A DNA stretch of 64,000 bases from Bacteroidales bacterium (GTDB taxonomy: Bacteria > Bacteroidota > Bacteroidia > Bacteroidales > VadinHA17). This document shows positions 1-64,000 of this stretch, piece by piece. The DNA lies in assembly GCA_021738535.1 (NCBI GenBank), contig JAIPBU010000007.1, positions 1 through 64,000 on the forward strand. The letters are read 5' to 3'. Position 1 is the stretch's first letter; each line of letters opens with the position of its first letter. The translations under genes and the position numbers were made by a program. Below the pieces are notes generated by a model, which had not been told where the DNA came from, ran no database searches, and worked only from the letters and a program-made list of their open reading frames with translations.

Positions 1-209
1 TCGAGTGTCCCGGATGAATCCAGGAGTTTGGTTTCTCTTATTAGGACATCACTCTTGTCAAAATACAGTTCCACGAGGGTATCACATATTTCATACAACT
101 GTATAGTTCTTCCCCGGGCATAACGTTCTGCCAGGAACTTCCCGTATTTATGAGCAGCACTGAGCCTTTCTTCTGTATCCAGGGCAAGAAAATCTTTAAT
201 GGTATTCAT
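1..209 (-). CDS. hypothetical protein, 3' end cut by window edge
   Basis: An open frame on the minus strand starts with ATG at 209 and runs off the left edge without a stop, giving about 69 residues that begin MNTIKDFLAL. The peptide is acidic and helical-looking (for example LSAAHKYGKFLAERYARG). I recognise no family. The start is supported by the AT-rich stretch upstream of it and by the lack of any other gene before 491. Function unknown. Confidence 0.5.
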   Translation of the reverse strand, partial: MNTIKDFLALDTEERLSAAHKYGKFLAERYARGRTIQLYEICDTLVELYFDKSDVLIRETKLLDSSGTL

Positions 210-354
210 AGAATAAAAATTTTAGCACAGACCATACCGGCCACTGAACATGGCGATAACGAAATATAAAAATATGTAAGTACAGTCTGAATGGTTAAAC
301 ATTTTTGATGACTATCCGCATACTGAACCACCGCAGTTCTCAACTCGGTTGGCG

Positions 355-370
355 CCCGTTATAAAACGGG
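355..370. other. short hairpin between divergent/unrelated genes
   Basis: CCCGTT at 355-360 pairs perfectly with AACGGG at 365-370 across a 4-base loop. No T-run follows on either side that would make it a strong intrinsic terminator. It lies between the partial gene ending the left edge and the 3' end of the HIT protein gene. Role unknown. Confidence 0.3.
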
Positions 371-491
371 ACTCATGATGCAAAGGTCAATAAAATGAAA
401 ATGGATTATTTTTTCAATGTTAATTTAATACCAAATATCTCTCCTGGGACACTTCTAGATATCATTAACAGTAACAATGATGCATAGTTTT

Positions 492-1466
492 TCATGTTTG
501 AGGACCTTCAATATCGTATTGCCAGATTGCCATATCAACTTGTTGAAGAGTGACCCCAAATTCCTCCGCCTTTTGTTTTATTATCGACCAATACTTGATA
601 TACTCTTTGGTGGAATAATTCGCATATTCTTTCTCCTTTCCAAAAACTTGTCGCCATCCCCTAAAGTCAATGACACAATAATTATCTGGATAACATAAAG
701 TCATTATTGCAGATGCAACTGGTACTTCTACACCATGTAACTTTATTAGGGTTTTTAATGTGAGTGCTATTTCAGATTCAAAATCAGTACTTTCAATTGA
801 AAAAGCAGCCTGTGTGACCTCTCTTATAATATCTTCAGTATTTCTCTTTATGTTATGATATTGCCTATTGTATTGACCCCTTAGTTTCCACTGAAGTATT
901 TCATCAAATTCATCCATTTTAAGATAAAATGGCACTCTATCTTTCTTTATTCCAGTAAACTTTGAAATTAATCTCTTAGTCTCATCGTCATCATCTGCTC
1001 TACTTATTAAGTCGAGTATTTGATGCTTTGATTGAAGAAATGAAAGAGGTACACTTTCCTGTTCTTGACCAATATTTGATTTATAGAACCTCTTTTTAGG
1101 AATAACCCCTCTTACACCACCTTCAGGATTCTCAATATCTCCCTTAAAGCGTGGTATAACGTGAATATGAACATGATTAATAGTCTGTCCTGCCGCTTCT
1201 CCTATATTGACACCGATATTGAAACCATCAGGTTTAATTGCCTTAGAAAGCACCTCTTTGACCTCATTTACCATTTCCCAGCATGATGATTGTTCTTCAT
1301 ATGTTAGATCAAAATAATCACCACAATGCCTCTTTGGAATTACAAGAGCATGTCCTTTTGAAACTGGATATTTATCGTATGTAGCATAAGCAATATCATT
1401 TTCAATTATGATCTCACGGTCTGGATCAGGTTTACAGAAAGGACAATCAGAGAATTCGTCTTTCAT
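492..1466 (-). CDS. HIT-domain protein with a second C-terminal domain
   Basis: 324 residues. Residues 1-110 form a HIT (histidine triad) nucleotide hydrolase/transferase domain. C8 and C11 (DCPFC) form the usual N-terminal zinc pair, and the triad H98-x-H100-x-H102 sits in NHVHIHVIPRF. HIT proteins act on nucleotide phosphoanhydrides or phosphoramidates. Ordinary HIT proteins are 110-150 residues, so this one carries about 200 extra residues. The segment around VASAIMTLCYPDNYCVIDFRGW loosely recalls helix-hairpin-helix glycosylase-like folds; that is only an impression. The gene starts 6 bases after the HNH endonuclease gene on the same strand, so the two are almost surely co-transcribed. 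The substrate is unknown; a role in defence or DNA repair is inferred from the partner. Confidence 0.75.
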   Translation of the reverse strand: MKDEFSDCPFCKPDPDREIIIENDIAYATYDKYPVSKGHALVIPKRHCGDYFDLTYEEQSSCWEMVNEVKEVLSKAIKPDGFNIGVNIGEAAGQTINHVHIHVIPRFKGDIENPEGGVRGVIPKKRFYKSNIGQEQESVPLSFLQSKHQILDLISRADDDDETKRLISKFTGIKKDRVPFYLKMDEFDEILQWKLRGQYNRQYHNIKRNTEDIIREVTQAAFSIESTDFESEIALTLKTLIKLHGVEVPVASAIMTLCYPDNYCVIDFRGWRQVFGKEKEYANYSTKEYIKYWSIIKQKAEEFGVTLQQVDMAIWQYDIEGPQT

Positions 1467-1472
1467 GATATA

Positions 1473-2591
1473 TTATTTAATATTCCACTCATCAAAACCT
1501 CTATTCGAAATTAAATAATTGCACTTGCTTTGAAGTTGTGTTATTGCAGTTTCTTGCCAAGATTGGAACGGCTTATTTCCTAATAAGGCAATTTGAATTT
1601 CCTTTTGAAATCTATCTGGCACATTTTTACTAATTAACTTCCAATAATGTAGTATGATATCTTTTCTTTTTTCAATAAGATTTGGTGAAGGTATTTTATC
1701 CCGTTTCTGATTATTTGTAGTTGAATGAGAAGGAAGAAGATTCCACAAATCGTTATTCTTCCATATAGAAAAGGGAATCATATGGTCGATATCATAAGTT
1801 ATAATCGATCTACCTGTCCAGACACAGTATACTTTGCCTTCTTTTTTAAGAATGGTTTTATATATCTTCTTTGATTCAATAATATCTCTATCAGTTATAG
1901 GATTTTTAAGAACTTCATTAATCACATTTTCAATCGATAGACACCTACCAGATGCATTTACTGAAAATTCTGCCCATTTAAATAAAATCGAATCCTGTCC
2001 GCTGATGAAACTACCCAAGACCTTAAATGCTTCATAATAATCTTTAGGTATGGAGAAAGAACCATAATTATTTATCAGGAATTCCAAATCGACCACTGTT
2101 GAGTCACTTCGTCTTGCTCGACTATTTTCATAATTAAAAATGGAATAATAATCATCACTAATTGAACGACCAATATATTTCATTGGCATTGTGGTTACAG
2201 TGGTTTTTAACCTATTTGCCAGTACTATGAAATCTTTTCTAAGGTTATTTGGAATTCCTTTATTCTTTAAATCATTATAAAATGCTGAAAACCCACCCAT
2301 ATTATTATAGGCTGATATGATTTTAGTAAACTGAGGTTCGAATGCAAGTTTTGATTGTCCATGTATTTGGGGAATGAAAGTGGAAGATTCCAAAATAGGA
2401 TAATAAAATAACATCCACTTTTCAATTAATAGACCTGTTGGTATATTTACTTTTCCTGATGAGAATGATATATATGGAGAGTTTTCCTGAATTATATTAA
2501 TCACACCACGCAAAAGGGCATATTTGTAGGTAGTGGACTTACTATCACGTTCAATTATTTTTCCGATGTTCTGGAAAACTTCACTTACCAT
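1473..2591 (-). CDS. HNH endonuclease family protein
   Basis: 372 residues counted from the ATG at 2591; an upstream TTG at 2603 would add four residues but is less likely. The C-terminal third carries an HNH nuclease core: YDIDHMIPFSIW followed by NDLWNLLPSHSTTNNQK, with the D-H pair and downstream Asn residues expected of a beta-beta-alpha metal nuclease at about residues 255-295. The zinc-knuckle cysteines common in McrA-type HNH proteins are absent (VYCVWTGRS has one Cys). The N-terminal two thirds match nothing I recognise and may be a target-sensing domain. It is first gene of a two-gene unit with the HIT protein. It probably cuts DNA; whether it is a restriction enzyme, a homing enzyme or a phage-defence effector cannot be told. 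Confidence 0.75.
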   Translation of the reverse strand: MVSEVFQNIGKIIERDSKSTTYKYALLRGVINIIQENSPYISFSSGKVNIPTGLLIEKWMLFYYPILESSTFIPQIHGQSKLAFEPQFTKIISAYNNMGGFSAFYNDLKNKGIPNNLRKDFIVLANRLKTTVTTMPMKYIGRSISDDYYSIFNYENSRARRSDSTVVDLEFLINNYGSFSIPKDYYEAFKVLGSFISGQDSILFKWAEFSVNASGRCLSIENVINEVLKNPITDRDIIESKKIYKTILKKEGKVYCVWTGRSIITYDIDHMIPFSIWKNNDLWNLLPSHSTTNNQKRDKIPSPNLIEKRKDIILHYWKLISKNVPDRFQKEIQIALLGNKPFQSWQETAITQLQSKCNYLISNRGFDEWNIK

Positions 2592-2730
2592 ATTGTTTTG
2601 CAATTGCTACTGATAAAGTAACTAATTTAACATCTTATATTTACTCTCAATAATTTTTTTGCATTTTATTACATTCAGTCTTAACGTTATTACGCTCGTT
2701 GCTTACATCTTTATTGAAATGCAGACAAAC

Positions 2731-2803
2731 AAGAACGGAATCCCCTTTACTTTCTCAATCGACAACGAGTAAAAAATGCAGCGATTATGGGGATTCCGTT
2801 CTT
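2731..2803. repeat. 15-base perfect inverted repeat in a gene-poor stretch
   Basis: AAGAACGGAATCCCC at 2731-2745 is repeated in inverse as GGGGATTCCGTTCTT at 2789-2803, with 43 bases between. The surrounding stretch 2604-3041 contains no gene I believe: a plus-strand open frame at 2699-3034 crosses both arms, but its composition is not protein-like. The inverted repeat could be the ends of a decayed small mobile element or a large hairpin in a transcript. Confidence 0.5.
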
Positions 2804-3041
2804 TTATTAAATTCCGTATTTATTTTCAAGAAATATTTTCAGATCACTCTCAACTGCTTTCGAAATATCATGTCATTTAATAAATGGACTTACCAAATAA
2901 AACTAACTCAGTCTAAGCTAAACCAGCAAAAGCGTATGGACAATTACGATTTTACAATGCAACCCGAACTTGATAAATTACTTTTGATGCAGCCTAACAT
3001 TAAACTGTCCTATTTTCAGGCAAGGCTACAGTAGGACTGGT

Positions 3042-3419
3042 CTATTTATTAACGTTAAATTGAATAGTTCGCATTTGTTTCCTTCTTTTTCTCTGCACAT
3101 CCACAATAAATTCAAATTGTTTCATAAAGTGTTTAATGAATTTCTCCTTATCGGGAAAAATATACATGCAGTAACATGCCTCCTTATCTTTTTCTATCTT
3201 GGCATAAAGTATACAGAATACCTTTACTCCCTTTAATACCATTTTCTTACTGGTTATGGAAAACGGCCTTAAATATGGATTTGTTCCGTCAACACCAAGC
3301 CTGCTACAGAATCCATGCTTAAGAGCAAAATCAGTCACCTTCTTTTTGTTTGAAAGATGAATAAACTTGCTGTAATCCAGCGTATTAAAATCCCATTCTT
3401 TAAGTATTGTTACCGGCAT
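3042..3419 (-). CDS. hypothetical protein, 125 residues
   Basis: A minus-strand frame with ATG at 3419. The product is mixed alpha/beta with a basic C-terminus (VQRKRRKQMRT). It has a central hydrophobic beta-type stretch, VLKGVKVFCILYAKI, then CYCMYIF. I do not recognise a family. It lies alone between an apparently empty stretch and the broken DUF2075 gene, so it may belong to the same turnover-prone accessory DNA. Codon use and amino-acid balance look like a real protein, but no neighbour supports a function. Confidence 0.5.
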   Translation of the reverse strand: MPVTILKEWDFNTLDYSKFIHLSNKKKVTDFALKHGFCSRLGVDGTNPYLRPFSITSKKMVLKGVKVFCILYAKIEKDKEACYCMYIFPDKEKFIKHFMKQFEFIVDVQRKRRKQMRTIQFNVNK

Positions 3420-3806
3420 TTATATAATATCAAGTTCTATAATAAAATAATCATTATCCAGGATCAATCCAAAATTAATTCCTTAAGAAATTGCTTTTTA
3501 TTACGTTTTGAATAGGGAAACCGGTAAATCTGAAAACTTAAAACCGGCTTAAGCAGAAACACTTACTTATCTAATTCATCTTCACTTGAAATTAATGTCA
3601 TCCGATAGTTCCACTTGATTAATGCAGCAATATTAAGGATCAGTTTTTAATTTTCTCACATAATATTTTCTTAGAAGAAGATTTTATGAAATATATGATA
3701 AATTATTTTTCTTTGGGTTTCTAAGTGTACAACCCTATAAATTTAAAAAATTAAACAAGCTTCGGACTTAAAAAGTCCAGAACATAATGTATAAGGTGGA
3801 TATGTA
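3420..3806. other. intergenic stretch without recognised content
   Basis: 387 AT-rich bases between a hypothetical gene and the 3' end of the DUF2075 pseudogene. I find no open frame worth keeping, no RNA gene and no clear repeat. Confidence 0.5.
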
Positions 3807-5414
3807 TTACCCTAAAATCCTCTCCCAGAAATACTCTTCCACCTCCTTATCCGTAAAATAAACATAACATCCTTTCATGCCCCTGGTCAGCAGGACGCGG
3901 TAAATGTTTTTTACATAGGTTTCAAAATGATCGGGGTCTCCAAGCAGTGTCCTGTCTTTTGTAGCCTTTATGTCTGCTTTCAGTGAACCTGTTTTACTGT
4001 CATATACAAGGTTGGGGCCGATAATGACACCGATGTAGTCAAACTCAAATCCCTGGGCGGTGTAGATGCAACCAACCTGTTCAAAGCCCTTTTCCATGAT
4101 GGTCCATTGGTGCCAGGGCGGGTACTCCCCCACCCCATGGTCTCTCTTGGTCTCCCAGGGCATTTCAAAATCACCTATCTTAACGTCCTTAACAAGGGTA
4201 CCGTCGGGCAGCGGGTCATGCCAGGGCCAGCAATAACCTGCTACTAAACGGGCTGAGCCATGCTTCTTTTCTTACTTCTCCTCCAGGCTCTTATACAATT
4301 CAGATGGGGAATCAAAAATCCTGAAATCAAAATTATCATTCTCCCTGTACATAATATCACTATCATCCAGGCCAAGCACAGACTCTATCCATGTGACAAA
4401 ATTATCCGATCCCATGCAGCGAAACTGTGACAGCAGTTCAACCTCCTCAATTGACGCCTTTGCACGTGCCGCAGCAACCTTTATTCCGGCAGAACTGCAC
4501 TGCTCCTGGTGCCTGACATTCTGCTTGTCGTCGATAAAGAAAACACTTGTCTTTGCTGACAGGATAACCTGGTCCACGGTAGGCAGATCAGACTTATGAT
4601 CCCTGGGCATATACCTCTGTGGACATTCTTCTGCTCCAGCCTGTGTGCCTCATCAATCAATACAACATCAAGGCCGCACTCCTCGGCCTTAGCCGGGACA
4701 AGGAAATATGAATTCACAAACAGGTTTTTTGCTTTGCTCCCCACTAACTTCTGCAGACCCTCTCTGAAGGGTTTCGATTTACATACATATAATGCCGTAT
4801 GCCTGCGTTTGGCAACCTCAGCAAGCAGGTTAAGTGCTATAACCGATTTACCTGTTCCCGGTCCGCCGACGAGTACAACCGACTTCTTATCTTCATTAAC
4901 CGACTTACGTATTTTTGCCCAGATAAGGTTCTTTGCAACCAGTTGCTCATTCAGCAGTGAATACTGCCCATTATCAAGAACTACTTTCCTTACATTATCA
5001 AGCAGTTTTTTGGATGGCCTTACCCTGCTGCGAGGGATGGGCTACCACCCTTTTACCCCCGCCTGTATATGTCTCAACGTAATTACCTTCGATGGGGGTT
5101 GAATCCACACTGCTCCACTGCTTCAGTTCGATAAGGAATACATTACCCTTCGTATTTCCTTTTCCAAACAATAGGCAATCAATCCTGCTGGCATTATAGG
5201 GAACAGAATATTCAAGGGCAACATAGTTGTCTTTAAGACCGGCCAGTTCAATAAGGTCGCGTACCCTGGACAATGAATTCTGCCATGAAGCAAACTCCCC
5301 TGCCCTTGCATGGCGTCCCGCAAGGGAATGAAAATTCTCATCCATGATATCGGCCAGGCGGTTTAACCTGTTCAGCCTGGTGAATTCCTCGGTTGTACCC
5401 TGGTATACGAGCAT
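3807..5414 (-). pseudogene. DUF2075 AAA/helicase-like protein, broken by two frameshifts and one stop
   Basis: Read from ATG 5414 downwards this is a DUF2075-family P-loop protein (an N-terminal nuclease-like region followed by a superfamily-1-like ATPase). The N-terminal part ends HPSQQGKAIQK and then breaks near 5005, in a run of six A's. The next frame carries Walker A (GGPGTGKS) and Walker B (VVLIDEAHRLEQ). A second shift near 4605-4610 restores the first frame (FFIDDKQNVRHQEQ, then LLSQFRCMGSDNF). A TAA at 4272-4274 interrupts it between LEEK and EKKHGSARLVAGYCW. The tail contains YTAQGFEFDYIGVIIG and VLLTRGMKGCYVY. All conserved blocks are present in order, so the decay is recent, or a homopolymer sequencing error explains part of it. 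It starts 3 bases after the MazG-like gene. Confidence 0.85.
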
Positions 5415-5417
5415 AGC

Positions 5418-5756
5418 TTACAGTTCAGTGTACTTGGCAGCATTATTTTTAGATTTATCAACGGGATATTTATCACCATTCTTTTTAATCTTATCCAGGA
5501 CAATTTCCGTTATATCAAAACCATGCTTATATGAGAGCATAATAGCATAGGCAAAGATATCAGCAAGCTCTTCCCTGAGCCTGTCCTTATCAACTTCCTC
5601 CGCCTGTTCAGTAGTTTTCCAAAGGAAGAGTTCATTCAACTCAGAGGCCTCTATTGAAAGAGCCAGTGCAAGGTCCTTCGTATTATGAAATTGTTTCCAG
5701 TTGCGCTCGTCCCTGAACTTCACAAGTTCTTTTGCAAGTAATTCAAAATCAGACAT
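5418..5756 (-). CDS. MazG-like nucleotide pyrophosphohydrolase
   Basis: 112 residues, the usual size of the small all-alpha NTP pyrophosphohydrolases. The metal-binding motif EASELNELF (ExxxE type) is followed by REELADIFAYAIML (ExxD). Such enzymes hydrolyse nucleoside triphosphates to monophosphates plus pyrophosphate, often non-canonical nucleotides. The gene begins with ATG at 5756 and ends 3 bases before the DUF2075 pseudogene, forming a two-gene unit. The pairing suggests a common job in nucleotide sensing or defence. Unlike its partner this gene is intact. Confidence 0.85.
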   Translation of the reverse strand: MSDFELLAKELVKFRDERNWKQFHNTKDLALALSIEASELNELFLWKTTEQAEEVDKDRLREELADIFAYAIMLSYKHGFDITEIVLDKIKKNGDKYPVDKSKNNAAKYTEL

Positions 5757-6144
5757 ACATTATTGTTTAAAGGATATGAAGATAAAAATTATATCCCGGA
5801 TAAATAAATACCTCCTGGGAGTTTAAGAATAACAATTTAAATAAATGTAAATTAAGGAATCACGAACAAATTATTAATGCACAAAATTAATAACATGTTT
5901 TGACCACAATTTATTCTGGGAGACCACAGAAATATAACAAAACTTTTAACCTCACTGGTTGAGCATCTTTATATCAAGTTTTTGTAAATGGTTTGACACG
6001 GGTTTCTTGAAAATCTGAGTTAAAAAATTTGAATCGAACCAAAGTTTTCGGTAACTTGATCGAAAATATTCTGCAATGAATCTTTTTTTCAATATTGAAT
6101 AAGTATTAAACAATATTCCGGTTGGGACCTTTATTAATCATGTA
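5757..6144. other. divergent intergenic region upstream of the CRISPR-cas operon
   Basis: 388 AT-rich bases separate the divergently read MazG-like gene and cas6. Promoters for both directions must lie here, but I could not find a clean TTG/TAnnTTTG pair, so none is marked. No open frame or repeat is evident. Confidence 0.4.
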
Positions 6145-6816
6145 ATGAAAGACCTTGATATTATTAGAATTAGTTTCCGAAACAAGATAAAACCAGGGCA
6201 ACTGAGTGCGTTCAGATCAGCCATCGCTCAAACAGCCGGATTTGAAAAAGTACTGTTTCATAATCATCTCGGGGATAATTACAGGCAGGAATATCCCCTG
6301 ATACAGTATAAATTCATAGCCGGTTATCCCAACATAATTGCTCTTGGTAAAGGTATTGAGGAAATGCAATATTTTTTCTTAAAAAAAGAAAGGAATATTA
6401 CACTGGATGGAAAGACTTACCCTCTCAAGGTAATGAAAACTGCACTCAATAGGGTAAATGTAAGGATTGAAAAAGACACAGCATGGGAATATACACTTCA
6501 TCACTGGCTACCTTTTAACCAGGATAACTACAGGAAGCATCAATCATTAAAAAGTCTTGCTGACAAAATTGAAAACCTTCAAAAAATACTTACCGGCAAT
6601 ATTCTTACCTTTCTCGAGGCTGTAAAGGTAGATAAAGATATAAGACTCACCGTATATATAACCGAGATTACCAATCGACAAGTGGTTAAGGTTAATAATG
6701 TTTTAATGGAAAGCTACAACATTAATTTTGAGGCCAATACATTTTTACCTAATTATGTTGGCATCGGGAAAAGCGCAAGCCAGGGACATGGTATTTTGAG
6801 AATGAAGAATAAATAA
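6145..6816 (+). CDS. cas6: Cas6-family CRISPR RNA endoribonuclease
   Basis: 223 residues. The C-terminal glycine-rich loop (GIGKSASQGHGILRM, ending six residues before the stop) and the double-ferredoxin length are typical of Cas6-type RAMP proteins, which cut the CRISPR transcript within each repeat to release crRNAs with an 8-nucleotide 5' handle. Here that handle would be ATTAAGAC. It is the first gene of a tightly packed plus-strand operon; cas10 begins 7 bases downstream. An upstream ATG runs straight into a TAA, so ATG 6145 is the start. A candidate catalytic His lies in LHHWLPFN. Confidence in the family is good, less so in the catalytic residue. Confidence 0.8.
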   Translation: MKDLDIIRISFRNKIKPGQLSAFRSAIAQTAGFEKVLFHNHLGDNYRQEYPLIQYKFIAGYPNIIALGKGIEEMQYFFLKKERNITLDGKTYPLKVMKTALNRVNVRIEKDTAWEYTLHHWLPFNQDNYRKHQSLKSLADKIENLQKILTGNILTFLEAVKVDKDIRLTVYITEITNRQVVKVNNVLMESYNINFEANTFLPNYVGIGKSASQGHGILRMKNK

Positions 6817-6823
6817 GACCAAT

Positions 6824-8326
6824 ATGAACTATAAAGAACACTCTGACAATCTAATAAATATTCTCCAGAATAATTTCAGCAAAAATGATTTTACTGGTAA
6901 AATCAGAACAAAAATTCCAGCGAACAGATACCTGGTCAAAGGTGATCTCTCCGGCATACAGGATTTTATTTTCTCAATCCCATCAAAAGGTGCGGCAAGG
7001 AAGCTAAAAGCACGCTCACAGTTTATAACCAATAAAACCCTTTCGCTGGCAAAAAGGTTAAAAATAATGTATCCTAATCATATTGAATTGTATATTGGTG
7101 GTGGTAACTTCTATATTTTTGCAGAAATCCAAGACATAACAGACCTTGAATTATTTGTAAATGATTTAAACCACGATAATTCGGAACCATATTTAATAAT
7201 TTCATGGATTGAAGTTACAGATGACGATCTTGTTAATTTTGAAAAAACCAGGGAAACGCTTGAAGCTATATGCGGGAAGGCAAAATTTCAGAAATTTAAG
7301 AATAATCCAAATAGATTTCTTCCTTATGAGGAAACCAAATCAGCAAACCCTACAGGAAATGAGAACTTAAAAGGTCTGCCTTTATGGAATGCCAATCTTA
7401 TTGAACTGTTCTCGACGAACTCGCAACAAAGTTCAGCCCTAAATGAGGGTGAGATAATTCAATTCGAGCATTTAGCTGCTTTGGCCGGCATCAGAACAGG
7501 AACTACAAAGCTGGGTGTATTAAAACTTGATGTAGATGACCTGGGAATACTCTTTGGGTCTTTGCCTAACCTGGATGCAAGCAAGGCTGTATCTCATGCC
7601 CTGGAATATTTCTTTGATCAGTATCTCATAGAACTACTCGCAAGATCATATAATAGTAAAGAAGGAACTGGCTTGAGAACCTATTACAGGGATAATCTTT
7701 ACATAGTGTTTTCAGGAGGAGATGATGCTTTTATAGTCGGAGCCTGGGATGCTATAACTGATTTCAGCTTACTTATTGCCGAAGAGTTTAAAAAATACAC
7801 AGGCTTCGACAACATGGCAAATGAGGACCATAAACTAACATTTTCCGCATCCCTCATGGTTGTTGATCATCACTTTCCAGTTAAAATGTTTTCACACGAG
7901 GCTGAAGAAATGCTACACAAGGCCAAATATTATGTACCCGGTGAAAAAGGCAGGATAAATTTTATGGGTAATATATTCACCTGGGAACAATTCATTAACA
8001 TAAAGGAATTAACCGGTACTTTCTGTGAGTTAATAGTTAACAGGAATGAATCAAGGTCCTTTCTTGCCAAGCTTCAACAACTTTCACTAGACTATGAAGA
8101 GGACAGCAGGAAATCAGCAGAAATGGACTCGATACCAAAAGTTTGGAGGCTGAATTATGTCTTCAGAGATATAAAAAAGACCAACAAAGATTTTATAATA
8201 CAAAAAATTATCAGGCCCTACGAAATGGAAATGTTGAAATTCAACCTTGAAAAAACCAATGTACAGGCAAATATTTATTATGCGGCAACCAGGTGGACTG
8301 AATTATTGACAAGAAACTCTAAATAA
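6824..8326 (+). CDS. cas10: Cas10/Csm1, GGDD cyclase form without HD domain
   Basis: 500 residues. Residues 39-50 (KGDLSGIQDFIF) are the hallmark start of the first Palm domain, and SGGDDAFIVG holds the intact GGDD cyclase motif at residues 298-301. In type III systems the second Palm makes cyclic oligoadenylates when the complex binds target RNA. Typical Csm1 is 750-850 residues with an N-terminal HD nuclease. Here only about 38 residues precede the Palm, so the HD DNase is missing. A four-helix D4-like C-terminus follows. The protein should therefore signal through cyclic oligoadenylate rather than cut DNA, consistent with the CARF-HEPN protein downstream. It sits between cas6 and csm2 with gaps of 7 and 8 bases. 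Confidence 0.95.
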   Translation: MNYKEHSDNLINILQNNFSKNDFTGKIRTKIPANRYLVKGDLSGIQDFIFSIPSKGAARKLKARSQFITNKTLSLAKRLKIMYPNHIELYIGGGNFYIFAEIQDITDLELFVNDLNHDNSEPYLIISWIEVTDDDLVNFEKTRETLEAICGKAKFQKFKNNPNRFLPYEETKSANPTGNENLKGLPLWNANLIELFSTNSQQSSALNEGEIIQFEHLAALAGIRTGTTKLGVLKLDVDDLGILFGSLPNLDASKAVSHALEYFFDQYLIELLARSYNSKEGTGLRTYYRDNLYIVFSGGDDAFIVGAWDAITDFSLLIAEEFKKYTGFDNMANEDHKLTFSASLMVVDHHFPVKMFSHEAEEMLHKAKYYVPGEKGRINFMGNIFTWEQFINIKELTGTFCELIVNRNESRSFLAKLQQLSLDYEEDSRKSAEMDSIPKVWRLNYVFRDIKKTNKDFIIQKIIRPYEMEMLKFNLEKTNVQANIYYAATRWTELLTRNSK

Positions 8327-8334
8327 CCAAAACC

Positions 8335-8742
8335 ATGAATCACACAAGAAGGGATTACAGGCAAGAACAGCATCACAAACCTTTTCCAAAGACAGGGGAG
8401 AAACTCCTGGAATTTGCCAATAAGGGCAGTGACACAGGATTAATAATCGATGAAATTAAAGAATTTGTAAGGCATAATGGGAAAAGCATATCTTCATCAC
8501 AATTAAGAAATATCTATGGGAAAGTTGTCTCCATAGATGACGTTGATATCACCGGCATCCAACTTCTCAGACCCAAACTAGCATATGTAGCTGCCAGACA
8601 AGATAAACAAGATGCAAGAATTTTTGTCGAATACATTGATGAACTTATATCAAAAATAAACAATGAAAGCCATGTAAAAAGTTTCAAAATATTCATGGAA
8701 GCTATTGTGGCATACCATAAGTTTTACGCAAAATCAAAATAA
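8335..8742 (+). CDS. csm2: Csm2, small subunit (Cas11) of the type III-A complex
   Basis: 135 residues, helical. The motif LLRPKLAYVAARQ followed by AYHKFYAK at the C-terminus is characteristic of Csm2, which lines the inner face of the Csm filament and helps hold the target RNA. The gene lies between cas10 and csm3 with gaps of 8 and 6 bases, the standard csm order. ATG 8335 is the only sensible start. Confidence 0.92.
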   Translation: MNHTRRDYRQEQHHKPFPKTGEKLLEFANKGSDTGLIIDEIKEFVRHNGKSISSSQLRNIYGKVVSIDDVDITGIQLLRPKLAYVAARQDKQDARIFVEYIDELISKINNESHVKSFKIFMEAIVAYHKFYAKSK

Positions 8743-8748
8743 TCTGAT

Positions 8749-9465
8749 ATGGAAAAGTTAACAGGTAAAGTAATTTTATCGGGAAAAATAACAACCCTAA
8801 CCGGTTTACACATTGGCGGATCCTCATCTGCACTTGATATCGGCGGAATTGACTTAAATGTGATAAAAACAGCTGCTGGTTTACCTTTTATCCCGGGCAG
8901 CTCAATAAAAGGTAAGTTAAGAAACCTTCTCGCCCGTAAAGCAGGATCCCCGAAAGTTGAAGACGATCCAGTTGCAATTTCCAGGATCTTCGGTACATCC
9001 GGGGATAAAAGTGTAACAGGCCCTAATACAAGGTTATCTGTCAGGGATGCAATGCTTGATAAAAAAGCCTTCGCAGAGGAGTTTGGCAATTCCGAACTGG
9101 AATACAGGTACACAGAGGGGAAATGGGAAAACACGATCGACAGGACTAAGGGCTCAGCAAAGAACCCCCGCCAGCTGGAACGAGTGCCTGCGGGCGCAGA
9201 ATTCTGTTTCGAAATGGTTTATGACATTTACGAAGATGGTAAGAGGGATGAAGATTTAAAATCCATTATTGAATCCATGCGCTTACTCGAAGATGATTAC
9301 CTTGGGGGAAGCGGATCGAGGGGATATGGAAAAATTAAATTCTCTGAAGTAAAACTTGAATTGAGGGACATCAAAGAATATTACGAGAAGGAAGAGACAG
9401 TTAATGATTTTAACTCGCTTGATTCCTTTGCCAAAGAATTTAACCAAGGACAAAATAATGGATAA
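8749..9465 (+). CDS. csm3: Csm3, Cas7-type backbone subunit and target-RNA nuclease
   Basis: 238 residues. Visible features are TGLHIGGSSSALDIGGID, with the D35 that aligns to the catalytic Asp (D33 of Streptococcus Csm3), the RAMP block FIPGSSIKGKLR, NTIDR, and the glycine-rich DYLGGSGSRGYGKI. Several copies polymerise on the crRNA and cut bound target RNA at 6-base intervals. The active-site Asp is present, so target RNA cleavage should be active. The stop overlaps the csm4 start by 8 bases, suggesting translational coupling. Confidence 0.97.
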   Translation: MEKLTGKVILSGKITTLTGLHIGGSSSALDIGGIDLNVIKTAAGLPFIPGSSIKGKLRNLLARKAGSPKVEDDPVAISRIFGTSGDKSVTGPNTRLSVRDAMLDKKAFAEEFGNSELEYRYTEGKWENTIDRTKGSAKNPRQLERVPAGAEFCFEMVYDIYEDGKRDEDLKSIIESMRLLEDDYLGGSGSRGYGKIKFSEVKLELRDIKEYYEKEETVNDFNSLDSFAKEFNQGQNNG

Positions 9466-10468
9466 AGTATTCTTATTTACCCGCCCGGGCCAGCAATACC
9501 ACTTTGGTGGCTTTAACAATTTTGAAAGCAATGTGCTTGAAGAGTGTGATACACATTTACATTCTGACCTTCTATTCTCAGCCCTGGTGGATACTTGCTC
9601 AAGCGTCTACCCTAATCTCACGGAAGATCTTGTTTCTGAATTTGAAAATGGTAGAATAAAATTATCATCGGCATTCTGGTTTATTGAAAAAGACAATATA
9701 AAAATCTGCTTTTACCCGAAACCCGTCTCATGTGAACTTTTCAGGACAGACGATCATAAGAAATTTAAAAAAGTGAAATATGTTTCCGAAGGGATAATTA
9801 AACAGGGCATCACACCTGATCTATGGAATGTAGAATGCAGCCTGTCTGGAACATTCCTTTGCACTAAAAGCGAGTTAAAAAAGCTGGGGTTTGAAGATAT
9901 GCCTGGGCTCTACAAAACAATCATCCTGCCTAAAGTCAAGGTTCACACAGATTCCGTTGAAGACAGGTTGTTCCAACAAACAAATATACAGGTAAATGAT
10001 CTGGATGTACCGGGGACATCAACCGGTTTTTGGTTTTTCCTTGACACACCATCCAATGATTCTCCTATGTACAAAATCATCACCCCCTTGCTGAGAATAC
10101 TTGCTGATTCGGGATTGGGAGGCCAGAGGTCAACCGGCACTGGAAAAATACATGCAATTACTAAAAGTGATATTGATGATATAGAAATAAATACTGGGGA
10201 ACCGGTCATGACATTAGGGCTGCTATCTCCTGGTCAGAATGATACAGATGACATGCTGTATTACACTCTTCTTACAAGAGGTGGAAAATACTCCGGTACA
10301 AAACAAAGACTAATGCTGTTAAATATGGCGGCTGAAGGATCTATACTCAAGCGGGTTCTGGAGGGTAATATTGTAAACCTCCAGAAAAGCAAGATGAAAA
10401 CATCACTCAGGTATGGTAATCCTCTACAGGTGAATATTAATAAAAAGTTTCTTCCATCATGGAGTTAA
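9458..10468 (+). CDS. csm4: Csm4, Cas5-type subunit
   Basis: 336 residues from ATG 9458 (MDKVFLFTRPGQQYHFGG). An in-frame ATG at 9404 lies deep inside csm3 and is not needed. The N-terminal RAMP fold, the motif DSGLGGQRSTGTGKI and the overall length fit Csm4, which binds the 5' handle of the crRNA and contacts Cas10. It overlaps csm3 by 8 bases and csm5 by 10. Confidence 0.92.
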   Translation: MDKVFLFTRPGQQYHFGGFNNFESNVLEECDTHLHSDLLFSALVDTCSSVYPNLTEDLVSEFENGRIKLSSAFWFIEKDNIKICFYPKPVSCELFRTDDHKKFKKVKYVSEGIIKQGITPDLWNVECSLSGTFLCTKSELKKLGFEDMPGLYKTIILPKVKVHTDSVEDRLFQQTNIQVNDLDVPGTSTGFWFFLDTPSNDSPMYKIITPLLRILADSGLGGQRSTGTGKIHAITKSDIDDIEINTGEPVMTLGLLSPGQNDTDDMLYYTLLTRGGKYSGTKQRLMLLNMAAEGSILKRVLEGNIVNLQKSKMKTSLRYGNPLQVNINKKFLPSWS

Positions 10469-11610
10469 AAAATTTCAAATTCAAAATATCCACATTTTCA
10501 CCCGTATGCATTTCGGATACACAGGATAAAGTCCTCTCTCCCTATACCGATTTCGTGATTAAACAAGGTAATGTACATTATATTGACCATCTCGAGATGG
10601 ATAGCTACTTCGCCCATAACCCCAGCCTGGTGAATATTTACTCTAACAAGATCAAAGCGCTGTACAAGGGTGGAAGGAGCACATTTTCGCTGGCCGGTTT
10701 TATTGAAAACGAATTGGGTTCAAACGTGGAAGACATTACAAGGCTCAGCCTTGAATATAAGGGGCAGAACTTTGACAGGAAAAACAATATAACCTCTGTA
10801 ATTCGAAACGCAGGCAAACCATATATCCCGGGCAGTTCTGTAAAAGGAGCCCTTAAAGGTGCTTTCTTGTATTATTGGCTTAATAAAACAGCAAATGGCA
10901 GTGAAGTATTAGGTAAAATATACAATGCCGTAAAATACATCAACGACAGCCGGAATCTTGTAAAGGCCATTTCCGACTTAATTAACCCCTTTTTGGGTTC
11001 AGTTAATAATTCAACGGCCAATGAATTCAATAATCTGAGAGCAACAGACAGTAGTCTTTTTCATGAAACCGACCTTGCAGTCTATCACGCAAAACGGCTG
11101 CACATGAAAAAAGGCATTACACAAATACCAGCTGATCTTGAGGCTATTAATCCAGGCAAGGATTGCGCTATCACAATATCGATTAACGGCAAGTTTAGCG
11201 GTGAACGGGAGTGGTTAAACCAGGTACGGCCACAAGAGCTAAGCCAAATAGTGAACCTTTTTTCGCGTCAGAACCTCGAACATGATTGGGAGGATCTTGA
11301 TGACCATGTCGATGATATTGAAGATGGCAACCTGTACGATAATATTTTCGACTTCTACGAAAATTCAGCTGCTGAGATGGATAAACCTGGCAATGATGCT
11401 ATTTATTTACGGCTTGGAAGTGGAAAAGGATTCCTGCATCAGACAATAGGACTCGCCTTAAAGAATAAAGACAATGGTATCTACAGTAAATATTTTAAAC
11501 ATCTTAGACTTGGAAAAGGAAATCAAAAACAGTTCCCTGTCACCCGGTTATTCGCCATACCCCAGGGAACCCCATTCGGTTGGGTAAAAATAATTATGAA
11601 AAATGAGTAA
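10459..11610 (+). CDS. csm5: Csm5, Cas7-like terminal subunit
   Basis: 383 residues. The RAMP motif PYIPGSSVKGALKGAFLYYW and the C-terminal glycine-rich RLGSGKGFLHQTIGLAL, followed by FPVTRLFAIPQG, are those of Csm5. This subunit caps the filament at the 3' end of the crRNA and recruits trimming nucleases. It overlaps csm4 by 10 bases and the Csx1-like gene by 8, so the whole csm block is one transcription unit. Confidence 0.92.
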   Translation: MELKNFKFKISTFSPVCISDTQDKVLSPYTDFVIKQGNVHYIDHLEMDSYFAHNPSLVNIYSNKIKALYKGGRSTFSLAGFIENELGSNVEDITRLSLEYKGQNFDRKNNITSVIRNAGKPYIPGSSVKGALKGAFLYYWLNKTANGSEVLGKIYNAVKYINDSRNLVKAISDLINPFLGSVNNSTANEFNNLRATDSSLFHETDLAVYHAKRLHMKKGITQIPADLEAINPGKDCAITISINGKFSGEREWLNQVRPQELSQIVNLFSRQNLEHDWEDLDDHVDDIEDGNLYDNIFDFYENSAAEMDKPGNDAIYLRLGSGKGFLHQTIGLALKNKDNGIYSKYFKHLRLGKGNQKQFPVTRLFAIPQGTPFGWVKIIMKNE

Positions 11611-12835
11611 TAAAGTATTTATCTCCATACTCGGAACGGGCAATTATAATAAATGTAAATATTTCTTCGATAACCCGGATGTGCATCTTGAAACCAGGTA
11701 TGCACAGCTTGCCACATTACAATTACTGTATAATAACTGGAGCAATGATGACAAAGTACTCATTTTTACTACGCCACAGGCAAAAGAAAAGCATTATGAC
11801 TTACTTGAAGATGAATTCAAACAGCTTAATAAAGAATCGGAATTAATAAGGGTAGACATCGATAAAGGTCTGAACCCGGGGTCACAATGGGATATATTCG
11901 AAAAAATACTTGAGAATATACCTCCTGAAAGTGAACTATATATAGATATCACCCACTCATTCAGGTACCTGCCGATGCTGGTACTGGTACTGGCTAATTA
12001 TGCAAAAGCACTTAAAAATATAGAAATAGGCAAAATAACCTACGGCAACTGGGAAGCCAGGAATGAGAACAACAACACAGCACCAATTACAGATCTTACC
12101 TCCCTATCTTATGTTCAGGACTGGGCTGTAGCTGTTAACGATTTTACTGAATTTGGCAATGTCAAAAAATTACAAGCACTTGCCTCAAAAACATTAAAAC
12201 CACTTCTTTCAAAATCTGCCAACGATGACAAGAGTGCAAACCACCTTGAAAATGCTATAATTAGCCTGGAGCAGCTAACCGAGGAGATCCAGACATGCAG
12301 GTTGCAATCCATATACGAAGGAAGCAAAGCTACCGAAGTAATAATCAGTCTAAACAAGGTAAATAACGTAGATAGTAAGCCTCTCGCTCCACTCATAGGC
12401 ATGATGTCCGAAAAGACACAAGAACTGTCAGAAGAGAATAACCTTGATAATGGTTTTAAAGCAGTGGAATGGTGTATTGATAACGGCATGCTACAACAAG
12501 GCTACACCATCCTGCAAGAGAATATTATAAACTATCTCTGTGTTGAAACCAAGGTAGGCTTAACCAATAGGGAATTTCGTGAAGATTATTCAGCGGCACT
12601 GAATATAATATCAGGAAAAAATAAAACCCCTATTTCGAAAAACATGCAGAACCTGAAAAATGTAGACAGTATTGAGATGCTTGCAAAGGAGTATAGAAAT
12701 ATTGCAAATATAAGGAATGATATTAACCATGCCGGTATGAGAAAAAATGCCTGCGGGGCAAAAAAATTCAAACCCACCCTGCAAAAATCATTAGGAAAAA
12801 TAAAAGACATCATCTATGCTGGTAAACCTGACTAA
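11603..12835 (+). CDS. csx1: CARF-HEPN ribonuclease of the Csx1/TIGR02221 (DxTHG) family
   Basis: 410 residues. The N-terminal CARF domain has the family motif D114-I-T-H-S-F (DxTHG type) in LYIDITHSFRYLPML, which marks the cyclic-oligoadenylate sensor. The C-terminal HEPN domain carries R371-N-D-I-N-H376, the R-x4-H ribonuclease motif. On binding the second messenger made by Cas10, such proteins dimerise and degrade RNA non-specifically, giving dormancy or abortive infection. It is placed directly after csm5 (8-base overlap), where csm6 would sit in a classical III-A locus. The symbol is given for the family; the exact subfamily was not tested. Confidence 0.88.
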   Translation: MSNKVFISILGTGNYNKCKYFFDNPDVHLETRYAQLATLQLLYNNWSNDDKVLIFTTPQAKEKHYDLLEDEFKQLNKESELIRVDIDKGLNPGSQWDIFEKILENIPPESELYIDITHSFRYLPMLVLVLANYAKALKNIEIGKITYGNWEARNENNNTAPITDLTSLSYVQDWAVAVNDFTEFGNVKKLQALASKTLKPLLSKSANDDKSANHLENAIISLEQLTEEIQTCRLQSIYEGSKATEVIISLNKVNNVDSKPLAPLIGMMSEKTQELSEENNLDNGFKAVEWCIDNGMLQQGYTILQENIINYLCVETKVGLTNREFREDYSAALNIISGKNKTPISKNMQNLKNVDSIEMLAKEYRNIANIRNDINHAGMRKNACGAKKFKPTLQKSLGKIKDIIYAGKPD

Positions 12836-13184
12836 CCATCCTTCTAATCTTTGGCCAGCAGGGCAAAAAAAAGCTGCAGAAAAATATGGTGGCATAACTG
12901 ACTTACCGTTCCCAAAGATACCTTCTGAATGGGATAAACAAGATATTAAGGTATTAGTTAACAAGTATTCCAGGGAAATTCTGGAATTAAAGCAGGAAAC
13001 CCGTGAGAAGATATTTGTTCACCTGATGGGTGAATCAACTTTTATGTTTGCTCTTGGCCACCTGCTTATTAATAATGGAATAACATGCATCGTTTCAACC
13101 ACGGAAAGAAATACAGACGAGGAACATGAACTTAAACTCAGCAGATTCAGATTCGTAAAATTCAGGGAATTATTTATCCCTTGA
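12816..13184 (+). CDS. small type III accessory protein, Rossmann-like
   Basis: 122 residues. The start overlaps the 3' end of the CARF-HEPN gene by 20 bases, so it belongs to the operon. It begins MLVNLTNHPSNLWPAGQKKA, then DLPFPKIPSEWD. Its second half (VHLMGESTFMFALGHLL, then NGITCIVSTTERN) looks like an alternating beta-alpha Rossmann fold with a conserved-looking MGE and STTER. Proteins of this look and size occur beside type III loci. By position it is a candidate regulator or ring nuclease that breaks the cyclic-oligoadenylate signal, but no catalytic residue can be assigned and the idea is inference. Confidence 0.65.
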   Translation: MLVNLTNHPSNLWPAGQKKAAEKYGGITDLPFPKIPSEWDKQDIKVLVNKYSREILELKQETREKIFVHLMGESTFMFALGHLLINNGITCIVSTTERNTDEEHELKLSRFRFVKFRELFIP

Positions 13185-13237
13185 AAACTTAATTGTGAAC
13201 ACAATCATTCAGGACAAACGGAAAATTTAGGATTAAA

Positions 13238-14257
13238 ATGGATCTAATACTTAATACTTTTGGAACTTCCCTGCTGAAGGAGAATGATAATCTAATCATC
13301 ATACATAAAGACGGTAAGCAAAAGATCCATCCTGAAAAAATAAAATCAATCATTATAGGAAGAGGAGCCCAGATTAGCAGCGATGCAACAATATTAGCAA
13401 TAAATCATCAAATAGACATCTTCTTCGTGGATCGGGCTGGTGATCCCGTAGGAAGAGTATGGAGTGTTAAATATGGGTCAGTTACCACCATAAGAAGGCA
13501 GCAGCTTGATTTCACCTTTTCAAATAAAGCTACTGAATGGATAAAAAAGATTATTGCAGAAAAAATAGGCAATCAAATTGCAATAATCCTGTCATTTGCA
13601 CCTGGAGATGAATATACAATAAGCCGCACAGAAACGGCCATCAGAAAACTTAACGATTACAAAACTAAGGTTGAAAACATAACTGTTGACATCATAAGTG
13701 AAATATCACGCACTTTAAGAGGGTGGGAAGGTGCTTCAGGGAGGGTCTATTTTGAAACACTTAACCTTTTTCTCCCGGAACAGTTTAAAAGCAAAGGACG
13801 TTCGCAACACCCGGCAACAGATCCTATAAATTGTTTACTGAATTACGGGTATGGAATATTATATGGCAAAATCGAAAGCGCCTTGGTTAAAGCAGGAGTG
13901 GATCCATACATAGGAATATTTCACCGCGAGGATTATAACAGGCCTGTTCTTGTTTTTGATATAATTGAAAAATTTAGGGTATGGGTAGATTATGTAGTCT
14001 TAACACTAATAATACAGGAGGCGATTGACGAAGAATGCTACAGTGTAAAAGAAGATGGTTCTTATTGGCTTGAAGGACTGGGTAAACGCATCCTGATTCA
14101 GTCACTAAACGATTACATGGAGGAAATAATAACACTTAATGGCCTGGAAAGATCAAGGTTGAATCACATTCAAATGTTTGCCCACAGTGTCGCAAAAATG
14201 TTTATGAACTTTAAAAATGCCAGTGACAATGATAATGGCAGGAAAAAAAATAAATGA
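13238..14257 (+). CDS. cas1: Cas1 integrase
   Basis: 339 residues with the three metal-binding residues in their usual contexts: E173 (RVYFETLN), H229 (GIFHRED) and D241 (VFDIIEKFR). Cas1 with Cas2 inserts new spacers at the leader end of the array. It is a plain Cas1: the first residues are already the beta-strand domain, and there is no fused reverse transcriptase. A 53-base gap separates it from the interference operon, so it may have its own promoter. Its 3' end overlaps the primase-polymerase gene by up to 41 bases. Confidence 0.97.
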   Translation: MDLILNTFGTSLLKENDNLIIIHKDGKQKIHPEKIKSIIIGRGAQISSDATILAINHQIDIFFVDRAGDPVGRVWSVKYGSVTTIRRQQLDFTFSNKATEWIKKIIAEKIGNQIAIILSFAPGDEYTISRTETAIRKLNDYKTKVENITVDIISEISRTLRGWEGASGRVYFETLNLFLPEQFKSKGRSQHPATDPINCLLNYGYGILYGKIESALVKAGVDPYIGIFHREDYNRPVLVFDIIEKFRVWVDYVVLTLIIQEAIDEECYSVKEDGSYWLEGLGKRILIQSLNDYMEEIITLNGLERSRLNHIQMFAHSVAKMFMNFKNASDNDNGRKKNK

Positions 14258-15251
14258 TCCATTTGATGCTTTAAAAAAAATAAGCATTGAATATTTTTAT
14301 AAATCTGTAAAAGAGCCCAAGTCTGAGCTTGCAAACCGCATTAATAGTATCAGGAAAGTAAAACAACTAAACCCGGAAAAATTTTCACAACTTAAAAAGA
14401 CCCTGCCTTATATAGTCTGTGGCATTTTTTCTCCTCCTTTTAGAAAAACGGAAAATTTTTCAAGAATAGGATACTTCATCCTTGACATTGATCACCTGTC
14501 AAGCAAATCCATAAACGTAAATAATTTAAAAAGTAAGCTTTCTGAAGACGAAAGAGTACATTGTATATTTATTTCGCCTGGGCAGGACGGCCTGAAAATA
14601 ATGTTTCAACTTGAAAATCTAATATATGATCCGGTTAAATATAAAGTGTTTTACAGGCAATTTGCGTCAAAATTTGCCTTGCATTACTCTATTGAACAAG
14701 TAGTGGACACGGTTACCTGTGATGTTTCAAGAGCTTGCTTTATTAGTTATGACAGTGAAGCTTTTTACAGGAAAGACCCTGTTACTATTAAAGCAGATGA
14801 ATATATAAGTTTTGAAGATTCAGGTGTACTTAAATCCATACAGGATGAAAACAGAGAGACAGCCAAAACAGTGAAGGCTCATAAAAAGGATTTGAATCAG
14901 CAGAAGGACTTAGATGAAGAAAAAATGCAGGAAATAAAATCATTACTTGGTGTCAGATACCGTCAATCCAGCCCTAAACAGATTTTCGTTCCGGATCAAT
15001 TAGAAAAGATAAAATCAAGTGTTGAAAAAACTTTTGAAGAATATAATATAGTAACCGATGAAATTTCAAATATTAATTTTGGCAAAAAATATAAGGTGCA
15101 CCTGGGCAATAAACATGCCGAAGTAAACCTTTTTTACGGAAAAAAAGGTTATGTAGTGGTCAAGAGCCCCAGGCGCGGTACCAATCCAGAATTGAATGAT
15201 ATTGTATGTAATATTTTAGGCAAAATGTTTTATGGGGCAGAAAGTGAATAA
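14217..15251 (+). CDS. CRISPR-associated primase-polymerase (BT4734/AEP type)
   Basis: 344 residues if ATG 14217 is used; ATGs at 14229 and 14235 are equally possible. The archaeo-eukaryotic primase core is visible: motif I hhhDhD as YFILDIDHL (D90, D92), motif II as ISPGQDGLKIMFQL (about 119-132), and motif III around DVSRACFISYD (169-179). This resembles the BT4734-like primases common in Bacteroidota and the primase-polymerases reported next to cas1 and cas2. Residues 185-250 are charged linker. A C-terminal domain of about 90 residues (KVHLGNKHAEVNLFYGKKGY, then VVKSPRRGTNPEL) is not part of the core and is unknown to me. The gene is wedged between cas1 and cas2 and overlaps both, so it probably makes or fills in DNA during spacer acquisition. 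Confidence 0.8.
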   Translation: MPVTMIMAGKKINDPFDALKKISIEYFYKSVKEPKSELANRINSIRKVKQLNPEKFSQLKKTLPYIVCGIFSPPFRKTENFSRIGYFILDIDHLSSKSINVNNLKSKLSEDERVHCIFISPGQDGLKIMFQLENLIYDPVKYKVFYRQFASKFALHYSIEQVVDTVTCDVSRACFISYDSEAFYRKDPVTIKADEYISFEDSGVLKSIQDENRETAKTVKAHKKDLNQQKDLDEEKMQEIKSLLGVRYRQSSPKQIFVPDQLEKIKSSVEKTFEEYNIVTDEISNINFGKKYKVHLGNKHAEVNLFYGKKGYVVVKSPRRGTNPELNDIVCNILGKMFYGAESE

Positions 15252-15726
15252 AGAAAGTAATACTGATCTTACTTTTGTCAGGAAAATGATGCTTATAAAA
15301 AAGGCTGGTATTAATACATATAAAAGTATTAACCACCCGGTTTGTAAAAGTGAAATCATAGAAGATCTTCCGTCACGGATTCAGCGTGCAATGAAGATTA
15401 CAACCAGCAAGGATTTAAAGCAAAACGAGATGATCTATTTTATAATGTACGACATAGAGAATAATAAAATACGACAAAATATAGCCAAATACCTTGAAAA
15501 GAAAGGTTGTACAAGGGTTCAAAAATCGATTTTTATTGCCAAATCTGAACGAAAAACCTATGATGAAATATCATCGACATTAAAAAAAGTACAGGAGTTA
15601 TATTCAAATAATGATAGCATATTTTTTGTTCCCGTAAGCACGGACCATATCAGGGCAATGAAGATCATTGGTGTAAATGTAGATTTCGATATGGTTTTGG
15701 GCAATAGGAATACATTGTTCTTTTAA
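15232..15726 (+). CDS. cas2: Cas2 with a 66-residue N-terminal extension
   Basis: 164 residues. The Cas2 ferredoxin fold starts at about residue 67 (EMIYFIMYDIENNKIRQNIA), with D74 of MYDIE as the conserved Asp, then RVQKSIFIAK and DSIFFVPVS. Cas2 is normally 85-100 residues. The extra N-terminus (KKAGINTYKSINHP and so on) is basic and unrecognised. ATG 15232 lies inside the primase-polymerase gene (20-base overlap). An internal methionine (MKITTSKD) could be an alternative start giving a nearly ordinary Cas2. It forms the adaptation unit with cas1 and the primase. Confidence 0.9.
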   Translation: MGQKVNKESNTDLTFVRKMMLIKKAGINTYKSINHPVCKSEIIEDLPSRIQRAMKITTSKDLKQNEMIYFIMYDIENNKIRQNIAKYLEKKGCTRVQKSIFIAKSERKTYDEISSTLKKVQELYSNNDSIFFVPVSTDHIRAMKIIGVNVDFDMVLGNRNTLFF

Positions 15727-15747
15727 TAGCGTTCATTGATGTATTTT

Positions 15748-15778
15748 TTGTATATTAACATGGATTATATTAATTTTG
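15748..15778 (+). promoter_or_regulatory. CRISPR leader promoter (TTG - 20 bases - TAATTTTG)
   Basis: TTG at 15748-15750 is followed 20 bases later by TAATTTTG at 15771-15778, matching the Bacteroidota -33/-7 promoter. Transcription would start near 15783, about 95 bases before the first repeat, and read through the array on the plus strand. The AT-rich leader spans 15727-15876. Confidence 0.6.
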
Positions 15779-15876
15779 CAGGCTGTAAAAATGAAAGCTT
15801 CCGGTACTATTTTTATATTTTTTCTTAAACCTGGCAGGGCCAAACAATTAATTAATAGCATATTAAAAAAAATGCT

Positions 15877-17315
15877 CTCAGAGTCAGTCTTCCAGAACAA
15901 GAAGGATTAAGACGTTATTGTAATTTTCGTCTACTCCGACGATCTGAAGGCGCTCAGAGTCAGTCTTCCAGAACAAGAAGGATTAAGACAGCTTTTTAAG
16001 GTCGAATAGACCTCGTCAAGATTTTTTCTCAGAGTCAGTCTTCCAGAACAAGAAGGATTAAGACCCATACCGCCAGCCGTTATGACCCATTTTGAGAACG
16101 CACTCAGAGTCAGTCTTCCAGAACAAGAAGGATTAAGACTCTCATAATTTTTACCGCTATCGTTTTGTTTTTTATGTCTCAGAGTCAGTCTTCCAGAACA
16201 AGAAGGATTAAGACATCCAGGGAACAGATAGTTCTACCTTTTTAGCACTCTCAGAGTCAGTCTTCCAGAACAAGAAGGATTAAGACAAACACTGACAGGT
16301 CAGTTCATCGACCTTATTCTCGCTCAGAGTCAGTCTTCCAGAACAAGAAGGATTAAGACACACAAACGGACGAATCTCCGTCGGAGTACCCCTCCTCAGA
16401 GTCAGTCTTCCAGAACAAGAAGGATTAAGACACTGACGAGTCTCCTTCGTTGTACGCTTCGTCAACGCTCAGAGTCAGTCTTCCAGAACAAGAAGGATTA
16501 AGACGACAACAGATCAGGTTCAAAGCACTGAACTGTCAATTCTCAGAGTCAGTCTTCCAGAACAAGAAGGATTAAGACCCTGAATACGGTTCTCACCGCC
16601 TTTTTGAAATTTAGTTAACTCAGAGTCAGTCTTCCAGAACAAGAAGGATTAAGACACGCCTTTTTGAAATTTAGTTAAGCTCATAAGAATTCCTCAGAGT
16701 CAGTCTTCCAGAACAAGAAGGATTAAGACTTCACCAACTTCATATGCTTTGACATTATTTTCATACTCTCAGAGTCAGTCTTCCAGAACAAGAAGGATTA
16801 AGACATGGTAACGATGAACGATAGCTCTTGAGCCATCTGCTCAGAGTCAGTCTTCCAGAACAAGAAGGATTAAGACCAGGTACTGTTCTCCATATAAATC
16901 ACTCATAGTAATACTCAGAGTCAGTCTTCCAGAACAAGAAGGATTAAGACAATACCTTGCCTGGGTAGAGGTGAAGATATGCAATCTCAGAGTCAGTCTT
17001 CCAGAACAAGAAGGATTAAGACTTTGATAAAATCTTTTGATGTACTCATTTTTTCTTAGCTCAGAGTCAGTCTTCCAGAACAAGAAGGATTAAGACCCCC
17101 GCGAGCAATAGGAAGATTATCTCTTCCTTAGGCTCAGAGTCAGTCTTCCAGAACAAGAAGGATTAAGACACGGCACTGTCACCGTCATTGTACCCTTCGT
17201 CGACTCTCAGAGTCAGTCTTCCAGAACAAGAAGGATTAAGACATTATCAATAAGGAATGAACATGCACCGCAATAGCTCTCAGAGTCAGTCTTCCAGAAC
17301 AAGAAGGATTAAGAT
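15877..17315 (+). CRISPR. CRISPR array, 20 repeats of 37 bases and 19 spacers
   Basis: The repeat is 37 bases (begins CTCAGAGTCAGTC, ends AGGATTAAGAC) and has an internal GTCTT/AAGAC stem. Repeats start at 15877, 15953, 16028, 16103, 16178, 16250, 16323, 16395, 16468, 16542, 16619, 16693, 16768, 16840, 16914, 16986, 17060, 17133, 17206 and 17279. Spacers are 35-40 bases. Repeats are identical apart from the last base of the last copy (17315, C to T), so the trailer is on the right and the leader lies next to cas2. Plus-strand transcription gives crRNAs with the handle ATTAAGAC. Spacers 10 and 11 share 22 bases; spacers 7, 8 and 18 encode related peptides on the opposite strand. I saw no spacer matching elsewhere in this window. 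Confidence 0.99.
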
Positions 17316-17439
17316 ACTATACTCTACATTTAGATATATAACAATTGTTGCTACTTTGAAAGCAAGGCGATTAACAAAAATTCTAATAAATTGAGAAAGC
17401 TACCAGGCTTGTGCATTCAAACCTTCAAAGAGCCAATAT

Positions 17440-18891
17440 CTACTTAATGAACCAATCATTAACAAGATGTAACTCTTTTTTAGCTCTAGTAATTGCGGTA
17501 TACCACCACTGATAAATAGATGGTTTTGGTATACCATGTATTTTGTTATCAAGATATAAATAAACCTCTTCCCACTCGCCTCCCTGGCTCTTATGACAAG
17601 TAAGTGCATAACCGTAAGCTGATCTTAAGGCATTTAAATAAGGATCTTTGAACATATAGTCCTTAAACGCTCTATCTTTTTGACGTATGCCTTTTTCTTT
17701 CATCCTGTAATAATAATCCACCATCAAATCTTTATGTTGCTTGTCGTTTAAATTAGTATAATTAGAGTAAAGAATGTCTTCAATCATAAGTAAGTTATAT
17801 TCGCTTTTAAAAGCCAATTCTTCTACTGTAACCTGTAAAAAGGTTAACCCACATCTTTTCTCACTCTTCCCTGTTGCTGTAATTACAACCTGATCTCCAT
17901 TTACTAATCCAGTGAGATAGTTATTCTGAGTTACCATTAGCAAATCTCCTTCCTCAATCCTTCTGCTTTTTCTATTCAAGAATTTTCTAACGATCTGATT
18001 AATATCACTACAGTGCCTGTTTGTTTGGCATATAATAGTAGCTTCTTCATAACCTATTTCATGTAATCTTTCTAAATATGAATCGACAAGATCAACATGT
18101 GAACTGTGTAACCTAATATTGTTATAGCCTTTGACCGGTAGTTTTGCCCATTTTGTATGAGGATTTTCATTATGAAGCTTGCGTAAAGCCATTGATGATT
18201 CAATTATACCATTACCAATTGTTTGCCTGATTATTTCCCTTAACTCATAAGCTGATGGTAATATATTGTAGTTTGATTTAAGGTGTTCGTTTGAAAGAGC
18301 GGGTGAAATAACCTGGTTGATTGGAGGCAGTTGACAGGGATCACCAACAAAAATGAATTTTCCATTTAGATCATATTTAATCAAATCATCCAATAGCATA
18401 CCGCTACCAAACTTGGCGAATGAAATACTTTTATCAAGACTGTCACTTACCATTGAGGCCTCGTCTATAATATAAAATGTCTCTACTGATGATTGAATCT
18501 TTCTAAGGCCAAACATAAGCCTAATTTGACCGGTGTCATCAACTTCCAGCTTATTAGTCATTTTACTTACTTCCTCAAGATCTTCTTCTATATCATCAAA
18601 AACATAAATCTCGCTATGTATAGTTTTAACTGATTCTTTTGTGAAATTGGAAAGGATTTTTGCAGCCCTTCCAGTAGATGCAAGTAATTTGAAATTCACC
18701 TCTTTTTCGCTCATCCATTTTATCACACCACTTATAAGTGTAGTTTTCCCTGTACCAGCATAACCTTTTAGGATAAATACTTTATCTTTATTATTGCTAA
18801 CAAATTGTTTTAATGATTTAAAAGCTATGTCTTGGTCTTTCCTTAACGAAAAATTAAAGTAGTCGTCATTGGTTTTATTATTGCCAGACAT
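17440..18891 (-). CDS. RecD/Pif1-like superfamily-1 helicase
   Basis: 483 residues. Walker A is GYAGTGKTT (about 42-50), motif II is FYIIDEASMVSD, motif III is FVGDPCQLPP, and the C-terminus has YALTCHKSQGGEWEEVYLYL with WWYTAITRAKKELHLV (motifs V and VI). This is the RecD2/exonuclease V alpha type of 5'-3' DNA helicase core, without RecD2's N-terminal helix-hairpin-helix region. It runs towards the CRISPR array and ends 125 bases beyond the last repeat, so it is convergent with the array and not part of the cas operon. A role in recombination, repair or defence is likely, but the partner complex is unknown. Confidence 0.85.
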   Translation of the reverse strand: MSGNNKTNDDYFNFSLRKDQDIAFKSLKQFVSNNKDKVFILKGYAGTGKTTLISGVIKWMSEKEVNFKLLASTGRAAKILSNFTKESVKTIHSEIYVFDDIEEDLEEVSKMTNKLEVDDTGQIRLMFGLRKIQSSVETFYIIDEASMVSDSLDKSISFAKFGSGMLLDDLIKYDLNGKFIFVGDPCQLPPINQVISPALSNEHLKSNYNILPSAYELREIIRQTIGNGIIESSMALRKLHNENPHTKWAKLPVKGYNNIRLHSSHVDLVDSYLERLHEIGYEEATIICQTNRHCSDINQIVRKFLNRKSRRIEEGDLLMVTQNNYLTGLVNGDQVVITATGKSEKRCGLTFLQVTVEELAFKSEYNLLMIEDILYSNYTNLNDKQHKDLMVDYYYRMKEKGIRQKDRAFKDYMFKDPYLNALRSAYGYALTCHKSQGGEWEEVYLYLDNKIHGIPKPSIYQWWYTAITRAKKELHLVNDWFIK

Positions 18892-18993
18892 AATAATTGT
18901 AAAAGAGACCTAAGAATTAGATTCGCATATAAAGTTAATATATTTAATTCATAATTTTTACTTTAAACAGAATAATTGCCTAGTAATAAACCC

Positions 18994-19374
18994 ATGCAAA
19001 AACACCCATTCCCGGACAAACCAACTTTTATTGATAAAAGAGTTTTTACATGCAAGGACTGCGGTTATTCCGCACAGGTACACGGAGAAAGCTACTTTGA
19101 TTTTGGTTGCTATAATTATATAGGTACCATGGAATGCCTTGAATGCAGGACGCTCTATGAAACAGTTATCACGAAAAGGAAATGGAAAATGTTGGGATTC
19201 CTAGAACCGGAGATGCAACATGTTCTTAATGATCCCGAAGAAATGATATGCTTGAGATGCGGGACTATGGAAAATCGAATATGGAACTACAAGGAGAATA
19301 AATGCCCTAAATGTGGAGGAGAAATGGATTTCGAAGTAACGGGAAGGATAAGGGTGAGGTGGAAAAATCGGTAA
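18994..19374 (+). CDS. zinc-ribbon protein
   Basis: 126 residues counted from ATG 18994; a TTG at 18976 would add six. Four CxxC-type knuckles are visible: CKDC (with a further Cys in FGCYNY), CLEC, CLRCG and CPKCGG. They suggest two zinc ribbons, one at residues 20-55 and one at 85-110. Such ribbons bind nucleic acid or protein. No enzymatic motif is seen. It lies 102 bases before the W-repeat protein on the same strand and may be co-transcribed with it. A hairpin-like sequence at 19382-19419 sits between them. Confidence 0.6.
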   Translation: MQKHPFPDKPTFIDKRVFTCKDCGYSAQVHGESYFDFGCYNYIGTMECLECRTLYETVITKRKWKMLGFLEPEMQHVLNDPEEMICLRCGTMENRIWNYKENKCPKCGGEMDFEVTGRIRVRWKNR

Positions 19375-19476
19375 GCTATTCTACTCGCCCCCTGGGCTTG
19401 CTCAGGACGAGCGGTGAGTTATAAAATATTCTAAACTTTAGAAACTTTTTTTTTTAATTTTTCAACGCAAAGCCAT

Positions 19477-21156
19477 ATGACTGCACAGGCAACAGACATA
19501 ATAATCTACAGGGGTGAAAAATCAAGGTTATGCAATAACCCCCTGGAACAGTTATGGAAGTTCGAGAAGTTTGAGAGGCCGGACTTTAACCTTAGGAGTA
19601 CCGGCAACTGGAGAGGCTATATTGCTACCTGGGAAATAAAATACGACAATCTTTACCTCGTGGGCATAAAGGAGGATGACCCGGAATTTCCGCGTGAACT
19701 TATTGATTTTTTTCCTGAAACTCGTGGCAAACCGGTTAAAGCTTGGTGGTATACTGGTAAACTAAGAATAGTCAGAGGCAAAATAGTAAACTATATACAT
19801 GGAGGCTATGGAAGTAGCTACGAAAAAGAAATTTATCTTATAGTGAGGAGTGGTAAAGTTAAAGACAGGCATATAAAAAATTTCAAAGAAGAGGACTTTA
19901 TAGTCAAAAAAACAAGAAAAGAAAAAAAGCGAGAAGAGAAAGTACAGAAATATGTAAGGGAATTGTTCCGGTATACTTTTACTAATAAACAGCAGGGTAA
20001 ACCACCCAGGCGTCCAAAAATAAAAATGGCAAAAAAACCGGGGCCAAGCATAAAGGATTGCAGGAAGGTAAAAAAATTCCTGGCCGGGCACCCGGAATTC
20101 TTTATTGATCATATGTCGGGTGAATATCCACTGTCAAATGAGCTGATCCAAAGATACAAAGACCTGTGGAAATGGGACCTGTTATCAGATAACACAAACC
20201 TTAAATGGTCTGACAGGCTGATTGAAAAGTACGAGGACAGGTGGTCCTGGGGAGAAGAAGGAATGTATAGTCCAAATATAAGGTACAACGAGCAAATAAG
20301 TTGGACAACAGACCTTATCTATAAATTCAGGAACAGGATTGATCAAGAAGACCTGGCGCAATCGACTGATTTACTTATTAAATACCCTGATGTACTGGAT
20401 TTAATAACCAATAAACTATACTGGGAATATATTAGTAGCAATGAACACCTGCCATGGACATCGGCTATGATAGAAAAGTATGAAGATTATATAGATTTTG
20501 AGCTATTATCTGGCAACCGGTCTGTACCCTGGACGGAAGAACTAATAGCAAAGTATGCCAGCAGGTTTGACTTTAAAAGGTATGAAGAAGGGAATTACGA
20601 ACCATGGGCAAATAAGAAAGAAGATCATAGGTATAAGGAAGAAAATAAAGGAATTCTGGCACCAACCTGGTCGTTTTCCGATGATGAATACAAACTTAAG
20701 TACACAAAAAAAGAGCTGGCCCAGGTACTTGCTGATCCTGACTGGGAGATTATTAGCTGCGATAGATGTGTGCCATGGTCCGAGGAATTGATAGATAAGT
20801 ATATCGACAAGTGGGAATGGGGCCATAATATAAGAAGAATGGGCACAGGATTCTGCTATTCGTCGCATCCCCCTGGAATGGAATATGAAGAAGTTCATAA
20901 CGGGCTATCCTCAAATCCTGACCTGCCCTGGTCAGTCAAATTCATAAAAAAGTATTCAGGAAAGATAAATTGGAATCACCTTACAAATAATGAAGGATTG
21001 CCCTGGAGCTTATACTTCATAAATAAATTCAGAAAAAAATGGTCATGGAGAGAACTACGGTGGAATGAAGGATTGTGGAAGAAGGTTTTTTATCCCTGCC
21101 TGGATGATAGGGTGATTGGGGAAATCATGGAAAAAATTCGGGATTACGCAGATTGA
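19477..21156 (+). CDS. tandem W-rich repeat protein with an N-terminal beta domain
   Basis: 559 residues. Residues 1-150 form a beta-rich domain (YIATWEIKYDNLYLVGI, then KAWWYTGKLRIVRG). A lysine-rich linker runs to about 200. From about 210 to the end there are roughly ten copies of a 25-35 residue unit with the consensus (L/V)PW(S/T)xxLIxKYxxxWxWxxLSxN. The best copies include LPWTSAMIEKYEDYIDF, VPWSEELIDKYIDKWEW and LPWSVKFIKKYSGKINW. The repeats probably stack into a helical solenoid used for binding protein or nucleic acid. No signal peptide, so cytoplasmic. I do not know a named function; its position in a defence-rich stretch hints at one. Confidence 0.7.
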   Translation: MTAQATDIIIYRGEKSRLCNNPLEQLWKFEKFERPDFNLRSTGNWRGYIATWEIKYDNLYLVGIKEDDPEFPRELIDFFPETRGKPVKAWWYTGKLRIVRGKIVNYIHGGYGSSYEKEIYLIVRSGKVKDRHIKNFKEEDFIVKKTRKEKKREEKVQKYVRELFRYTFTNKQQGKPPRRPKIKMAKKPGPSIKDCRKVKKFLAGHPEFFIDHMSGEYPLSNELIQRYKDLWKWDLLSDNTNLKWSDRLIEKYEDRWSWGEEGMYSPNIRYNEQISWTTDLIYKFRNRIDQEDLAQSTDLLIKYPDVLDLITNKLYWEYISSNEHLPWTSAMIEKYEDYIDFELLSGNRSVPWTEELIAKYASRFDFKRYEEGNYEPWANKKEDHRYKEENKGILAPTWSFSDDEYKLKYTKKELAQVLADPDWEIISCDRCVPWSEELIDKYIDKWEWGHNIRRMGTGFCYSSHPPGMEYEEVHNGLSSNPDLPWSVKFIKKYSGKINWNHLTNNEGLPWSLYFINKFRKKWSWRELRWNEGLWKKVFYPCLDDRVIGEIMEKIRDYAD

Positions 21157-21505
21157 AGCAGATTACGCAGATTTGCATGTATGCTATGAAACAATTGGTT
21201 GATTTTGAAATATTGGCTAAATTGCATGTTGCAATGCAAAATAGAAAATTAAGCCAGACTATGTGTACACCATCTATAGAACGGAATAAAAGCAACTTTT
21301 GAACATATCATATAAGAAATATAAGGAATTGTTTTTATATAATCGAGCCAAAACGTGCCAGAATCCCGAGGATTCGGGACTAAACGCAATTTGGTCCCGC
21401 TCTTGCGGGCTATACAATCTGGACGAGCAAGCTTGGCAGCCTTAGGTCGCTCTTCGGAACTTAGTTTAGTACCACGTTGTGCAGTATACATAAATAACTT
21501 AAATA
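21157..21505. promoter_or_regulatory. intergenic region with two hairpins upstream of the deaminase fusion
   Basis: Besides the 63-base repeat, this 349-base stretch has two small stem-loops: TCCCGA at 21364-21369 with TCGGGA at 21374-21379, and CCCGC at 21396-21400 with GCGGG at 21405-21409. They may form leader structure or a terminator remnant. An 80-residue minus-strand frame here is not protein-like. Confidence 0.4.
21177..21239 (+). repeat. 63-base dispersed repeat, copy A
   Basis: This block matches 29821-29883 over 63 bases without gaps and with 7 differences. It starts ATGTATGCT and ends with the near-palindrome TTGCATGTTGCAATGCAA. It lies just after the W-repeat gene. The two copies bracket the deaminase fusion, DUF3800 and RecQ-fusion genes. 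Confidence 0.8.
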
Positions 21506-22963
21506 ATGGAAAGAGAATTTATAAAAGGTAATAAATATACTCATGAAGAATACATGCAGCTTTCAATTATTGAAATGCTAAAGAGCAAAGGAGATCATGT
21601 TGATAGATCAGATCCCAAAGTTGGGGCCGTTTTAGTAGACAAAAGCGGAGCATTCTTTGATAAAGCTCACAGAGGTGAATTCCGCGCAGGTGACCACGGC
21701 GAATTTACTTTACTGGAAAGAAAGCATCCAAGTGAAGACTTATCGGGCTTTACACTATATACTACTCTTGAACCTTGCATAAAGAGGAATCTACCTAAAA
21801 AGGGATGCTATAAGCGCTGCATTAACGCCCGACTCAAAAAAGTGTACATTGGTCATTATGATCCTGATCCTACGGTCGCTTCTAATGGATCCAAACTCTT
21901 GAGAAAAGCAAAAATTGAAGTAGGTTTTTATGATAAAAAGTACGAACAGATTATAGCCTCAGAAAATGAGCAGTATTTTAAGGAAGCTGCTAAACGTGCT
22001 GAAGAAGAAAAAACTAAGGAGATTCAATCTGCAATTGACCCCATTGAAGATGAGTTGGTAGAATTTCAGCTTCATGACTTTTCCGAAGAAGCACAACGTA
22101 CCATGGTTGATAAAATGGGGCTTTCTTATAAAATTGGCACTGACACATGGAATGGTTTTCTGAGTCGAATGAAGCTAATTAAAGTAGATGAAGAAAGTCA
22201 AGCTGCACGCCCAACAGGTTTAGGATTATTGCTTCTTGGTCAAAAACCAGAGCAACATTTTCCACAAGCTAGAATCAAGTTTACAGTCAGGTCCGGATCA
22301 GATAATCCCAAAATTGAGGATTTTAAAGGTCCTTTAGTTCTTCTTCCAGAAAAAATAGAACAGTATTTGAGCTTTATTTTTCCCAAAGGTTTTTCATCCC
22401 GAACGTCATTTAACCGGACGGAAAAAGTGGAAGCATCGTATTCTGCACTCTTTGAAGTAATAATGAATGCTATTGTTCATAGAGATTACAGAATTGAGGG
22501 TGGACGAATAATGGTAGAGGTTGATAATGAAAAAGTAGTGGTGTCCAGTCCGGGGAAACCTTTATGCACACTTGAACAACTCAATAGTTTCAGAGCACCA
22601 TCGTTCAGTCGAAATGCCAAAATTGCCCATATTTTTTTTGAAATGGGATTGGTTGAAGAAAGAGGCTTTGGTATGGAAGAGCTTGGAAAAGTAGAAAGCT
22701 ATGGCTTACCTAGGCCAAGGTTTGCCTTGGAAAATAATACCTTGAAAGCAACACTTTTTAGAGTAGTCAATCCGGCAAAACAAACTCGTCAAAGTTCAGA
22801 TTTACCTGGAATTGATATTTTAAGTAAACATAAATCACTTACAACTAAACAGTATGAAAAGATTTCTGGTTTGAAAGAACGACAGGCAAGGAATCATTTG
22901 ACGGCCTTGGTTGACAATGGGTATGCAAGAAAAGAAGGTACGAAATATATATGGATTGAGTAA
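21506..22963 (+). CDS. deaminase - GHKL ATPase - winged-helix fusion protein
   Basis: 485 residues. Residues 10-150 resemble a zinc nucleoside/nucleotide deaminase of the RibD/dCMP type: the H-x-E is HGEFTLLE and the zinc cysteines are in TTLEPC and LPKKGC. Residues 270-430 match the HATPase_c_4 module of RecG/AlbA-type regulators, with the N-box ALFEVIMNAIVHRDY, VSSPGKP, and GLVEERGFGMEEL. Residues 440-485 look like a winged helix (TTKQYEKISGLKERQARNHL). In the usual family the first domain is AlbA_2 (schlafen-like); here a deaminase takes its place. The motif Ala of HAE is Gly. A phage-nucleotide-depleting or base-modifying defence role is inferred from the fusion and context, not shown. 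Confidence 0.75.
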   Translation: MEREFIKGNKYTHEEYMQLSIIEMLKSKGDHVDRSDPKVGAVLVDKSGAFFDKAHRGEFRAGDHGEFTLLERKHPSEDLSGFTLYTTLEPCIKRNLPKKGCYKRCINARLKKVYIGHYDPDPTVASNGSKLLRKAKIEVGFYDKKYEQIIASENEQYFKEAAKRAEEEKTKEIQSAIDPIEDELVEFQLHDFSEEAQRTMVDKMGLSYKIGTDTWNGFLSRMKLIKVDEESQAARPTGLGLLLLGQKPEQHFPQARIKFTVRSGSDNPKIEDFKGPLVLLPEKIEQYLSFIFPKGFSSRTSFNRTEKVEASYSALFEVIMNAIVHRDYRIEGGRIMVEVDNEKVVVSSPGKPLCTLEQLNSFRAPSFSRNAKIAHIFFEMGLVEERGFGMEELGKVESYGLPRPRFALENNTLKATLFRVVNPAKQTRQSSDLPGIDILSKHKSLTTKQYEKISGLKERQARNHLTALVDNGYARKEGTKYIWIE

Positions 22964-23033
22964 ATCGGCAATTTCGGCAATGCCGATTGCCGTTTCTATT
23001 GCCGATTTTCAATAGGCCTTAAAAATCGGCAAT
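22962..23033 (+). promoter_or_regulatory. three-arm inverted repeat able to form alternative hairpins
   Basis: AAATCGGCAAT at 22962-22972 is complementary to ATTGCCGATTT within 22998-23009. That same middle arm is also fully complementary over 12 bases to AAAATCGGCAAT at 23022-23033. The two hairpins exclude each other. A further TCGGCAAT lies at 22974-22981 and related copies continue to about 23070. The first hairpin overlaps the stop of the deaminase fusion and ends in TTTTC, so it could act as its terminator. The cluster could also bind the winged-helix domain of that protein. Confidence 0.55.
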
Positions 23034-23256
23034 AAACACTAGTGAAAATAGAAAAACGACAATGCCGACTAACAGTTATAATTACCGAGAAAGCAAAACT
23101 ACGACCGCACAGAAATGTGTATATGTCATTGATCAAAAAGCTGTTAACATAGAGACGATTGCATTTAAAAAATATATAAACAACTTGAAAGTAAATCACG
23201 TTAAATTGTTAAATGCCTCATGCACTGAACGTATAACCTATTAAAACATTCACAGA

Positions 23257-24081
23257 ATGTATAGATTTTATGCTGACGACAATTACGCAAAAAGTCCTGA
23301 GAGTAAAAAGGATGATATATTTATTTATGGTGGCATTTTAATTTCTTTAGAGAATGAACGTAAACTCATTGAAGATATAAAGCGCATAAAAAGTCAATAT
23401 ACTCACCCAAATCTTCCAATAAAATGGAACATGAGGGATAGATCCTTGAAGGAAATTTATGAAAGATTTGGCAAACAGGAAGATCTTCAAAAGCTTAAGC
23501 AAAATTCAAAAAAATGGAGAAGAGATATTATAGATTCTTCTATTGAATTAGATTATACGCTTTTCTTCTCATGTTTGGAAAATTATCAAAAAGAAAAGAA
23601 GAATCAAAAACCTATTAAGGAATCGTTAACAGAGTATATGTTCTCAAATACTTTAATGCGAGTTGGAATTCATGCAAAAAAATTAAAGCTTAACCAAATT
23701 ATTACTATCATAGATTGGCCAGCAGACAACAATCCTACCCCATTTAATCGAGAATATTATCGAGCATTTTATAATGGAAAATCACAAAATAATATTGATT
23801 ACATATGCGGACCATTACAAGAAATTGGATTTCATGAATCAGTAGTGTTCGCTAAATGCACACATTCTACTATGCTACAGCTAAGTGATATATTAGTTGG
23901 GTGCTTAAAAGAGTTTCTAATATCTAATTTTAAAAAGAAAGAATCATTAGGTAAAGAACTATTTGCTAAGTTGATTCCCAAATTATACGGATACCCAAAC
24001 GTATTTTCTTATGGAATTAACATTTCAAAACAAAACATGGATTTCAGAAACAAAGTGAAGGAAATATTAAGCTCGTATTAA
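23257..24081 (+). CDS. DUF3800 family protein
   Basis: 274 residues. The N-terminus MYRFYADDNY and the later LQLSDILVGCLKEF fit the DUF3800 pattern (an Asp near the first strand and a D-x-x-x-G towards the C-terminus), a family with a predicted RNase H-like fold. Members are frequent in phage-defence neighbourhoods, but the reaction is not established. It lies 293 bases after the deaminase fusion on the same strand. The intervening DNA carries the alternative hairpins. ATG 23257 is used; a 5-base inverted repeat (CATTC/GAATG) lies just upstream. Confidence 0.7.
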   Translation: MYRFYADDNYAKSPESKKDDIFIYGGILISLENERKLIEDIKRIKSQYTHPNLPIKWNMRDRSLKEIYERFGKQEDLQKLKQNSKKWRRDIIDSSIELDYTLFFSCLENYQKEKKNQKPIKESLTEYMFSNTLMRVGIHAKKLKLNQIITIIDWPADNNPTPFNREYYRAFYNGKSQNNIDYICGPLQEIGFHESVVFAKCTHSTMLQLSDILVGCLKEFLISNFKKKESLGKELFAKLIPKLYGYPNVFSYGINISKQNMDFRNKVKEILSSY

Positions 24082-24467
24082 AGATTTTTTTGACCGTCAT
24101 TTACAATTAATTCGTAAGCCTTTGGCCTGATACGTGTTGTAAAAATCAAAAATATTCCAGGATTTCTTAGAGTAACTCCGAGGATTTCTGGATTTTTGTT
24201 GACTTTAGTTGGATTTTACCTCACTCTTAGATTCCTTCCAATTATGAGGAAGCAGGTCTGCCATATCCAGATCATAGTTGTTATTATATTCCGGGATCCG
24301 GTGCATATTCCTGCGCAAAGCGGACACTCATTCTTGCTGATTCCGGACAGCAATTCCTGCTGAAAACGGACACTATCAATTACATCAGCTATTTTGCACG
24401 GTGTTATTCCTGCAATACTGACCCCTTATTCCTGCGAAGCTGCCCCCCCTCATTTATACCTTTAAAC
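24082..24467. mobile_element. IS21-like terminal repeat remnant without transposase
   Basis: From 24300 to 24455 a unit of about 23 bases recurs, with the core ATTCCTGC (or ATTCTTGC) followed in several copies by GCGGACAC/ACGGACAC. Such multiple short terminal repeats are a feature of IS21-family ends. On the minus strand a 33-residue frame (start near 24306) reads MHRIPEYNNNYDLDMADLLP and ends near 24210; it may be the tail of a lost transposase gene. No istA or istB is present, so only a remnant is left. The rest of the stretch shows nothing. Confidence 0.4.
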
Positions 24468-27400
24468 CTATCCTCCTCTCTCAAAAACAACCTCAGGCAG
24501 AATAATCTGTACTTCTTCTTTCTTTTCTTCGTTATACCAGTAAACGATGAAGTTTACTCTGGCTGAGGATGGTCTGAACCCTTTTTGCTCCAGGTCATGA
24601 ATCTTATCGAGAAATGATTTGGAGAATTTTAATACCTGTTCTCCTTTTTCATTATTACAACCATCTTCAGCAAGAGCCAAGCGATCTCCGGTTTGCATTC
24701 TTTTTATTCTGTGCTGCACAAAGACGGAATACCCAAGATTAATATCCCTGTGGGTCAGATGCATATATATCTTTTCAGGTGGATTATAATTACCCCGATC
24801 ATTAATTCTTTTTATATTCTCAACCTCAATATTATCCAAAAAGGAACCATTATAATGTATGGTAAGATTGCTTTTTGCCCTCGTCAGTGCTACATATAGT
24901 TGTCGCCGCTTATCTTCAGTTGATAAGTCAAAATTGTTTAAAAGGAGAAATACATTGTCAAATTCCTTTCCTTTTGCCTTATGTATAGTAGAAACCATAA
25001 TTGTATCCTGTCCAAGACTAATAAAATCCTCATAATTTGACTCCCCAATAAACACCTTCAGGTCAGTCTTGTACTTTGTCTTCGGGTATAAACGCATGAA
25101 ATCATCTAGGACCTTTAGGCAAACCGGCAATACGTGGTTTTTAGGAAATCTCTCCTTTAACTTGCGCTTGCATGAGTTAATCTGTTCCTCGTTAATAGTC
25201 ATGGCTTCCGGATCTGAGTTTAGATAATCGATCGCATATCTTAACTCCTTCAGATTATGCAAATAAAAACCACTGTTGGTCTGAATCAATTTGGCCTTTA
25301 ACCCCTTTCTGTTAAGGTTTCCTGAGATATGCAAGGCTTCAAGGTTTGTTTGGGTTAACACAGATGTCGAACCTGAAAGCTCAGCCTTTAGAATATCATT
25401 TACTACCGGCTCGATAAGCTGATCTGAATTATATTTTATTATCCTGATATTTCCGTCCGAGGTATCATCTGCCTTAATCTCAGTTTCCTTAATCCTATTC
25501 TCAATGCATCGGGCAAACTGATTGGTGAATTCAACCAGGTTGTTTTTACTTCTGTAGTTCTCGACTAATTCATATTTCCTGGAGTTCTCATGTTCTAACA
25601 GACTCTGGAAGTATTTAGAATCTGATCCCCTGAATTCGTAGATGTTCTGATCATCATCACCTACAGCAATTATCCTCATTTCAGGATTCCTCCTCATAAG
25701 TTCCTGTACCAAAGCAAACTCATCCTCATCAATATCCTGTGCTTCATCAATAACCATTACAACCTTGGCTATTCGTCCCGGCTCAACCTCATTGTTCCTG
25801 AGAAGCTCCAGTGCATTCTCTATCACATCCCCGGACTTCTCAATTGAACCTAATCTGCCTACCAGATCAAAACAGAAGGAATGAAAGGTTCTTATTTCAA
25901 CAAAAAGAGCGGCATTGCCAATCAAATCCATCAGGCGCTCCTTAAATTCATTTACAGCTGCCCTTGAAAATGTCAGCATTATTAGTTGCTCATACTTAAC
26001 ATCTTCCATGTAAATAATTGAAGCCAGCTTATGGACCAGCAACCGGGTTTTTCCACTTCCCGGACCGGCAGCGACTACAACATACTGGGTTTCGTTATCC
26101 TTAATGATGTCAAGCTGCCTTGTGGAAAGTTCACCGAATAATTTCTTAAACTGGGCTGGTGTAATACTCTTGATTATTTCATCCTTCCTGCTGCCGGGAA
26201 AATATTTATTGATAAAAGAGCTAAAATTCAATTGAAAATAGTCATTAACAAAAGTTAGTGCACCCCTATAATCCGACAGCATCTTTTTTGCATACTCGCC
26301 TACTATATGGATCTGCTGGGTTTTATGCTCGTAATGCCTTTTAAGTGAATCATAATCTTCCTGCTTATACTGCAGCCTGAGATTATCCTCAAGTCTGTTG
26401 ATGTTCATCTTATTGTAGATAACAAGGAACCCGCCTTCAATCCTTAAAGCTTCAATCCTGGATAGAAAGAACAGAGCCTCTTCAACATCGTAGATGCTGA
26501 CTTTAAAATCAAACATTCCTTTTCTGCTCTCATATGCTGCTTTCAACTCATGAACTGAGAATTGAATCAGGCGATCATCATCTTCTTTTTCATTAGTTGC
26601 CGGTCTGGAATATAGATACTCAATAATGAACTCAGACAGTACATGCCTTTTTTCAATATGCTTAATTAATTTGTCTTTCGCCACCTTGAGATCTAAAGTA
26701 AAGTTATCCCTTGATTCTCTGTGTGTATTTCTTTTAATCCAATTCTTTATGGACCAGAAATTAATTACCGTCTTGATCTTTAAAACACTGGATTTAATAC
26801 CTGAACCCAGAGCCTGTTCATTCAATTCCTTGTAGTTGATAATACTCTCTGTTTCCTGGATAACTTCAATCAGGTGATTTTCCAGTTTAGCATATTCACC
26901 ATGCAGTCTTTTAGAGTTTCTCTGTGATTCTGAATGATTAATAAAAGCAGATAAGTCTTTGGTATCTCCAAGTATTTTCTCCTCTCGCATTAAAGTAACT
27001 GCCTTTATTACATCTCTATAATGTATTCCCAGCAGATCTGATATATAATCAACCCTTGATTCGGCCTCATTATCTATTGATCTCGCTATATTTTTTGCTG
27101 ATATAAGCCTCCGGATTATCCTTATGGCATGCCCCTTTTGCTTCTCCGAAAAACGAGGCGATTGTTTAATCTTTAATATTGCCTCTTCAGCATTATGTGA
27201 AAGAATACTGTCTGCAAATATTTGAGGGGAATTATGTGTTCGCTTAACATATCCGGCTTCTTCCAGGGCTGAAATTGCAGTAGTAACTCTAACTTCAAGA
27301 TCATAAATTTGCTCATTCCAGCCGGCTCTTCTGGCAATCTCAAGAGCTGACCTGGACATCTCCGACCTGAATTTGGTCAATCCCTTAATAGCTTTCCATA

Positions 27401-29255
27401 CATCCTGGATCTGGTTCCTGTCGATCTTAGTCTGGTTTAATAATATGAAATGTTTTCCAAGATCATCTTCATTATACAAGATATAACACTCAGCGCTAAT
27501 AGAGTCATCCCTACCTGCCCTTCCAGACTCCTGAACATAATTCTCCAATGAATCGGAGATATCATAATGAACAACCATTCCAACATTATCCTTGTCCACT
27601 CCCATACCAAAAGCTGAAGTTGCAACTATAACATCAGCTTCACCGGACATAAAGGCATTCTGATTGGCAGTCTTTTCCTTAACATCCATCCTACCGTGGT
27701 ATGCCCTTGCGTTGCAGCCGTCTTCAGTTAGTTTCTTAGCTACCAGTTCAGCTCTCCTTGTGCGTGAAACGTAAACTATAGTCGGACATTGTTTTTCATT
27801 TATCAGGCCTCTGAGCCTGTAGAATTTATCCTGGTTATTTGCACAATTAATTACATTATAGCGTAAGTTCTCCCTTGTGGCGGTGGTCTTGAACAGTTCC
27901 AGATCAATATTCAGTTTCTCTTTAAAATAAGACCGAATATCTTCAATAACCTGAGGTTTGGCTGTGGCAGTAAAACATGAAATGGGGAGATTTTCAGTGA
28001 GGTTTTTCTTTCTCTGCAGGTTTTTAATAAACTCACCAATATACATGTAGTCAACCCTGAAATCGTGACCCCAGGCAGAGAAGCAGTGAGCCTCATCAAT
28101 GACAAACCTTGCAATCTTTCTTCCCAGGAAGAGTCGTTCTATGGTTTTTGATCTGAGTAATTCAGGAGAAATGTACAGAATAGATGCTGTGCCATCATCA
28201 ACCCTTTCCACAGCTTTCCCCCGTTCAATAGGATCTAACAGTCCGTTAATTGTGACCGCTTCGGTTATCCCTTTCTTTTCAAGGTTATCCACCTGATCTT
28301 TCATTAATGATTGCAGGGGTGATATAATAATTGTCAGAGCATGAGCATTCTCACCCGCCATAAGGGCCGGTATCTGATAGGTAAGGGATTTACCGCCTCC
28401 GGTGGGAAAAATTGTTAGAATAGACTTATTATTTAACGCCGCCTGTACTGCTTTTTCCTGTAAGGGTTCTCCATTAAAGGTTCTGTAGGAATCAAAATTA
28501 AAGAAATATTTTAGGCCGACTTTTGCATCAAATGATTCGTTACAATAAGGACATCCCTGAAGGCAAGGACGGGATCGTAGCTGGAACATCACCCTTTCAA
28601 CAGCAGGGAATCTGTGAAACACCCATAGCGGAGTAATTGATTCTCTGCTCCTGGTGCCTATTAATGCCAGGCTATAAGCTAATGCTTCCGGATCATTCTG
28701 AATGATAAAATCCAGATCAACATTGCTACATATTTGTGAATCGAATTCATCCAGAATAAGATTCTTTAGGGAAGTATTTCCCACTGCATAATTGACATAT
28801 TTAAAGAAAGATGTAAAATGGATATTCCCGTTAAGAAGCAAATAGTTTATTGCTTTAAAATTCTGATTCAGTTTATTAAAAGCAGCCTGTTCATCATAGA
28901 AAAGATCCTTAGCTTTTTTTGCATCGCTCAGCGGATTATTTATGTCGCCTGTTTGGAGCTTATCATCCTTTAGTAATTTATGATACGGCTTTTTTGGAAA
29001 AAGAAGGGGTGAAAGATACAAAGTGTCTATTACCGGAATGTCTGAAAAATCTCTCTGCAGAGCTTTTTCCAGAAAAGGCAGATCGTGATCAATTATATTA
29101 TGTCCGCATAAGTAATCTGCGCCATTGATGAACCCGGTAAAGTCTTTAATTGAGTTTTTGTGAAACTGATTACCATTACTGTCTACCCCTCCAAGGTCAA
29201 GTATCTTTTTGCTCCTGGGGTTTATCTCAGTATCTATAAATACTATTTTGCTCAT
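24468..29255 (-). CDS. exonuclease - RecQ helicase - UvrD-like helicase fusion
   Basis: 1595 residues. Residues 1-120 resemble a DEDD 3'-5' exonuclease: D8-T-E10, HNIIDHDLPFL and NPLSDAKKAKDLF. A cysteine knuckle (CLQGCPYC, 231-238) precedes a RecQ core with Walker A PTGGGKS (284-290), DEAHCFSAWGHDFR and ENYVQESGRAGRD. A second, UvrD/Rep-type helicase occupies roughly 1040-1500: GPGSGKT, VIDEAQDIDEDE, GDDDQNIYEFRG, STIHKAKGKEFDNV and YVALTRAKSNL. The protein thus joins two helicases of opposite superfamilies and a nuclease, and should unwind and process DNA ends or forks. It is longer than ordinary RecQ (about 600-700). ATG at 29255. A defence or recombination role is likely from the surroundings. 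Confidence 0.9.
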   Translation of the reverse strand: MSKIVFIDTEINPRSKKILDLGGVDSNGNQFHKNSIKDFTGFINGADYLCGHNIIDHDLPFLEKALQRDFSDIPVIDTLYLSPLLFPKKPYHKLLKDDKLQTGDINNPLSDAKKAKDLFYDEQAAFNKLNQNFKAINYLLLNGNIHFTSFFKYVNYAVGNTSLKNLILDEFDSQICSNVDLDFIIQNDPEALAYSLALIGTRSRESITPLWVFHRFPAVERVMFQLRSRPCLQGCPYCNESFDAKVGLKYFFNFDSYRTFNGEPLQEKAVQAALNNKSILTIFPTGGGKSLTYQIPALMAGENAHALTIIISPLQSLMKDQVDNLEKKGITEAVTINGLLDPIERGKAVERVDDGTASILYISPELLRSKTIERLFLGRKIARFVIDEAHCFSAWGHDFRVDYMYIGEFIKNLQRKKNLTENLPISCFTATAKPQVIEDIRSYFKEKLNIDLELFKTTATRENLRYNVINCANNQDKFYRLRGLINEKQCPTIVYVSRTRRAELVAKKLTEDGCNARAYHGRMDVKEKTANQNAFMSGEADVIVATSAFGMGVDKDNVGMVVHYDISDSLENYVQESGRAGRDDSISAECYILYNEDDLGKHFILLNQTKIDRNQIQDVWKAIKGLTKFRSEMSRSALEIARRAGWNEQIYDLEVRVTTAISALEEAGYVKRTHNSPQIFADSILSHNAEEAILKIKQSPRFSEKQKGHAIRIIRRLISAKNIARSIDNEAESRVDYISDLLGIHYRDVIKAVTLMREEKILGDTKDLSAFINHSESQRNSKRLHGEYAKLENHLIEVIQETESIINYKELNEQALGSGIKSSVLKIKTVINFWSIKNWIKRNTHRESRDNFTLDLKVAKDKLIKHIEKRHVLSEFIIEYLYSRPATNEKEDDDRLIQFSVHELKAAYESRKGMFDFKVSIYDVEEALFFLSRIEALRIEGGFLVIYNKMNINRLEDNLRLQYKQEDYDSLKRHYEHKTQQIHIVGEYAKKMLSDYRGALTFVNDYFQLNFSSFINKYFPGSRKDEIIKSITPAQFKKLFGELSTRQLDIIKDNETQYVVVAAGPGSGKTRLLVHKLASIIYMEDVKYEQLIMLTFSRAAVNEFKERLMDLIGNAALFVEIRTFHSFCFDLVGRLGSIEKSGDVIENALELLRNNEVEPGRIAKVVMVIDEAQDIDEDEFALVQELMRRNPEMRIIAVGDDDQNIYEFRGSDSKYFQSLLEHENSRKYELVENYRSKNNLVEFTNQFARCIENRIKETEIKADDTSDGNIRIIKYNSDQLIEPVVNDILKAELSGSTSVLTQTNLEALHISGNLNRKGLKAKLIQTNSGFYLHNLKELRYAIDYLNSDPEAMTINEEQINSCKRKLKERFPKNHVLPVCLKVLDDFMRLYPKTKYKTDLKVFIGESNYEDFISLGQDTIMVSTIHKAKGKEFDNVFLLLNNFDLSTEDKRRQLYVALTRAKSNLTIHYNGSFLDNIEVENIKRINDRGNYNPPEKIYMHLTHRDINLGYSVFVQHRIKRMQTGDRLALAEDGCNNEKGEQVLKFSKSFLDKIHDLEQKGFRPSSARVNFIVYWYNEEKKEEVQIILPEVVFERGG

Positions 29256-29428
29256 TAGCTATTGACCATTTATTACAACTAATAATCTTTTTGTCATAGC
29301 CCCGCTATTGCATTGCAAACTGCAATTTATATAAATGATTAGAATTAAAAAATTGTTATAAAATATGTTAAGTGGAAATTAGCATTCATTGTGAGGTGAT
29401 TAAGAACAGGCTTAATAGTAGGAGTAAT

Positions 29429-29524
29429 TCCCTTCGACGACCTATCAGAGTAATGCTGCTAAGTGCAGGGTGGAGCTCCCTTCGACGACCTATCAGAGTA
29501 ATGCTGCTGGGTGCAGTTGTCAAC
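29429..29524 (+). repeat. 48-base tandem direct repeat, two copies
   Basis: Units start at 29429 and 29477. The first 32 bases are identical (beginning TCCCTTCGACGACC), and the following AAGTGCAG/GGGTGCAG differs at two positions. The inverse of CTAAGTGCAG occurs at about 29529-29539, and GTCGAAGGG near 29728 is the inverse of CCCTTCGAC, so the copies can also fold back. Confidence 0.8.
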
Positions 29525-29556
29525 TAGCTGCACTTAGTATCTAAACTGCTTGCTTT

Positions 29557-29652
29557 TGCTCAGGGACCTTTGGTTCATATAATAAAGTATCGTGACTTAA
29601 GTTGTATTAAATAGTAAAGGTTCCCGGGAGCAGCTACAAAGGTCCCTGAGCA
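29557..29652. repeat. 16-base perfect inverted repeat
   Basis: TGCTCAGGGACCTTTG at 29557-29572 is exactly inverted at 29637-29652, with 64 bases between. It is part of the 773-base gap 29256-30028, in which I find no protein gene. Together with the tandem repeat just to its left it forms a compact, highly structured non-coding block that could be an RNA gene or a miniature mobile element. Confidence 0.75.
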
Positions 29653-29820
29653 CTCAATAATAGCTATTAGAAATCAGCTGTCTGCGATTGCAACGAATAC
29701 TGCAGGAACAATTATGCAAATAATAGTCGAAGGGCCCTTCTTGTAAAAAAGCCAGCTAAATTATAATTCCTGTAAGATACATTTTCCAAAATTTATGGCG
29801 AAGAGATTACGTAGTTTTTT

Positions 29821-29883
29821 ATGTATGCTCTGAAACAATTGTTCGATTTTTATATATTAGCTAAATTGCATGTTGCAGTGCAA
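29821..29883 (+). repeat. 63-base dispersed repeat, copy B
   Basis: Matches copy A at 21177-21239 with 7 differences and no gaps, in the same orientation. It lies about 145 bases before a membrane-protein gene, while copy A lies about 270 bases before the deaminase fusion, so a role as a transcript leader or promoter-proximal element is possible. Confidence 0.8.
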
Positions 29884-30003
29884 TGAAAATAATAAGCAAA
29901 ATAGTTTTCTCTCTTATGAGGGGTATAAACTCAACTAATAATAACAACATAAGAAAAATAAAAGTAAGTACGTTAAGAAACTCGTTGTACAAAAGCTTGC
30001 TTG

Positions 30004-30020
30004 GTAAAATGACATTTTAC
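30004..30020. promoter_or_regulatory. perfect 17-base palindrome before a membrane-protein gene
   Basis: GTAAAATG-A-CATTTTAC lies 8 bases before the ATG at 30029. The position and symmetry suit an operator or a start-site-masking hairpin. No repressor gene is adjacent. Confidence 0.5.
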
Positions 30021-30028
30021 TATAAACA

Positions 30029-30943
30029 ATGAATAGAAAAAAAATTTTGGTCTGGGCTTTCAGGTTAATCATATTAACTGTTCTTTATTTTCCCATTTAT
30101 ATTCTGGGCTCATTGGCTATTGGTGATCTTGTCACTAATACCCCGTCAGAACCTGGTTTGGTAAATGAAGAAATGGGGATGCTTATTTTAGGTATATTAA
30201 GTACCTTATTAATAGTTGGCCTAATAGTTTCTTCTCGCTGGCATGGATGGCGACTAGCATTACTTTTAGCTTTTTCGTATTATGGGTCGTTTACATTAAC
30301 TACTCAAATTGAAACCTGGTATTTTCTTTCAGAAACAACGGTATCGCCCGAATTGCTTCCCCGGTTGTTTATAATGGGCTTGCCAATACCACTATTATAT
30401 ATTCCACTTGCCATTTTGATATGCAGAAGATGGAAGAAAAGGGATATTACCACGAAATATAGGTACATGCAAATGCCTTTAAAACAAATGATACTAAAAC
30501 TTAGTGTTATTGCTGTTATTTACCTCGTGATATACTGGATGGCCGGATACTTTATAGCATGGCAAAACCCCGAACTCAGATTATATTATGGAAGTCCCGG
30601 CGAAATAGCTCCTTTCTTTGCCCATACATTTAATACCTTCAGTAATTCACCAGGCCTGATTTTGCTGCAATTAGCCAGGGGGCTATTGTTTGCTGTAATT
30701 GCAATGCCAATAATCATTGGTTCGAATGTTAAACCCTTAGAAACAGGATTATTAGTGGGATTTCTTTTGGCAATTCCTCACCTGGTGCACATAATGCCAA
30801 ACCCACTGATGCCCCTGGCAAGTGTAAGACTCAGCCACATGATTGAAACGGCCACTTCCACTTTCGTATTTGGATTAATTATTTTTTGGCTTTTGCACGG
30901 CAGGCATCGCAATTTGAAAGATTTATTCCTAAGAAGGACATAG
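30029..30943 (+). CDS. integral membrane protein of unknown function
   Basis: 304 residues with about seven or eight hydrophobic segments (for example residues 9-30, 50-68, 75-92, 107-130, 155-175, 210-232, 238-255 and 280-296). It starts MNRKKILVWAFRLIIL with a positive N-terminus, so it is inner-membrane. I see no transport or catalytic motif; the loop GYFIAWQNPELRLYYGSPG is polar. The family is not recognised. The start is just downstream of a perfect palindrome. It is separated by 88 bases from a DUF4139 gene remnant and probably stands alone. Confidence 0.7.
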   Translation: MNRKKILVWAFRLIILTVLYFPIYILGSLAIGDLVTNTPSEPGLVNEEMGMLILGILSTLLIVGLIVSSRWHGWRLALLLAFSYYGSFTLTTQIETWYFLSETTVSPELLPRLFIMGLPIPLLYIPLAILICRRWKKRDITTKYRYMQMPLKQMILKLSVIAVIYLVIYWMAGYFIAWQNPELRLYYGSPGEIAPFFAHTFNTFSNSPGLILLQLARGLLFAVIAMPIIIGSNVKPLETGLLVGFLLAIPHLVHIMPNPLMPLASVRLSHMIETATSTFVFGLIIFWLLHGRHRNLKDLFLRRT

Positions 30944-31031
30944 CAACCGTATATAAATACGAATATAGCTCAGTGAGTACACCAAACGATAAAAGTAATA
31001 TCGTAGAACCTTAGATGAATTTTTTTGATAC

Positions 31032-31721
31032 ATGCCAATAAAATTGAACGAAAAAAACACACTCTCCGAATTATCCGGGAGGAAAGCCGATATAAAAAGA
31101 CAGGCTCAATCGATGATTGGCAGTAAAGAAACTGCAGTAGGTGAAATATTGATTAAAGTTAAAACTAAAAATGCCTGCAATGCTAATTTCACAATTTCAT
31201 ATATGTTTGACAATGCCGGCTGGTATCCGTCAAACGATATAAAAGCAAAAAAATTAAATGAACCTCTGGAAATTGTTTATAAGGCCAATGTCCATCAAGA
31301 TACCAAGGTTAACTGGGATAATGTCAACATTAAACTTTCAACTCCAGAGCCAAAAACATCAGGTGTTGCACCGAAATTAAAAACTTATTATCTCGATTAT
31401 AACAGTCTGCCACCTGTATACAATCACGATATTGGTACTGTTTATGGTAGAGTATTAGACAAAGAAAGCCATGATCCCTTACCAGGAGTAAGCGTCAAAG
31501 TGAAAGGCACAACTATAGGAACTACAACAAATATGGATGGTAATTATTCCATTACAATTCCAAATTATGCTAATTACCTTACTTACTCTTTTGTTGGAAT
31601 GAAAGAAAAAACATTACCAATTAATAATTCTATTATGGATGTTACTCTAGAACCGTCTGTTCAGAAATTGGAAGAAGTTATTGTAGTAGATTATGACTCA
31701 GAGAAAAAGAATTTAAACTAA
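31032..31721 (+). pseudogene. fragment of a DUF4139 (MuiA-like) protein with a carboxypeptidase-regulatory-like domain
   Basis: 229 residues. FTISYMFDNAGWYPSNDIKA and EIVYKANVHQDTKVNW are the DUF4139 signature. Residues 136-215 are a CarboxypepD_reg-like beta-sandwich (GTVYGRVLDKESHDPLPGVS) that Bacteroidota often insert there. Full-length members have about 550-650 residues, with a signal peptide, DUF4140 and a coiled coil first. Here the N-terminus, the signal peptide and the C-terminal half of DUF4139 are all missing. No in-frame extension exists: a stop lies just before the ATG. It is most likely the leftover of a deleted gene, though a short expressed form cannot be excluded. Confidence 0.7.
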
Positions 31722-31770
31722 GATATAGTGTTAAATATTCAAAGCAAAGGGATCTGATATTGGAATAAAA

Positions 31771-34428
31771 CTATTTCTCCATATATTTTCTAATCACAGA
31801 TGTAAAACTGTGTTTTGTGAAAGGTTTTGGGATAAAATCGTTAAAGCCGGCATCAAGCGCCGTATCTGCATCATCAACATAGGCAGTCTGTGCAATAATT
31901 ACAGCATCAGGTTTGATCTCCCTGATCTGGGCGGCTGCCTGGAACCCATCCATTTCAGGCATCTTAATGTCCAGCAGAACCATTTTAATATTCATATGGT
32001 TTTTGCATAATTGCACTGCTTCTTCACCATTTCTGGCCGGTAATATAGTTATATTCATTTCAGATAATAATTTTTCTATCAATCTGAGATTTGTACCATC
32101 ATCCTCTGCCACCAATATAATATTTTCCGCGTCTGTACTTTCGCTTATCTCCCGGGTTTGTAATTCTAAATCAGGTGTTGAGGATGGCTTCTTATAAGGA
32201 AATGTAAAATATGCAACTGTTCCTTTGCCCTCATTTGACTCTATCCAAATCCTGCCTCCCAGCAATTCAGTATATGCTTTACAAATTGTCAGCCCAAGTC
32301 CTGTACCTTCATTAAGTCGCTTCAGAGAATGTTCCACCTGGAAGAAATTTTCAAAAACTTTATCGCTGTATTCAGCAGGGATGCCAATGCCTGTATCAGA
32401 AACACTTAATAATATTTGATTACTCTTAACTTCATAATTAAGTGTTATCGTTCCTTCATCAGTGAACTTGACAGCATTGTCCAATAAATTTGAAATAATT
32501 TTTGTAAGTTTTAATCTATCGATTTCCAGATTTGAATCTGCATCAGACAGTCCCGGCTTCAAGACAAACTTAATGCCTTTTTCTTCAGCTTGCGAGATAA
32601 AAGGCCGTGCAACCCTTTTAATCGAATCATTAAGATTAATGACCCCGGTCTGAATTTTTGCAGTATTTGCCATTACCTCGGAAACAGCTACAATATCATT
32701 AATTATTGTCAGGAGTTGATCACTGCCGTTTTGAATTGATTCTGTGTATCCTTCAAGTTCTTCAGTCGTTGTACCGGGTTCAGTCATTAATGCAGCAAAC
32801 CCCATTATAGCATTCATGGGTGTTCTAATCTCATGGGATATATTATGCAGGAAGGCTGTCTTTAGCCGGTCAGCTCTCTCTGCTTGTTCTTTTGCCTTCA
32901 TTATTTCATTCTGTGCATTCTTTTTTTCTGTCACGTCCCTGTTAATTGAAAGAAAGCCTGTAAGTTTTCCGGTATTATCATGTATAGGGCTTGTAGTGGC
33001 TTCTATATCAATTATAGTCCCGCTTTTTGTCTTGTTTTTTATTTCTCCTTTTACTTCTTTACCTGAAAGCAGTGTCTCCCAAAAATATCTGTATTCGTCA
33101 ATCGTGTGATGCCCTGATTTTAATATTCTCGGAGTTTTACCAATTGTTTCTTTCTTTGAGAAACCATATATCCTCTCAAATGCCGGATTTATATATTCAA
33201 TACTACCCTCTATGTCAGTCATAAATACTGCATCGGATGATTCTTCAATTCCACGAGTGAATTTTCTTAAGTTTTCCTCAATTTTTTTTCGTTTGGTAAT
33301 ATCTTCCTTTACTGCAACATAATGGGTTATTTTTCCGTTATCATCATAAACAGGAGATATGCTGGCCTGCTCAATAAAGGTTTTTCCTTTCTTATCAGCA
33401 TTTACAAACTCACCCTTCCATACACTCCCTGAAGAAATTGTGTTCCAAAGATCCTCATAATCAACTGAACCTTCTTCTGTGGCTTTCAGGAACCTGGGGT
33501 TTTTACCAATGACTTCTTCTTTGCTGTATCCTGTTAGTGCAGTGAACCTTGGATTCACATATTCAATGGCTCCCACTTTGTCGGTAATCATGATTGATGC
33601 AGGGCTTTGCTCAATAGCCCTGAAAAGCTTTTTGACCTGCATGTCTGTCTTAACCGTGTCTGTTACATCCCTAGCTAATACCAACCTTGATTCTTTATCA
33701 TTAAAGATTATTTTATGCGATGTAATTTCAACGTAGATAATGTCGCCATTCTTTTTAACATGTCTCCATATACCGGCTTTGTTTAATTCTTCCGATGTGC
33801 CGGAGATGTCTTCCATAAGTTTATTTATATCTTCAGCCGGTCTTATGTCTTTGAGTGTCATGGACCTGAATTCTGCCCGTGTATACCCGTAATGGTTTTG
33901 TGCTGCACTGTTTACTTCGAGGAATTTCAATGTATCAAGATCATAGATCCACATTGAGACCGGATTTGATTCAAAAAGGTATTTATACTTTTCCTCACTC
34001 TTTTTCAGAGCATCCTCTGCAGAATGCCGTGCAGTAATATCCCTGGCCACTCCAAGTACGCCAATTATATTGTCAGATTTATCATACATCGGGGTTTTTA
34101 TTGTCTCTACAATTTCCTCGTGTCCGTCACTGGCAAATGTTATCCGTTCCAGATTGGTCTTTGGACGGTTTGCTTTAAGTGCTTCTCTGTCTTTTTGCCT
34201 GAAAAACCCTGCCAGGTCAGCAGGCAGAAAATCGAAATCGGTTTTGCCTTTAATTTCAGACATTTCATATCCGAAAAATTTTTCAAATCGTGGATTACAT
34301 ATCAGGTATCTCCCTTCAATATCCTTAAGCCATATAAGGTCCGGGAGTGACTTAATAAGTGTATGTAAGAATTCACTGTCGAAATCCGACTCCTCAAATT
34401 TCCTTCCCTGCTTCTCGTTATTGTCCAT
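31771..34428 (-). CDS. hybrid sensor histidine kinase with four PAS domains and a receiver
   Basis: 885 residues. Four PAS/PAC units follow one another at roughly 15-135, 140-260, 265-385 and 390-510 (for example DLIWLKDIEGRYLICNPRF, and GAIEYVNPRFTALTGYSKEE). Then come HisKA with the phospho-accepting His in FLHNISHEIRTPMNA, HATPase_c with IISNLLDNAVKF and DTGIGIP, and a C-terminal receiver with LLDIKMPEMDG (phospho-accepting Asp) and the Lys of IPKPF. No membrane segment or signal peptide is seen, so it is a cytoplasmic sensor. No response-regulator gene is adjacent, so the output partner is unknown. It converges on the DUF4139 remnant. Confidence 0.93.
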   Translation of the reverse strand: MDNNEKQGRKFEESDFDSEFLHTLIKSLPDLIWLKDIEGRYLICNPRFEKFFGYEMSEIKGKTDFDFLPADLAGFFRQKDREALKANRPKTNLERITFASDGHEEIVETIKTPMYDKSDNIIGVLGVARDITARHSAEDALKKSEEKYKYLFESNPVSMWIYDLDTLKFLEVNSAAQNHYGYTRAEFRSMTLKDIRPAEDINKLMEDISGTSEELNKAGIWRHVKKNGDIIYVEITSHKIIFNDKESRLVLARDVTDTVKTDMQVKKLFRAIEQSPASIMITDKVGAIEYVNPRFTALTGYSKEEVIGKNPRFLKATEEGSVDYEDLWNTISSGSVWKGEFVNADKKGKTFIEQASISPVYDDNGKITHYVAVKEDITKRKKIEENLRKFTRGIEESSDAVFMTDIEGSIEYINPAFERIYGFSKKETIGKTPRILKSGHHTIDEYRYFWETLLSGKEVKGEIKNKTKSGTIIDIEATTSPIHDNTGKLTGFLSINRDVTEKKNAQNEIMKAKEQAERADRLKTAFLHNISHEIRTPMNAIMGFAALMTEPGTTTEELEGYTESIQNGSDQLLTIINDIVAVSEVMANTAKIQTGVINLNDSIKRVARPFISQAEEKGIKFVLKPGLSDADSNLEIDRLKLTKIISNLLDNAVKFTDEGTITLNYEVKSNQILLSVSDTGIGIPAEYSDKVFENFFQVEHSLKRLNEGTGLGLTICKAYTELLGGRIWIESNEGKGTVAYFTFPYKKPSSTPDLELQTREISESTDAENIILVAEDDGTNLRLIEKLLSEMNITILPARNGEEAVQLCKNHMNIKMVLLDIKMPEMDGFQAAAQIREIKPDAVIIAQTAYVDDADTALDAGFNDFIPKPFTKHSFTSVIRKYMEK

Positions 34429-34444
34429 GCAACACAGTATTTAT

Positions 34445-34452
34445 CAAAAATA
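34445..34452 (-). promoter_or_regulatory. probable -7 element of the sensor kinase gene
   Basis: On the minus strand this reads TATTTTTG, a match to TAnnTTTG, 17 bases before the ATG at 34428. A -33 element at the ideal distance is not clear. Confidence 0.35.
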
Positions 34453-34552
34453 TAACCATTATTGTCCGGTAAAAATAACAAAAAAAATGGTGTTCTCGTG
34501 AAATTGCCCCCGGGGTTACATATCTTAAATTTTACGGACCAACCACAAGCTT

Positions 34553-35218
34553 TTACAGCCCGAACTTATACCCCAGTGAAACGGAAAAGTAACGGCTGCT
34601 GATGACGTAGTTGTCTTCGGTATATGGGGAGAGGTTGGCCAGGCCGTAGTAGTAGCCGAGCTCCAGCATGAAAGACATAAACTCAACGCCGGCACTTGCC
34701 ACCGCACCGTAGTCGATCCGGATCAGATCAGCTTCCTCGGGATCGCTGCCCCAGACAATGTCTTCAGTGTTGTTGGTTGTGTTTCCTAAAACGGTAATAT
34801 CCATGTCCATTGACCCTGATAAACCCAGGCTGCCGGATACGCCTGCCCCGGCAAAGAATGTCAGTGGTCCGAGCTTCGCGGCTGTGGTAGCCTTGAATGG
34901 TACCTCAAGCCATAAGGTCTTGTATGTACCAACGACACCGTTCTGATCGTCGCCTTCATCAATCCGGTAACCGCGGGTATTAAGATATAACCCGGACTCT
35001 CCGCCAACACCGCCGACCGGTGGTGTTGATAGCATTATGCCTATGTTATAACCAGTGCTGTAATTATATACATCGCTGAAAGTAGTGTAGTCGCTTTCTT
35101 CCAGCATATTCGAAAAATTGAGTCCCCCCTTCAGGCCTATGTTGAGTGCCTGAGAATGCAGGTTGATAATTGTAACTGAGAATAAAAACAGGATTGAGAC
35201 AGCTAGATGTTTTTTCAT
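34553..35218 (-). CDS. PorT-like outer-membrane beta-barrel protein
   Basis: 221 residues from ATG 35218 (MKKHLAVSILFLFSVTIINL, a signal peptide cleaved after about HSQA). A further upstream frame to 35278 would bury the signal peptide, so it is rejected. The mature part has alternating aromatic beta-strands (LNIGLKGGLNFSN, GVEFMSFMLELGYYYGL) and ends SRYFSVSLGYKFGL, with the C-terminal hydrophobic strand of an outer-membrane barrel. It is about the size of eight-stranded PorT/OprF-type barrels. No partner gene; the ligand is unknown. Confidence 0.8.
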   Translation of the reverse strand: MKKHLAVSILFLFSVTIINLHSQALNIGLKGGLNFSNMLEESDYTTFSDVYNYSTGYNIGIMLSTPPVGGVGGESGLYLNTRGYRIDEGDDQNGVVGTYKTLWLEVPFKATTAAKLGPLTFFAGAGVSGSLGLSGSMDMDITVLGNTTNNTEDIVWGSDPEEADLIRIDYGAVASAGVEFMSFMLELGYYYGLANLSPYTEDNYVISSRYFSVSLGYKFGL

Positions 35219-35430
35219 GGTTGATGGGTTTGGTTCTATAAGTGTAGACAAAATAGAGATAATTGGTGGAAAATACAAGCAGGATGGAATATTGGATTAC
35301 TGGAATAATGGATTTATGGAACTTTTGTCTTTATTGGTCAAAAATCTAATATAACGCCCTAGTTCTATTATTTTAAATTATTACCTTGTGTATTCGATAA
35401 ACCTGACTATATACCTAATAACCTTTAACA

Positions 35431-38211
35431 ATGAAAACTTTAATTTCTAACCTTCTCCTTTTACTTTTCACTTTATCCCTTTTTTCGCAATCTCCACAAA
35501 AATTCAGCTACCAGGCTGTAGTCAGAGATGCCAGTGGAAATCCAATAAACAATACAACTGTAGGAGTTCAGCTTTCTATTCTTCAGGGAAGCAGTTCAGG
35601 AACTGCTGTTTGTGTTGAAGAGTTTAGTCCTGCCACAAATGAATTTGGATTAATAATTCTTGAAGTAGGGAGTGCTAACACTATTGACTTTGAGGCCATT
35701 GACTGGTCTGCCGGTCCCTATTATCTGAAAGTTGAACTTGATGCTGCAGGTGGAACCAGCTATACTGAAATGGGTACAAGCCAGTTACTTAGCGTTCCTT
35801 TCGCCCTACATGCATTAACTGTTTCTGACATCATGGGAGAGCTTATTATCAATAATGAAGGTGAACTGCCAAACTCAGAATACCTGACTTTTCAATCTCA
35901 CGGCAATAATATGTCACGTATTCAATCACAAACTGCAGATAATCTTAATTCTTCATTGATGTTCTGGAATTCATATGATGGAACAATGGCAGAAAAGATG
36001 AGGCTCGACAGTTTGGGTAACCTTGGAATTGGAACTACTACTCCTTCCGCAGGTCTTGACCTGAATAAATATGTGGCAAATAATGCTAATGATGATATCT
36101 ATGGATCAAAGATATACCTTGAAGAAACAGGTATGACTGCTTCTCATAGTATTACCGGCTTAAAGGTTGAAACCAATCCCGGAGGCTCAGGATGGTCTTC
36201 AGAATCATACGAAACGGGTATTCATGTAAAGGTAAGGGATCTGAATGATGCGGCTGCAGTATTCGAAACAGGTAATGTAGGCATAGGCACATTAACACCA
36301 TCCTATAAGCTCGAAGTAAATTCATCCACATTGGCAGAAACGGCAGGTTCACAGAATAATCTTATGCGACTTACCGGCCATAGCGGAAATACAGATAACC
36401 TGCTGTTTCTTCATAGAAGATACGCTGATGGTACAGACTGGCACACGGCAGAAATTAAATTGCTTAAATATGTTGATGCAACACCCATGCATTATATATC
36501 ATTTAAAGGTGGTGAATCAAGTGCTAGCCGCTTTCTTGAATTGGGTTATAATGAGACAGCGGCAATTATAATTGACGGCTCTAACAGAGTAGGTATAGGA
36601 ACTACTTCCCCCAGACGAGCTCTTGATGTTGCAGGTGATGTCAAATTTGGTAATGACCTGACTGTATGGGAAGGAACCAAAGCACTTAGTTTTAGACAGG
36701 ATGTCACGAACTCTTATATTTCAAACAAGGCTGATTTTGTAAGTAATGGTTCTACAGATAACGGATTATTGTATCTTAATGGACAGGGAGGAGTTGCTTT
36801 AAGATACGGAGCAGAAGGTAGTTCAGGAACTACAAAATTTTATCTCAATGATCAGGGAAATATTGGAATTGGAGGAATATCACCATCAAGCCAGCTTGAT
36901 GTAGGTGTGAAAAGTACATATTCAGATGAAGACCCGATATTCGTTGTCAGGAATAACCACGGAAACCCGGTTTTTGCAGTTTATAATAACGGAGTAAGGG
37001 TAACTATTGAAGATGATCCTTCAAAGAAAGGGCCAAAGGGTGGTTTTGCAATAGGAGGTTTTGATCAAACAAAAGCAGGAGAAACATATGATTTTATGAG
37101 GATTACACCTGATAGTGTAAGATTTTATATAAATAATTCACCTGAAAGTAAAAGCCCGAAAGGAGGCTTTGCAATAGGTAGTTTTGACAGGACCAAGGGA
37201 GAATTAAACAAGAACTTTATGCATTTGTCACCTGAAGGGGCTGATGAAGTGTCGAACGTGCAAATGGGCTTTGAAGCTGGTGAAAACGCCTTTGGACTCC
37301 ATAATACATACATAGGTTATAAAGCTGGATATTCACAGCCGGGAGGAGCATCGGCAGGAAATATTTTTATGGGTCAGTATGCCGGTTATAACAATACAGG
37401 AGGATATTTTTTCCGATTCACACCCCCACCGATACAGGTCCTCGAAATGGTTACCTATGGTGGTAATAATATTCTTATTGGTAATTATAGTGGAAGAAAT
37501 GTGTACGGAACTACAGAAGGTCAGGGAACTGAAAATGTTTTTCTGGGTAACTATACCGGATATAGCCAGACAACAGCATCCGGAAATGTATATATAGGCA
37601 ACTCTTCAGGATATAAGAACACTACCGGTAATACAAATACTCATATCGGTTACAAAACCGGGTATAATGCAACAACAGCTTCTGGTAATGTATTCCTTGG
37701 ATTTCAGGCCGGATACTTTGAAACTACTTCCAACAAGCTGTATATAAACAATTCAAGTTCTTCTTATCCTCTGATATGGGGAGATTTTTATTACGATCGG
37801 GTTGTTATCGATGGTAACTCAGGCAACAACCCCAATGGCCGGACATTCTATGTGAACGGGACTGCCGGAGGTGACTATGCATGGTTTAATGATAGTGACA
37901 TGAGACTAAAAAAGGATATCGTTACTATTGATAAGGCATTAGATAAAGTAATGAACTTAAGGGGTGTTTACTATGAATGGAAAGAACCCGGTGAAGGTGC
38001 TGAAGGCAGGCAGATGGGTTTTATTGGTCAGGAGGCATCTGATATTATACCCGAAGTTGTTACTTACAGTAATGATCATTATTCAATGCAATATGCGCCG
38101 ATATCTGCTATACTGGTTGAGGCTGTCAAGGAGCAGCAAACTATTATTAAAGAGCAACAGAAGCAAATAGATGAGCTGAAGATTTTAGTCGACCAGCTGA
38201 TTTCCAGATAG
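35431..38211 (+). CDS. secreted tail-fibre-domain surface protein (Peptidase_S74 chaperone)
   Basis: 926 residues with a signal peptide (MKTLISNLLLLLFTLSLFSQ). The N-terminal domain (YQAVVRDASGNPINNTTVGV) is typical of Bacteroidota surface proteins. The middle has repeated GNxGIGTxxP strands (for example LGNLGIGTTTPSAGLD). Then come IGYKAGY/FLGNYTGYSQTTASGN-type repeats that probably form a trimeric beta-solenoid. The C-terminus is the endosialidase chaperone/S74 domain: DSDMRLKKDIVTIDKAL, the catalytic-type Ser/Lys region, GFIGQEA, and a coiled coil ending QQKQIDELKILVDQL. S74 domains trimerise and self-cleave. Likely a cell-surface adhesin or structural fibre. It stands alone. Confidence 0.85.
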   Translation: MKTLISNLLLLLFTLSLFSQSPQKFSYQAVVRDASGNPINNTTVGVQLSILQGSSSGTAVCVEEFSPATNEFGLIILEVGSANTIDFEAIDWSAGPYYLKVELDAAGGTSYTEMGTSQLLSVPFALHALTVSDIMGELIINNEGELPNSEYLTFQSHGNNMSRIQSQTADNLNSSLMFWNSYDGTMAEKMRLDSLGNLGIGTTTPSAGLDLNKYVANNANDDIYGSKIYLEETGMTASHSITGLKVETNPGGSGWSSESYETGIHVKVRDLNDAAAVFETGNVGIGTLTPSYKLEVNSSTLAETAGSQNNLMRLTGHSGNTDNLLFLHRRYADGTDWHTAEIKLLKYVDATPMHYISFKGGESSASRFLELGYNETAAIIIDGSNRVGIGTTSPRRALDVAGDVKFGNDLTVWEGTKALSFRQDVTNSYISNKADFVSNGSTDNGLLYLNGQGGVALRYGAEGSSGTTKFYLNDQGNIGIGGISPSSQLDVGVKSTYSDEDPIFVVRNNHGNPVFAVYNNGVRVTIEDDPSKKGPKGGFAIGGFDQTKAGETYDFMRITPDSVRFYINNSPESKSPKGGFAIGSFDRTKGELNKNFMHLSPEGADEVSNVQMGFEAGENAFGLHNTYIGYKAGYSQPGGASAGNIFMGQYAGYNNTGGYFFRFTPPPIQVLEMVTYGGNNILIGNYSGRNVYGTTEGQGTENVFLGNYTGYSQTTASGNVYIGNSSGYKNTTGNTNTHIGYKTGYNATTASGNVFLGFQAGYFETTSNKLYINNSSSSYPLIWGDFYYDRVVIDGNSGNNPNGRTFYVNGTAGGDYAWFNDSDMRLKKDIVTIDKALDKVMNLRGVYYEWKEPGEGAEGRQMGFIGQEASDIIPEVVTYSNDHYSMQYAPISAILVEAVKEQQTIIKEQQKQIDELKILVDQLISR

Positions 38212-38416
38212 GTTTGAATCTGCTGACTTATTATATTGATCTATAACTTTCAGCAATTTACCAATAATAGTCAATCTTTGGTTAAATTGTCAGTCTTATA
38301 TCTGGATATGAACCCGGGGTTTCATAACTCAACTGCAAAAACCGGTCAAACTGACCATAACCAGGCTCACCTCAGAATAACAAGAGACAGAATAACATGG
38401 AGACGGCTATTGCGTG

Positions 38417-39949
38417 TTAGTTTTCTTTCCAGGGTATTTCCGGGGATTTGTAGAAGTTGATGTTTTTGTCTTTTAGTCGTTGACCGTGCATGGCGAGGCG
38501 GTTTTTGTAGTCTTTCCAGCTGCGGTTGCCGGGGGCGGTCCAGCCTATCTCGGCGTAGCCGGGAAGACGGGGGAAGACCATGTATTCCAGCTCTTCCATA
38601 TTCGTAATGGTCTCTGTCCATAAGGGGGCCTCGATGCCGAGGATATTATCCCTGTCGATCCCGTCCACATAAGTCGCCGGATCCCAGTCGTAGCCATGCC
38701 CAACCTCAATATACCCGGCCCAGTCGAGTCCGGGCGTGGTGGTTGAATCATACTTCATATCCATGTAGGCGCGTGCGGCAGGCGACATAAGCACCTGTGC
38801 CCCCTGCTGCAATCCCATGACAGTATTCTCTATATCGGCCCAAAATTGCACCGTAGAACCATCAACCAGTTTTGCATTAGCAATCTCGTCCCATCCAATA
38901 ACCTTCTTGCCGTGGCGGGTTACTATGTCCTGTACGCGGTTGACGAAATACACGTAATCGTCGTGCTCGGTAACATGCGATTCGTCGCCGCCGATATGGA
39001 ACCAGGGGCCCGGTGTCAACGCAGCTACCTCCCCCACTACATCGTCTACAAACTCGTAGGTCACTTCCTTATCAGTGCAAAGGGTACTGAATCCCACCTC
39101 TATGCCGGTATACAGCTCCGGAGCCTTGCCGTCGCAGTTAAGCTCAGCATAAGACGCCAGCGCCGCATTGGTATGGCCCGGCATGTCTATCTCGGGCACA
39201 ATGGTAATATGTCTTTCTGCTGCATAGGCAACAATATCCTTATAATCCTCCTGTGTAAAGAATCCACCATCTGTGCCACCCACTTCCTTACTACCACCTG
39301 TTTCAGTGAGCTTTGGCCACGATTTGATCTCTATCCTCCACCCCTGATCGTCGCTCAGGTGCAGGTGCAGTGCATTCATCTTATAAGCGGCCAGGAAGTC
39401 GATAAACCTCTTTACATCGGCGACCTCAAAAAAGTGTCGCGCCACGTCGAGCATAGCACCCCGGTAAGCATATTCGGGCTTATCCAGCACTTCGCCTTTT
39501 GGTATAAGCAGCCTCTCCCCTTCCCCGGCCTTTACCGGCAAGGCCTGGAGGAGTGTTTGCGCACCATAGAAACATCCTGCCGGCGAACCGCCCGTTATAG
39601 TAATAAGCTTCTTGCCAATCACCATAGCGTAGGCTTCACTTTCCATGTCCTCATCAGTTTCGAGGTAGATGCCCTCCGACATAAGGGTCTCTTGAGGCCG
39701 GGTACTGATATCCATACCAGACACCTCTCCAAGCTTTCCTGCCAGGTAAGTCGCTTCAGCTTCCAGTTCATTCGTGTTATAATAAACAACCGTTGATGAT
39801 GACAGTTTAAAGGCACCATCGTCAGAGACTACTGTATTAGGCTTCGGGATAAAGGCTGTTGATGCGAGGTCTGTTGCGGGTTGGGGGCTGCATGCAGCCA
39901 GGAAGGTCAGGATAGTTAAGTATGGAAAGAGTCTTTTGGATAGATTCAT
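38417..39949 (-). CDS. beta-N-acetylhexosaminidase, GH20 lipoprotein
   Basis: 510 residues. A lipoprotein signal (LTILTFLAAC, Cys20) precedes the GH20b domain (about 30-150). The catalytic TIM barrel then shows GAMLDVARHFF, LHLHLSDDQGWRIEI and the Asp-Glu acid pair in HIGGDES, with WDEI further on. It removes terminal N-acetylglucosamine or N-acetylgalactosamine from glycans at the cell surface. The gene is convergent with the S74 protein gene. A plus-strand frame of 316 codons inside it is a shadow. Length and motifs are those of a full enzyme. Confidence 0.93.
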   Translation of the reverse strand: MNLSKRLFPYLTILTFLAACSPQPATDLASTAFIPKPNTVVSDDGAFKLSSSTVVYYNTNELEAEATYLAGKLGEVSGMDISTRPQETLMSEGIYLETDEDMESEAYAMVIGKKLITITGGSPAGCFYGAQTLLQALPVKAGEGERLLIPKGEVLDKPEYAYRGAMLDVARHFFEVADVKRFIDFLAAYKMNALHLHLSDDQGWRIEIKSWPKLTETGGSKEVGGTDGGFFTQEDYKDIVAYAAERHITIVPEIDMPGHTNAALASYAELNCDGKAPELYTGIEVGFSTLCTDKEVTYEFVDDVVGEVAALTPGPWFHIGGDESHVTEHDDYVYFVNRVQDIVTRHGKKVIGWDEIANAKLVDGSTVQFWADIENTVMGLQQGAQVLMSPAARAYMDMKYDSTTTPGLDWAGYIEVGHGYDWDPATYVDGIDRDNILGIEAPLWTETITNMEELEYMVFPRLPGYAEIGWTAPGNRSWKDYKNRLAMHGQRLKDKNINFYKSPEIPWKEN

Positions 39950-40069
39950 AGTTATTGATATTAGTTTTAGCGTTATGCTTATAAAGATAAGGAAAAAAGT
40001 TGAGGGGTTGAGGGCCCTCCTACGCCCAAAGGGCTATGGAGGGCGGGGGTTGAGAGGTTGAGAAGGGAA

Positions 40070-40195
40070 AGCGAAGAGCGGAGAGCGGAGAGCGGAGAGC
40101 GAAGAGCGGAGAGCGAAGAGCGAAGAGCGGAGAGCGAAGAGCGGAGAGCGGAGAGCGGAGAGCGAAGAGCGGAGAGCGAAGAGCGAAGAGCGGAG
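40070..40195 (+). repeat. 7-base minisatellite, 18 copies
   Basis: The unit AGCGRAG (R is A or G at one position) is repeated 18 times without gaps over 126 bases. It lies in the 334-base gap between the GH20 gene and the Asp-box lipoprotein gene; the rest of the gap shows a purine-rich stretch and nothing else. The A/G pattern varies from copy to copy, as expected of a variable-number repeat. Confidence 0.9.
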
Positions 40196-40283
40196 AGGCT
40201 AAGAGACTAAGCGGCTTATAGGCAGTATGTTAGCCGCCAAATATACCAATACACGAATACACTAATTAAAACAGGGATGGTAA

Positions 40284-41564
40284 TTATTCGGTATTGTTCC
40301 TGTAATAGACGGTTTTGTAGTCCCAGTCTTTGGCTACCAGTACGCCGTTATGGTCGATGAAAAGGTCAAGGAGGTCATTGTTAAACCAATACCTTTCATA
40401 ATTAACCAGGTCATAGGTCTTCAGGATACCGTAGCCGGGTATAAGTACATACCAGAAATCGTCATAGCGGTTAAAGGTATTATGCATGGATGTACCAAAC
40501 TGTGGAGAGACACCGTGCACCTTTTCAAAGCTTGCTCCATAGTCTGTTGAAAGATATATATCGATTCTGCTATAAGCTGAAACAATAATAATTTCATCGT
40601 TTCCTGTGACAAACAATTTATGTGAATTCCCTGGAGTGGGTATATGAGTCCATGATACACCATCATCATCTGACATATAGAGACTGCAGCAATCGGATCC
40701 GTGGTACAGGAGCTTGCCATTACTGAGCCTGAAAACATCACCTAAGCCATGATCAGACAGGTTACCTCCCGGTTCTGACCATGTTTCACCGCCATCGACC
40801 GATCTCTTTACAGGGTAATCATGCACAAAAGCCCACAAGCTGTTATCATTTGATACATAATTATAGAAATAATATTCCCGGTCAGGGTATGGTTTGGTGC
40901 ATACCGTCCATGACTGAGCATGGTCTGTACTTTTCAGCATTTCCCCTTTCCAGGTTGATACATAAATAACCCCATTATTATCAATATCCACTGTCCTGGG
41001 CACTCCAACACTGTTAAGCACAGGGCTTTCCACCTTGTTCCAGTTAAAATAATTTTCACCCTGCCTGTACAGGTGGTCGCTTATTATCAGGGTCAGGTTA
41101 TGGTCAGGGTCGCTAACCATATCCTTCATGCCTCCATCTGGGTCTACATCGATAGCATCCCACTGATCAGTACGAAAGCCGTAAGCCGACTTATTAACAT
41201 GAGCCATGTAGTTACCATTCAGATCATATACTGATCCCCTTAATACCTGCTTAACAGATTCTTCTCCCAGCTGCCACTCAAGCTGCATGGTATCACCAGC
41301 GTTAATATATGCTGATTGCAGACTGACATTTCCTCCTCCGCCTGCGGCATCAAAAGCAACTCTCACTGAATCGAGTCCTGCAACATTAACCGAATAATTC
41401 TGAAAACTAAATTTCAGGTCTATTGTGTCACCTGCCAACAAACGATCTTCATTGTTATTGTCGATGGAAAAATTATAATTCTCCAGCATCCTTTGCGAGG
41501 GATCTGGTGTACATGAAGCCATAATTCCCAAGATAACTATACCGATAACATACTTATTGCTCAT
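40284..41564 (-). CDS. Asp-box (BNR) beta-propeller lipoprotein
   Basis: 426 residues from ATG 41564; an in-frame TTG at 41570 is less likely. A lipoprotein signal (VILGIMASC) is followed by a beta-sandwich-like region, then several Asp-box repeats (MLKSTDHAQSWTV, VKRSVDGGETWSEP, YMSDDDGVSWTHI and YLSTDYGASFEKV). These turns are found in sialidase-like propellers, but the Arg triad of a sialidase is not evident, so binding rather than catalysis is likely. It starts 6 bases after the stop of the two-domain barrel gene, so the two form an operon and may work together at the cell surface. Confidence 0.75.
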   Translation of the reverse strand: MSNKYVIGIVILGIMASCTPDPSQRMLENYNFSIDNNNEDRLLAGDTIDLKFSFQNYSVNVAGLDSVRVAFDAAGGGGNVSLQSAYINAGDTMQLEWQLGEESVKQVLRGSVYDLNGNYMAHVNKSAYGFRTDQWDAIDVDPDGGMKDMVSDPDHNLTLIISDHLYRQGENYFNWNKVESPVLNSVGVPRTVDIDNNGVIYVSTWKGEMLKSTDHAQSWTVCTKPYPDREYYFYNYVSNDNSLWAFVHDYPVKRSVDGGETWSEPGGNLSDHGLGDVFRLSNGKLLYHGSDCCSLYMSDDDGVSWTHIPTPGNSHKLFVTGNDEIIIVSAYSRIDIYLSTDYGASFEKVHGVSPQFGTSMHNTFNRYDDFWYVLIPGYGILKTYDLVNYERYWFNNDLLDLFIDHNGVLVAKDWDYKTVYYRNNTE

Positions 41565-41570
41565 AATCAA

Positions 41571-42938
41571 CTATTTAGATATATTATAAACCGGTACCCT
41601 CAGACCAATATTAAGGAATACAGAGCTGTGCTGCATGATTGTTTCATCGCCGTTACCCGTATCCTGGTTACCCGCCGCCGAACTGTCGAATTGATCAGTT
41701 AAGCCAATCCTGTAGCTTGCTCCAATATCGAGCGATGTATTTTTGTAAAGCGGGACAATCAATCCCATACCGGTCATCCACCCAAAATCATTATTATTAA
41801 TCAGCTCTGTTATATCATCATAAACCGTTGTCTCCATGGTTGAATAACTGCCCTGATCAATATTCGCGGATATTGCAATCCCGCTGCACCTGGCATTAAG
41901 CAATACCCCGATATAAGGCCCGGTATTGAGGTAGTACCTTATTTTTTCACCCCCGGTATATTCGAGCAGCGCAGGTATTGTAATATAATCGGCACTGACC
42001 TTTGTATCAACTGAATAGTCAGCATTATCGTCAACCAGGTACCTGTAGTAAACATCACTGGAATCTTTCAGGGCAAATCCGGGCCTGTCGAATGACAAGC
42101 CGGTACGGAAGTTCATGTGTGGTGATAGTTTAAAACCAATGTCTATCCCAACGGAGAACCCTGCAGCCGGTTGATACTTTCCCGATGCTATACTGCCAGA
42201 GTTCCAGGATATCCCTCCACCTGTCCTGTATGAAAGGAACATTTTCCCGGATATTGTATCCGCCGGCATCACCCCGTTTCTTTTGTCTTCTCCCGGGACA
42301 AGATTATATGTTAATCCCACGGACAGGTCGGCTCCCCCATGCATCAATTCCAATCCTTCCACCACAGCTTTCCTGCCGCTAATATAGCCAAGATTAAAAT
42401 GAGCCTTCATTCTTTCACCCAATGGCCAGGCAAGTCCGGCTGAATAAATAAAACCCAGGTCATTTTGCGCTTTGGTATCCTGGTAGTAGTTATAATAGGA
42501 ATGATCGAGTGCTATTGAATAAAAAGAACCAAATGCAAGGCTTAATTCCGGTCGCGACGGTATTGTAAACTTCAGCTGCAGCGGCAGTGACAGGAAGCTG
42601 AAATTCATCATTTCTCCTGAAGGATAGTACCAGGCCGTGGAACTGTAAAAAGGGTATGGATTAAATATAATATCCGTGCTATAATAGTTACGGTGTTCAT
42701 AGTACAGGGTTGAATAACTAATCCCGCCGCTAATGCCAATTGTCGGTGTGAGTGAATAATCAAGGCTTATCCTTTGCGTTGGTCCGGGTTTGAATTTCCA
42801 TTTACCCACAGGGTAAGCATTATGTATATCCGAGATGTTTACACCGCTATGGAATCCCACAGACAGTTTCTGGGAATATGCGGTATTAACAGATGCAGCT
42901 AATAAAAAGCCAATGAACAGCAGGTACAGACGTTTCAT
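41571..42938 (-). CDS. outer-membrane protein with two PorT-like barrel domains
   Basis: 455 residues. The signal peptide is MKRLYLLFIGFLLAASVNTAYSQ. Residues 24-225 and 235-455 each look like a PorT-type barrel (KLSVGFHSGVNISDI; then YRTGGGISWNSGSIA and IDIGFKLSPHMNFRTGLSF), ending in HSSVFLNIGLRVPVYN. The internal duplication makes it twice the usual length. It is the first gene of an operon with the Asp-box lipoprotein. Confidence 0.75.
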   Translation of the reverse strand: MKRLYLLFIGFLLAASVNTAYSQKLSVGFHSGVNISDIHNAYPVGKWKFKPGPTQRISLDYSLTPTIGISGGISYSTLYYEHRNYYSTDIIFNPYPFYSSTAWYYPSGEMMNFSFLSLPLQLKFTIPSRPELSLAFGSFYSIALDHSYYNYYQDTKAQNDLGFIYSAGLAWPLGERMKAHFNLGYISGRKAVVEGLELMHGGADLSVGLTYNLVPGEDKRNGVMPADTISGKMFLSYRTGGGISWNSGSIASGKYQPAAGFSVGIDIGFKLSPHMNFRTGLSFDRPGFALKDSSDVYYRYLVDDNADYSVDTKVSADYITIPALLEYTGGEKIRYYLNTGPYIGVLLNARCSGIAISANIDQGSYSTMETTVYDDITELINNNDFGWMTGMGLIVPLYKNTSLDIGASYRIGLTDQFDSSAAGNQDTGNGDETIMQHSSVFLNIGLRVPVYNISK

Positions 42939-42990
42939 AAATAGAGGTTTGGTTTTAGCTGGATTGCATCAAATTTTATGCCAGTAAGGG

Positions 42991-43070
42991 CAGGGAAGAA
43001 GATACAAGAGACAAGTACGGAAGATACAAGTGGGTGGTGCTTGTGTTTTAGGGAGGTGCTTGTTGTGGGG
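42991..43070 (+). repeat. about 78-base dispersed repeat, copy 1
   Basis: Core AGATACAAGAGACAAGTACG at 43000-43019, then AAGATACAAGTGGGTGGTGC and TTAGGGAGGTGCTTGTTGTG. It lies just before the GH3 gene. Copies 2 to 4 are at 45930, 46018 and 51026, all in the same orientation and all intergenic. Confidence 0.85.
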
Positions 43071-43106
43071 GCGGGGGCGCCTGTTGGAATGATGGAGGAG
43101 ATTATA

Positions 43107-43114
43107 TATTTTTG
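43107..43114 (+). promoter_or_regulatory. probable -7 element of the GH3 gene
   Basis: TATTTTTG matches TAnnTTTG; a TTGG lies about 20 bases upstream (43083). The element ends 5 bases before the ATG, so the mRNA would begin at or next to the start codon. Confidence 0.4.
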
Positions 43115-43119
43115 GCAGG

Positions 43120-45909
43120 ATGAAGGTAGTTGTCAGACCGCTTATAATATGGCTTTTTGTTTTGTCTTCGTCTCTTGCGAGCGGACAGGCACTGACTGCT
43201 GAACAGAAGGCAGACAGTCTGCTCGATATTATGACACTGGATGAAAAGATAGGCCAGATGGCACAGGCCGAAAGGGGCGCACTTGAAAACCTGTCTGATA
43301 TATCTTACTACAACCTGGGGTCACTGCTCAGCGGCGGCGGTTCAACACCTTACGAAAATAATGTTACAGCCTGGGCTGATATGTATGATACCTACCAGGA
43401 GGAAGCATTAAAGTCCGGTTCAGGAATCCCGTTGATATACGGCATAGATGCTGTCCACGGTCATAATAATGTTCACGGAGCGGTTATCTTCCCCCATAAT
43501 ATTGGCCTGGGTTGTACCCGTAATACTGAACTGGTAAAAAATATTAACATCATCACAGCCACTGAAGTGGCAGCGACAGGTATTGACTGGACCTTCAGTC
43601 CATGCATTGCAGTGCCACGTGACGAGAGATGGGGAAGGACATATGAAGGTTTTGGTGAGACCCCCGGGTTACAAAGTATGATGGCAGGTGCTGCTGTATC
43701 AGGGCTCCAGGGATCTGACTTATCATTACCCACCACCATACTGGCCTGTGCCAAGCATTATGTGGGCGACGGAGGAACGACGGACGGTATTGACCAGGGC
43801 AACACTGTATTGACCGAGCAAGAGTTGCGGTCAGTGCACATGGCCGGTTATATTGATGCCATAAACAAAGGCACCGGTACAATAATGGCTTCCTATAACA
43901 GCTGGAATGGTGATAAGCTTCACGGACACGAATACCTGCTGACCGATGTACTGAAGGGTGAACTGGGTTTTGATGGATTTATCATATCCGACTGGAAAGG
44001 TGTTGACCAGGTGGATGAAGACTACCGTACTGCCGTGAAGAGAGCAATAAATGCCGGGATTGATATGGTCATGGTTCCTGACCGCTATATATATTTTATA
44101 AGCATATTAAAGGATCTTGTTGAAAACAACGAGGTACCGGAGTCCAGGATCAATGATGCGGTGAGACGCATACTAATACAAAAATTTAAGCTGAAGCTCT
44201 TTGAAAAGCCCATGACCGATCGCTCGCTGATCTCATCGGTGGGCTCGGCCGAACACAGAGCGACAGCCCGCCAGGCAGTAAGAGAATCATTAGTTTTGTT
44301 GTCGGCCCGCGATAATGCACTGCCGCTCAAAAAGGACGGGCAAAAAATACTGCTTGCCGGTAAAAGAGCTGATGACATTGGAGCCCAGTGCGGGGGATGG
44401 ACAATTTCATGGCAGGGATCAAACGGTGATATAACAGAAGGCACAACAATACTGGAGGGACTACAGGAGATTAATGGCAGCAATGACATCATCTATTCTC
44501 CCACAGGGGTTTACGATGGTGATGCAGATATTGCCGTGGTTGTGATCGGTGAAGATCCCTATGCCGAGGGTGCCGGAGACAGGGAATCACTGAGGCTGGA
44601 CAGGTCTGATGTAAATATGGTCAGGCTACTGAAGGAGGAGGGCAAAAAAGTGATCACCATTCTTATCTCCGGCAGGCCAATGATCATAGGTGACGTACTC
44701 CCCTACTCAGATGCTTTTATAGCAGCCTGGCTACCAGGGACAGAAGGTAGTGGCATAGCAGATATCCTGTTTGGTGATCACGAACCTGCAGGCAAGCTGA
44801 ATCATTCCTGGCCTGCATATATGGAGCAGATACCTGTTAACTACGGAGATAGTGATTATAATCCCCTCTACAGCTACGGGCACGGTATTGACAGTTTTCC
44901 TGTTAGCGTAGCATCAACAGGCATGCGGGCTGTTGCCGCTGCAAGCAACAGGGAAGGAACGTCCATAATGCTGAAGCTCACGGGTAAGATAAGCAGTATG
45001 AACGTCCGGCCGGATAATTTCAGTGTAAGCATTGATAATGAAGAGATGCCGGGAATGGCCGGTGACATAATTATCCCGGGATACGACAGTTCAATGATTG
45101 AGATCGTTCTTAACCGCAATATAACAGAGGAAGACACTGTAATAAACCTTGGTTATAACGGAGGAATTATAGAATCTGCCTCGGGAAACCTGGAGGAATT
45201 CACCGGTTTATTTGTTTTCAATAGTTATGAAAACTATGGCACAGCCATCCCTGTACCTGGTCGCGTAGAGGCCGAAGATTATTTTGAGATGCAGGGAATA
45301 GACACAGAAAACTGCACTGACCAGGGTGGTGGATTGAATGTAGGGTGGATAGACCCGGGCGACCGGATGAAGTATTACCTTGATATACATAATGCCGGGC
45401 TTTACAGGATTACCGGCAGGATATCAGGATATAACGCCGGAACGCTGTCTCTTGTATTTAACGATACCCTCACAGCAGGGATCAGCTTCACATCAACCGG
45501 TGGCTGGCAGTCGTGGCAGGATTTCTCCACATCGGTTTACCTGGACAGTAATAAGTATGTTATGGAAGCCAGGGCAGGCAGTAACGGGTATAATATTAAT
45601 TATTTTGATTTCGGACTTTACGGAACAGGAATAAATGATATATCAAATAGCATTGATGAAATAAATATTTTTCCCAATCCCTTCGATTCCCATTTTACAC
45701 TACAATTCAACAGTGAGCAAAACCAGCCTGTCACAATAAAGATCTATGATATGCAGGGAAGGCTGATTCGTGAACTATACGACGGACCCATTAGCCGGGG
45801 CAGCAATTCAATCTCCTTCGATACCGGGTCGCATCTTCAGGAAGGACTATATTTTATTGAGATAAAGAATGAAAAGAGGAGGTTTTTTAAGAAGATTGTT
45901 AAGAGCTAG
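43120..45909 (+). CDS. GH3 beta-glucosidase with CBM6 and T9SS sorting domain
   Basis: 929 residues. A signal peptide (to about ASGQA) is followed by the GH3 barrel at 25-380 (GIDAVHGHNN, CAKHYVGDGGTTDGIDQGN, and the nucleophile Asp in FIISDWKGVDQ) and the GH3 C-terminal sandwich (about 390-620, GEDPYAEGAGDRESLRL). Then comes a carbohydrate-binding module of the CBM6 type (RVEAEDYFEMQGI, NVGWIDPGD). The last 80 residues (NIFPNPFDSHFTLQF, GLYFIEIKNEKRRFFKKIVK) are a type IX sorting domain. The enzyme should be exported through T9SS and cleave beta-glucosides outside the cell. Full length and intact. Confidence 0.93.
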   Translation: MKVVVRPLIIWLFVLSSSLASGQALTAEQKADSLLDIMTLDEKIGQMAQAERGALENLSDISYYNLGSLLSGGGSTPYENNVTAWADMYDTYQEEALKSGSGIPLIYGIDAVHGHNNVHGAVIFPHNIGLGCTRNTELVKNINIITATEVAATGIDWTFSPCIAVPRDERWGRTYEGFGETPGLQSMMAGAAVSGLQGSDLSLPTTILACAKHYVGDGGTTDGIDQGNTVLTEQELRSVHMAGYIDAINKGTGTIMASYNSWNGDKLHGHEYLLTDVLKGELGFDGFIISDWKGVDQVDEDYRTAVKRAINAGIDMVMVPDRYIYFISILKDLVENNEVPESRINDAVRRILIQKFKLKLFEKPMTDRSLISSVGSAEHRATARQAVRESLVLLSARDNALPLKKDGQKILLAGKRADDIGAQCGGWTISWQGSNGDITEGTTILEGLQEINGSNDIIYSPTGVYDGDADIAVVVIGEDPYAEGAGDRESLRLDRSDVNMVRLLKEEGKKVITILISGRPMIIGDVLPYSDAFIAAWLPGTEGSGIADILFGDHEPAGKLNHSWPAYMEQIPVNYGDSDYNPLYSYGHGIDSFPVSVASTGMRAVAAASNREGTSIMLKLTGKISSMNVRPDNFSVSIDNEEMPGMAGDIIIPGYDSSMIEIVLNRNITEEDTVINLGYNGGIIESASGNLEEFTGLFVFNSYENYGTAIPVPGRVEAEDYFEMQGIDTENCTDQGGGLNVGWIDPGDRMKYYLDIHNAGLYRITGRISGYNAGTLSLVFNDTLTAGISFTSTGGWQSWQDFSTSVYLDSNKYVMEARAGSNGYNINYFDFGLYGTGINDISNSIDEINIFPNPFDSHFTLQFNSEQNQPVTIKIYDMQGRLIRELYDGPISRGSNSISFDTGSHLQEGLYFIEIKNEKRRFFKKIVKS

Positions 45910-45929
45910 AGAAGACTGGGGGCGGGAGG

Positions 45930-46008
45930 CAGGGAGGAAGATACAAGAGACAAGTACGGAAGATACAAGTGGGTGATGCCTGTGTTTCGGCTAGATGCTT
46001 GTTCAGGG
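45930..46008 (+). repeat. about 78-base dispersed repeat, copy 2
   Basis: Second copy of the element described at 42991, directly after the GH3 gene. It differs mainly in its right half (ATGCCTGTGTTTCGGCTAGA), which resembles copy 4 more than copies 1 and 3. Confidence 0.85.
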
Positions 46009-46017
46009 AGCGGGAGG

Positions 46018-46096
46018 CAGGGAGGAAGATACAAGAGACAAGTACGGAAGATACAAGTGGGTGGTGCTTGTGTTTTAGGGAGGTGCTTGTTGTGGG
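46018..46096 (+). repeat. about 78-base dispersed repeat, copy 3
   Basis: Third copy, in tandem with copy 2 (period 88 bases). Its right half matches copy 1. It ends 32 bases before the next start codon, and its TTGTTG lies at about the -33 distance from the TAATTTTG at 46116. Confidence 0.85.
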
Positions 46097-46115
46097 AGAA
46101 GATGGAAATATTTGC

Positions 46116-46123
46116 TAATTTTG
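46116..46123 (+). promoter_or_regulatory. probable -7 element of the 226-residue membrane protein gene
   Basis: TAATTTTG is a full match to TAnnTTTG and ends 4 bases before the ATG at 46128. TTGTTG about 22 bases upstream lies at the end of repeat copy 3. Transcription would begin at about the start codon. Confidence 0.45.
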
Positions 46124-46127
46124 TGGT

Positions 46128-46808
46128 ATGGAGAAGGTGAGGCAGAATAAATATTACAGTCATTTTGCGGGGGTCATTGAGCGGACGCAGCTGATGGTGC
46201 TGGCGCCGGCTTACGTAATACTGTGCTCGGCTATAATAGCGGGACTGGTGTTCCTCGGCGTGTCTCTTTCATGGTCGTCTGCACTGCTAATCGTAGCGGC
46301 AATACTGCTGGGTGTGCTGCTTACCATAGCGGGTTCGTTTCTATACGTGATATGGAATATACAGTTCAGGCTGCAGTATGATTTTGACCGTATACGCAAC
46401 AATGTGGCTTCAGGAAAAATACAAAGCCTCGGGGAGTTCGAAAAAGCCCTGTGTGGTTTTGTCACTGGCTTCTTCCATTACAGCTTCTTCTCGGTGAGCG
46501 CCTGTGCAATAAAGATAAAGGACAGGCCGGTATACCGTCACGGCGATATGGATGTTACAAAGCCGGAGGAAGCAGAAGAAAAGGCGCGTAAAAGCCCGCA
46601 GCTCACAATATGGCGTAAGGAAAAGAGCAGCACGGGCAAAAAGATCACCTACCTCCTGCCGGTGTGGTTCGGCGATGAGTACCTGGGGTTTTTACTCCTT
46701 GAGTCGCCCAACAAACTACCGCGCATACTGAAGACACTGCTGCAGGATTTCGAGAATAATTATATAGACGACCAGTTGCTCCACGTGATAAACAGGCAGC
46801 AAAGATGA
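46128..46808 (+). CDS. membrane protein with a soluble C-terminal domain
   Basis: 226 residues. Two strong membrane segments (about 22-48 and 52-80: LVFLGVSLSWSSALLIVAAI and GVLLTIAGSFLYVIWNIQF). The C-terminal 140 residues are mixed alpha/beta (SVSACAIKIKDRPVYRHGD, TYLLPVWFGDEYLGFLLLE), reminiscent of a GAF-like sensor fold. That is an impression, not a firm match. The Na/Ca exchanger begins 34 bases downstream on the same strand, so the pair may be an operon in which this protein senses or regulates. GC content is higher than in the left half of the window. Confidence 0.6.
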   Translation: MEKVRQNKYYSHFAGVIERTQLMVLAPAYVILCSAIIAGLVFLGVSLSWSSALLIVAAILLGVLLTIAGSFLYVIWNIQFRLQYDFDRIRNNVASGKIQSLGEFEKALCGFVTGFFHYSFFSVSACAIKIKDRPVYRHGDMDVTKPEEAEEKARKSPQLTIWRKEKSSTGKKITYLLPVWFGDEYLGFLLLESPNKLPRILKTLLQDFENNYIDDQLLHVINRQQR

Positions 46809-46842
46809 GCACTGATCAATAACCCATTACAAAGCAGGTATA

Positions 46843-48018
46843 GTGACACATTTTATAGGAATACTGGTACCGGTACTGATAATCATTGTCAGCAGCTTCA
46901 TCATATGGCGAAGCACTGACGGGTTTGAGACAGCAGCCGATTTCCTGGGCAGGAAGATGAATAACGGTATCAAAGGGGCGACCATCAATGCCATTGCCAG
47001 CAGCATGCCTGAGTTCCTGGCAACGCTGTTCTTTCTTTTTTACGTGGCTGACGAAGGGACTTTCACCGATAGCCTATCGGGAGGACTGGGAATAACAGCC
47101 GGCAGTGCCGTTTTCAACCTTGTAATAATACCTGCCTCCATATTGCTTGTCTTCCGTTTCTCGGGCAAGAGCGTCAGCCTGCCCATCAGGAGGAGGATGA
47201 TAACCAGGGACGGGCTTGTGCTTATACTGGCTAACATACTGATACTGGTGCTTATCAGCAAGCCGACCATCAGGGCGGTGGACGGGTTTATACTGCTGGC
47301 CTTCTACCTGGTCTACCTGGTTATCCTCAGGCTTACATGGCAAAGGGAAGAAGCACCCGGCAGCAGCTACTCACCCCCTGACATTGCAAAAACAGTCAAT
47401 ATACCCAGGGCAATAATGTGCATAGACCTTAACTCGTGGATACTGGGAGGCAAAAAGATAAAGGCCCCGCGGGCCTGGCTGCTCCTGCTGGTAAGCGTAA
47501 TAGTGATGTCGGCCGGCACCTGGCTGCTGGTTAAAGGCACCAGCCTGCTCGGTGAAGAGGAGTACCCGATATTCGGTAAGACATTTTACGGCCTTAACTT
47601 CCCGCTTATATTTGCATCGGTGCTGCTGGCAGCAGCTGCCTCGAGCATACCAGATACCATGATCAGCATACGTGATGCCAGGAAAGGCAACTTTGACGAT
47701 TCCATATCAAATGCCCTGGGAAGTAATATATTTGACATATCCTTTGCCATCGGTCTGCCCATACTGCTCTACACCCTTATCCACGGCAGCGTGGAGATGT
47801 CGGAGGGAGTAAGGATATGGAGCGTTACCACCTGGGTGATACTGTTCTTTATTAATATTATAGTTATCACCCTGTTTATGTCGGCCCGCAAGCTGGGCTG
47901 GCGTTCGGGCCTGTTCCTGCTGGCTATCTACGCGGCTTTTGTCTTCTTCATCATAGAGGAAGGAGCGGACAGGGAGTGGATAAGCAGGATCGTGTCAGAG
48001 GTAATGAGCATGGTTTAG
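46843..48018 (+). CDS. sodium/calcium exchanger family (CaCA) transporter
   Basis: 391 residues, starting with GTG at 46843. About ten membrane segments. The two alpha repeats of the family are visible: INAIASSMPEFLATLFF at about 50-66, and AAAASSIPDTMISIRDARKG with SNALGSNIFDISFAIGLP near 270-310. They carry the acidic residues that bind cation. The protein exchanges sodium or protons for calcium across the inner membrane. The central loop is short, as in bacterial YrbG-like members. The 34-base gap after the upstream membrane protein suggests one operon. Confidence 0.9.
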   Translation: MTHFIGILVPVLIIIVSSFIIWRSTDGFETAADFLGRKMNNGIKGATINAIASSMPEFLATLFFLFYVADEGTFTDSLSGGLGITAGSAVFNLVIIPASILLVFRFSGKSVSLPIRRRMITRDGLVLILANILILVLISKPTIRAVDGFILLAFYLVYLVILRLTWQREEAPGSSYSPPDIAKTVNIPRAIMCIDLNSWILGGKKIKAPRAWLLLLVSVIVMSAGTWLLVKGTSLLGEEEYPIFGKTFYGLNFPLIFASVLLAAAASSIPDTMISIRDARKGNFDDSISNALGSNIFDISFAIGLPILLYTLIHGSVEMSEGVRIWSVTTWVILFFINIIVITLFMSARKLGWRSGLFLLAIYAAFVFFIIEEGADREWISRIVSEVMSMV

Positions 48019-48460
48019 CAGGGACGAAGCGACTAAGAGACTAAGCGACTAAGCGACGAAGAGACGAAGAGCGAATAGCAAAGAACCATGTTTATAGATC
48101 TTGTAGATGCGGCATGCCTGCCGCATTAGCGATACAAGCAGAAAGGTGAACGAATAGCAGAGAGCAAAGAGACGAAGGGACATAGCGACTAAGGGACGAA
48201 GCGACTAAGTGACAGATAAACAAGAAGATACAAAATACAAGTTTTAGTATCAAGCCATTCCAGATTAACGAATTAACGAATTAACGAATAACGGGAGGTT
48301 GGACGGGGCGGGAAGACAGCCATACAGGTTCAGCACGGGAAAAAACAAGTTCAGGCTATTTATCTGCAGGCTCGTCCTTATTAGTTTCTGCAACATGCTG
48401 TTGCGATATACTTTTGCTGTTGAATAAGAACAAATACTAACAACACAAAAGTAAAATATC
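48019..48460. repeat. repeat-rich intergenic region
   Basis: 442 bases without a gene. An 8-base unit of the form GCGACTAA/GCGACGAA recurs at 48023-48076 and again at about 48160-48212. ATTAACGA is repeated three times in tandem at 48264-48287. A decayed AGATACAA motif like that of the 78-base repeat lies near 48230. The right end carries the promoter of the next gene. Confidence 0.7.
48409..48416 (+). promoter_or_regulatory. -7 element of the 211-residue barrel protein gene
   Basis: TACTTTTG matches TAnnTTTG, with TTTCTG about 20 bases upstream. It predicts a start near 48421 and a 40-base leader before ATG 48461. Confidence 0.45.
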
Positions 48461-49096
48461 ATGAAAACAAAAATCTTAATCGCAGCAACAGCAGCATTCC
48501 TTATGACCTTACCTGTAAGCTCACAGATCAACAAGTATTCTTCAATGAAGAATGAAACCAAAACAGAATTTTCCGGAGACACACGCATTTTTGCAGGTAT
48601 GTCTGTTTCTTACACCAGTGTTGACCAACAACCGGCAGCTTACCTTGGAGCCAGAGCCGGGCTAAAATTAAGTAACAATTTCAGTATTGGTATAGCAGGA
48701 TCAGCTCTATGGTATGATTACAGGCTGACAGGCCTTGTTGACGAAGGTACTTATCACCTGGAATCAGGATATACAGGCCTGTTCGTGGAATTCACCCAGC
48801 ATATGGGTGAGCATGTGTCCATTAACCTGTCGCTGCTTACAGGCCAGGGCATAGCGATATACCGGATGGACAGAGCCTACACTGAATCACTGTCGTGGTA
48901 TAATGAAAAGATTGACGAGGATACTTTTGGTGTGATGGAGCCGGGTATTGAGCTCTTATTCCGTACAGGAGACAAATTCAGTATCGGACTGTCAGCATCC
49001 TACTGCAGCACCTCACCACTACAACTGGCAGGATCATCACACGGTATGCTGGACGGTTTCAGAACAGGTATCTCATTCAGATACTCAATATTCTAG
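48461..49096 (+). CDS. small outer-membrane beta-barrel protein
   Basis: 211 residues. The signal peptide is MKTKILIAATAAFLMTLPVSSQ. The remainder has alternating beta-strands with aromatic ends (FAGMSVSYTSVDQQ, NNFSIGIAGSALWYDY, FSIGLSASYCSTS) and ends FRTGISFRYSIF, a typical terminal barrel strand. The family is PorT/outer-membrane protein W-like in looks; the ligand is unknown. The gene has its own promoter and a strong terminator, so it is expressed separately from the downstream LytS/LytTR pair. Confidence 0.75.
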   Translation: MKTKILIAATAAFLMTLPVSSQINKYSSMKNETKTEFSGDTRIFAGMSVSYTSVDQQPAAYLGARAGLKLSNNFSIGIAGSALWYDYRLTGLVDEGTYHLESGYTGLFVEFTQHMGEHVSINLSLLTGQGIAIYRMDRAYTESLSWYNEKIDEDTFGVMEPGIELLFRTGDKFSIGLSASYCSTSPLQLAGSSHGMLDGFRTGISFRYSIF

Positions 49097-49114
49097 AAAC
49101 ACTTTACCTGCAGG

Positions 49115-49153
49115 AGAAGATGGTATTGAATAAATACCGTCTTCTTCTTTTTC
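49115..49153 (+). terminator. intrinsic terminator
   Basis: AGAAGATGGTATT at 49115-49127 pairs with AATACCGTCTTCT at 49133-49145 (13 pairs, one of them G-U), with a 5-base loop and a T-rich tail at 49146-49152. It ends the barrel-protein transcript and isolates the regulator pair. Confidence 0.85.
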
Positions 49154-49196
49154 CGGTCACTAAATAAATTATTTTTACATTTTATAAGGAGAAAAG

Positions 49197-50261
49197 ATGA
49201 ATTTCAGAAACATCCATAAGATGATACCGCAAAAGCGCCTGCTAAGCATGCTGGCCGTTTTTTCTTTATTGCTCCAGGCAATAATAATTTCCTATAATCA
49301 CCTGAGCGGTTATTACGAAATAAAAGGACTATCAGACTACATGTTAAGGTTAGTATATAATTCAATCCTGACCTTTGCGGGTAGTGTAATTGTAGCTTAT
49401 GCTGACCTGACGGTTATTAGATTTCTGAACAAGCGATTGCCATGGAAGGGTAAGGTAGTATCAAGGGTTACTGTGCAGTTTATACTGACACTTATTATTG
49501 CTTCAGTTATTGCAGTAATTATAACTTTTACAGCGAACAGTATTAATCCTTATACAAGTAACCTGAAAGCTGTCATAATAGATAATGTACTGATACTCTC
49601 AATAATAAATATTCTTTTAATGATAACCCTTGAAGCATGGATATTTTTTATTGAGGGCACCCGTTCTGCCAAAAAAGCTGAGGCACTGGAAAAAGAGCTT
49701 ATAAAAATAAGGTTTGAGACCCTTAAGAACCAGCTCAATCCCCACTTCATGTTTAACAGTTTAAACGTATTATCAGGATTAATAAACAGGGATACAAAAA
49801 AGGCACAGAAATTTATTGATGAGTTTTCACTTATCTACAGGTATGCGCTGGAGACACTGGAAAAACAAGTAGTAAGCCTGAAAGATGAGCTGGAGTTTGT
49901 AAAATCGTATATCTATTTACAGGAGTTAAGATACGGTGAAAACCTGCAGTTTGACCTTACTCTTAATGCAAATTTGAGTGACTATCTCGTACCTCCGCTC
50001 TCTTTGCAGGTCCTTGCAGAGAACGCCATAAAGCACAATATTATTAACAAGGATAAGCCCCTGTCAATTTCAATTTACTCGGAAAACAACTACATTGTGG
50101 TCAGGAATAATTACCAGCTAAAGCAAAATATAAGACCTGGCAAAGGAATAGGTCAGGAAAACCTGGCAAAAAGGTATGCTATGATCAGTGATATGAAGCC
50201 TGAATTTATTATAAAAAATAACTATTATTATGCCAAAATACCGCTTATAGAATATGAATAA
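49197..50261 (+). CDS. LytS-like membrane sensor histidine kinase
   Basis: 354 residues. Four membrane segments lie in the first 150 residues (about 14-34, 52-75, 85-110 and 125-150). A coiled linker leads to the His_kinase domain: LKNQLNPHFMFNSLNVLSGL with the phospho-accepting His, then VLAENAIKHNI (N-box) and GIGQENLAKRYAM (G-box). It phosphorylates the LytTR regulator encoded directly downstream (8-base overlap). A ribosome-binding-like AAGGAGAAAAG precedes ATG 49197. The stimulus is unknown. Confidence 0.92.
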   Translation: MNFRNIHKMIPQKRLLSMLAVFSLLLQAIIISYNHLSGYYEIKGLSDYMLRLVYNSILTFAGSVIVAYADLTVIRFLNKRLPWKGKVVSRVTVQFILTLIIASVIAVIITFTANSINPYTSNLKAVIIDNVLILSIINILLMITLEAWIFFIEGTRSAKKAEALEKELIKIRFETLKNQLNPHFMFNSLNVLSGLINRDTKKAQKFIDEFSLIYRYALETLEKQVVSLKDELEFVKSYIYLQELRYGENLQFDLTLNANLSDYLVPPLSLQVLAENAIKHNIINKDKPLSISIYSENNYIVVRNNYQLKQNIRPGKGIGQENLAKRYAMISDMKPEFIIKNNYYYAKIPLIEYE

Positions 50262-51021
50262 CCTTAAGATTGTTATTATTGAGGATGAGGAAGTGGCAGC
50301 TGACCGCCTGGTGGATATGCTACATAATGTAAGCCCGGGCATTGATATTGTTGCTAAGATAGAATCGGTTAAAGAAGCTGTCAAATGGCTTACTGATAAC
50401 AGTGCCGACCTGATTTTCCTCGATATACAACTGTCGGATGGATTAAGTTTTAATATTTTTGATTATATAACAGTTGATATACCTGTAATATTTACCACTG
50501 CATATGATGAATATGCAATAAAGGCTTTCAGGATAAACAGCATTGACTACCTGCTTAAGCCCATAAGGGAAGAAGAACTAAGGCAAAGCCTGAAAAAATA
50601 CAGGTCGCTCAGGGCAGCCTTTAAAACAGATATGGACAATGTGAAAGCCATGATAAAAGGAGAAGAACCAGGGTACCAGGAAAGGCTCCTTATACAGGTG
50701 GGTAATAATTACAGGCTTATCGAGGTTAAGGAAATTGCATATTTCTTTGTTATGAACAAGGGGACATATTTACGCACTTTCACGGGTAAAACTTATACCA
50801 TTGATCACTCGCTCGACAAGCTTGAGCAGAGCATAACAGACCCCGCGACCTTCTTCAGGATCAACAGGAAATATATAATAAATATTAAATCGATTGATAA
50901 AATGGTAGCCTGGTCAAGAAGCCGGATTAAGTTGAGTCTCGCTCCTGCCAGTGATAAAGACGATGATACTATTGTCAGCATAGAAAGGTCAGCGGATTTT
51001 AAGAAATGGCTGAATAGGTGA
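50254..51021 (+). CDS. LytTR-family response regulator
   Basis: 255 residues. The receiver domain (1-120) has the acidic pair EDEE, the phospho-accepting Asp in LIFLDIQLSDG and the Lys in YLLKPIREEE. The C-terminal LytTR DNA-binding domain (about 150-255) has EVKEIAYFFVMNKGTYLRTF, then FFRINRKYIINI. It overlaps the sensor gene by 8 bases and forms a classical two-component pair. Targets cannot be told; no clear LytTR binding repeat was seen nearby. Confidence 0.95.
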   Translation: MNNLKIVIIEDEEVAADRLVDMLHNVSPGIDIVAKIESVKEAVKWLTDNSADLIFLDIQLSDGLSFNIFDYITVDIPVIFTTAYDEYAIKAFRINSIDYLLKPIREEELRQSLKKYRSLRAAFKTDMDNVKAMIKGEEPGYQERLLIQVGNNYRLIEVKEIAYFFVMNKGTYLRTFTGKTYTIDHSLDKLEQSITDPATFFRINRKYIINIKSIDKMVAWSRSRIKLSLAPASDKDDDTIVSIERSADFKKWLNR

Positions 51022-51025
51022 GGGC

Positions 51026-51103
51026 GGGGAAGAAGATACAAGATACAAGTACGGAAGATACAAGTGGGTGATGCCTGTGTTTCAGTTAGATGCTTGTTGT
51101 GGG
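51026..51103 (+). repeat. about 78-base dispersed repeat, copy 4
   Basis: Fourth copy, 5 bases after the LytTR regulator gene. It has AGATACAAGA then TACAAGTACGGAAGATACAA, and a right half like that of copy 2 (ATGCCTGTGTTTCAGTTAGA). Confidence 0.85.
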
Positions 51104-51128
51104 TGCGGGAAAAAGTAGATGCGCAAGA

Positions 51129-51208
51129 TTTTGCAGTGGCGCAGGTCAGAGACCTGCACCAACGTATTTTTGCAGAGGCACGGGTCTGGAGACCCGCGCC
51201 AGCTTATG
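51129..51208. repeat. two tandem hairpin units (REP-like)
   Basis: Two units start with TTTTGCAG at 51129 and 51168 (period 39). Each has a perfect hairpin: GCAGGTC-AGA-GACCTGC at 51141-51157 and CGGGTCT-GG-AGACCCG at 51181-51196. The stems differ in sequence but keep pairing, which suggests selection on structure. No T-run follows, so they are more like REP palindromes than a terminator. Confidence 0.75.
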
Positions 51209-51227
51209 GTTAACCAATACACAATAT

Positions 51228-52079
51228 ATGATGCGGAAAGTAAAACTGGTACTTATGGCGGGGGTATTGTTGTCGCTTACAGCATGTTATTCGGATTATG
51301 TGCACCTGGATTACAGCCTGCACCACGGGGCGCGGTATAACAACGACAGTTCGAAGGTTGCTTTTGTGCTTTCGACAATGGCTTACAGGCCCGCTAAGGG
51401 ATTAGCTGCCATGCCGGACGGCGGTATCTCTGAATACCTGCTTGAAGAGGTGAGCATCTATACGCTAGATACACACAATAACACCATCAGCGAGGTTGCT
51501 GATGTGAGCGATATAGCAAATATCACGGGCGCTTATCGCAGTTCGCTCGATATAAAGACAGCATGGGACGGCCAGCTGCTGTATTATAAGGCGGCACCGG
51601 TATCCGACTGGTCCTTTTACCTGGAAAATGCTGCAGATACAAAAGAGGACTCGCTCACTATCAATGAGCTGAAAAACAAATATTCACCCCCCCTTGTGAT
51701 TGATACAAAAACGGGTAAAACAGGCAACAGCGATTCAATAACTTTTGCCGGAGCACTCAACAACAGCAAGAAGGTGGAGTTTATGACGCTCAGTAATATA
51801 CTGTCCGAGATACCGCTGGCAGAGCTGGGACTGGAGATAAGTCTTATCTACCCCAAAGCGGACAAAAAGTATATCGGAGAAACCATTTACCTGGAAAACA
51901 CCTCTCCCCTTTCGCGCCGTGCCGTGGTAGAACAGATAATTTCAGAACTAAGCGCAGATGAGATAAAGGCCTTGCTTACTGAAATGGATAATTACCAGGA
52001 GAGCCTGGAAGGGCAGGAGAGGGATGAATACAAAAAAAGGGCTGATAAGCTAAGGGAGATGATCAGGTCACTGCTCTGA
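51228..52079 (+). CDS. hypothetical lipoprotein
   Basis: 284 residues from ATG 51228 (ATG 51231 is equally good). A longer frame back to 51090 would run through the hairpins and a repeat copy and is rejected. Lipobox: VLLSLTAC. The mature protein has a beta-rich N-terminal part (KVAFVLSTMAYRPAKGLAA, a TolB-like look) and a helical C-terminus (EIKALLTEMDNYQESLEG). The family is not recognised. It probably faces the periplasm from the outer membrane. It converges on the PBP1A gene with a gap of 17 bases. Confidence 0.65.
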   Translation: MMRKVKLVLMAGVLLSLTACYSDYVHLDYSLHHGARYNNDSSKVAFVLSTMAYRPAKGLAAMPDGGISEYLLEEVSIYTLDTHNNTISEVADVSDIANITGAYRSSLDIKTAWDGQLLYYKAAPVSDWSFYLENAADTKEDSLTINELKNKYSPPLVIDTKTGKTGNSDSITFAGALNNSKKVEFMTLSNILSEIPLAELGLEISLIYPKADKKYIGETIYLENTSPLSRRAVVEQIISELSADEIKALLTEMDNYQESLEGQERDEYKKRADKLREMIRSLL

Positions 52080-52096
52080 CATAGCAGCAGACTACC

Positions 52097-54355
52097 CTAT
52101 TTCTTCTTCTTAAAGATCTTACGTATCAGTGAGCGGAGGGTTGTGCTCTTATCCTCAGTGCTGAGGGTGTCCTTTTTCTCTTTCTTACCGCTGAAGAGCC
52201 TTTCAAAGAATCCTTCCACTCCCTTGCGGTGCCAGGGCTCGCACTCGTCCATGAAATCATAGTTATCTTCCGGCAGGTCGAAGGGCAGCAGGTAGCGGCT
52301 GCGCAGCCGGCTATCCTGTTCGATATACCTCAGTAGTCCTGCGGTGACAGGCATGGCCAGTGCCGAGCCTGCCCCGTTGCCGCTGCGGAAATGCACCTCA
52401 GGCAGGGCGGCGCCCACCCATGTGCCGGCAACCAGGGCCGGTGTGTAGGCCACGAACCAGGCATCCGAATAGTCGCCTGCCGTACCTGTCTTGCCCGCCA
52501 GCTCAGCCTCCACGCCGAAGCGTGTGCGCAGTCCTTCCGCCGTTCCCTGCTCCACCACCTGCTGCAGCATTGCTGTGAGCTGGTCTGTTGTTTCCTTTGC
52601 AAAGACCTCGCGCGGACGGTAATCGCGGCGTTTATATATCTCGTTGCCATTGGCATCCGTTATACGGTTGACCATCACCGGTTCATGCATCTTACCGCCG
52701 TTGGCTATGGCGCCGTAGGCCCTCACCATCTCGTAGAGTGATATATCGATGCTGCCCAGGGCAGCCGAGGGCTCGTCCCTGCCCGGCACGGGCAGGTCGA
52801 GGCGATTGCATGTACCCACCAGGTTGCGTCCCCCTGTCCTGAAGTACAGGTCCACCGTGGGCAGGTTCATTGAATGCGCCAGGGCGTACCACATGGCCAC
52901 TGTGCTGTCGGGCGTTGATTGCCTGTCGTAGTTCTGCGGCTGCCAGTCGTCGTAGCCGGGATATTCCTGTTCACTATTCTCCAGGTATGTACAGGGCGGG
53001 AATCCCTCTTCCAGGGCGGTGGCATAGAGGAAAGGCTTGAAGGCTGATGCTGCCTGCCGGTGCGAGCGCACCATATCGAAGGGCAGCAGCCTGTAGTTAT
53101 TACCCCCTATCCATGTAAGGACGGAGCCATCACGCGGATCGGTCACCAGCACCGCCGCGTTGAGCATGCGGTAGTAGTGCCAGAGGCTGTCGATACGACT
53201 TATTGTACGCACTTCGATGCCGCCATGGTCATACACCTGCACCGTGTTAACGACGGTATCAGATCCGTTCATGTCATCCCGATGTTGGTCGTACCACCGT
53301 TTTTTATCGCCGAAGCGTTGCAGCTCCCTGTCAAGCAGCTCCTGCATCCCTTCGAGATGCTGCGCCGCAGTACTTATTGCCTGTTCCTGCATAGCCATAT
53401 CCAGGGTTGTGTATATCCTGAGGCCATCTTTTTCAAGGTCATATGAATTTCCACCGGCTCCTTCAATCTCATCAATAATTTCCTCCACTCTCTGCCGTAC
53501 CCTGTACACGAAGTATCCGGCGGGTGTGTCTTTGTTCAGGTTGTTGTAGTCGGTTCCGAGGGGCAATTCCTTCAGTCTTGCCGCTTCTCCGGCGCTTATG
53601 CATTTGACGTCGGCCATGAGGGAGATGACGGTATTGCGGCGCTGCAGTGATGCTTCGGGGTTGAGTTGCGGGTTATAGAGGGTGTTGGCCTTGAGCATGC
53701 CGACGAGGACGGCCGACTCGTGTATGCGGAGGCTGCGGACCGGCTTGTTGAAGTACCTGTGTGCGGCCGACTCGATGCCATAGACATCCTCACCGAAGGG
53801 TACCGAGTTAAGGTAGAGCAGCAGTATCTCGTCCTTGCTGTAGACCTCTTCGATGCGCGAGGCTATTATGACTTCTTTCATCTTGTTGATGACGAGCCCG
53901 AGGACGGCATGTTTTTTCCTGCCGTAGATATTCTTTACCAGCTGTTGTGTTATGGTGCTTCCGCCCCCACTGCTTTTATCGCCCAGCAGTATTGTTTTGA
54001 GAAAGACGCGCAGGTAGCTGCGGGTGTCGTATCCCCGGTGTTCATAGAAGCGCCTGTCCTCGGTGGCGATAAGAGCCTCTTTGAGGTGTTGCGGTACATC
54101 GTCCCACCCGATATTGGTACGGTTCTCGGCGAAGTATTTACCTATAAGACGGTCATCTGCCGAATATACCAGCGAAGCCTCTTCGTTGCTGAGCTGCTGC
54201 AGGTCTGTTTTGCGCGGCAGCTTACCGAAGGCGCCGCCATAGACAAGGAGCACCAGGCTGCCACCCAGCAGTATTGCCAGGGAGAGGGCCCCGCTTATTA
54301 GCCTGAAGAGCAGTTTCCTGTTTTTATTCTTTTTGTTTGGTTTCTTTTTCGCCAT
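52097..54355 (-). CDS. class A penicillin-binding protein (PBP1A type)
   Basis: 752 residues from ATG 54355 (MAKKKPNKKNKNRK); an in-frame ATG at 54409 would put a stray hydrophobic stretch first. One membrane segment (about 17-40). The GT51 transglycosylase has the catalytic Glu in ATEDRRFYEHRG and the motif GGGSTITQQLVKN. The transpeptidase has SxxK as SAFKPF and KTG as AGKTGTAGDYSDAW. The enzyme polymerises and cross-links peptidoglycan. The length is normal and both active sites are intact. The C-terminus is lysine-rich (SLIRKIFKKKK). Confidence 0.95.
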   Translation of the reverse strand: MAKKKPNKKNKNRKLLFRLISGALSLAILLGGSLVLLVYGGAFGKLPRKTDLQQLSNEEASLVYSADDRLIGKYFAENRTNIGWDDVPQHLKEALIATEDRRFYEHRGYDTRSYLRVFLKTILLGDKSSGGGSTITQQLVKNIYGRKKHAVLGLVINKMKEVIIASRIEEVYSKDEILLLYLNSVPFGEDVYGIESAAHRYFNKPVRSLRIHESAVLVGMLKANTLYNPQLNPEASLQRRNTVISLMADVKCISAGEAARLKELPLGTDYNNLNKDTPAGYFVYRVRQRVEEIIDEIEGAGGNSYDLEKDGLRIYTTLDMAMQEQAISTAAQHLEGMQELLDRELQRFGDKKRWYDQHRDDMNGSDTVVNTVQVYDHGGIEVRTISRIDSLWHYYRMLNAAVLVTDPRDGSVLTWIGGNNYRLLPFDMVRSHRQAASAFKPFLYATALEEGFPPCTYLENSEQEYPGYDDWQPQNYDRQSTPDSTVAMWYALAHSMNLPTVDLYFRTGGRNLVGTCNRLDLPVPGRDEPSAALGSIDISLYEMVRAYGAIANGGKMHEPVMVNRITDANGNEIYKRRDYRPREVFAKETTDQLTAMLQQVVEQGTAEGLRTRFGVEAELAGKTGTAGDYSDAWFVAYTPALVAGTWVGAALPEVHFRSGNGAGSALAMPVTAGLLRYIEQDSRLRSRYLLPFDLPEDNYDFMDECEPWHRKGVEGFFERLFSGKKEKKDTLSTEDKSTTLRSLIRKIFKKKK

Positions 54356-54384
54356 TGGGACAATGATGATAATGGAACAGGGTG

Positions 54385-54392
54385 CAAAGATA
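54385..54392 (-). promoter_or_regulatory. probable -7 element of the PBP1A gene
   Basis: Reads TATCTTTG on the minus strand (TAnnTTTG), 29 bases before ATG 54355. A start near 54379 would leave a short leader and supports that ATG over the one at 54409, which lies upstream of the element. Confidence 0.45.
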
Positions 54393-54616
54393 GTTTTTCC
54401 TGGCAGCACCTGTTTGATAAACTATGGTTGATTTTTTATGAAAGGTCTGTTTGACCTGACCAAGCAGGTGATAAACATTGATGAATGGATGATTTAACCG
54501 TATGACAACGGTTTCTTAAAGTATTTATTGCCTATTTTCTTAAACTAAACCCACACAAGTATTGTTATAGGATGTGAATGGAAAATAATGATTTAAAATT
54601 AAAAAATTAAACCTTT

Positions 54617-55261
54617 ATGCCACAAGATCTACACATTAAAGATATTGAAGCAAGCCAGCAAACAGGCACTGAGAGTGCCAAACAATCAAAGGCTGCTGAT
54701 AAGGCACCTGTATACAATTCATTATACAATGCTTTATACAAGTTCGGTTCATGCGATGTTTATGATTACCTTGATGTTCGCAATTTGAGTCATATAAAGA
54801 ACAGCATAGTTCTTTCGCCTGCCAAACATTTTTTCTTCGAGGAGGAAGACCTGCATAATGTTGAGATGGTAATAGATATTCATAATTTATCAGGCAGAAA
54901 GAACACCAGGTCATACTTTGAGAGGATTTACAACAGCATGCCTGAGGGTTCTTACTTTACGGGTTCTTTTAAAACACCCGGAGCAAAAAACTCCGGCAGC
55001 CCGGACTATCACAGGTATCTTTTTGATTATGAAGATGCTACTTCAAAGGATGAGAACGGCTCAGGGATGTTACTGGGTATGATAGACAAACTGATAAGCC
55101 GGGTGAACAGCAGTTTAACCGGTAACATAAACGGGAAAGAAGCAGAAAAGATTCTTCAGATGACAGGCTTTGAGGTGATGGATATAACTGAGATGAACGG
55201 GAAGGTATACTTTACTTCTGTAAAAACATCCGCTTACAGGAATAATTATTCTCTGTCATAG
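54617..55261 (+). CDS. hypothetical protein beside the exopolysaccharide locus
   Basis: 214 residues, soluble. It contains LYNALYKFGSCDVYDYLDVR, then MVIDIHNLSGRKNTRSYFER and YNSMPEGSYFTGSF, which recall part of a Rossmann-type methyltransferase-like fold, but no S-adenosylmethionine-binding glycine motif is visible. The gene lies 35 bases before the sugar transferase gene on the same strand and so is probably co-expressed with it. Function unknown; a role in exopolysaccharide assembly is inferred from position alone. Confidence 0.6.
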   Translation: MPQDLHIKDIEASQQTGTESAKQSKAADKAPVYNSLYNALYKFGSCDVYDYLDVRNLSHIKNSIVLSPAKHFFFEEEDLHNVEMVIDIHNLSGRKNTRSYFERIYNSMPEGSYFTGSFKTPGAKNSGSPDYHRYLFDYEDATSKDENGSGMLLGMIDKLISRVNSSLTGNINGKEAEKILQMTGFEVMDITEMNGKVYFTSVKTSAYRNNYSLS

Positions 55262-55295
55262 GGAAATCAGGGAATCATTTAAAACAATCATTAAC

Positions 55296-56753
55296 ATGTT
55301 GGCAGACATATTCAAAAGATTGCACAGATCAGGTATTGTAACTTTTCTCAGGAGAGGTATATTACTAAACACCCTGCTGGGGTTCCTTGATATTCTGGCT
55401 ATTACCCTTGCATTCCAGGTTTCATATTCGATTTCTTCGGGACTCACAAGGTCATTATTCTATTATGACAGCAGTATACTGATCCTCTACCTGGCATTTA
55501 TGCCCCTCTGGCTGATTATTCTTTACCTGTTCAAGATTGCCGAGATACCCAGGACCAAGAGGTACAGGATACTGTTTATGGAATACCTGCAGTCGGCTGC
55601 GCTCTTTGCGATACTACTCAGCCTGGTGCACATGGTATTCAATATCAGCGAGGTCACATATTTATTCCTTCTTACTGTTAGCCTGGCCGGCCTTGTATTT
55701 CTGTTCAGCGTACGCCTGGTAGAATACTGGGTTTTTAAGCACTACAGGTCGAAGGGATACAACTACAGGAATGTTGTAATAATAGCTGATGGAACGGCAG
55801 ATAAATTCATTAAGAGCTTAACAAAACGTAAGGAATGGGGTTACCGGGTATTCGCCATTTTCACTGAATCGGAAAAGATACACAGAAAATGGAAAGAGAG
55901 TATTATCATGTTACAGGAGGAATACCTGGAGGTAATAAATGATTTAATGGAGAAGGACCTGGTTGACGAGGTGCTATACTACAAGAGCAAGGTATCGACG
56001 GGTGAGGTAAGGTCAATCATCAGGTCATGCGAGGAGCTGGGTGTTACCTTCAGGCTCAGGATGGACAAAACAGATAAGACCATAACCAATGGTTTACGGA
56101 CTGATTTTGCGGGAGAGAACTTCCTGACCTTTATCAACATCCCCCATAAATCATTTTCTATAACGATGAAAAGGTTTATTGACATAGTAATAGCGCTTTC
56201 AATGCTGACTGTTCTCAGTCCTTTCCTGCTTTTATTATCTCTTCTGATAAAGCTTGACTCTAAAGGGCCGGTCATATTCAAGCAGGAGAGAGTAGGTTTA
56301 CGGGGCAGGAAATTCATGCTTTACAAGTTCAGGACGATGGTCAGTAATGCAGAGGATTTACGAAAAGAGATGGAAGACCAGAACGAGGTTGACGGCCCGG
56401 TCTTCAAGATTGAGAAAGACCCCCGGATCACCAGGGTTGGTCATTTCTTAAGGAAGACAGGCTTTGATGAGTTTCCGCAGCTGATCAACATACTCAAGGG
56501 TGAGATGTCGCTGATAGGCCCCAGGCCGCCCTTAGCCAGTGAGACTATGCAGTATGAGCGCTGGCAGCTCAGGCGATTATCAGTAAGGCCGGGGCTCTCA
56601 TGTTTCTGGCAGATAAAGCCTGAAAGGAACAGCATTAAGTTTGAGAAGTGGATGGAAATGGATCTTGCCTATATAGACAACTGGTCACTAAGGCTTGACT
56701 TCCTGATCCTGTTGAGGACATTCAGGACGGTAGTAAGGAAAACAGGTCTTTAG
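55296..56753 (+). CDS. polyprenyl-phosphate sugar-1-phosphate transferase (exopolysaccharide initiation)
   Basis: 485 residues. Four membrane segments in the first 150 residues, a Rossmann-like central domain (NVVIIADGTADKFIKSL), a fifth segment near 295-320 (VIALSMLTVLSPFLLLLSLL), then the bacterial sugar transferase domain: GPVIFKQERVGLRGRKF, YKFRTM, DPRITRVGHFLRKTGFDEFPQ and MSLIGPRPP. It transfers a sugar phosphate from a nucleotide sugar to undecaprenyl phosphate, the first step of exopolysaccharide repeat synthesis. The Wza- and Wzc-like genes follow after an inserted minus-strand gene. Confidence 0.95.
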   Translation: MLADIFKRLHRSGIVTFLRRGILLNTLLGFLDILAITLAFQVSYSISSGLTRSLFYYDSSILILYLAFMPLWLIILYLFKIAEIPRTKRYRILFMEYLQSAALFAILLSLVHMVFNISEVTYLFLLTVSLAGLVFLFSVRLVEYWVFKHYRSKGYNYRNVVIIADGTADKFIKSLTKRKEWGYRVFAIFTESEKIHRKWKESIIMLQEEYLEVINDLMEKDLVDEVLYYKSKVSTGEVRSIIRSCEELGVTFRLRMDKTDKTITNGLRTDFAGENFLTFINIPHKSFSITMKRFIDIVIALSMLTVLSPFLLLLSLLIKLDSKGPVIFKQERVGLRGRKFMLYKFRTMVSNAEDLRKEMEDQNEVDGPVFKIEKDPRITRVGHFLRKTGFDEFPQLINILKGEMSLIGPRPPLASETMQYERWQLRRLSVRPGLSCFWQIKPERNSIKFEKWMEMDLAYIDNWSLRLDFLILLRTFRTVVRKTGL

Positions 56754-56768
56754 ACAGTTTGCATTAAA

Positions 56769-58649
56769 TCAGCTTACGCTTAAGTCTTTCCGGACAACAA
56801 TCTTGCCGGTGGCAATTAAGCCCTTACCCAAATTAATTTCTACAATATATATTCCGGCAGCAAGGCTGAGACTATAATACAATTCTTTCTGAGCTGTTAC
56901 CCGGTTTGAGTCGTGAACAAGAGTACCTGTAAGGTTAAAAACCCTCAGCCTTATCTCACCATAATTTAAATAGCCTGGCAATACAACATAAAAATCACCA
57001 TTTGTCGGGTTAGGATAAATTTGCATTTCACTATCCGGCAGCAGATCAGGCACACTGACCACGTTACCCTCTATTGCCCCTATAGTGGGAGGGCTGTTAA
57101 AGAAGTTACCCATGTAATCATATTCCAGTCCCACATCCAGGCCCTCTCCTATTGCCGGTGATCCTTCTGTCAGCCGGTAGTCGGTTGATGACACAAAGAG
57201 AGGATCCCGGGGTTCCTGGCTGTTAGCATCCCATCCTATAGTATTCAAATATGCATCCCATTCATAATCATAATAGGGCCCCCCGTTACCCTGCAGATTA
57301 AACAGCATATTATCCTGGTCAGCTATATAGTACAGGTTATAATCAACATCCACTGATTCAAAGTCCGTTTCAAAAGTTGAGTATATGCATGGCCAGTAGC
57401 TATTCCTGGAAAAGTCGTTATTATTATAGAAGATATTATTCTTAATTTCACAATCATGGGTTTTACCGTGCAGGTAAAGCTGACCATTGAAAGCATCTGA
57501 ATTTTGATTGCAGCCGTAAAAAGTATTATTATAGACCTTGATATTTTGCCCGTTATAGATAACAATTGATGGCTGTGTAGGTGCGACGCTAATATTTGCA
57601 TATACCAGGATATTAGAAAAAGTGTTGGGATTTTCTTTAGCATTAATACCAATATGCGCCATTGAATAACCTTCCGGTGCGTCGGTATGCTGGTTCTCTG
57701 TTTCAAAGATATAGTTATACCTTATTGTAAGGTTTTCAAAGGTAGCTATTTCTTCACCGGCAACATCTATTCCTGAGTGGTAGCAGTTCGAGATAGTATT
57801 ATATTCAATAAGAACATCATGCAATCTTCCTGAGGATGCATCCTGTGGTCTTGTTGACATTGCTCTTCTTCCGCATTCACGGATTATGTTATTGTGCACG
57901 TGTGAATCAGAGTGCCAGAATTCAATTCCATATCCTACTGTACTACCCTTTATACCTATATGACTGACATAGCAGTTTTTCACCACAAGGCCTGTTTCAT
58001 CATTAAAGGGCCATTCCTCCTTAAATCCTGCCAGTCTTGAGTACCTGATATCCAGGCTATCGAATGCAATGTAGTCTTTCTCATTATAATAGACACACAG
58101 ATTTCTCTGGCTCACTTCCACACTGCTGTATTCTTCAGCCGGGTCTGATGAGCTGTAAATATATACTCTGCCGTCAACCCATACCCAGTCGCGGTCAGTG
58201 GCCAGGTCGCTTACCTGGTTCTTCTGTGCCTGTCCCCATACGATAGTATCATTAGCCTCAAAAAAGACCCCTCCCTCATAGGAATCGCCGGGATCATCAA
58301 ATGTATTATCAGACACCCATATATTAGTTGCATGGGCAGACCATGAAGATGTTTCTGACCCGTAGATCCCGGGCCTAGGGCCTTCCCCGTAAGGACCAAA
58401 ATATATATAAGAATCTTCAGACCCTGAAGAAGGCACTACCAGGGTTTCGCGCCACAGCCCCCCACATTCAAAAAATATGCTGTCGCCGGGACTGAAGGAG
58501 GTATTGTTAACCTTACTTATGCTTGCCCATGCCGTGGAAGGGCTGGTACCATCATTAGAATCGCTGCCCGCATTACTTACATAATAGTTCTGGGCTATGG
58601 CAAAAGTCGCAGGAAATAATAATAGTATAAACACAGTTAATCTTTTCAT
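56769..58649 (-). CDS. secreted parallel beta-helix protein with T9SS sorting domain
   Basis: 626 residues. The signal peptide is MKRLTVFILLLFPATFAIAQ. The N-terminus (YYVSNAGSDSNDGTSPSTAW) is typical of right-handed beta-helix polysaccharide-binding or -cleaving proteins. The middle has many PbH1 coils (VHNNIIRECGRRAMSTR, ENLTIRYNYIFETEN). The last 80 residues (MQIYPNPTNGDFYVVLPGYL, then GIYIVEINLGKGLIATGKI) are a type IX sorting domain. It may be a lyase or binding protein for the exported polysaccharide; no catalytic residues are assigned. It is divergent from the Wza-like gene. Confidence 0.85.
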   Translation of the reverse strand: MKRLTVFILLLFPATFAIAQNYYVSNAGSDSNDGTSPSTAWASISKVNNTSFSPGDSIFFECGGLWRETLVVPSSGSEDSYIYFGPYGEGPRPGIYGSETSSWSAHATNIWVSDNTFDDPGDSYEGGVFFEANDTIVWGQAQKNQVSDLATDRDWVWVDGRVYIYSSSDPAEEYSSVEVSQRNLCVYYNEKDYIAFDSLDIRYSRLAGFKEEWPFNDETGLVVKNCYVSHIGIKGSTVGYGIEFWHSDSHVHNNIIRECGRRAMSTRPQDASSGRLHDVLIEYNTISNCYHSGIDVAGEEIATFENLTIRYNYIFETENQHTDAPEGYSMAHIGINAKENPNTFSNILVYANISVAPTQPSIVIYNGQNIKVYNNTFYGCNQNSDAFNGQLYLHGKTHDCEIKNNIFYNNNDFSRNSYWPCIYSTFETDFESVDVDYNLYYIADQDNMLFNLQGNGGPYYDYEWDAYLNTIGWDANSQEPRDPLFVSSTDYRLTEGSPAIGEGLDVGLEYDYMGNFFNSPPTIGAIEGNVVSVPDLLPDSEMQIYPNPTNGDFYVVLPGYLNYGEIRLRVFNLTGTLVHDSNRVTAQKELYYSLSLAAGIYIVEINLGKGLIATGKIVVRKDLSVS

Positions 58650-58941
58650 GGCGAGTGTAATTTTGTTTATAACAGACTATTCACACGGGAGAGCAGATAA
58701 GCATTACCATATATTTTGAATTTCCCTTTCCTCCCTGAATCATTTAACGGTAATATGGTTTAAAAGTTTTCTTTCAGGCGCAAAAGAGTCAGAAATATGA
58801 CATATACAATAAAAAGCTAAAAGGGTGAATATATAAAGTCATAAAAAAGCATATTCCCCGGATGAATTTCATAATAATTAAAACAATTGCTCTTTAATAA
58901 TGTTTTGTATAATAAATAATGATGTACAAATATGGCCAACT

Positions 58942-59718
58942 ATGATTACGCGAGTCAAATCAACCCTTAGACCAGCACTAATATTATTTCTTGTCATTGC
59001 TGCTTCATCCTGCGTACCATCAAAAAAACTCAAATATTTCAATGATATTGATGACATACAGGCACCTTATGTGAGTCCACAGAAGGATAAAGCAATAGCA
59101 CCGGGCGACCGGCTGTTTATAAGGGTGCTTAGCATTGACGAAGAAGCAAACCAGATTTTTAATTCCGTGGATAATATTACTGCCAATAATACCAGCAATA
59201 TAATAGGATATGGTATTAACCAGGAGGGCAATATAGATTTTCCGTTTGTAGGAAAGGTAAAACTGTCAGGGATGACCATTGCTGAAGCAAGTGAGAAGAT
59301 GACCGGTTTACTGAAGGAATATGTTCCGGGATCAGAGGTTGTAATAAAGTATATAGATAACAGGGTTACAGTGATGGGCGAGGTAAATGCCCAGGGTGTA
59401 TATTCCTTTTCTGAAGATAAAATAAATATTTACAAGGCGCTTGCCCTGGGAGGGGGTCTGACCCGTTGGGGAAACAGGGAGAATGTGGTTCTTATGCGCA
59501 ATGAGAACGGACGTATTACTCATTATAAGCTCGATCTTTCCAGTTCAGAGATAGCAGGTAAGGACCAGTTCTATGTCAGGCCCAACGACGTAGTGGTTGT
59601 TGAGCCACTCAAACGTATATCAGCCAGTTACCAGAATACCACTTTCAACACCGTCCTGGGTGCGTTATCAACGATAATAACAATACTAATATTTGCAGGT
59701 GTATCACCAGGTAACTAA
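58942..59718 (+). CDS. Wza-like polysaccharide export lipoprotein
   Basis: 258 residues from ATG 58942; an ATG at 58900 would place 14 extra residues before the signal. Lipobox LVIAASSC. The Poly_export domain has APGDRLFIRVL and GYGINQEGNIDFPFVGKVKL, and a SLBB-type unit (NRVTVMGEVNAQGVYSF) follows. A C-terminal hydrophobic helix (TVLGALSTIITILIFAGV) could span the outer membrane. It forms the outer-membrane pore for exopolysaccharide export. The Wzc-like kinase begins 12 bases downstream. Confidence 0.93.
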   Translation: MITRVKSTLRPALILFLVIAASSCVPSKKLKYFNDIDDIQAPYVSPQKDKAIAPGDRLFIRVLSIDEEANQIFNSVDNITANNTSNIIGYGINQEGNIDFPFVGKVKLSGMTIAEASEKMTGLLKEYVPGSEVVIKYIDNRVTVMGEVNAQGVYSFSEDKINIYKALALGGGLTRWGNRENVVLMRNENGRITHYKLDLSSSEIAGKDQFYVRPNDVVVVEPLKRISASYQNTTFNTVLGALSTIITILIFAGVSPGN

Positions 59719-59730
59719 AAATCAAAGCAA

Positions 59731-62100
59731 ATGAACTTTAACAATTCAGATAAGGAAGGAAACCCAGTAAAACACTATCTAAGCAAAATATTAGGGCTTA
59801 AGTACTTTTATATAATCAGCCTGGTTCTGTTTATTTCCGGGGCCCATCTCTATAACAAGTATGCCACTAAGGCATACGAGGTAAACTCCGCTATTGGACC
59901 GGTAAAAGAAAACAGGACAAATATACTGGCATCCGGGAATATGTTCGGAGGAGCAGCAAGCAATGTAACACCCAGGAGGAATATTGAAGACGATGTCAAC
60001 AGCCTGTCATCATACTCACTTATATTAAAAACGCTTGACAACCTGGATTACGAGGTAGCCTACTACAGTGAGAACCGTGGTTTCCTGAAGCAGACCCGGG
60101 AGATATATGAAGCTGCCCCGTTCAATGTCACGATGGATAAATCGCATACCCAGCCTATTGCCTGCAGGATGTATATCCGTCCCATCACCGACTCAACCTA
60201 TCTCCTGAGCATCCCGGAGCAAACTGTGACACTTTACAATTATATAGATGACAAGGTATTGCAAGAAGAGTTTGTACTCAGGACTGATACCCTGGGATAT
60301 TACAACAGGACACTCACCTCAGCAAATTTCAGTTTTTCAGTATCCCGATCGTCAACAAATTTTATTGAAGACACTAACAGGGAAAAAGATTACTTTTTCA
60401 GGTTTTACCACCCCGATAACCTTGCAATGTCATACCTCAACAGGCTTGAGGTTACACCTGTATCTTTTATGGCTTCCATTATTGAGCTTCGTTTCCGGGG
60501 TGAAAATATTGATAAATCAATAAGCTTCCTCAACAGTTATATTAATGCATTTTTGGAAGAGAACCTGGCAAAGAAGAACAAGATTGCCCTTAACACGGTT
60601 CAGTTTATTGATTCCCAGCTTTCAGAGATAGCTGATTCACTGGTTGTATCCGAATCTATGCTAAGGAATTTCAGGTCCAACAACCAGGTTACTGACCTTG
60701 GCTTCCAGGGAGAAAGGATATATGACCAGCTTGAGCAGATTGACAGGGAGAAGTCGCAGCTTGAAGTAAGGAAGAGGTACTTCGAATATGTTATCAATCA
60801 TTTCAAAACGAACGATGACGTGAAGGGTGTTGTGCCCCCGGTATCTGCCAATATAACAGATCCCATAATGAATGATCTTATTACAGAGTTACTCGATCTG
60901 AATTCGCAACGGTCTGAGCTTCTGAACAGCAGCTCGGATAAAAACCTTTACCTGGACCAGGTAGAGAATAAGATCGAGCTCCAGAAGAGCCTGATTGCGG
61001 AGAACGCAAGAAATAACCTTAACACTCTTAATCTCAGCATCAATGAGCTTGATTACAGGGCCGACAAACTATCGGAGGAGATAAGCAGGCTTCCCCGGAC
61101 AGAGATGAACATGGTAAGCATGGAGCGTAAATTCAATCTTAATGATGCCATTTACACATTCCTGCTTGAAAAGAGGTCTGAGGCAGCCATAAGCCTTGCC
61201 TCCAATTTTCCTGATTACGAAATACTTGAAGAAGCCAGGTTCAATTCAGCACAGGTTATAAAGCCTAAGGACACCACCAATTACATGCTGGCCTTTATGC
61301 TGGGTCTTCTTATCCCCAGTGCATACCTCTTACTGAGGGAAATGCTTGACGATAAGATAAACAGCACTTATGAGTTAAGTGCAAGGTCAGGCGGTGCCGT
61401 ACTGAACAGGATTTACAGTAATAAACTAAAAAGCGACAATATATTTACTGCTGCCCCTTCCTCTGCTATAGCCGAGTCTTTCCGCAGCCTGAGGAGCCAC
61501 CTCATATTTAAACTGAAAGACAAAGAGGATAAGGTTATCCTCATCACATCCTCCCAGCCAAGGGATGGAAAAAGTTTTGTATCGTATAACCTGGGCATTG
61601 CCCTTGCATCAGTAGGTTATAAGACGGCGATTGTGGATGGTGACCTCAGGAGGCCGACACTTCACAGGAAGCTGGGACTGGAGAATGATAAGGGTATATC
61701 AACATACATGAGCAACAGCACGGGAATTAATGAAATAATCATGAAGACCGGGCAGGAAAACCTTTCTGTTATCCCTGCCGGACCGGTACTTCCCAATCCC
61801 TCAGAGCTGATACAGAAGGGTGAGATGGACAGTCTTTTCGAGCATCTTAAATCCGAATTTGATTATATTATTATAGACAGCTCACCGCTGGGACTGGTTT
61901 CGGACGCTACCCAGCTGCTTCAATTCGCCAATCGTATAGCCGTTGTTGCCAGGAACAAGCACACCAGGAAAAGTACATTCCAGACAGCTATGGAGACCCT
62001 TGACAGGTACTCGATCAGTGAATATGATATTATCTATAATGATCTTGACATAAGAAAGAGTCCTTATGCCGGGTATACAAAATATTATACTAAGAATTAA
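59731..62100 (+). CDS. Wzc-like chain-length regulator and tyrosine kinase
   Basis: 789 residues. Two membrane segments (about 28-46 and 515-532) flank a periplasmic Wzz-type domain with coiled coils (QLEQIDREKSQLEVRKR, SLIAENARNNLNTLNLS). The C-terminal BY-kinase has Walker A SQPRDGKSF, Walker A' AIVDGDLRRPTLH and Walker B YIIIDSSPLG. The tail ends in a tyrosine cluster (YAGYTKYYTKN) that would be autophosphorylated. It controls polymer length and export together with the Wza-like protein (12-base gap). The last 11 bases overlap the convergent thioesterase gene. Confidence 0.95.
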   Translation: MNFNNSDKEGNPVKHYLSKILGLKYFYIISLVLFISGAHLYNKYATKAYEVNSAIGPVKENRTNILASGNMFGGAASNVTPRRNIEDDVNSLSSYSLILKTLDNLDYEVAYYSENRGFLKQTREIYEAAPFNVTMDKSHTQPIACRMYIRPITDSTYLLSIPEQTVTLYNYIDDKVLQEEFVLRTDTLGYYNRTLTSANFSFSVSRSSTNFIEDTNREKDYFFRFYHPDNLAMSYLNRLEVTPVSFMASIIELRFRGENIDKSISFLNSYINAFLEENLAKKNKIALNTVQFIDSQLSEIADSLVVSESMLRNFRSNNQVTDLGFQGERIYDQLEQIDREKSQLEVRKRYFEYVINHFKTNDDVKGVVPPVSANITDPIMNDLITELLDLNSQRSELLNSSSDKNLYLDQVENKIELQKSLIAENARNNLNTLNLSINELDYRADKLSEEISRLPRTEMNMVSMERKFNLNDAIYTFLLEKRSEAAISLASNFPDYEILEEARFNSAQVIKPKDTTNYMLAFMLGLLIPSAYLLLREMLDDKINSTYELSARSGGAVLNRIYSNKLKSDNIFTAAPSSAIAESFRSLRSHLIFKLKDKEDKVILITSSQPRDGKSFVSYNLGIALASVGYKTAIVDGDLRRPTLHRKLGLENDKGISTYMSNSTGINEIIMKTGQENLSVIPAGPVLPNPSELIQKGEMDSLFEHLKSEFDYIIIDSSPLGLVSDATQLLQFANRIAVVARNKHTRKSTFQTAMETLDRYSISEYDIIYNDLDIRKSPYAGYTKYYTKN

Positions 62101-62998
62101 TCTTTTCAGTCAGTGTTGAGATCTTCTCCTTCAATGTACTTATGCTCCCGCTATCGGTATACATAAGGCCATGATCACCTTTTAATTCAATCAACTCAAT
62201 ATTTTCCACCAGGTTGTCCCACCCCAGGTACCTGTTAGGTGAATCATTAGCTTCAGTCCTGAATAGCAGCAAATGGTCATCATACCCTTTCCCCGGCTTA
62301 TACTTTCTCATCAGCCTGGAATATATCCATAGTATATACTGCTTACGGAATCCTGCAGGCACATCGACATTAAAAAGACCCAGGGTTTGGTAAAGCATAT
62401 GCTTCCCCCTGTAGTAGAAATGGTCATAAACATTGCGCAACTTTTTCTTAATACCTGCCCGCAGGTCTTTCCTGAAGAGAGGTATTTCGCAATCCACCAG
62501 AACTAATCCAGGCACTTCTTCACCCATTTTATCCAGTTGCACAGCCATCTCGTAAGCCAGTATGCCTCCCATTGAGAAGCCACCCAGTATATATGGGCCT
62601 CCAGGAACTATCTTACGTAATTGTTTTACATATTCTCCGGCAAAGGCTTCAATACTTTTGTACCTGATGTTTTCACCCTCGGAGCCTATATAGAAGAAAC
62701 CATAAAATGGCTGGTCCTTACCCAGGTGCTCACTAAGACTGTAGTTAGCTTCTCCCGCATGCAACAGTATAAGGGGGACCTTTGAGCCCTCCGTGTTTAT
62801 GGGCATCATATTGGGACAGTCGTCGGGCCATAAATACTTAATTAGTCGTGCCTTATTCTCCTTAAGGCCGGCCAGTATTTCTTTATCAATATTTTCCTGC
62901 GGGCCACTGTATTTAAGTTTGCCATTGGTAAAAGAGAGCTCAATATTCCTGTTCCTTAGCTCTCTTACCAGTTCGTTTATATTAGTCTGTGCATCCAT
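62090..62998 (-). CDS. TubC-type docking domain fused to a type I thioesterase
   Basis: 302 residues. Residues 1-55 (NINELVRELRNRNIELSFTN, then GLKENKARLIKYLWPDD) match the TubC N-terminal docking domain used by non-ribosomal peptide synthetases. Residues 70-300 form an alpha/beta hydrolase thioesterase: PLILLHAGEANYSLSEHLG, the nucleophile Ser in GGFSMGGILAYEMA, and the His in LKGDHGLMYT. It should hydrolyse or transfer an acyl chain from a carrier protein. No synthetase module lies within the window to the left; the neighbouring SGNH-like gene is 38 bases upstream on the same strand. The function within a polysaccharide locus is open; partner modules could lie beyond the right edge. Confidence 0.85.
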   Translation of the reverse strand: MDAQTNINELVRELRNRNIELSFTNGKLKYSGPQENIDKEILAGLKENKARLIKYLWPDDCPNMMPINTEGSKVPLILLHAGEANYSLSEHLGKDQPFYGFFYIGSEGENIRYKSIEAFAGEYVKQLRKIVPGGPYILGGFSMGGILAYEMAVQLDKMGEEVPGLVLVDCEIPLFRKDLRAGIKKKLRNVYDHFYYRGKHMLYQTLGLFNVDVPAGFRKQYILWIYSRLMRKYKPGKGYDDHLLLFRTEANDSPNRYLGWDNLVENIELIELKGDHGLMYTDSGSISTLKEKISTLTEKINS

Positions 62999-63036
62999 TG
63001 ATGTCTGAAAGATTATTCGTTATTAGTATTTATAAT

Positions 63037-63984
63037 TCATTTATCGTCACCGGAGATTATAGCGGCTATCACCTCCGAATATTTTTCTGCCCCCCTGTCG
63101 TTGAGATGATAGACATCCCAGTACAGCCCGGGGTCGGATAAAAACCGGGGTTCATTGCTAAGGTCAATAAAGCTTACACCCAGCTCTTCAGCTATTCTTC
63201 GTCCCATAGTCACGGACAGGTCCTCATAAGTATAGTTAAGGAAAACGGGCGAACAGAATACATATACCTCGGTGCCTGCCCTGACACAGTCTTCCAGGAA
63301 TGACCTGTAGGTCTCAACTGCCGTAGTATCTATATCATACAGATCAGGCACCTTCCCGGTACCGATTTCTTCTCCCCATTCACCGTGCAGAGGTATATAA
63401 CCGTTTTCATCCTTGTCGGATTCATACATACCGGCATTAGCTGCTGCAACAGTTAATATCATTGAATTAAAAGGGTAAATACATGAAGCCAGCTTAAGCT
63501 GTTCAAGCTTACTCTTCAGCTGTATTGTTTCACGCATTTCCGGGTGATCGCGGTAATAGGGCAGGAGGCTTGAGAGCCTGTCGTAGTTTGAGCTGTTATA
63601 CCTGAATTCACCTCTGACAAAGTCGAGTATTACTATTTCGGGTGTATGCCTTTCAAGAACAGCTGAAAGCACTCCGTAGTGATAAAAAATAAAATTCCCT
63701 TCCCTGCCGGCGTTATATACTTCCATACCAGGCTTATCGGCTAATACGCCAGGTTTATAATGATGGTTGGCCCTTGACGAACCAAAAATAACAGCATCTG
63801 CCTCGGTGCTGTCAACAGAATATGTTGTGCGGTAGAGCTGCCCGCTCTCCTGTCTGAAATAAAAATGCCTGAGAGCCTCACCTGTCAGCAGGTCAGCAAT
63901 AAAGACAATAAACACAAAGGCCAGGGCTCTTTTTAACAAGGCCCATGTTTTACTTTTTGATATATTTACTTCTTTGCTATTCAT
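63037..63984 (-). CDS. membrane-anchored SGNH-hydrolase-like protein
   Basis: 315 residues with one N-terminal membrane segment (about 18-36, ALAFVFIVFIADLLTG) and the rest outside the inner membrane. FGSSRANHHY is the first SGNH block with its Ser, and DVYHLNDRGAEKYS near the C-terminus supplies the Asp/His pair. This arrangement resembles DltD/AlgX-type proteins that add or remove acyl groups on extracellular polymers. It lies upstream of the thioesterase gene on the same strand, so acyl decoration of the exopolysaccharide is a reasonable guess. ATG 63984; the upstream region is cut by the window edge. Confidence 0.75.
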   Translation of the reverse strand: MNSKEVNISKSKTWALLKRALAFVFIVFIADLLTGEALRHFYFRQESGQLYRTTYSVDSTEADAVIFGSSRANHHYKPGVLADKPGMEVYNAGREGNFIFYHYGVLSAVLERHTPEIVILDFVRGEFRYNSSNYDRLSSLLPYYRDHPEMRETIQLKSKLEQLKLASCIYPFNSMILTVAAANAGMYESDKDENGYIPLHGEWGEEIGTGKVPDLYDIDTTAVETYRSFLEDCVRAGTEVYVFCSPVFLNYTYEDLSVTMGRRIAEELGVSFIDLSNEPRFLSDPGLYWDVYHLNDRGAEKYSEVIAAIISGDDK

Positions 63985-64000
63985 ATCACTTAAAACTGAA

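Follow-up and report, generated by a model that had tools for sequence, protein, structure and literature searches.

A CAPP_B primase-polymerase with a predicted TBP-like C-terminal lobe in a type III-A CRISPR adaptation module of Bacteroidales

The window, that is, the whole stretch of 64,000 nucleotides that was analysed, belongs to a genome of 3.43 Mb in 61 contigs, the host being a member of the order Bacteroidales. It carries a set of CRISPR adaptation genes (13238-15726), which have a full type III-A effector operon on one side and a CRISPR array of 20 repeats on the other. The features of the locus are given below, with the profile matches or other grounds in brackets.

6145-6816, + strand: Cas6, with Cas6b domains (PF17262, 2.9e-27; PF17955, 4.3e-21)
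6824-8326, + strand: Cas10/Csm1, 500 aa (TIGR02578, 3.4e-76; PF22335)
8335-8742, + strand: Csm2 (PF03750, 4.9e-20)
8749-9465, + strand: Csm3 (TIGR02582, 5.9e-61)
9404-10468, + strand: Csm4 (TIGR01903, 7.6e-42)
10459-11610, + strand: Csm5 (TIGR01899, 2.1e-26)
11603-12835, + strand: CARF protein of the Csx1/Csm6 kind (TIGR02221, 3.8e-27; CRISPR_DxTHG, 1.1e-11)
12816-13184, + strand: Csx20-like protein (NF040559, 2.7e-5; 24.5 bits, under the curated cut-off of 70)
13238-14257, + strand: Cas1, plain, 339 aa, no RT fusion (PF01867, 8.9e-66; TIGR00287, 3.2e-68)
14229-15251, + strand: CAPP_B primase-polymerase, approximately 340 aa, in an ORF from 14217 (PF08800, alignments, AlphaFold, hhalign)
14991-15236, + strand: predicted TBP-like C-terminal lobe of the primase-polymerase (hhalign to TBP-TOTE; fit to the RnlA structure)
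15232-15726, + strand: Cas2, 164 aa, with an extended N-terminus (TIGR01573, 5.2e-11 over residues 67-154; PF09827, 3.1e-14)
15727-15876, + strand: putative leader, short and A+T-rich, from cas2 to the first repeat (by position)
15877-17315, + strand: CRISPR array with 19 spacers (35-40 nt) between 20 repeats, each of 37 nt
17440-18891, - strand: RecD-like SF1 helicase (PF13604, 1.9e-18; UvrD_C_2, 8.8e-12; SH3_13, 4.5e-4)

The profile matches in the window reveal a type III-A set consisting of Cas10/Csm1, Csm2 to Csm5, Cas6 and the array. Cas10/Csm1 (6824-8326) possesses a GGDD motif, as read from its sequence, and an HD domain was not found in it by Pfam. The CARF protein (11603-12835) contains the stretch RNDINH, which we take to be a HEPN-like motif. 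Homologues of the Csx20-like protein recur in the CAPP_B loci surveyed below, and the RecD-like helicase (17440-18891), from which a TBP domain is absent, is of the same family as the helicase adjoining cas1 in other such loci. No Rfam matches are found within the window.

A preliminary description had read the interval from 13238 to 15726 as three overlapping genes encoding a plain Cas1, a BT4734-type primase-polymerase with an unrecognised C-terminal domain of about 90 residues, and an extended Cas2. Its coordinates are right, the overlaps are seen, and the 339-residue Cas1 is plain, with the PF01867 and TIGR00287 matches listed. Cas2 is likewise extended as described, the TIGR01573 match starting at residue 67 and the N-terminal extension of approximately 60-66 residues being kept in 12/12 aligned Cas2 proteins.

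The primase-polymerase probably starts at 14229 (Met5 of the ORF), since its relatives start there. Residues 59-184 match PF08800 (BT4734-like_N, 7.6e-17), which is the sole domain that Pfam recovers in this protein and is present in 29/29 CAPP_B members, the window protein included. A DxD motif (D90-I-D92, within YFILDIDH) is invariant in all 29 of the aligned sequences, again including that of the window. Numbered from 14229 rather than 14217 these residues become D86 and D88 and, after this shift of four residues, they bear the numbers of the active-site D86/D88 of DbCAPP, the metal-binding pair that was mutated in that protein (PMC8211822). The AlphaFold model, built from 14 sequences (mean pLDDT 85.8, pTM 0.60), consists of an AEP part (approximately residues 1-200), a low-confidence linker (205-258) and a C-terminal lobe (259-340); given this pTM and a linker pLDDT of about 50, the pose of the lobe relative to the AEP domain is uncertain. 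Examination using VIA reveals that model residues 2-198 superpose on Prim-Pol structures, the top match being the cyanophage S-2L PrimPol (6zp9, Z 9.3), followed by Prim-PolC (Z 6.7) and RepB' (Z 6.4). The Z scores of 5.5-5.7 to the Marinitoga CAPP_A structures (7nqf, 5.7) are modest and inside the "common" range of the tool, as expected since CAPP_A is another class. By sequence, the primase alignment found no match among solved structures at E <= 1. The profile match and the superposition of the model thus bear out a BT4734-type primase-polymerase with an AEP core, and the modeled N-terminal domain has the AEP fold.

The gene arrangement Cas1 - primase-polymerase - Cas2 has already been published as CAPP_B. 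By Zabrady et al. (2021; PMC8211822) this class is characterized as a VirE_N-type Prim-Pol with no other recognised domains, belonging to type III systems and found almost exclusively in Bacteroidetes. DbCAPP (WP_101486965.1), a protein of 337 aa from a Dysgonamonadaceae bacterium, has its gene flanked by cas1 and cas2, a RecD-like helicase gene in the vicinity and no RT. It prefers DNA templates and dNTPs, performs poorly on RNA templates, displaces strands strongly, and begins DNA-templated priming with a 5' purine ribonucleotide; in yeast two-hybrid assays it contacts both Cas1 and Cas2, and Cas1 contacts RecD (PMC8211822). The window protein, of about 340 aa, shares with it a lone VirE_N/BT4734-type AEP domain, the position between cas1 and cas2, the type III context, a Bacteroidetes host, the lack of an RT and a RecD-like helicase nearby, although in the window this helicase lies beyond the array and on the opposite strand. 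Judged by these sequence features the window locus is a member of the published class, to which it adds one more. By comparison, CAPP_A, typified by Marinitoga piezophila MpCAPP (1137 CAPP; 7nqf, 7nqd, 7p9j), shares the AEP fold and the association with type III Cas1-Cas2, but possesses an N-terminal TPR or RT domain or a C-terminal helicase domain and, in MpCAPP, a PriCT-like end, none of which is found in the window protein.

Relatives were sought in 295 genomes of the order, 39 of which match the primase-polymerase at E <= 1e-5. Seventeen of these, the window's genome included, have full-length relatives (E <= 1e-52), at 18 places; the other matches are weak and confined to the AEP part (E >= 1e-12). 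A further scan of genome contigs gave 13 loci, one identical to a locus of the G-numbered genomes. The survey comprises 29 loci besides the window (16 + 13) in 28 genomes, with G171 giving two; L034, which has the same sequence as L006, was counted once, and L042, L035, L036 and L037 run off the ends of their contigs. Cas1 is encoded beside the primase in 28/29 of these loci and Cas2 in 26/29, the misses falling at contig ends. The complete Cas1 proteins are 324-357 residues long, so that none is an RT fusion.

According to the preliminary description, primase-polymerases beside cas1 occur mostly with RT-Cas1, which would make the present arrangement unusual, and the polymerase here replaces the RT. 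Cas1, the BT4734-type AEP protein and Cas2 do make up a single RT-free adaptation module, there being no RVT_1 match anywhere in the window's genome, and control genomes do match. The arrangement is not an oddity, however: it is that of CAPP_B, and no RT lies beside the 29 other loci. RVT_1 matches occur in 11/28 of their genomes, at 24 places, none at the module, as judged from their lying on other contigs (G-numbered genomes) or from coordinates and frame lengths (named loci). For 66 neighbouring ORFs that were otherwise unmatched, RVT_1 is absent from the 25 families listed, besides which there are 31 further families. A replacement of the RT was therefore rejected; with the surveyed CAPP_B modules lacking an adjoining RT, as does the window's genome as a whole, nothing shows that one was replaced. 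No paper joining BT4734, Cas1 and reverse transcriptase was found in the literature searched. RT-Cas1 modules do resemble the present one in tying a template-dependent polymerase to Cas1 in type III systems, whereas the window Cas1 has no RT domain.

The C-terminal domain of approximately 80-90 residues, which had been called unrecognised, is real and conserved among the relatives, but it is recognisable. It is predicted to consist of a helix, four strands and a helix, a block to which the full model assigns pLDDT values near 82-94. A profile of 28 such domains compared by hhalign with TBP-TOTE, the latter represented by nine domain copies from five Bacteroidales helicases, gave a probability of 95.2% (E 2.9e-8, 68 columns); as negative controls, the AEP part and Cas2 were each compared with this TBP-TOTE profile and reached 0.1-0.2%. 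Among solved structures, the RnlA N-terminal domain comes closest to the model, with Z 8.9-9.4 and 80 residues superposed at an rmsd of 2.3-2.4 (16% identity), and the next unrelated folds, of the KA1 type, rank below it at Z 7.2 and less. Single-sequence searches are weaker. Pfam TBP-TOTE scores 14.9 bits on the window domain alone against a cut-off of 27; in whole-protein scans the window protein misses E 0.1 and 10/29 members match (best 8.5e-4); and in a search of the genome the window domain, at 14.8 bits, is equalled or exceeded by short frames that are improbable as genes, for instance one of 41 residues at 20.9 bits (G000:C27). Foldseek alone gave no match at E <= 0.001. The assignment relies on the profile-profile comparison with its two negative controls and on the placing of RnlA above the KA1-type folds, from which the domain turns out to look like a single TBP lobe, of the sort formed by the RnlA N-terminal domain and by the TBP domain in TOTE systems.

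The E. coli RnlA toxin (4i8o, 6y2q) shares this fold only in its N-terminal domain, its RNase part having no equivalent in the window protein. In PMC8211822 the corresponding region is termed "a diverse smaller C-terminus", whereas that of the window protein is here assigned to a TBP-like lobe. Viral contigs encode a relative of the primase-polymerase in 350 of 421 stretches; among the 80 matches listed of these 350, one ends at residue 264 and the other 79 go no further than residue 226. Since the listed matches cover the AEP part, the C-terminal lobe does not appear to belong to the common viral VirE_N primase. TBP lobes of RNase HIII touch RNA-DNA duplex (PMC7221094), and the lobe of the primase-polymerase probably keeps a duplex, either primer-template or prespacer, in place for the polymerase and for Cas1-Cas2.

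A further characteristic of CAPP_B loci is the presence of genes related to TOTE conflict systems, the name of which stands for TPR, OB, TBP and Effector (PMC12458937, crediting Aravind et al. 2022). Profiles seeded with eight helicase and ten TPR-OB sequences, which are themselves among the members counted, place a RecD-like helicase in 14/29 loci as well as in the window (the match in L081 being weak, 4.5e-12) and a TPR-OB protein in 13/29; one or both are found in 22/29 loci. These counts are lower bounds, since contig ends truncate many of the loci. DUF7017 and S1CSD-TOTE domains are present in several of the TPR-OB proteins. In L035 the helicase possesses two TBP-TOTE domains (4.3e-27); a TPR-OB gene comes next, and csx20, cas1 and the primase lie at a greater distance beyond it. 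A pair of helicase-TBP-TBP and TPR-OB-OB genes is also found outside CRISPR in Bacteroidales, for instance in L047, as judged from about 3.2 kb around it. The primase gene of L036 continues into a TPR segment, for a total of 599 aa, and is a natural primase-TPR fusion; an in-frame stop lies further on.

The window itself resembles TOTE systems in the TBP-like lobe on its AEP protein and, through its relatives, in the TPR-OB genes and the RecD-like helicase with two TBP-TOTE domains. It differs in that no TPR-OB gene is found among its ORFs at E <= 1e-4 and its BT4734-like AEP protein has no AEP-TOTE match, for which reasons the locus is not filed as TOTE. Genome-wide, the TPR-OB search gave just a sub-cut-off match to DUF7017 on another contig, a query with one TPR-OB protein found no match, and AEP-TOTE (PF22548) has none at E <= 0.001. 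These companions and the TBP-lobe identity of the CAPP_B C-terminus may be new. No earlier report of either was found by a search of openly accessible main text, including PMC10345425 and PMC8211822; the link may be printed elsewhere.

One critical question is what the polymerase contributes to adaptation. The locus is very probably a type III-A adaptation module in which a CAPP_B primase-polymerase is the third partner of Cas1-Cas2. In such a module the RecD-like helicase and nucleases would expose single-stranded invader DNA, and the primase-polymerase would convert it to duplex prespacers, mend integration gaps, or both. The single TBP lobe would grip a short primer-template or prespacer duplex, possibly an RNA-DNA start, and pass the duplex on to Cas1-Cas2, and the extended end of Cas2 may dock the polymerase. 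DNA priming, extension, strand displacement and the contacts with Cas1 and Cas2 are presumed for the window protein by carrying over the DbCAPP experiments (PMC8211822).

The polymerase might instead act after integration only, filling or displacing repeat strands and having no role in prespacers. This is congruent with the strong strand displacement by DbCAPP and MpCAPP from nicks and half-site substrates, and with a pull-down that confirms Cas1 as a partner (PMC8211822). Gap filling would nevertheless make de novo priming superfluous, and the companion helicase suggests work on invader DNA. An exclusively post-integration role is unlikely, and more weight is placed on the making of prespacers than on gap repair, which needs neither priming nor a helicase.

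The direction taken by the preliminary description, in which the primase-polymerase stands in for an RT and takes spacers from RNA, is very unlikely. Type III systems do target RNA, an RT is not found in the genome, and the TBP lobes of RNase HIII contact RNA-DNA duplex (PMC7221094). The similar peptides encoded opposite spacers 7, 8 and 18 would fit the targeting of transcripts, although selection during interference alone would suffice for this. Against it, DbCAPP is poor on RNA templates and MpCAPP lacks efficient priming on RNA, according to PMC8211822, and CAPP_B modules have no adjoining RT in whose place the polymerase would stand. Although VirE_N primases are often encoded by Bacteroidales genomes and by viral contigs (350/421 stretches with a relative), it is exceedingly improbable that the BT4734-like gene is a mobile-element remnant or passenger next to cas genes: its full-length relatives (E 1e-88 to 1e-52) separate from the other matches (E >= 1e-12), keep the cas1-cas2 position and the catalytic residues, and have a C-terminal lobe beyond the reach of the 80 viral matches listed.

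For the adaptation module with Cas1-Cas2 and the primase-polymerase as partners, the identity of the C-terminal domain gives CAPP_B a testable duplex-binding part, with the N-terminal domain of RnlA and RNase HIII (PMC7221094) as structural partners, and the recurrent RecD-like and TPR-OB genes suggest extra proteins for in vitro assays of prespacer synthesis. Because these parts are common to CAPP_B modules and TOTE systems, we tentatively surmise, with somewhat less than even confidence, that CAPP_B modules combine CRISPR adaptation with TOTE as hybrids, in which the primase TBP lobe, a helicase related to the helicase-TBP-TBP proteins of Bacteroidales TOTE-like units and an optional TPR-OB protein would recognise invader DNA, either as duplex or as primer-template, and process it to prespacers. 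If so, sensing of the TOTE type would feed CRISPR memory.

The array is the single one with this repeat in the whole genome, and its leader end is taken to be the cas2 side since the mutated repeat is the last one (17279). A comparison of the array with 50,697 phage records gave zero protospacer matches, and in the viral contigs neither a back-translated motif of spacers 7, 8 and 18 nor the stretch common to spacers 10 and 11 found a match. When read on the opposite strand, spacers 7, 8 and 18 yield similar peptides.

The array of the window (15877-17315, + strand; 20 repeats and 19 spacers) contains two sets of mutually similar spacers:
16579-16692, adjacent spacers 10 and 11, which have a stretch in common.
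16360-17205, spacers 7, 8, and 18, which are similar when read on the opposite strand.

Spacers 10 and 11 are identical at 22 of 23 aligned bases and lie in the same orientation, a likeness such as overlapping protospacers would produce. A search of viral_contigs with the common stretch returned no match. The opposite-strand peptides of the second set are EGYSDGDSSVC (spacer 7), VDEAYNEGDSS (spacer 8), and VDEGYNDGDSA (spacer 18). The pair scores are 15 (7/8), 14 (8/18), and 9 (7/18); in 200 shuffles the 95% point was 10 and the highest score 15. From their sequences these three spacers look like mutually related, diverged units, as if one gene region of related viruses had been captured repeatedly.

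One effector gene of the locus encodes a short protein:
6824-8326, Cas10/Csm1, only 500 amino acid residues.

It retains the GGDD motif, and family profiles revealed no HD nuclease domain in it; its sequence suggests signalling without an HD DNase. Elsewhere in this genome, a second cas1, different from that of the window, is found on another contig (C19:3904-4575; 3.2e-32).

Other genes lie beyond the array:
19477-21156, 559-residue protein with W/Y-rich repeat units of approximately 40 residues each, as judged by eye.
21506-22963, protein combining a dCMP/cytidine deaminase domain at the N-terminus with a RecG-type HATPase_c_4 domain.
23257-24081, DUF3800 gene, next after the deaminase/HATPase_c_4 gene.

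The 559-residue protein had no match in Pfam. The latter two genes are possibly part of a defence region.

Among the unmatched neighbour ORFs of CAPP_B loci (alignment A8), 10/66 matched Card1-type CARF nucleases; this agrees with PMC8211822, which mentions a Can2-type nickase at CAPP loci. In one other CAPP_B locus a TOTE-like pair, consisting of a helicase with two TBP-TOTE domains and a TPR-OB-OB protein, is located a few genes upstream of csx20-cas1-CAPP (L035:1342-5015). A second (L036:489-2288) carries an in-frame fusion of CAPP to a TPR segment (599 residues), which a stop codon separates from the remainder of the TPR-OB protein. In a third, a PIF1/RecD-like helicase of 805 residues lies between the primase-polymerase and cas2 (L081:2184-4601).

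What the first reader, a model, noticed from the sequence alone, without database searches (positions are those of the whole stretch)
16360..17205. Spacers 7, 8 and 18 (and probably 1) target the same repeated protein motif
Reverse complements translate to EGYSDGDSSVC (7), VDEAYNEGDSS (8), VDEGYNDGDSA (18) and RLQIVGVDENYNN (1); spacer 2 gives LDEVYSTLKS. Spacers 8 and 18 agree at 25 of 36 bases yet lie ten spacers apart. The array has repeatedly sampled paralogues or tandem repeats of one gene, perhaps a phage repeat protein.
Basis: partly seen in the sequence, partly recalled or inferred. Interest (0 to 1): 0.75.

Follow-up and report, generated by a model that had tools for sequence, protein, structure and literature searches.

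The report
CRISPR array repeatedly hits one site
Four of the 19 spacers in this bacterial CRISPR array target the same short stretch of one unidentified gene in different, diverged versions; this is probably a record of repeated infection by related viruses or RNA elements that are missing from DNA databases.

Summary
Spacers 1, 7, 8 and 18 all fall, in register and on one strand, on one ~60-nt coding site (composite RLQIVGVDE[GAN]Y[NS][DE]GDS[SA]VC). Similarities exceed all 150 shuffles, and many changes are synonymous. Spacer 2 does not belong. Spacers 10 and 11 are a second overlapping pair.

The array (15877-17315) belongs to a type III-A locus with a type-B CRISPR primase-polymerase (CAPP-B). 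CAPP-linked arrays, including one from a cultured Persicobacter, share the habit: staggered homologous spacers number 26 same-strand to 0 opposite (type I/II controls 2:5). Their spacers read as antisense to coding RNA and are richer in hairpins than type I/II spacers. Type III arrays without CAPP are also sense-biased and intermediate in hairpins, so I cannot pin the pattern on CAPP.

The target is unidentified. The motif is absent from the DNA viral contigs, species genomes and known phages searched, and from 88 microvirus and three levivirus genomes. That these arrays record RNA-genome elements without a reverse transcriptase (none found in this genome) is open and unproven.

The parts
15877..17315 (+). 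CRISPR array: 20 repeats of 37 nt (CTCAGAGTCAGTCTTCCAGAACAAGAAGGATTAAGAC; last copy ends AAGAT) and 19 spacers of 35-40 nt
15914..15952 (-). spacer 1; target strand encodes RLQIVGVDENYNN; upstream part of the shared site
   Evidence: 17/22 bases identical to spacer 18
16360..16394 (-). spacer 7; target strand encodes EGYSDGDSSVC
   Evidence: 22/29 with spacer 8, 19/29 with spacer 18
16432..16467 (-). spacer 8; target strand encodes VDEAYNEGDSS
   Evidence: 25/36 with spacer 18
17170..17205 (-). spacer 18; target strand encodes VDEGYNDGDSA
16579..16618 (-). spacer 10; overlaps spacer 11 target by 22/23 bases (LTKFQKGGENRIQ)
16656..16692 (-). spacer 11; target includes a probable gene start (ILMSLTKFQKG)
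15727..15876 (+). probable leader between cas2 and the first repeat
   Evidence: position and the degenerate repeat at the far end; inference
6145..6816 (+). cas6b, crRNA maturation
6824..8326 (+). cas10/csm1, 500 aa, GGDD palm present, no N-terminal HD nuclease domain found
8335..8742 (+). csm2
8749..9465 (+). csm3
9404..10468 (+). csm4
10459..11610 (+). csm5
11603..12835 (+). csx1-type CARF-HEPN ribonuclease
13238..14257 (+). cas1
14217..15251 (+). CRISPR-associated primase-polymerase type B (CAPP-B), DxD motif ILDIDHL
   Evidence: NF040562 at 363 bits, cut-off 200
15232..15726 (+). cas2, Cas2 domain from residue 67 onward

Best explanation
Spacers 1, 7, 8 and 18 are crRNA-guide segments against one and the same site of one gene, taken on at least four occasions from diverged lineages of one virus (or other mobile element) family. 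They are complementary to the sense RNA, so the III-A complex (Cas10-Csm) can bind that RNA, make cyclic oligoadenylate through the Cas10 GGDD palm and switch on the CARF-HEPN ribonuclease. Shown: same site, same strand, diverged variants, protein-level conservation, a III-A operon with CAPP-B, and the same sampling habit in other CAPP-linked arrays. Inferred: that the variants are lineages rather than repeats in one genome, that the element is small and seen often, that spacer 1 is newest, and the effector chain, which rests on the known biology of type III systems.
For: Array and motif. Operon. Shared habit: 26 staggered (offset over 3 nt) homologous pairs on the same strand and 0 opposite in CAPP-linked arrays of the order and class, against 2:5 in type I/II/V controls (Fisher P 9e-5; the pairs are not all independent). 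Over 18 homologous pairs the best frame has 45 synonymous and 29 nonsynonymous codon changes, the other two frames together 19 and 137 (the best frame was chosen per pair, which leans towards this result). Codon-model orientation: 76% of 541 CAPP-array spacers are coding-like on the target strand, 73% for known antisense 36-mers, 52% for type I and 51% for II/V. Array found afterwards, in a cultured Persicobacter: 5 same-strand pairs, 0 opposite.
Against: No protospacer was found, so the gene, the virus and its coding context are unknown. A motif repeated inside one gene would also give in-register variants. The window itself contributes only 19 spacers; much of the pattern comes from one array of 132 spacers (L020).
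Confidence: 0.72

Rival explanations
1. The four spacers come from tandem repeats or paralogues within a single viral genome.
For: The motif is short and acidic and Gly/Asp-rich, as some repeat proteins are; spacers 7, 8 and 18 agree in register.
Against: Spacer 1 extends the site upstream without repeating it. Other arrays have site-recurrent spacers with non-repetitive peptides. No DNA virus or genome searched carries the motif.
Confidence: 0.18
2. The targets are RNA-genome elements (RNA phages or Obelisk-like replicons), so RNA sequence was copied into the array by the CAPP-B/Cas1/Cas2 module without a reverse transcriptase.
For: Sense-only sampling. Hairpin-rich spacers: mean fold z -0.53 for CAPP arrays, -0.10 for type I and -0.10 for II/V; random 36-mers gave -0.41 to -0.58 in three ssRNA phages and -0.17 to -0.21 in DNA phages. 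Motif absent from DNA collections. No RVT_1 found in this genome or in 8 of 12 CAPP hosts. One spacer of G055 encodes DPTKRCGDDIIA, like an RdRp motif C.
Against: Only one GDD and no other levivirus polymerase motif in about 540 spacers. No similarity to three levivirus proteomes above the opposite-strand background. One spacer (L029 number 58) clearly encodes a microvirus capsid motif, a DNA virus. Type III arrays without CAPP are also sense-biased and intermediate in hairpins (-0.32; difference from CAPP not significant, P 0.15). CAPPs prefer DNA templates in vitro (PMC8211822). The window motif is GYxDGD-like, not the Oblin-1 GYxDxG (PMC13096302).
Confidence: 0.3
3. Ordinary DNA-phage targets; the strand bias comes from selection for RNA-targeting guides, as in Thermus type III-A, and the missing matches only reflect poor sampling of this host's phages.
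For: Selection explains the strand bias in Thermus (PMC7515739); [quoted passage not shown] one microvirus capsid match.
Against: Does not by itself explain the hairpin enrichment.
Confidence: 0.5
4. The motif is the nuclease active site of a tailed-phage large terminase (my own early idea).
For: Resemblance recalled from memory only.
Against: Pattern VGVDxxYxxGDS in the viral contigs gave one off-frame chance hit; other motif patterns gave none in frame apart from one cysteine-synthase-like ORF.
Confidence: 0.04

Closest known systems
CRISPR-associated primase-polymerase type B loci (DbCAPP; Zabrady et al. 2021, PMC8211822; NCBIfam NF040562)
   Same: CAPP-B between cas1 and cas2 of a type III operon in Bacteroidota
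   Different: The passages of that paper I read did not analyse spacer repertoires; here the array shows site-recurrent, sense-only, diverged sampling
RT-Cas1 type III systems (Silas et al. 2017, PMC5513706)
   Same: Type III, spacer repertoire with almost no database matches, possible RNA source
   Different: No reverse transcriptase in this locus and none found in this genome
Thermus thermophilus type III-A adaptation (PMC7515739)
   Same: Conventional Cas1/Cas2, strong bias to transcript-targeting spacers and to a narrow region
   Different: There the region is the early phage region under selection; here a ~60-nt site recurs in diverged variants and the source is unknown
Type III coding-strand bias survey (Vink et al. 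2021, PMC8482600)
   Same: Coding-strand preference of type III spacers, many unknown targets
   Different: Reported average is 65%; CAPP-linked arrays here look close to complete, judged by codon usage rather than by mapped protospacers

Membership tests
Type III-A CRISPR-Cas | Cas10/Csm1 with Csm2, Csm3, Csm4, Csm5 | tested here: met
Type III-A CRISPR-Cas | Cas10 GGDD cyclase motif | tested here: met
   FSGGDDAFIV in the translation
Type III-A CRISPR-Cas | Cas10 N-terminal HD nuclease domain (usual, not universal) | tested here: not met
   no HD hit and no HD motif at the N terminus
CAPP type B locus | primase-polymerase of NF040562 next to cas1 and cas2 | tested here: met
   363 bits against a cut-off of 200; gene order
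CAPP type B locus | DNA priming and polymerase activity | not testable with these tools
   catalytic DxD present in sequence
RT-Cas1 type III system | reverse transcriptase fused or next to cas1 | tested here: not met
   no RVT_1 in the genome (94.7% complete)
Targets in Microviridae | window motif encoded by a microvirus | tested here: not met
   88 microvirus genomes
Targets in Leviviricetes | polymerase motifs and protein similarity among spacers | tested here: not met
   only three genomes compared in full
Obelisk / Oblin-1 | GYxDxG motif | tested here: not met
   spacers read GYNDGD, GYSDGD, AYNEGD against the motif in PMC13096302; some Oblin clades lack the motif, so this is weak
Tailed-phage terminase | motif in terminase genes of viral contigs | tested here: not met

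The most novel reading that the evidence does not exclude
Arrays of type III CRISPR loci with a CAPP-B primase-polymerase are archives of single-stranded, structured RNA elements that infect Bacteroidota and are absent from DNA databases, and their adaptation module copies RNA into DNA without a reverse transcriptase.
Probability: 0.22. Interest if true: 0.88.

Novelty: new member of a known kind. Interest (0 to 1): 0.55.

Why it matters
The locus is of a known kind, but its spacers give a testable handle on two open questions: what type III systems with many unmatched spacers defend against, and what the CRISPR primase-polymerases do. Each recurrent site is a conserved, short, protein-coding probe for hidden viruses or RNA elements; four independent arrays (window, G055, G678, Persicobacter) each supply such probes. 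If metatranscriptomes show these sites in RNA elements with no DNA stage, an RNA-copying route without reverse transcriptase would have to be considered.

Tried and rejected
Terminase reading of the motif: no support. Motif in phages by tblastn: none. First genome-contig scan for the repeat found nothing. Spacer blastn against phages: chance hits only, except L029 spacer 58 in microvirus capsid genes; the query held only the first 39 spacers. Spacers against plasmids: another CAPP array and chance hits. Peptide islands against PHROGs, Pfam and PDB: nothing. Leviviruses as main target: not supported; the tblastn query was an approximate polymerase stretch composed from general knowledge and served only to locate ssRNA phage records. 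Microviruses as main target: not supported. I first labelled L077, L079, L080 and L084 'type III without CAPP'; one search showed they are type I-B, so figures under that label are type I-B. The proper non-CAPP type III set has 121 spacers and weakens any claim that the pattern is CAPP-specific. The array in L226 with a 22-nt unit is a tandem repeat, not a CRISPR array, and was left out.

Full report
What is there. The window carries one CRISPR array at 15877-17315 with 20 repeats of 37 nt and 19 spacers of 35-40 nt. It follows a complete type III operon: cas6b, cas10, csm2, csm3, csm4, csm5, a CARF-HEPN csx1, cas1, a primase-polymerase and cas2. The primase-polymerase meets the NCBIfam equivalog for 'CRISPR-associated primase-polymerase type B' (CAPP-B) with 363 bits. 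Cas10 keeps the GGDD motif but has no HD nuclease domain that I could find. The last repeat is degenerate and the first lies behind cas2, so spacer 1 is probably the newest (inference).

The observation. Spacers 1, 7, 8 and 18 translate, on the strand opposite to the crRNA, to RLQIVGVDENYNN, EGYSDGDSSVC, VDEAYNEGDSS and VDEGYNDGDSA. They tile one site of about 60 nt in register. The six best pairwise similarities within the array each exceed all 150 shuffled sets. In the motif frame the four comparisons give 10 nonsynonymous and 12 synonymous codon changes, in the other two frames together 41 and 8. So a coding sequence under constraint was sampled in diverged forms. Spacer 2 does not belong. 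Spacers 10 and 11 overlap each other by 22/23 bases and span a probable gene start.

Search for the target. Degenerate DNA patterns for the motif gave no credible match: in the viral contigs one hit in a cysteine-synthase-like frame and one off-frame hit, nothing in 84,980 species genomes, and in the window's own genome only the two spacers themselves. tblastn and blastn against 50,697 phage records gave nothing. The probable gene start of spacers 10/11 gave no hit either. Eighty-eight microvirus genomes do not carry the motif; three levivirus genomes do not. The target is therefore unidentified.

The same habit elsewhere. CAPP homologues occur in 21 of 393 genomes of the order and 9 of 395 of the class, these counts including the window's own genome. 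Eighteen arrays next to them were extracted. One, in G055 (a III-D locus by its Cas10 and Cas7), has 133 repeats; about ten of its spacers fall on one 30-residue stretch, TKKDA[SP]..I[FY]LYF[VI].AG[ST][VI]KVRASSYN, in diverged forms. G678 has TYLS[LV]RRNG[KR]LI four times. Across CAPP arrays, homologous spacer pairs that are staggered by more than 3 nt number 26 on the same strand and 0 opposite; in type I/II/V arrays of the same order they number 2 and 5, and their other same-strand pairs sit at offset 0 to 3, as PAM-fixed re-acquisition would give (Fisher P 9e-5, with the caveat that several pairs come from one cluster). A further array found afterwards, on plasmid pPP6 of the cultured Persicobacter psychrovividus with an NCBI-annotated CAPP-B, shows 5 same-strand pairs and none opposite; one pair keeps LTFTGNDRSLKD through seven synonymous changes.

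Strand and structure. By a codon-usage model trained on host genes, 76% of 541 CAPP-array spacers look coding on the target strand; 36-mers that are known to be antisense give 73%, type I 52%, II/V 51%. This means nearly all CAPP spacers are probably antisense to coding RNA; the published type III average from mapped protospacers is 65% (PMC8482600). The spacers also fold better than dinucleotide shuffles: mean z -0.53 (CAPP plus Persicobacter, n=601), against -0.10 for type I (n=830) and -0.10 for II/V (n=526); perfect stems of 7 bp or more are 4.05 times the shuffled number, 0.99 in type I and 1.5 in II/V. Random 36-mers of three ssRNA phages give -0.41 to -0.58, of a microvirus and two tailed phages -0.17 to -0.21. 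A proper set of type III arrays without CAPP (121 spacers) is also sense-biased and has z -0.32, not significantly different from CAPP arrays (P 0.15). So these signatures separate type III from types I and II here; they are not shown to be a property of CAPP.

Interpretation. The best reading is that related, diverged elements of one family have been met again and again, and that guides against the sense strand of one conserved site were kept. Selection can produce the strand bias without any special acquisition route (PMC7515739). The hairpin content and the absence from DNA collections point towards structured, single-stranded targets, possibly RNA elements; but polymerase motifs are scarce (one CGDDII in about 540 spacers), one spacer of G673 plainly encodes a microvirus capsid motif, LNYRCWEKDYFT, and CAPPs prefer DNA templates in vitro (PMC8211822). 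If RNA was the source, no reverse transcriptase explains it here: none was found in this genome or in 8 of 12 CAPP hosts (MAGs, so absence is not proof).

Known and new. The locus is a new member of a known kind. In the limited library searched I found no account of spacer repertoires of CAPP loci. The recurrent-site pattern is the part worth following, because each recurrent site is a ready probe for the unknown targets.

Noticed in passing
window 16579-16618 and 16656-16692: Spacers 10 and 11 overlap by 22 of 23 bases on the same strand and include a probable gene start, MSLTKFQKGGENRIQ; no match in the viral contigs.
   Followed up: yes
window 6824-8326: Cas10 lacks an HD nuclease domain but keeps GGDD; Cas10 of G055 (L052) and G186 (L045) also show no HD motif, whereas that of G678 (L036) has one.
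   Followed up: partly
window 15232-15726: The cas2 frame has 66 residues before the Cas2 domain and overlaps the CAPP gene; real extension or wrong start not decided.
   Followed up: no
window 12816-13184: Unassigned 122-aa frame between csx1 and cas1.
   Followed up: no
L029 7351-7388 (G673 array): Spacer encodes LNYRCWEKDYFT on the target strand, 11/12 residues identical to a microvirus major capsid protein.
   Followed up: yes
L020 3068-3105 (G055 array spacer 44): Target strand encodes DPTKRCGDDIIA, like motif C of an RNA-dependent RNA polymerase; single case.
   Followed up: partly
L020 spacers 50 and 71: Two overlapping spacers (KCEDYENSTSYT, SFEVLCEDYENS) resemble the end of a microvirus replication initiator (SCEDYESS), suggestive only.
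   Followed up: partly
L209 (Persicobacter psychrovividus plasmid pPP6): Cultured strain with a CAPP-B type III locus and 62 spacers on a plasmid; overlapping spacers assemble to MEILKALTTVLKGVEATTLKSVQDSKALLLN; no family match.
   Followed up: partly
G000 contig C19:3904-4575 (L091): The same genome holds a second Cas1 with a 45-spacer array of about 30-nt spacers, type II-like.
   Followed up: no
L068 (G514 C135): A type I-like array of 125 spacers contains several near-duplicate spacers shifted by 1-2 nt (slipped re-acquisitions).
   Followed up: no
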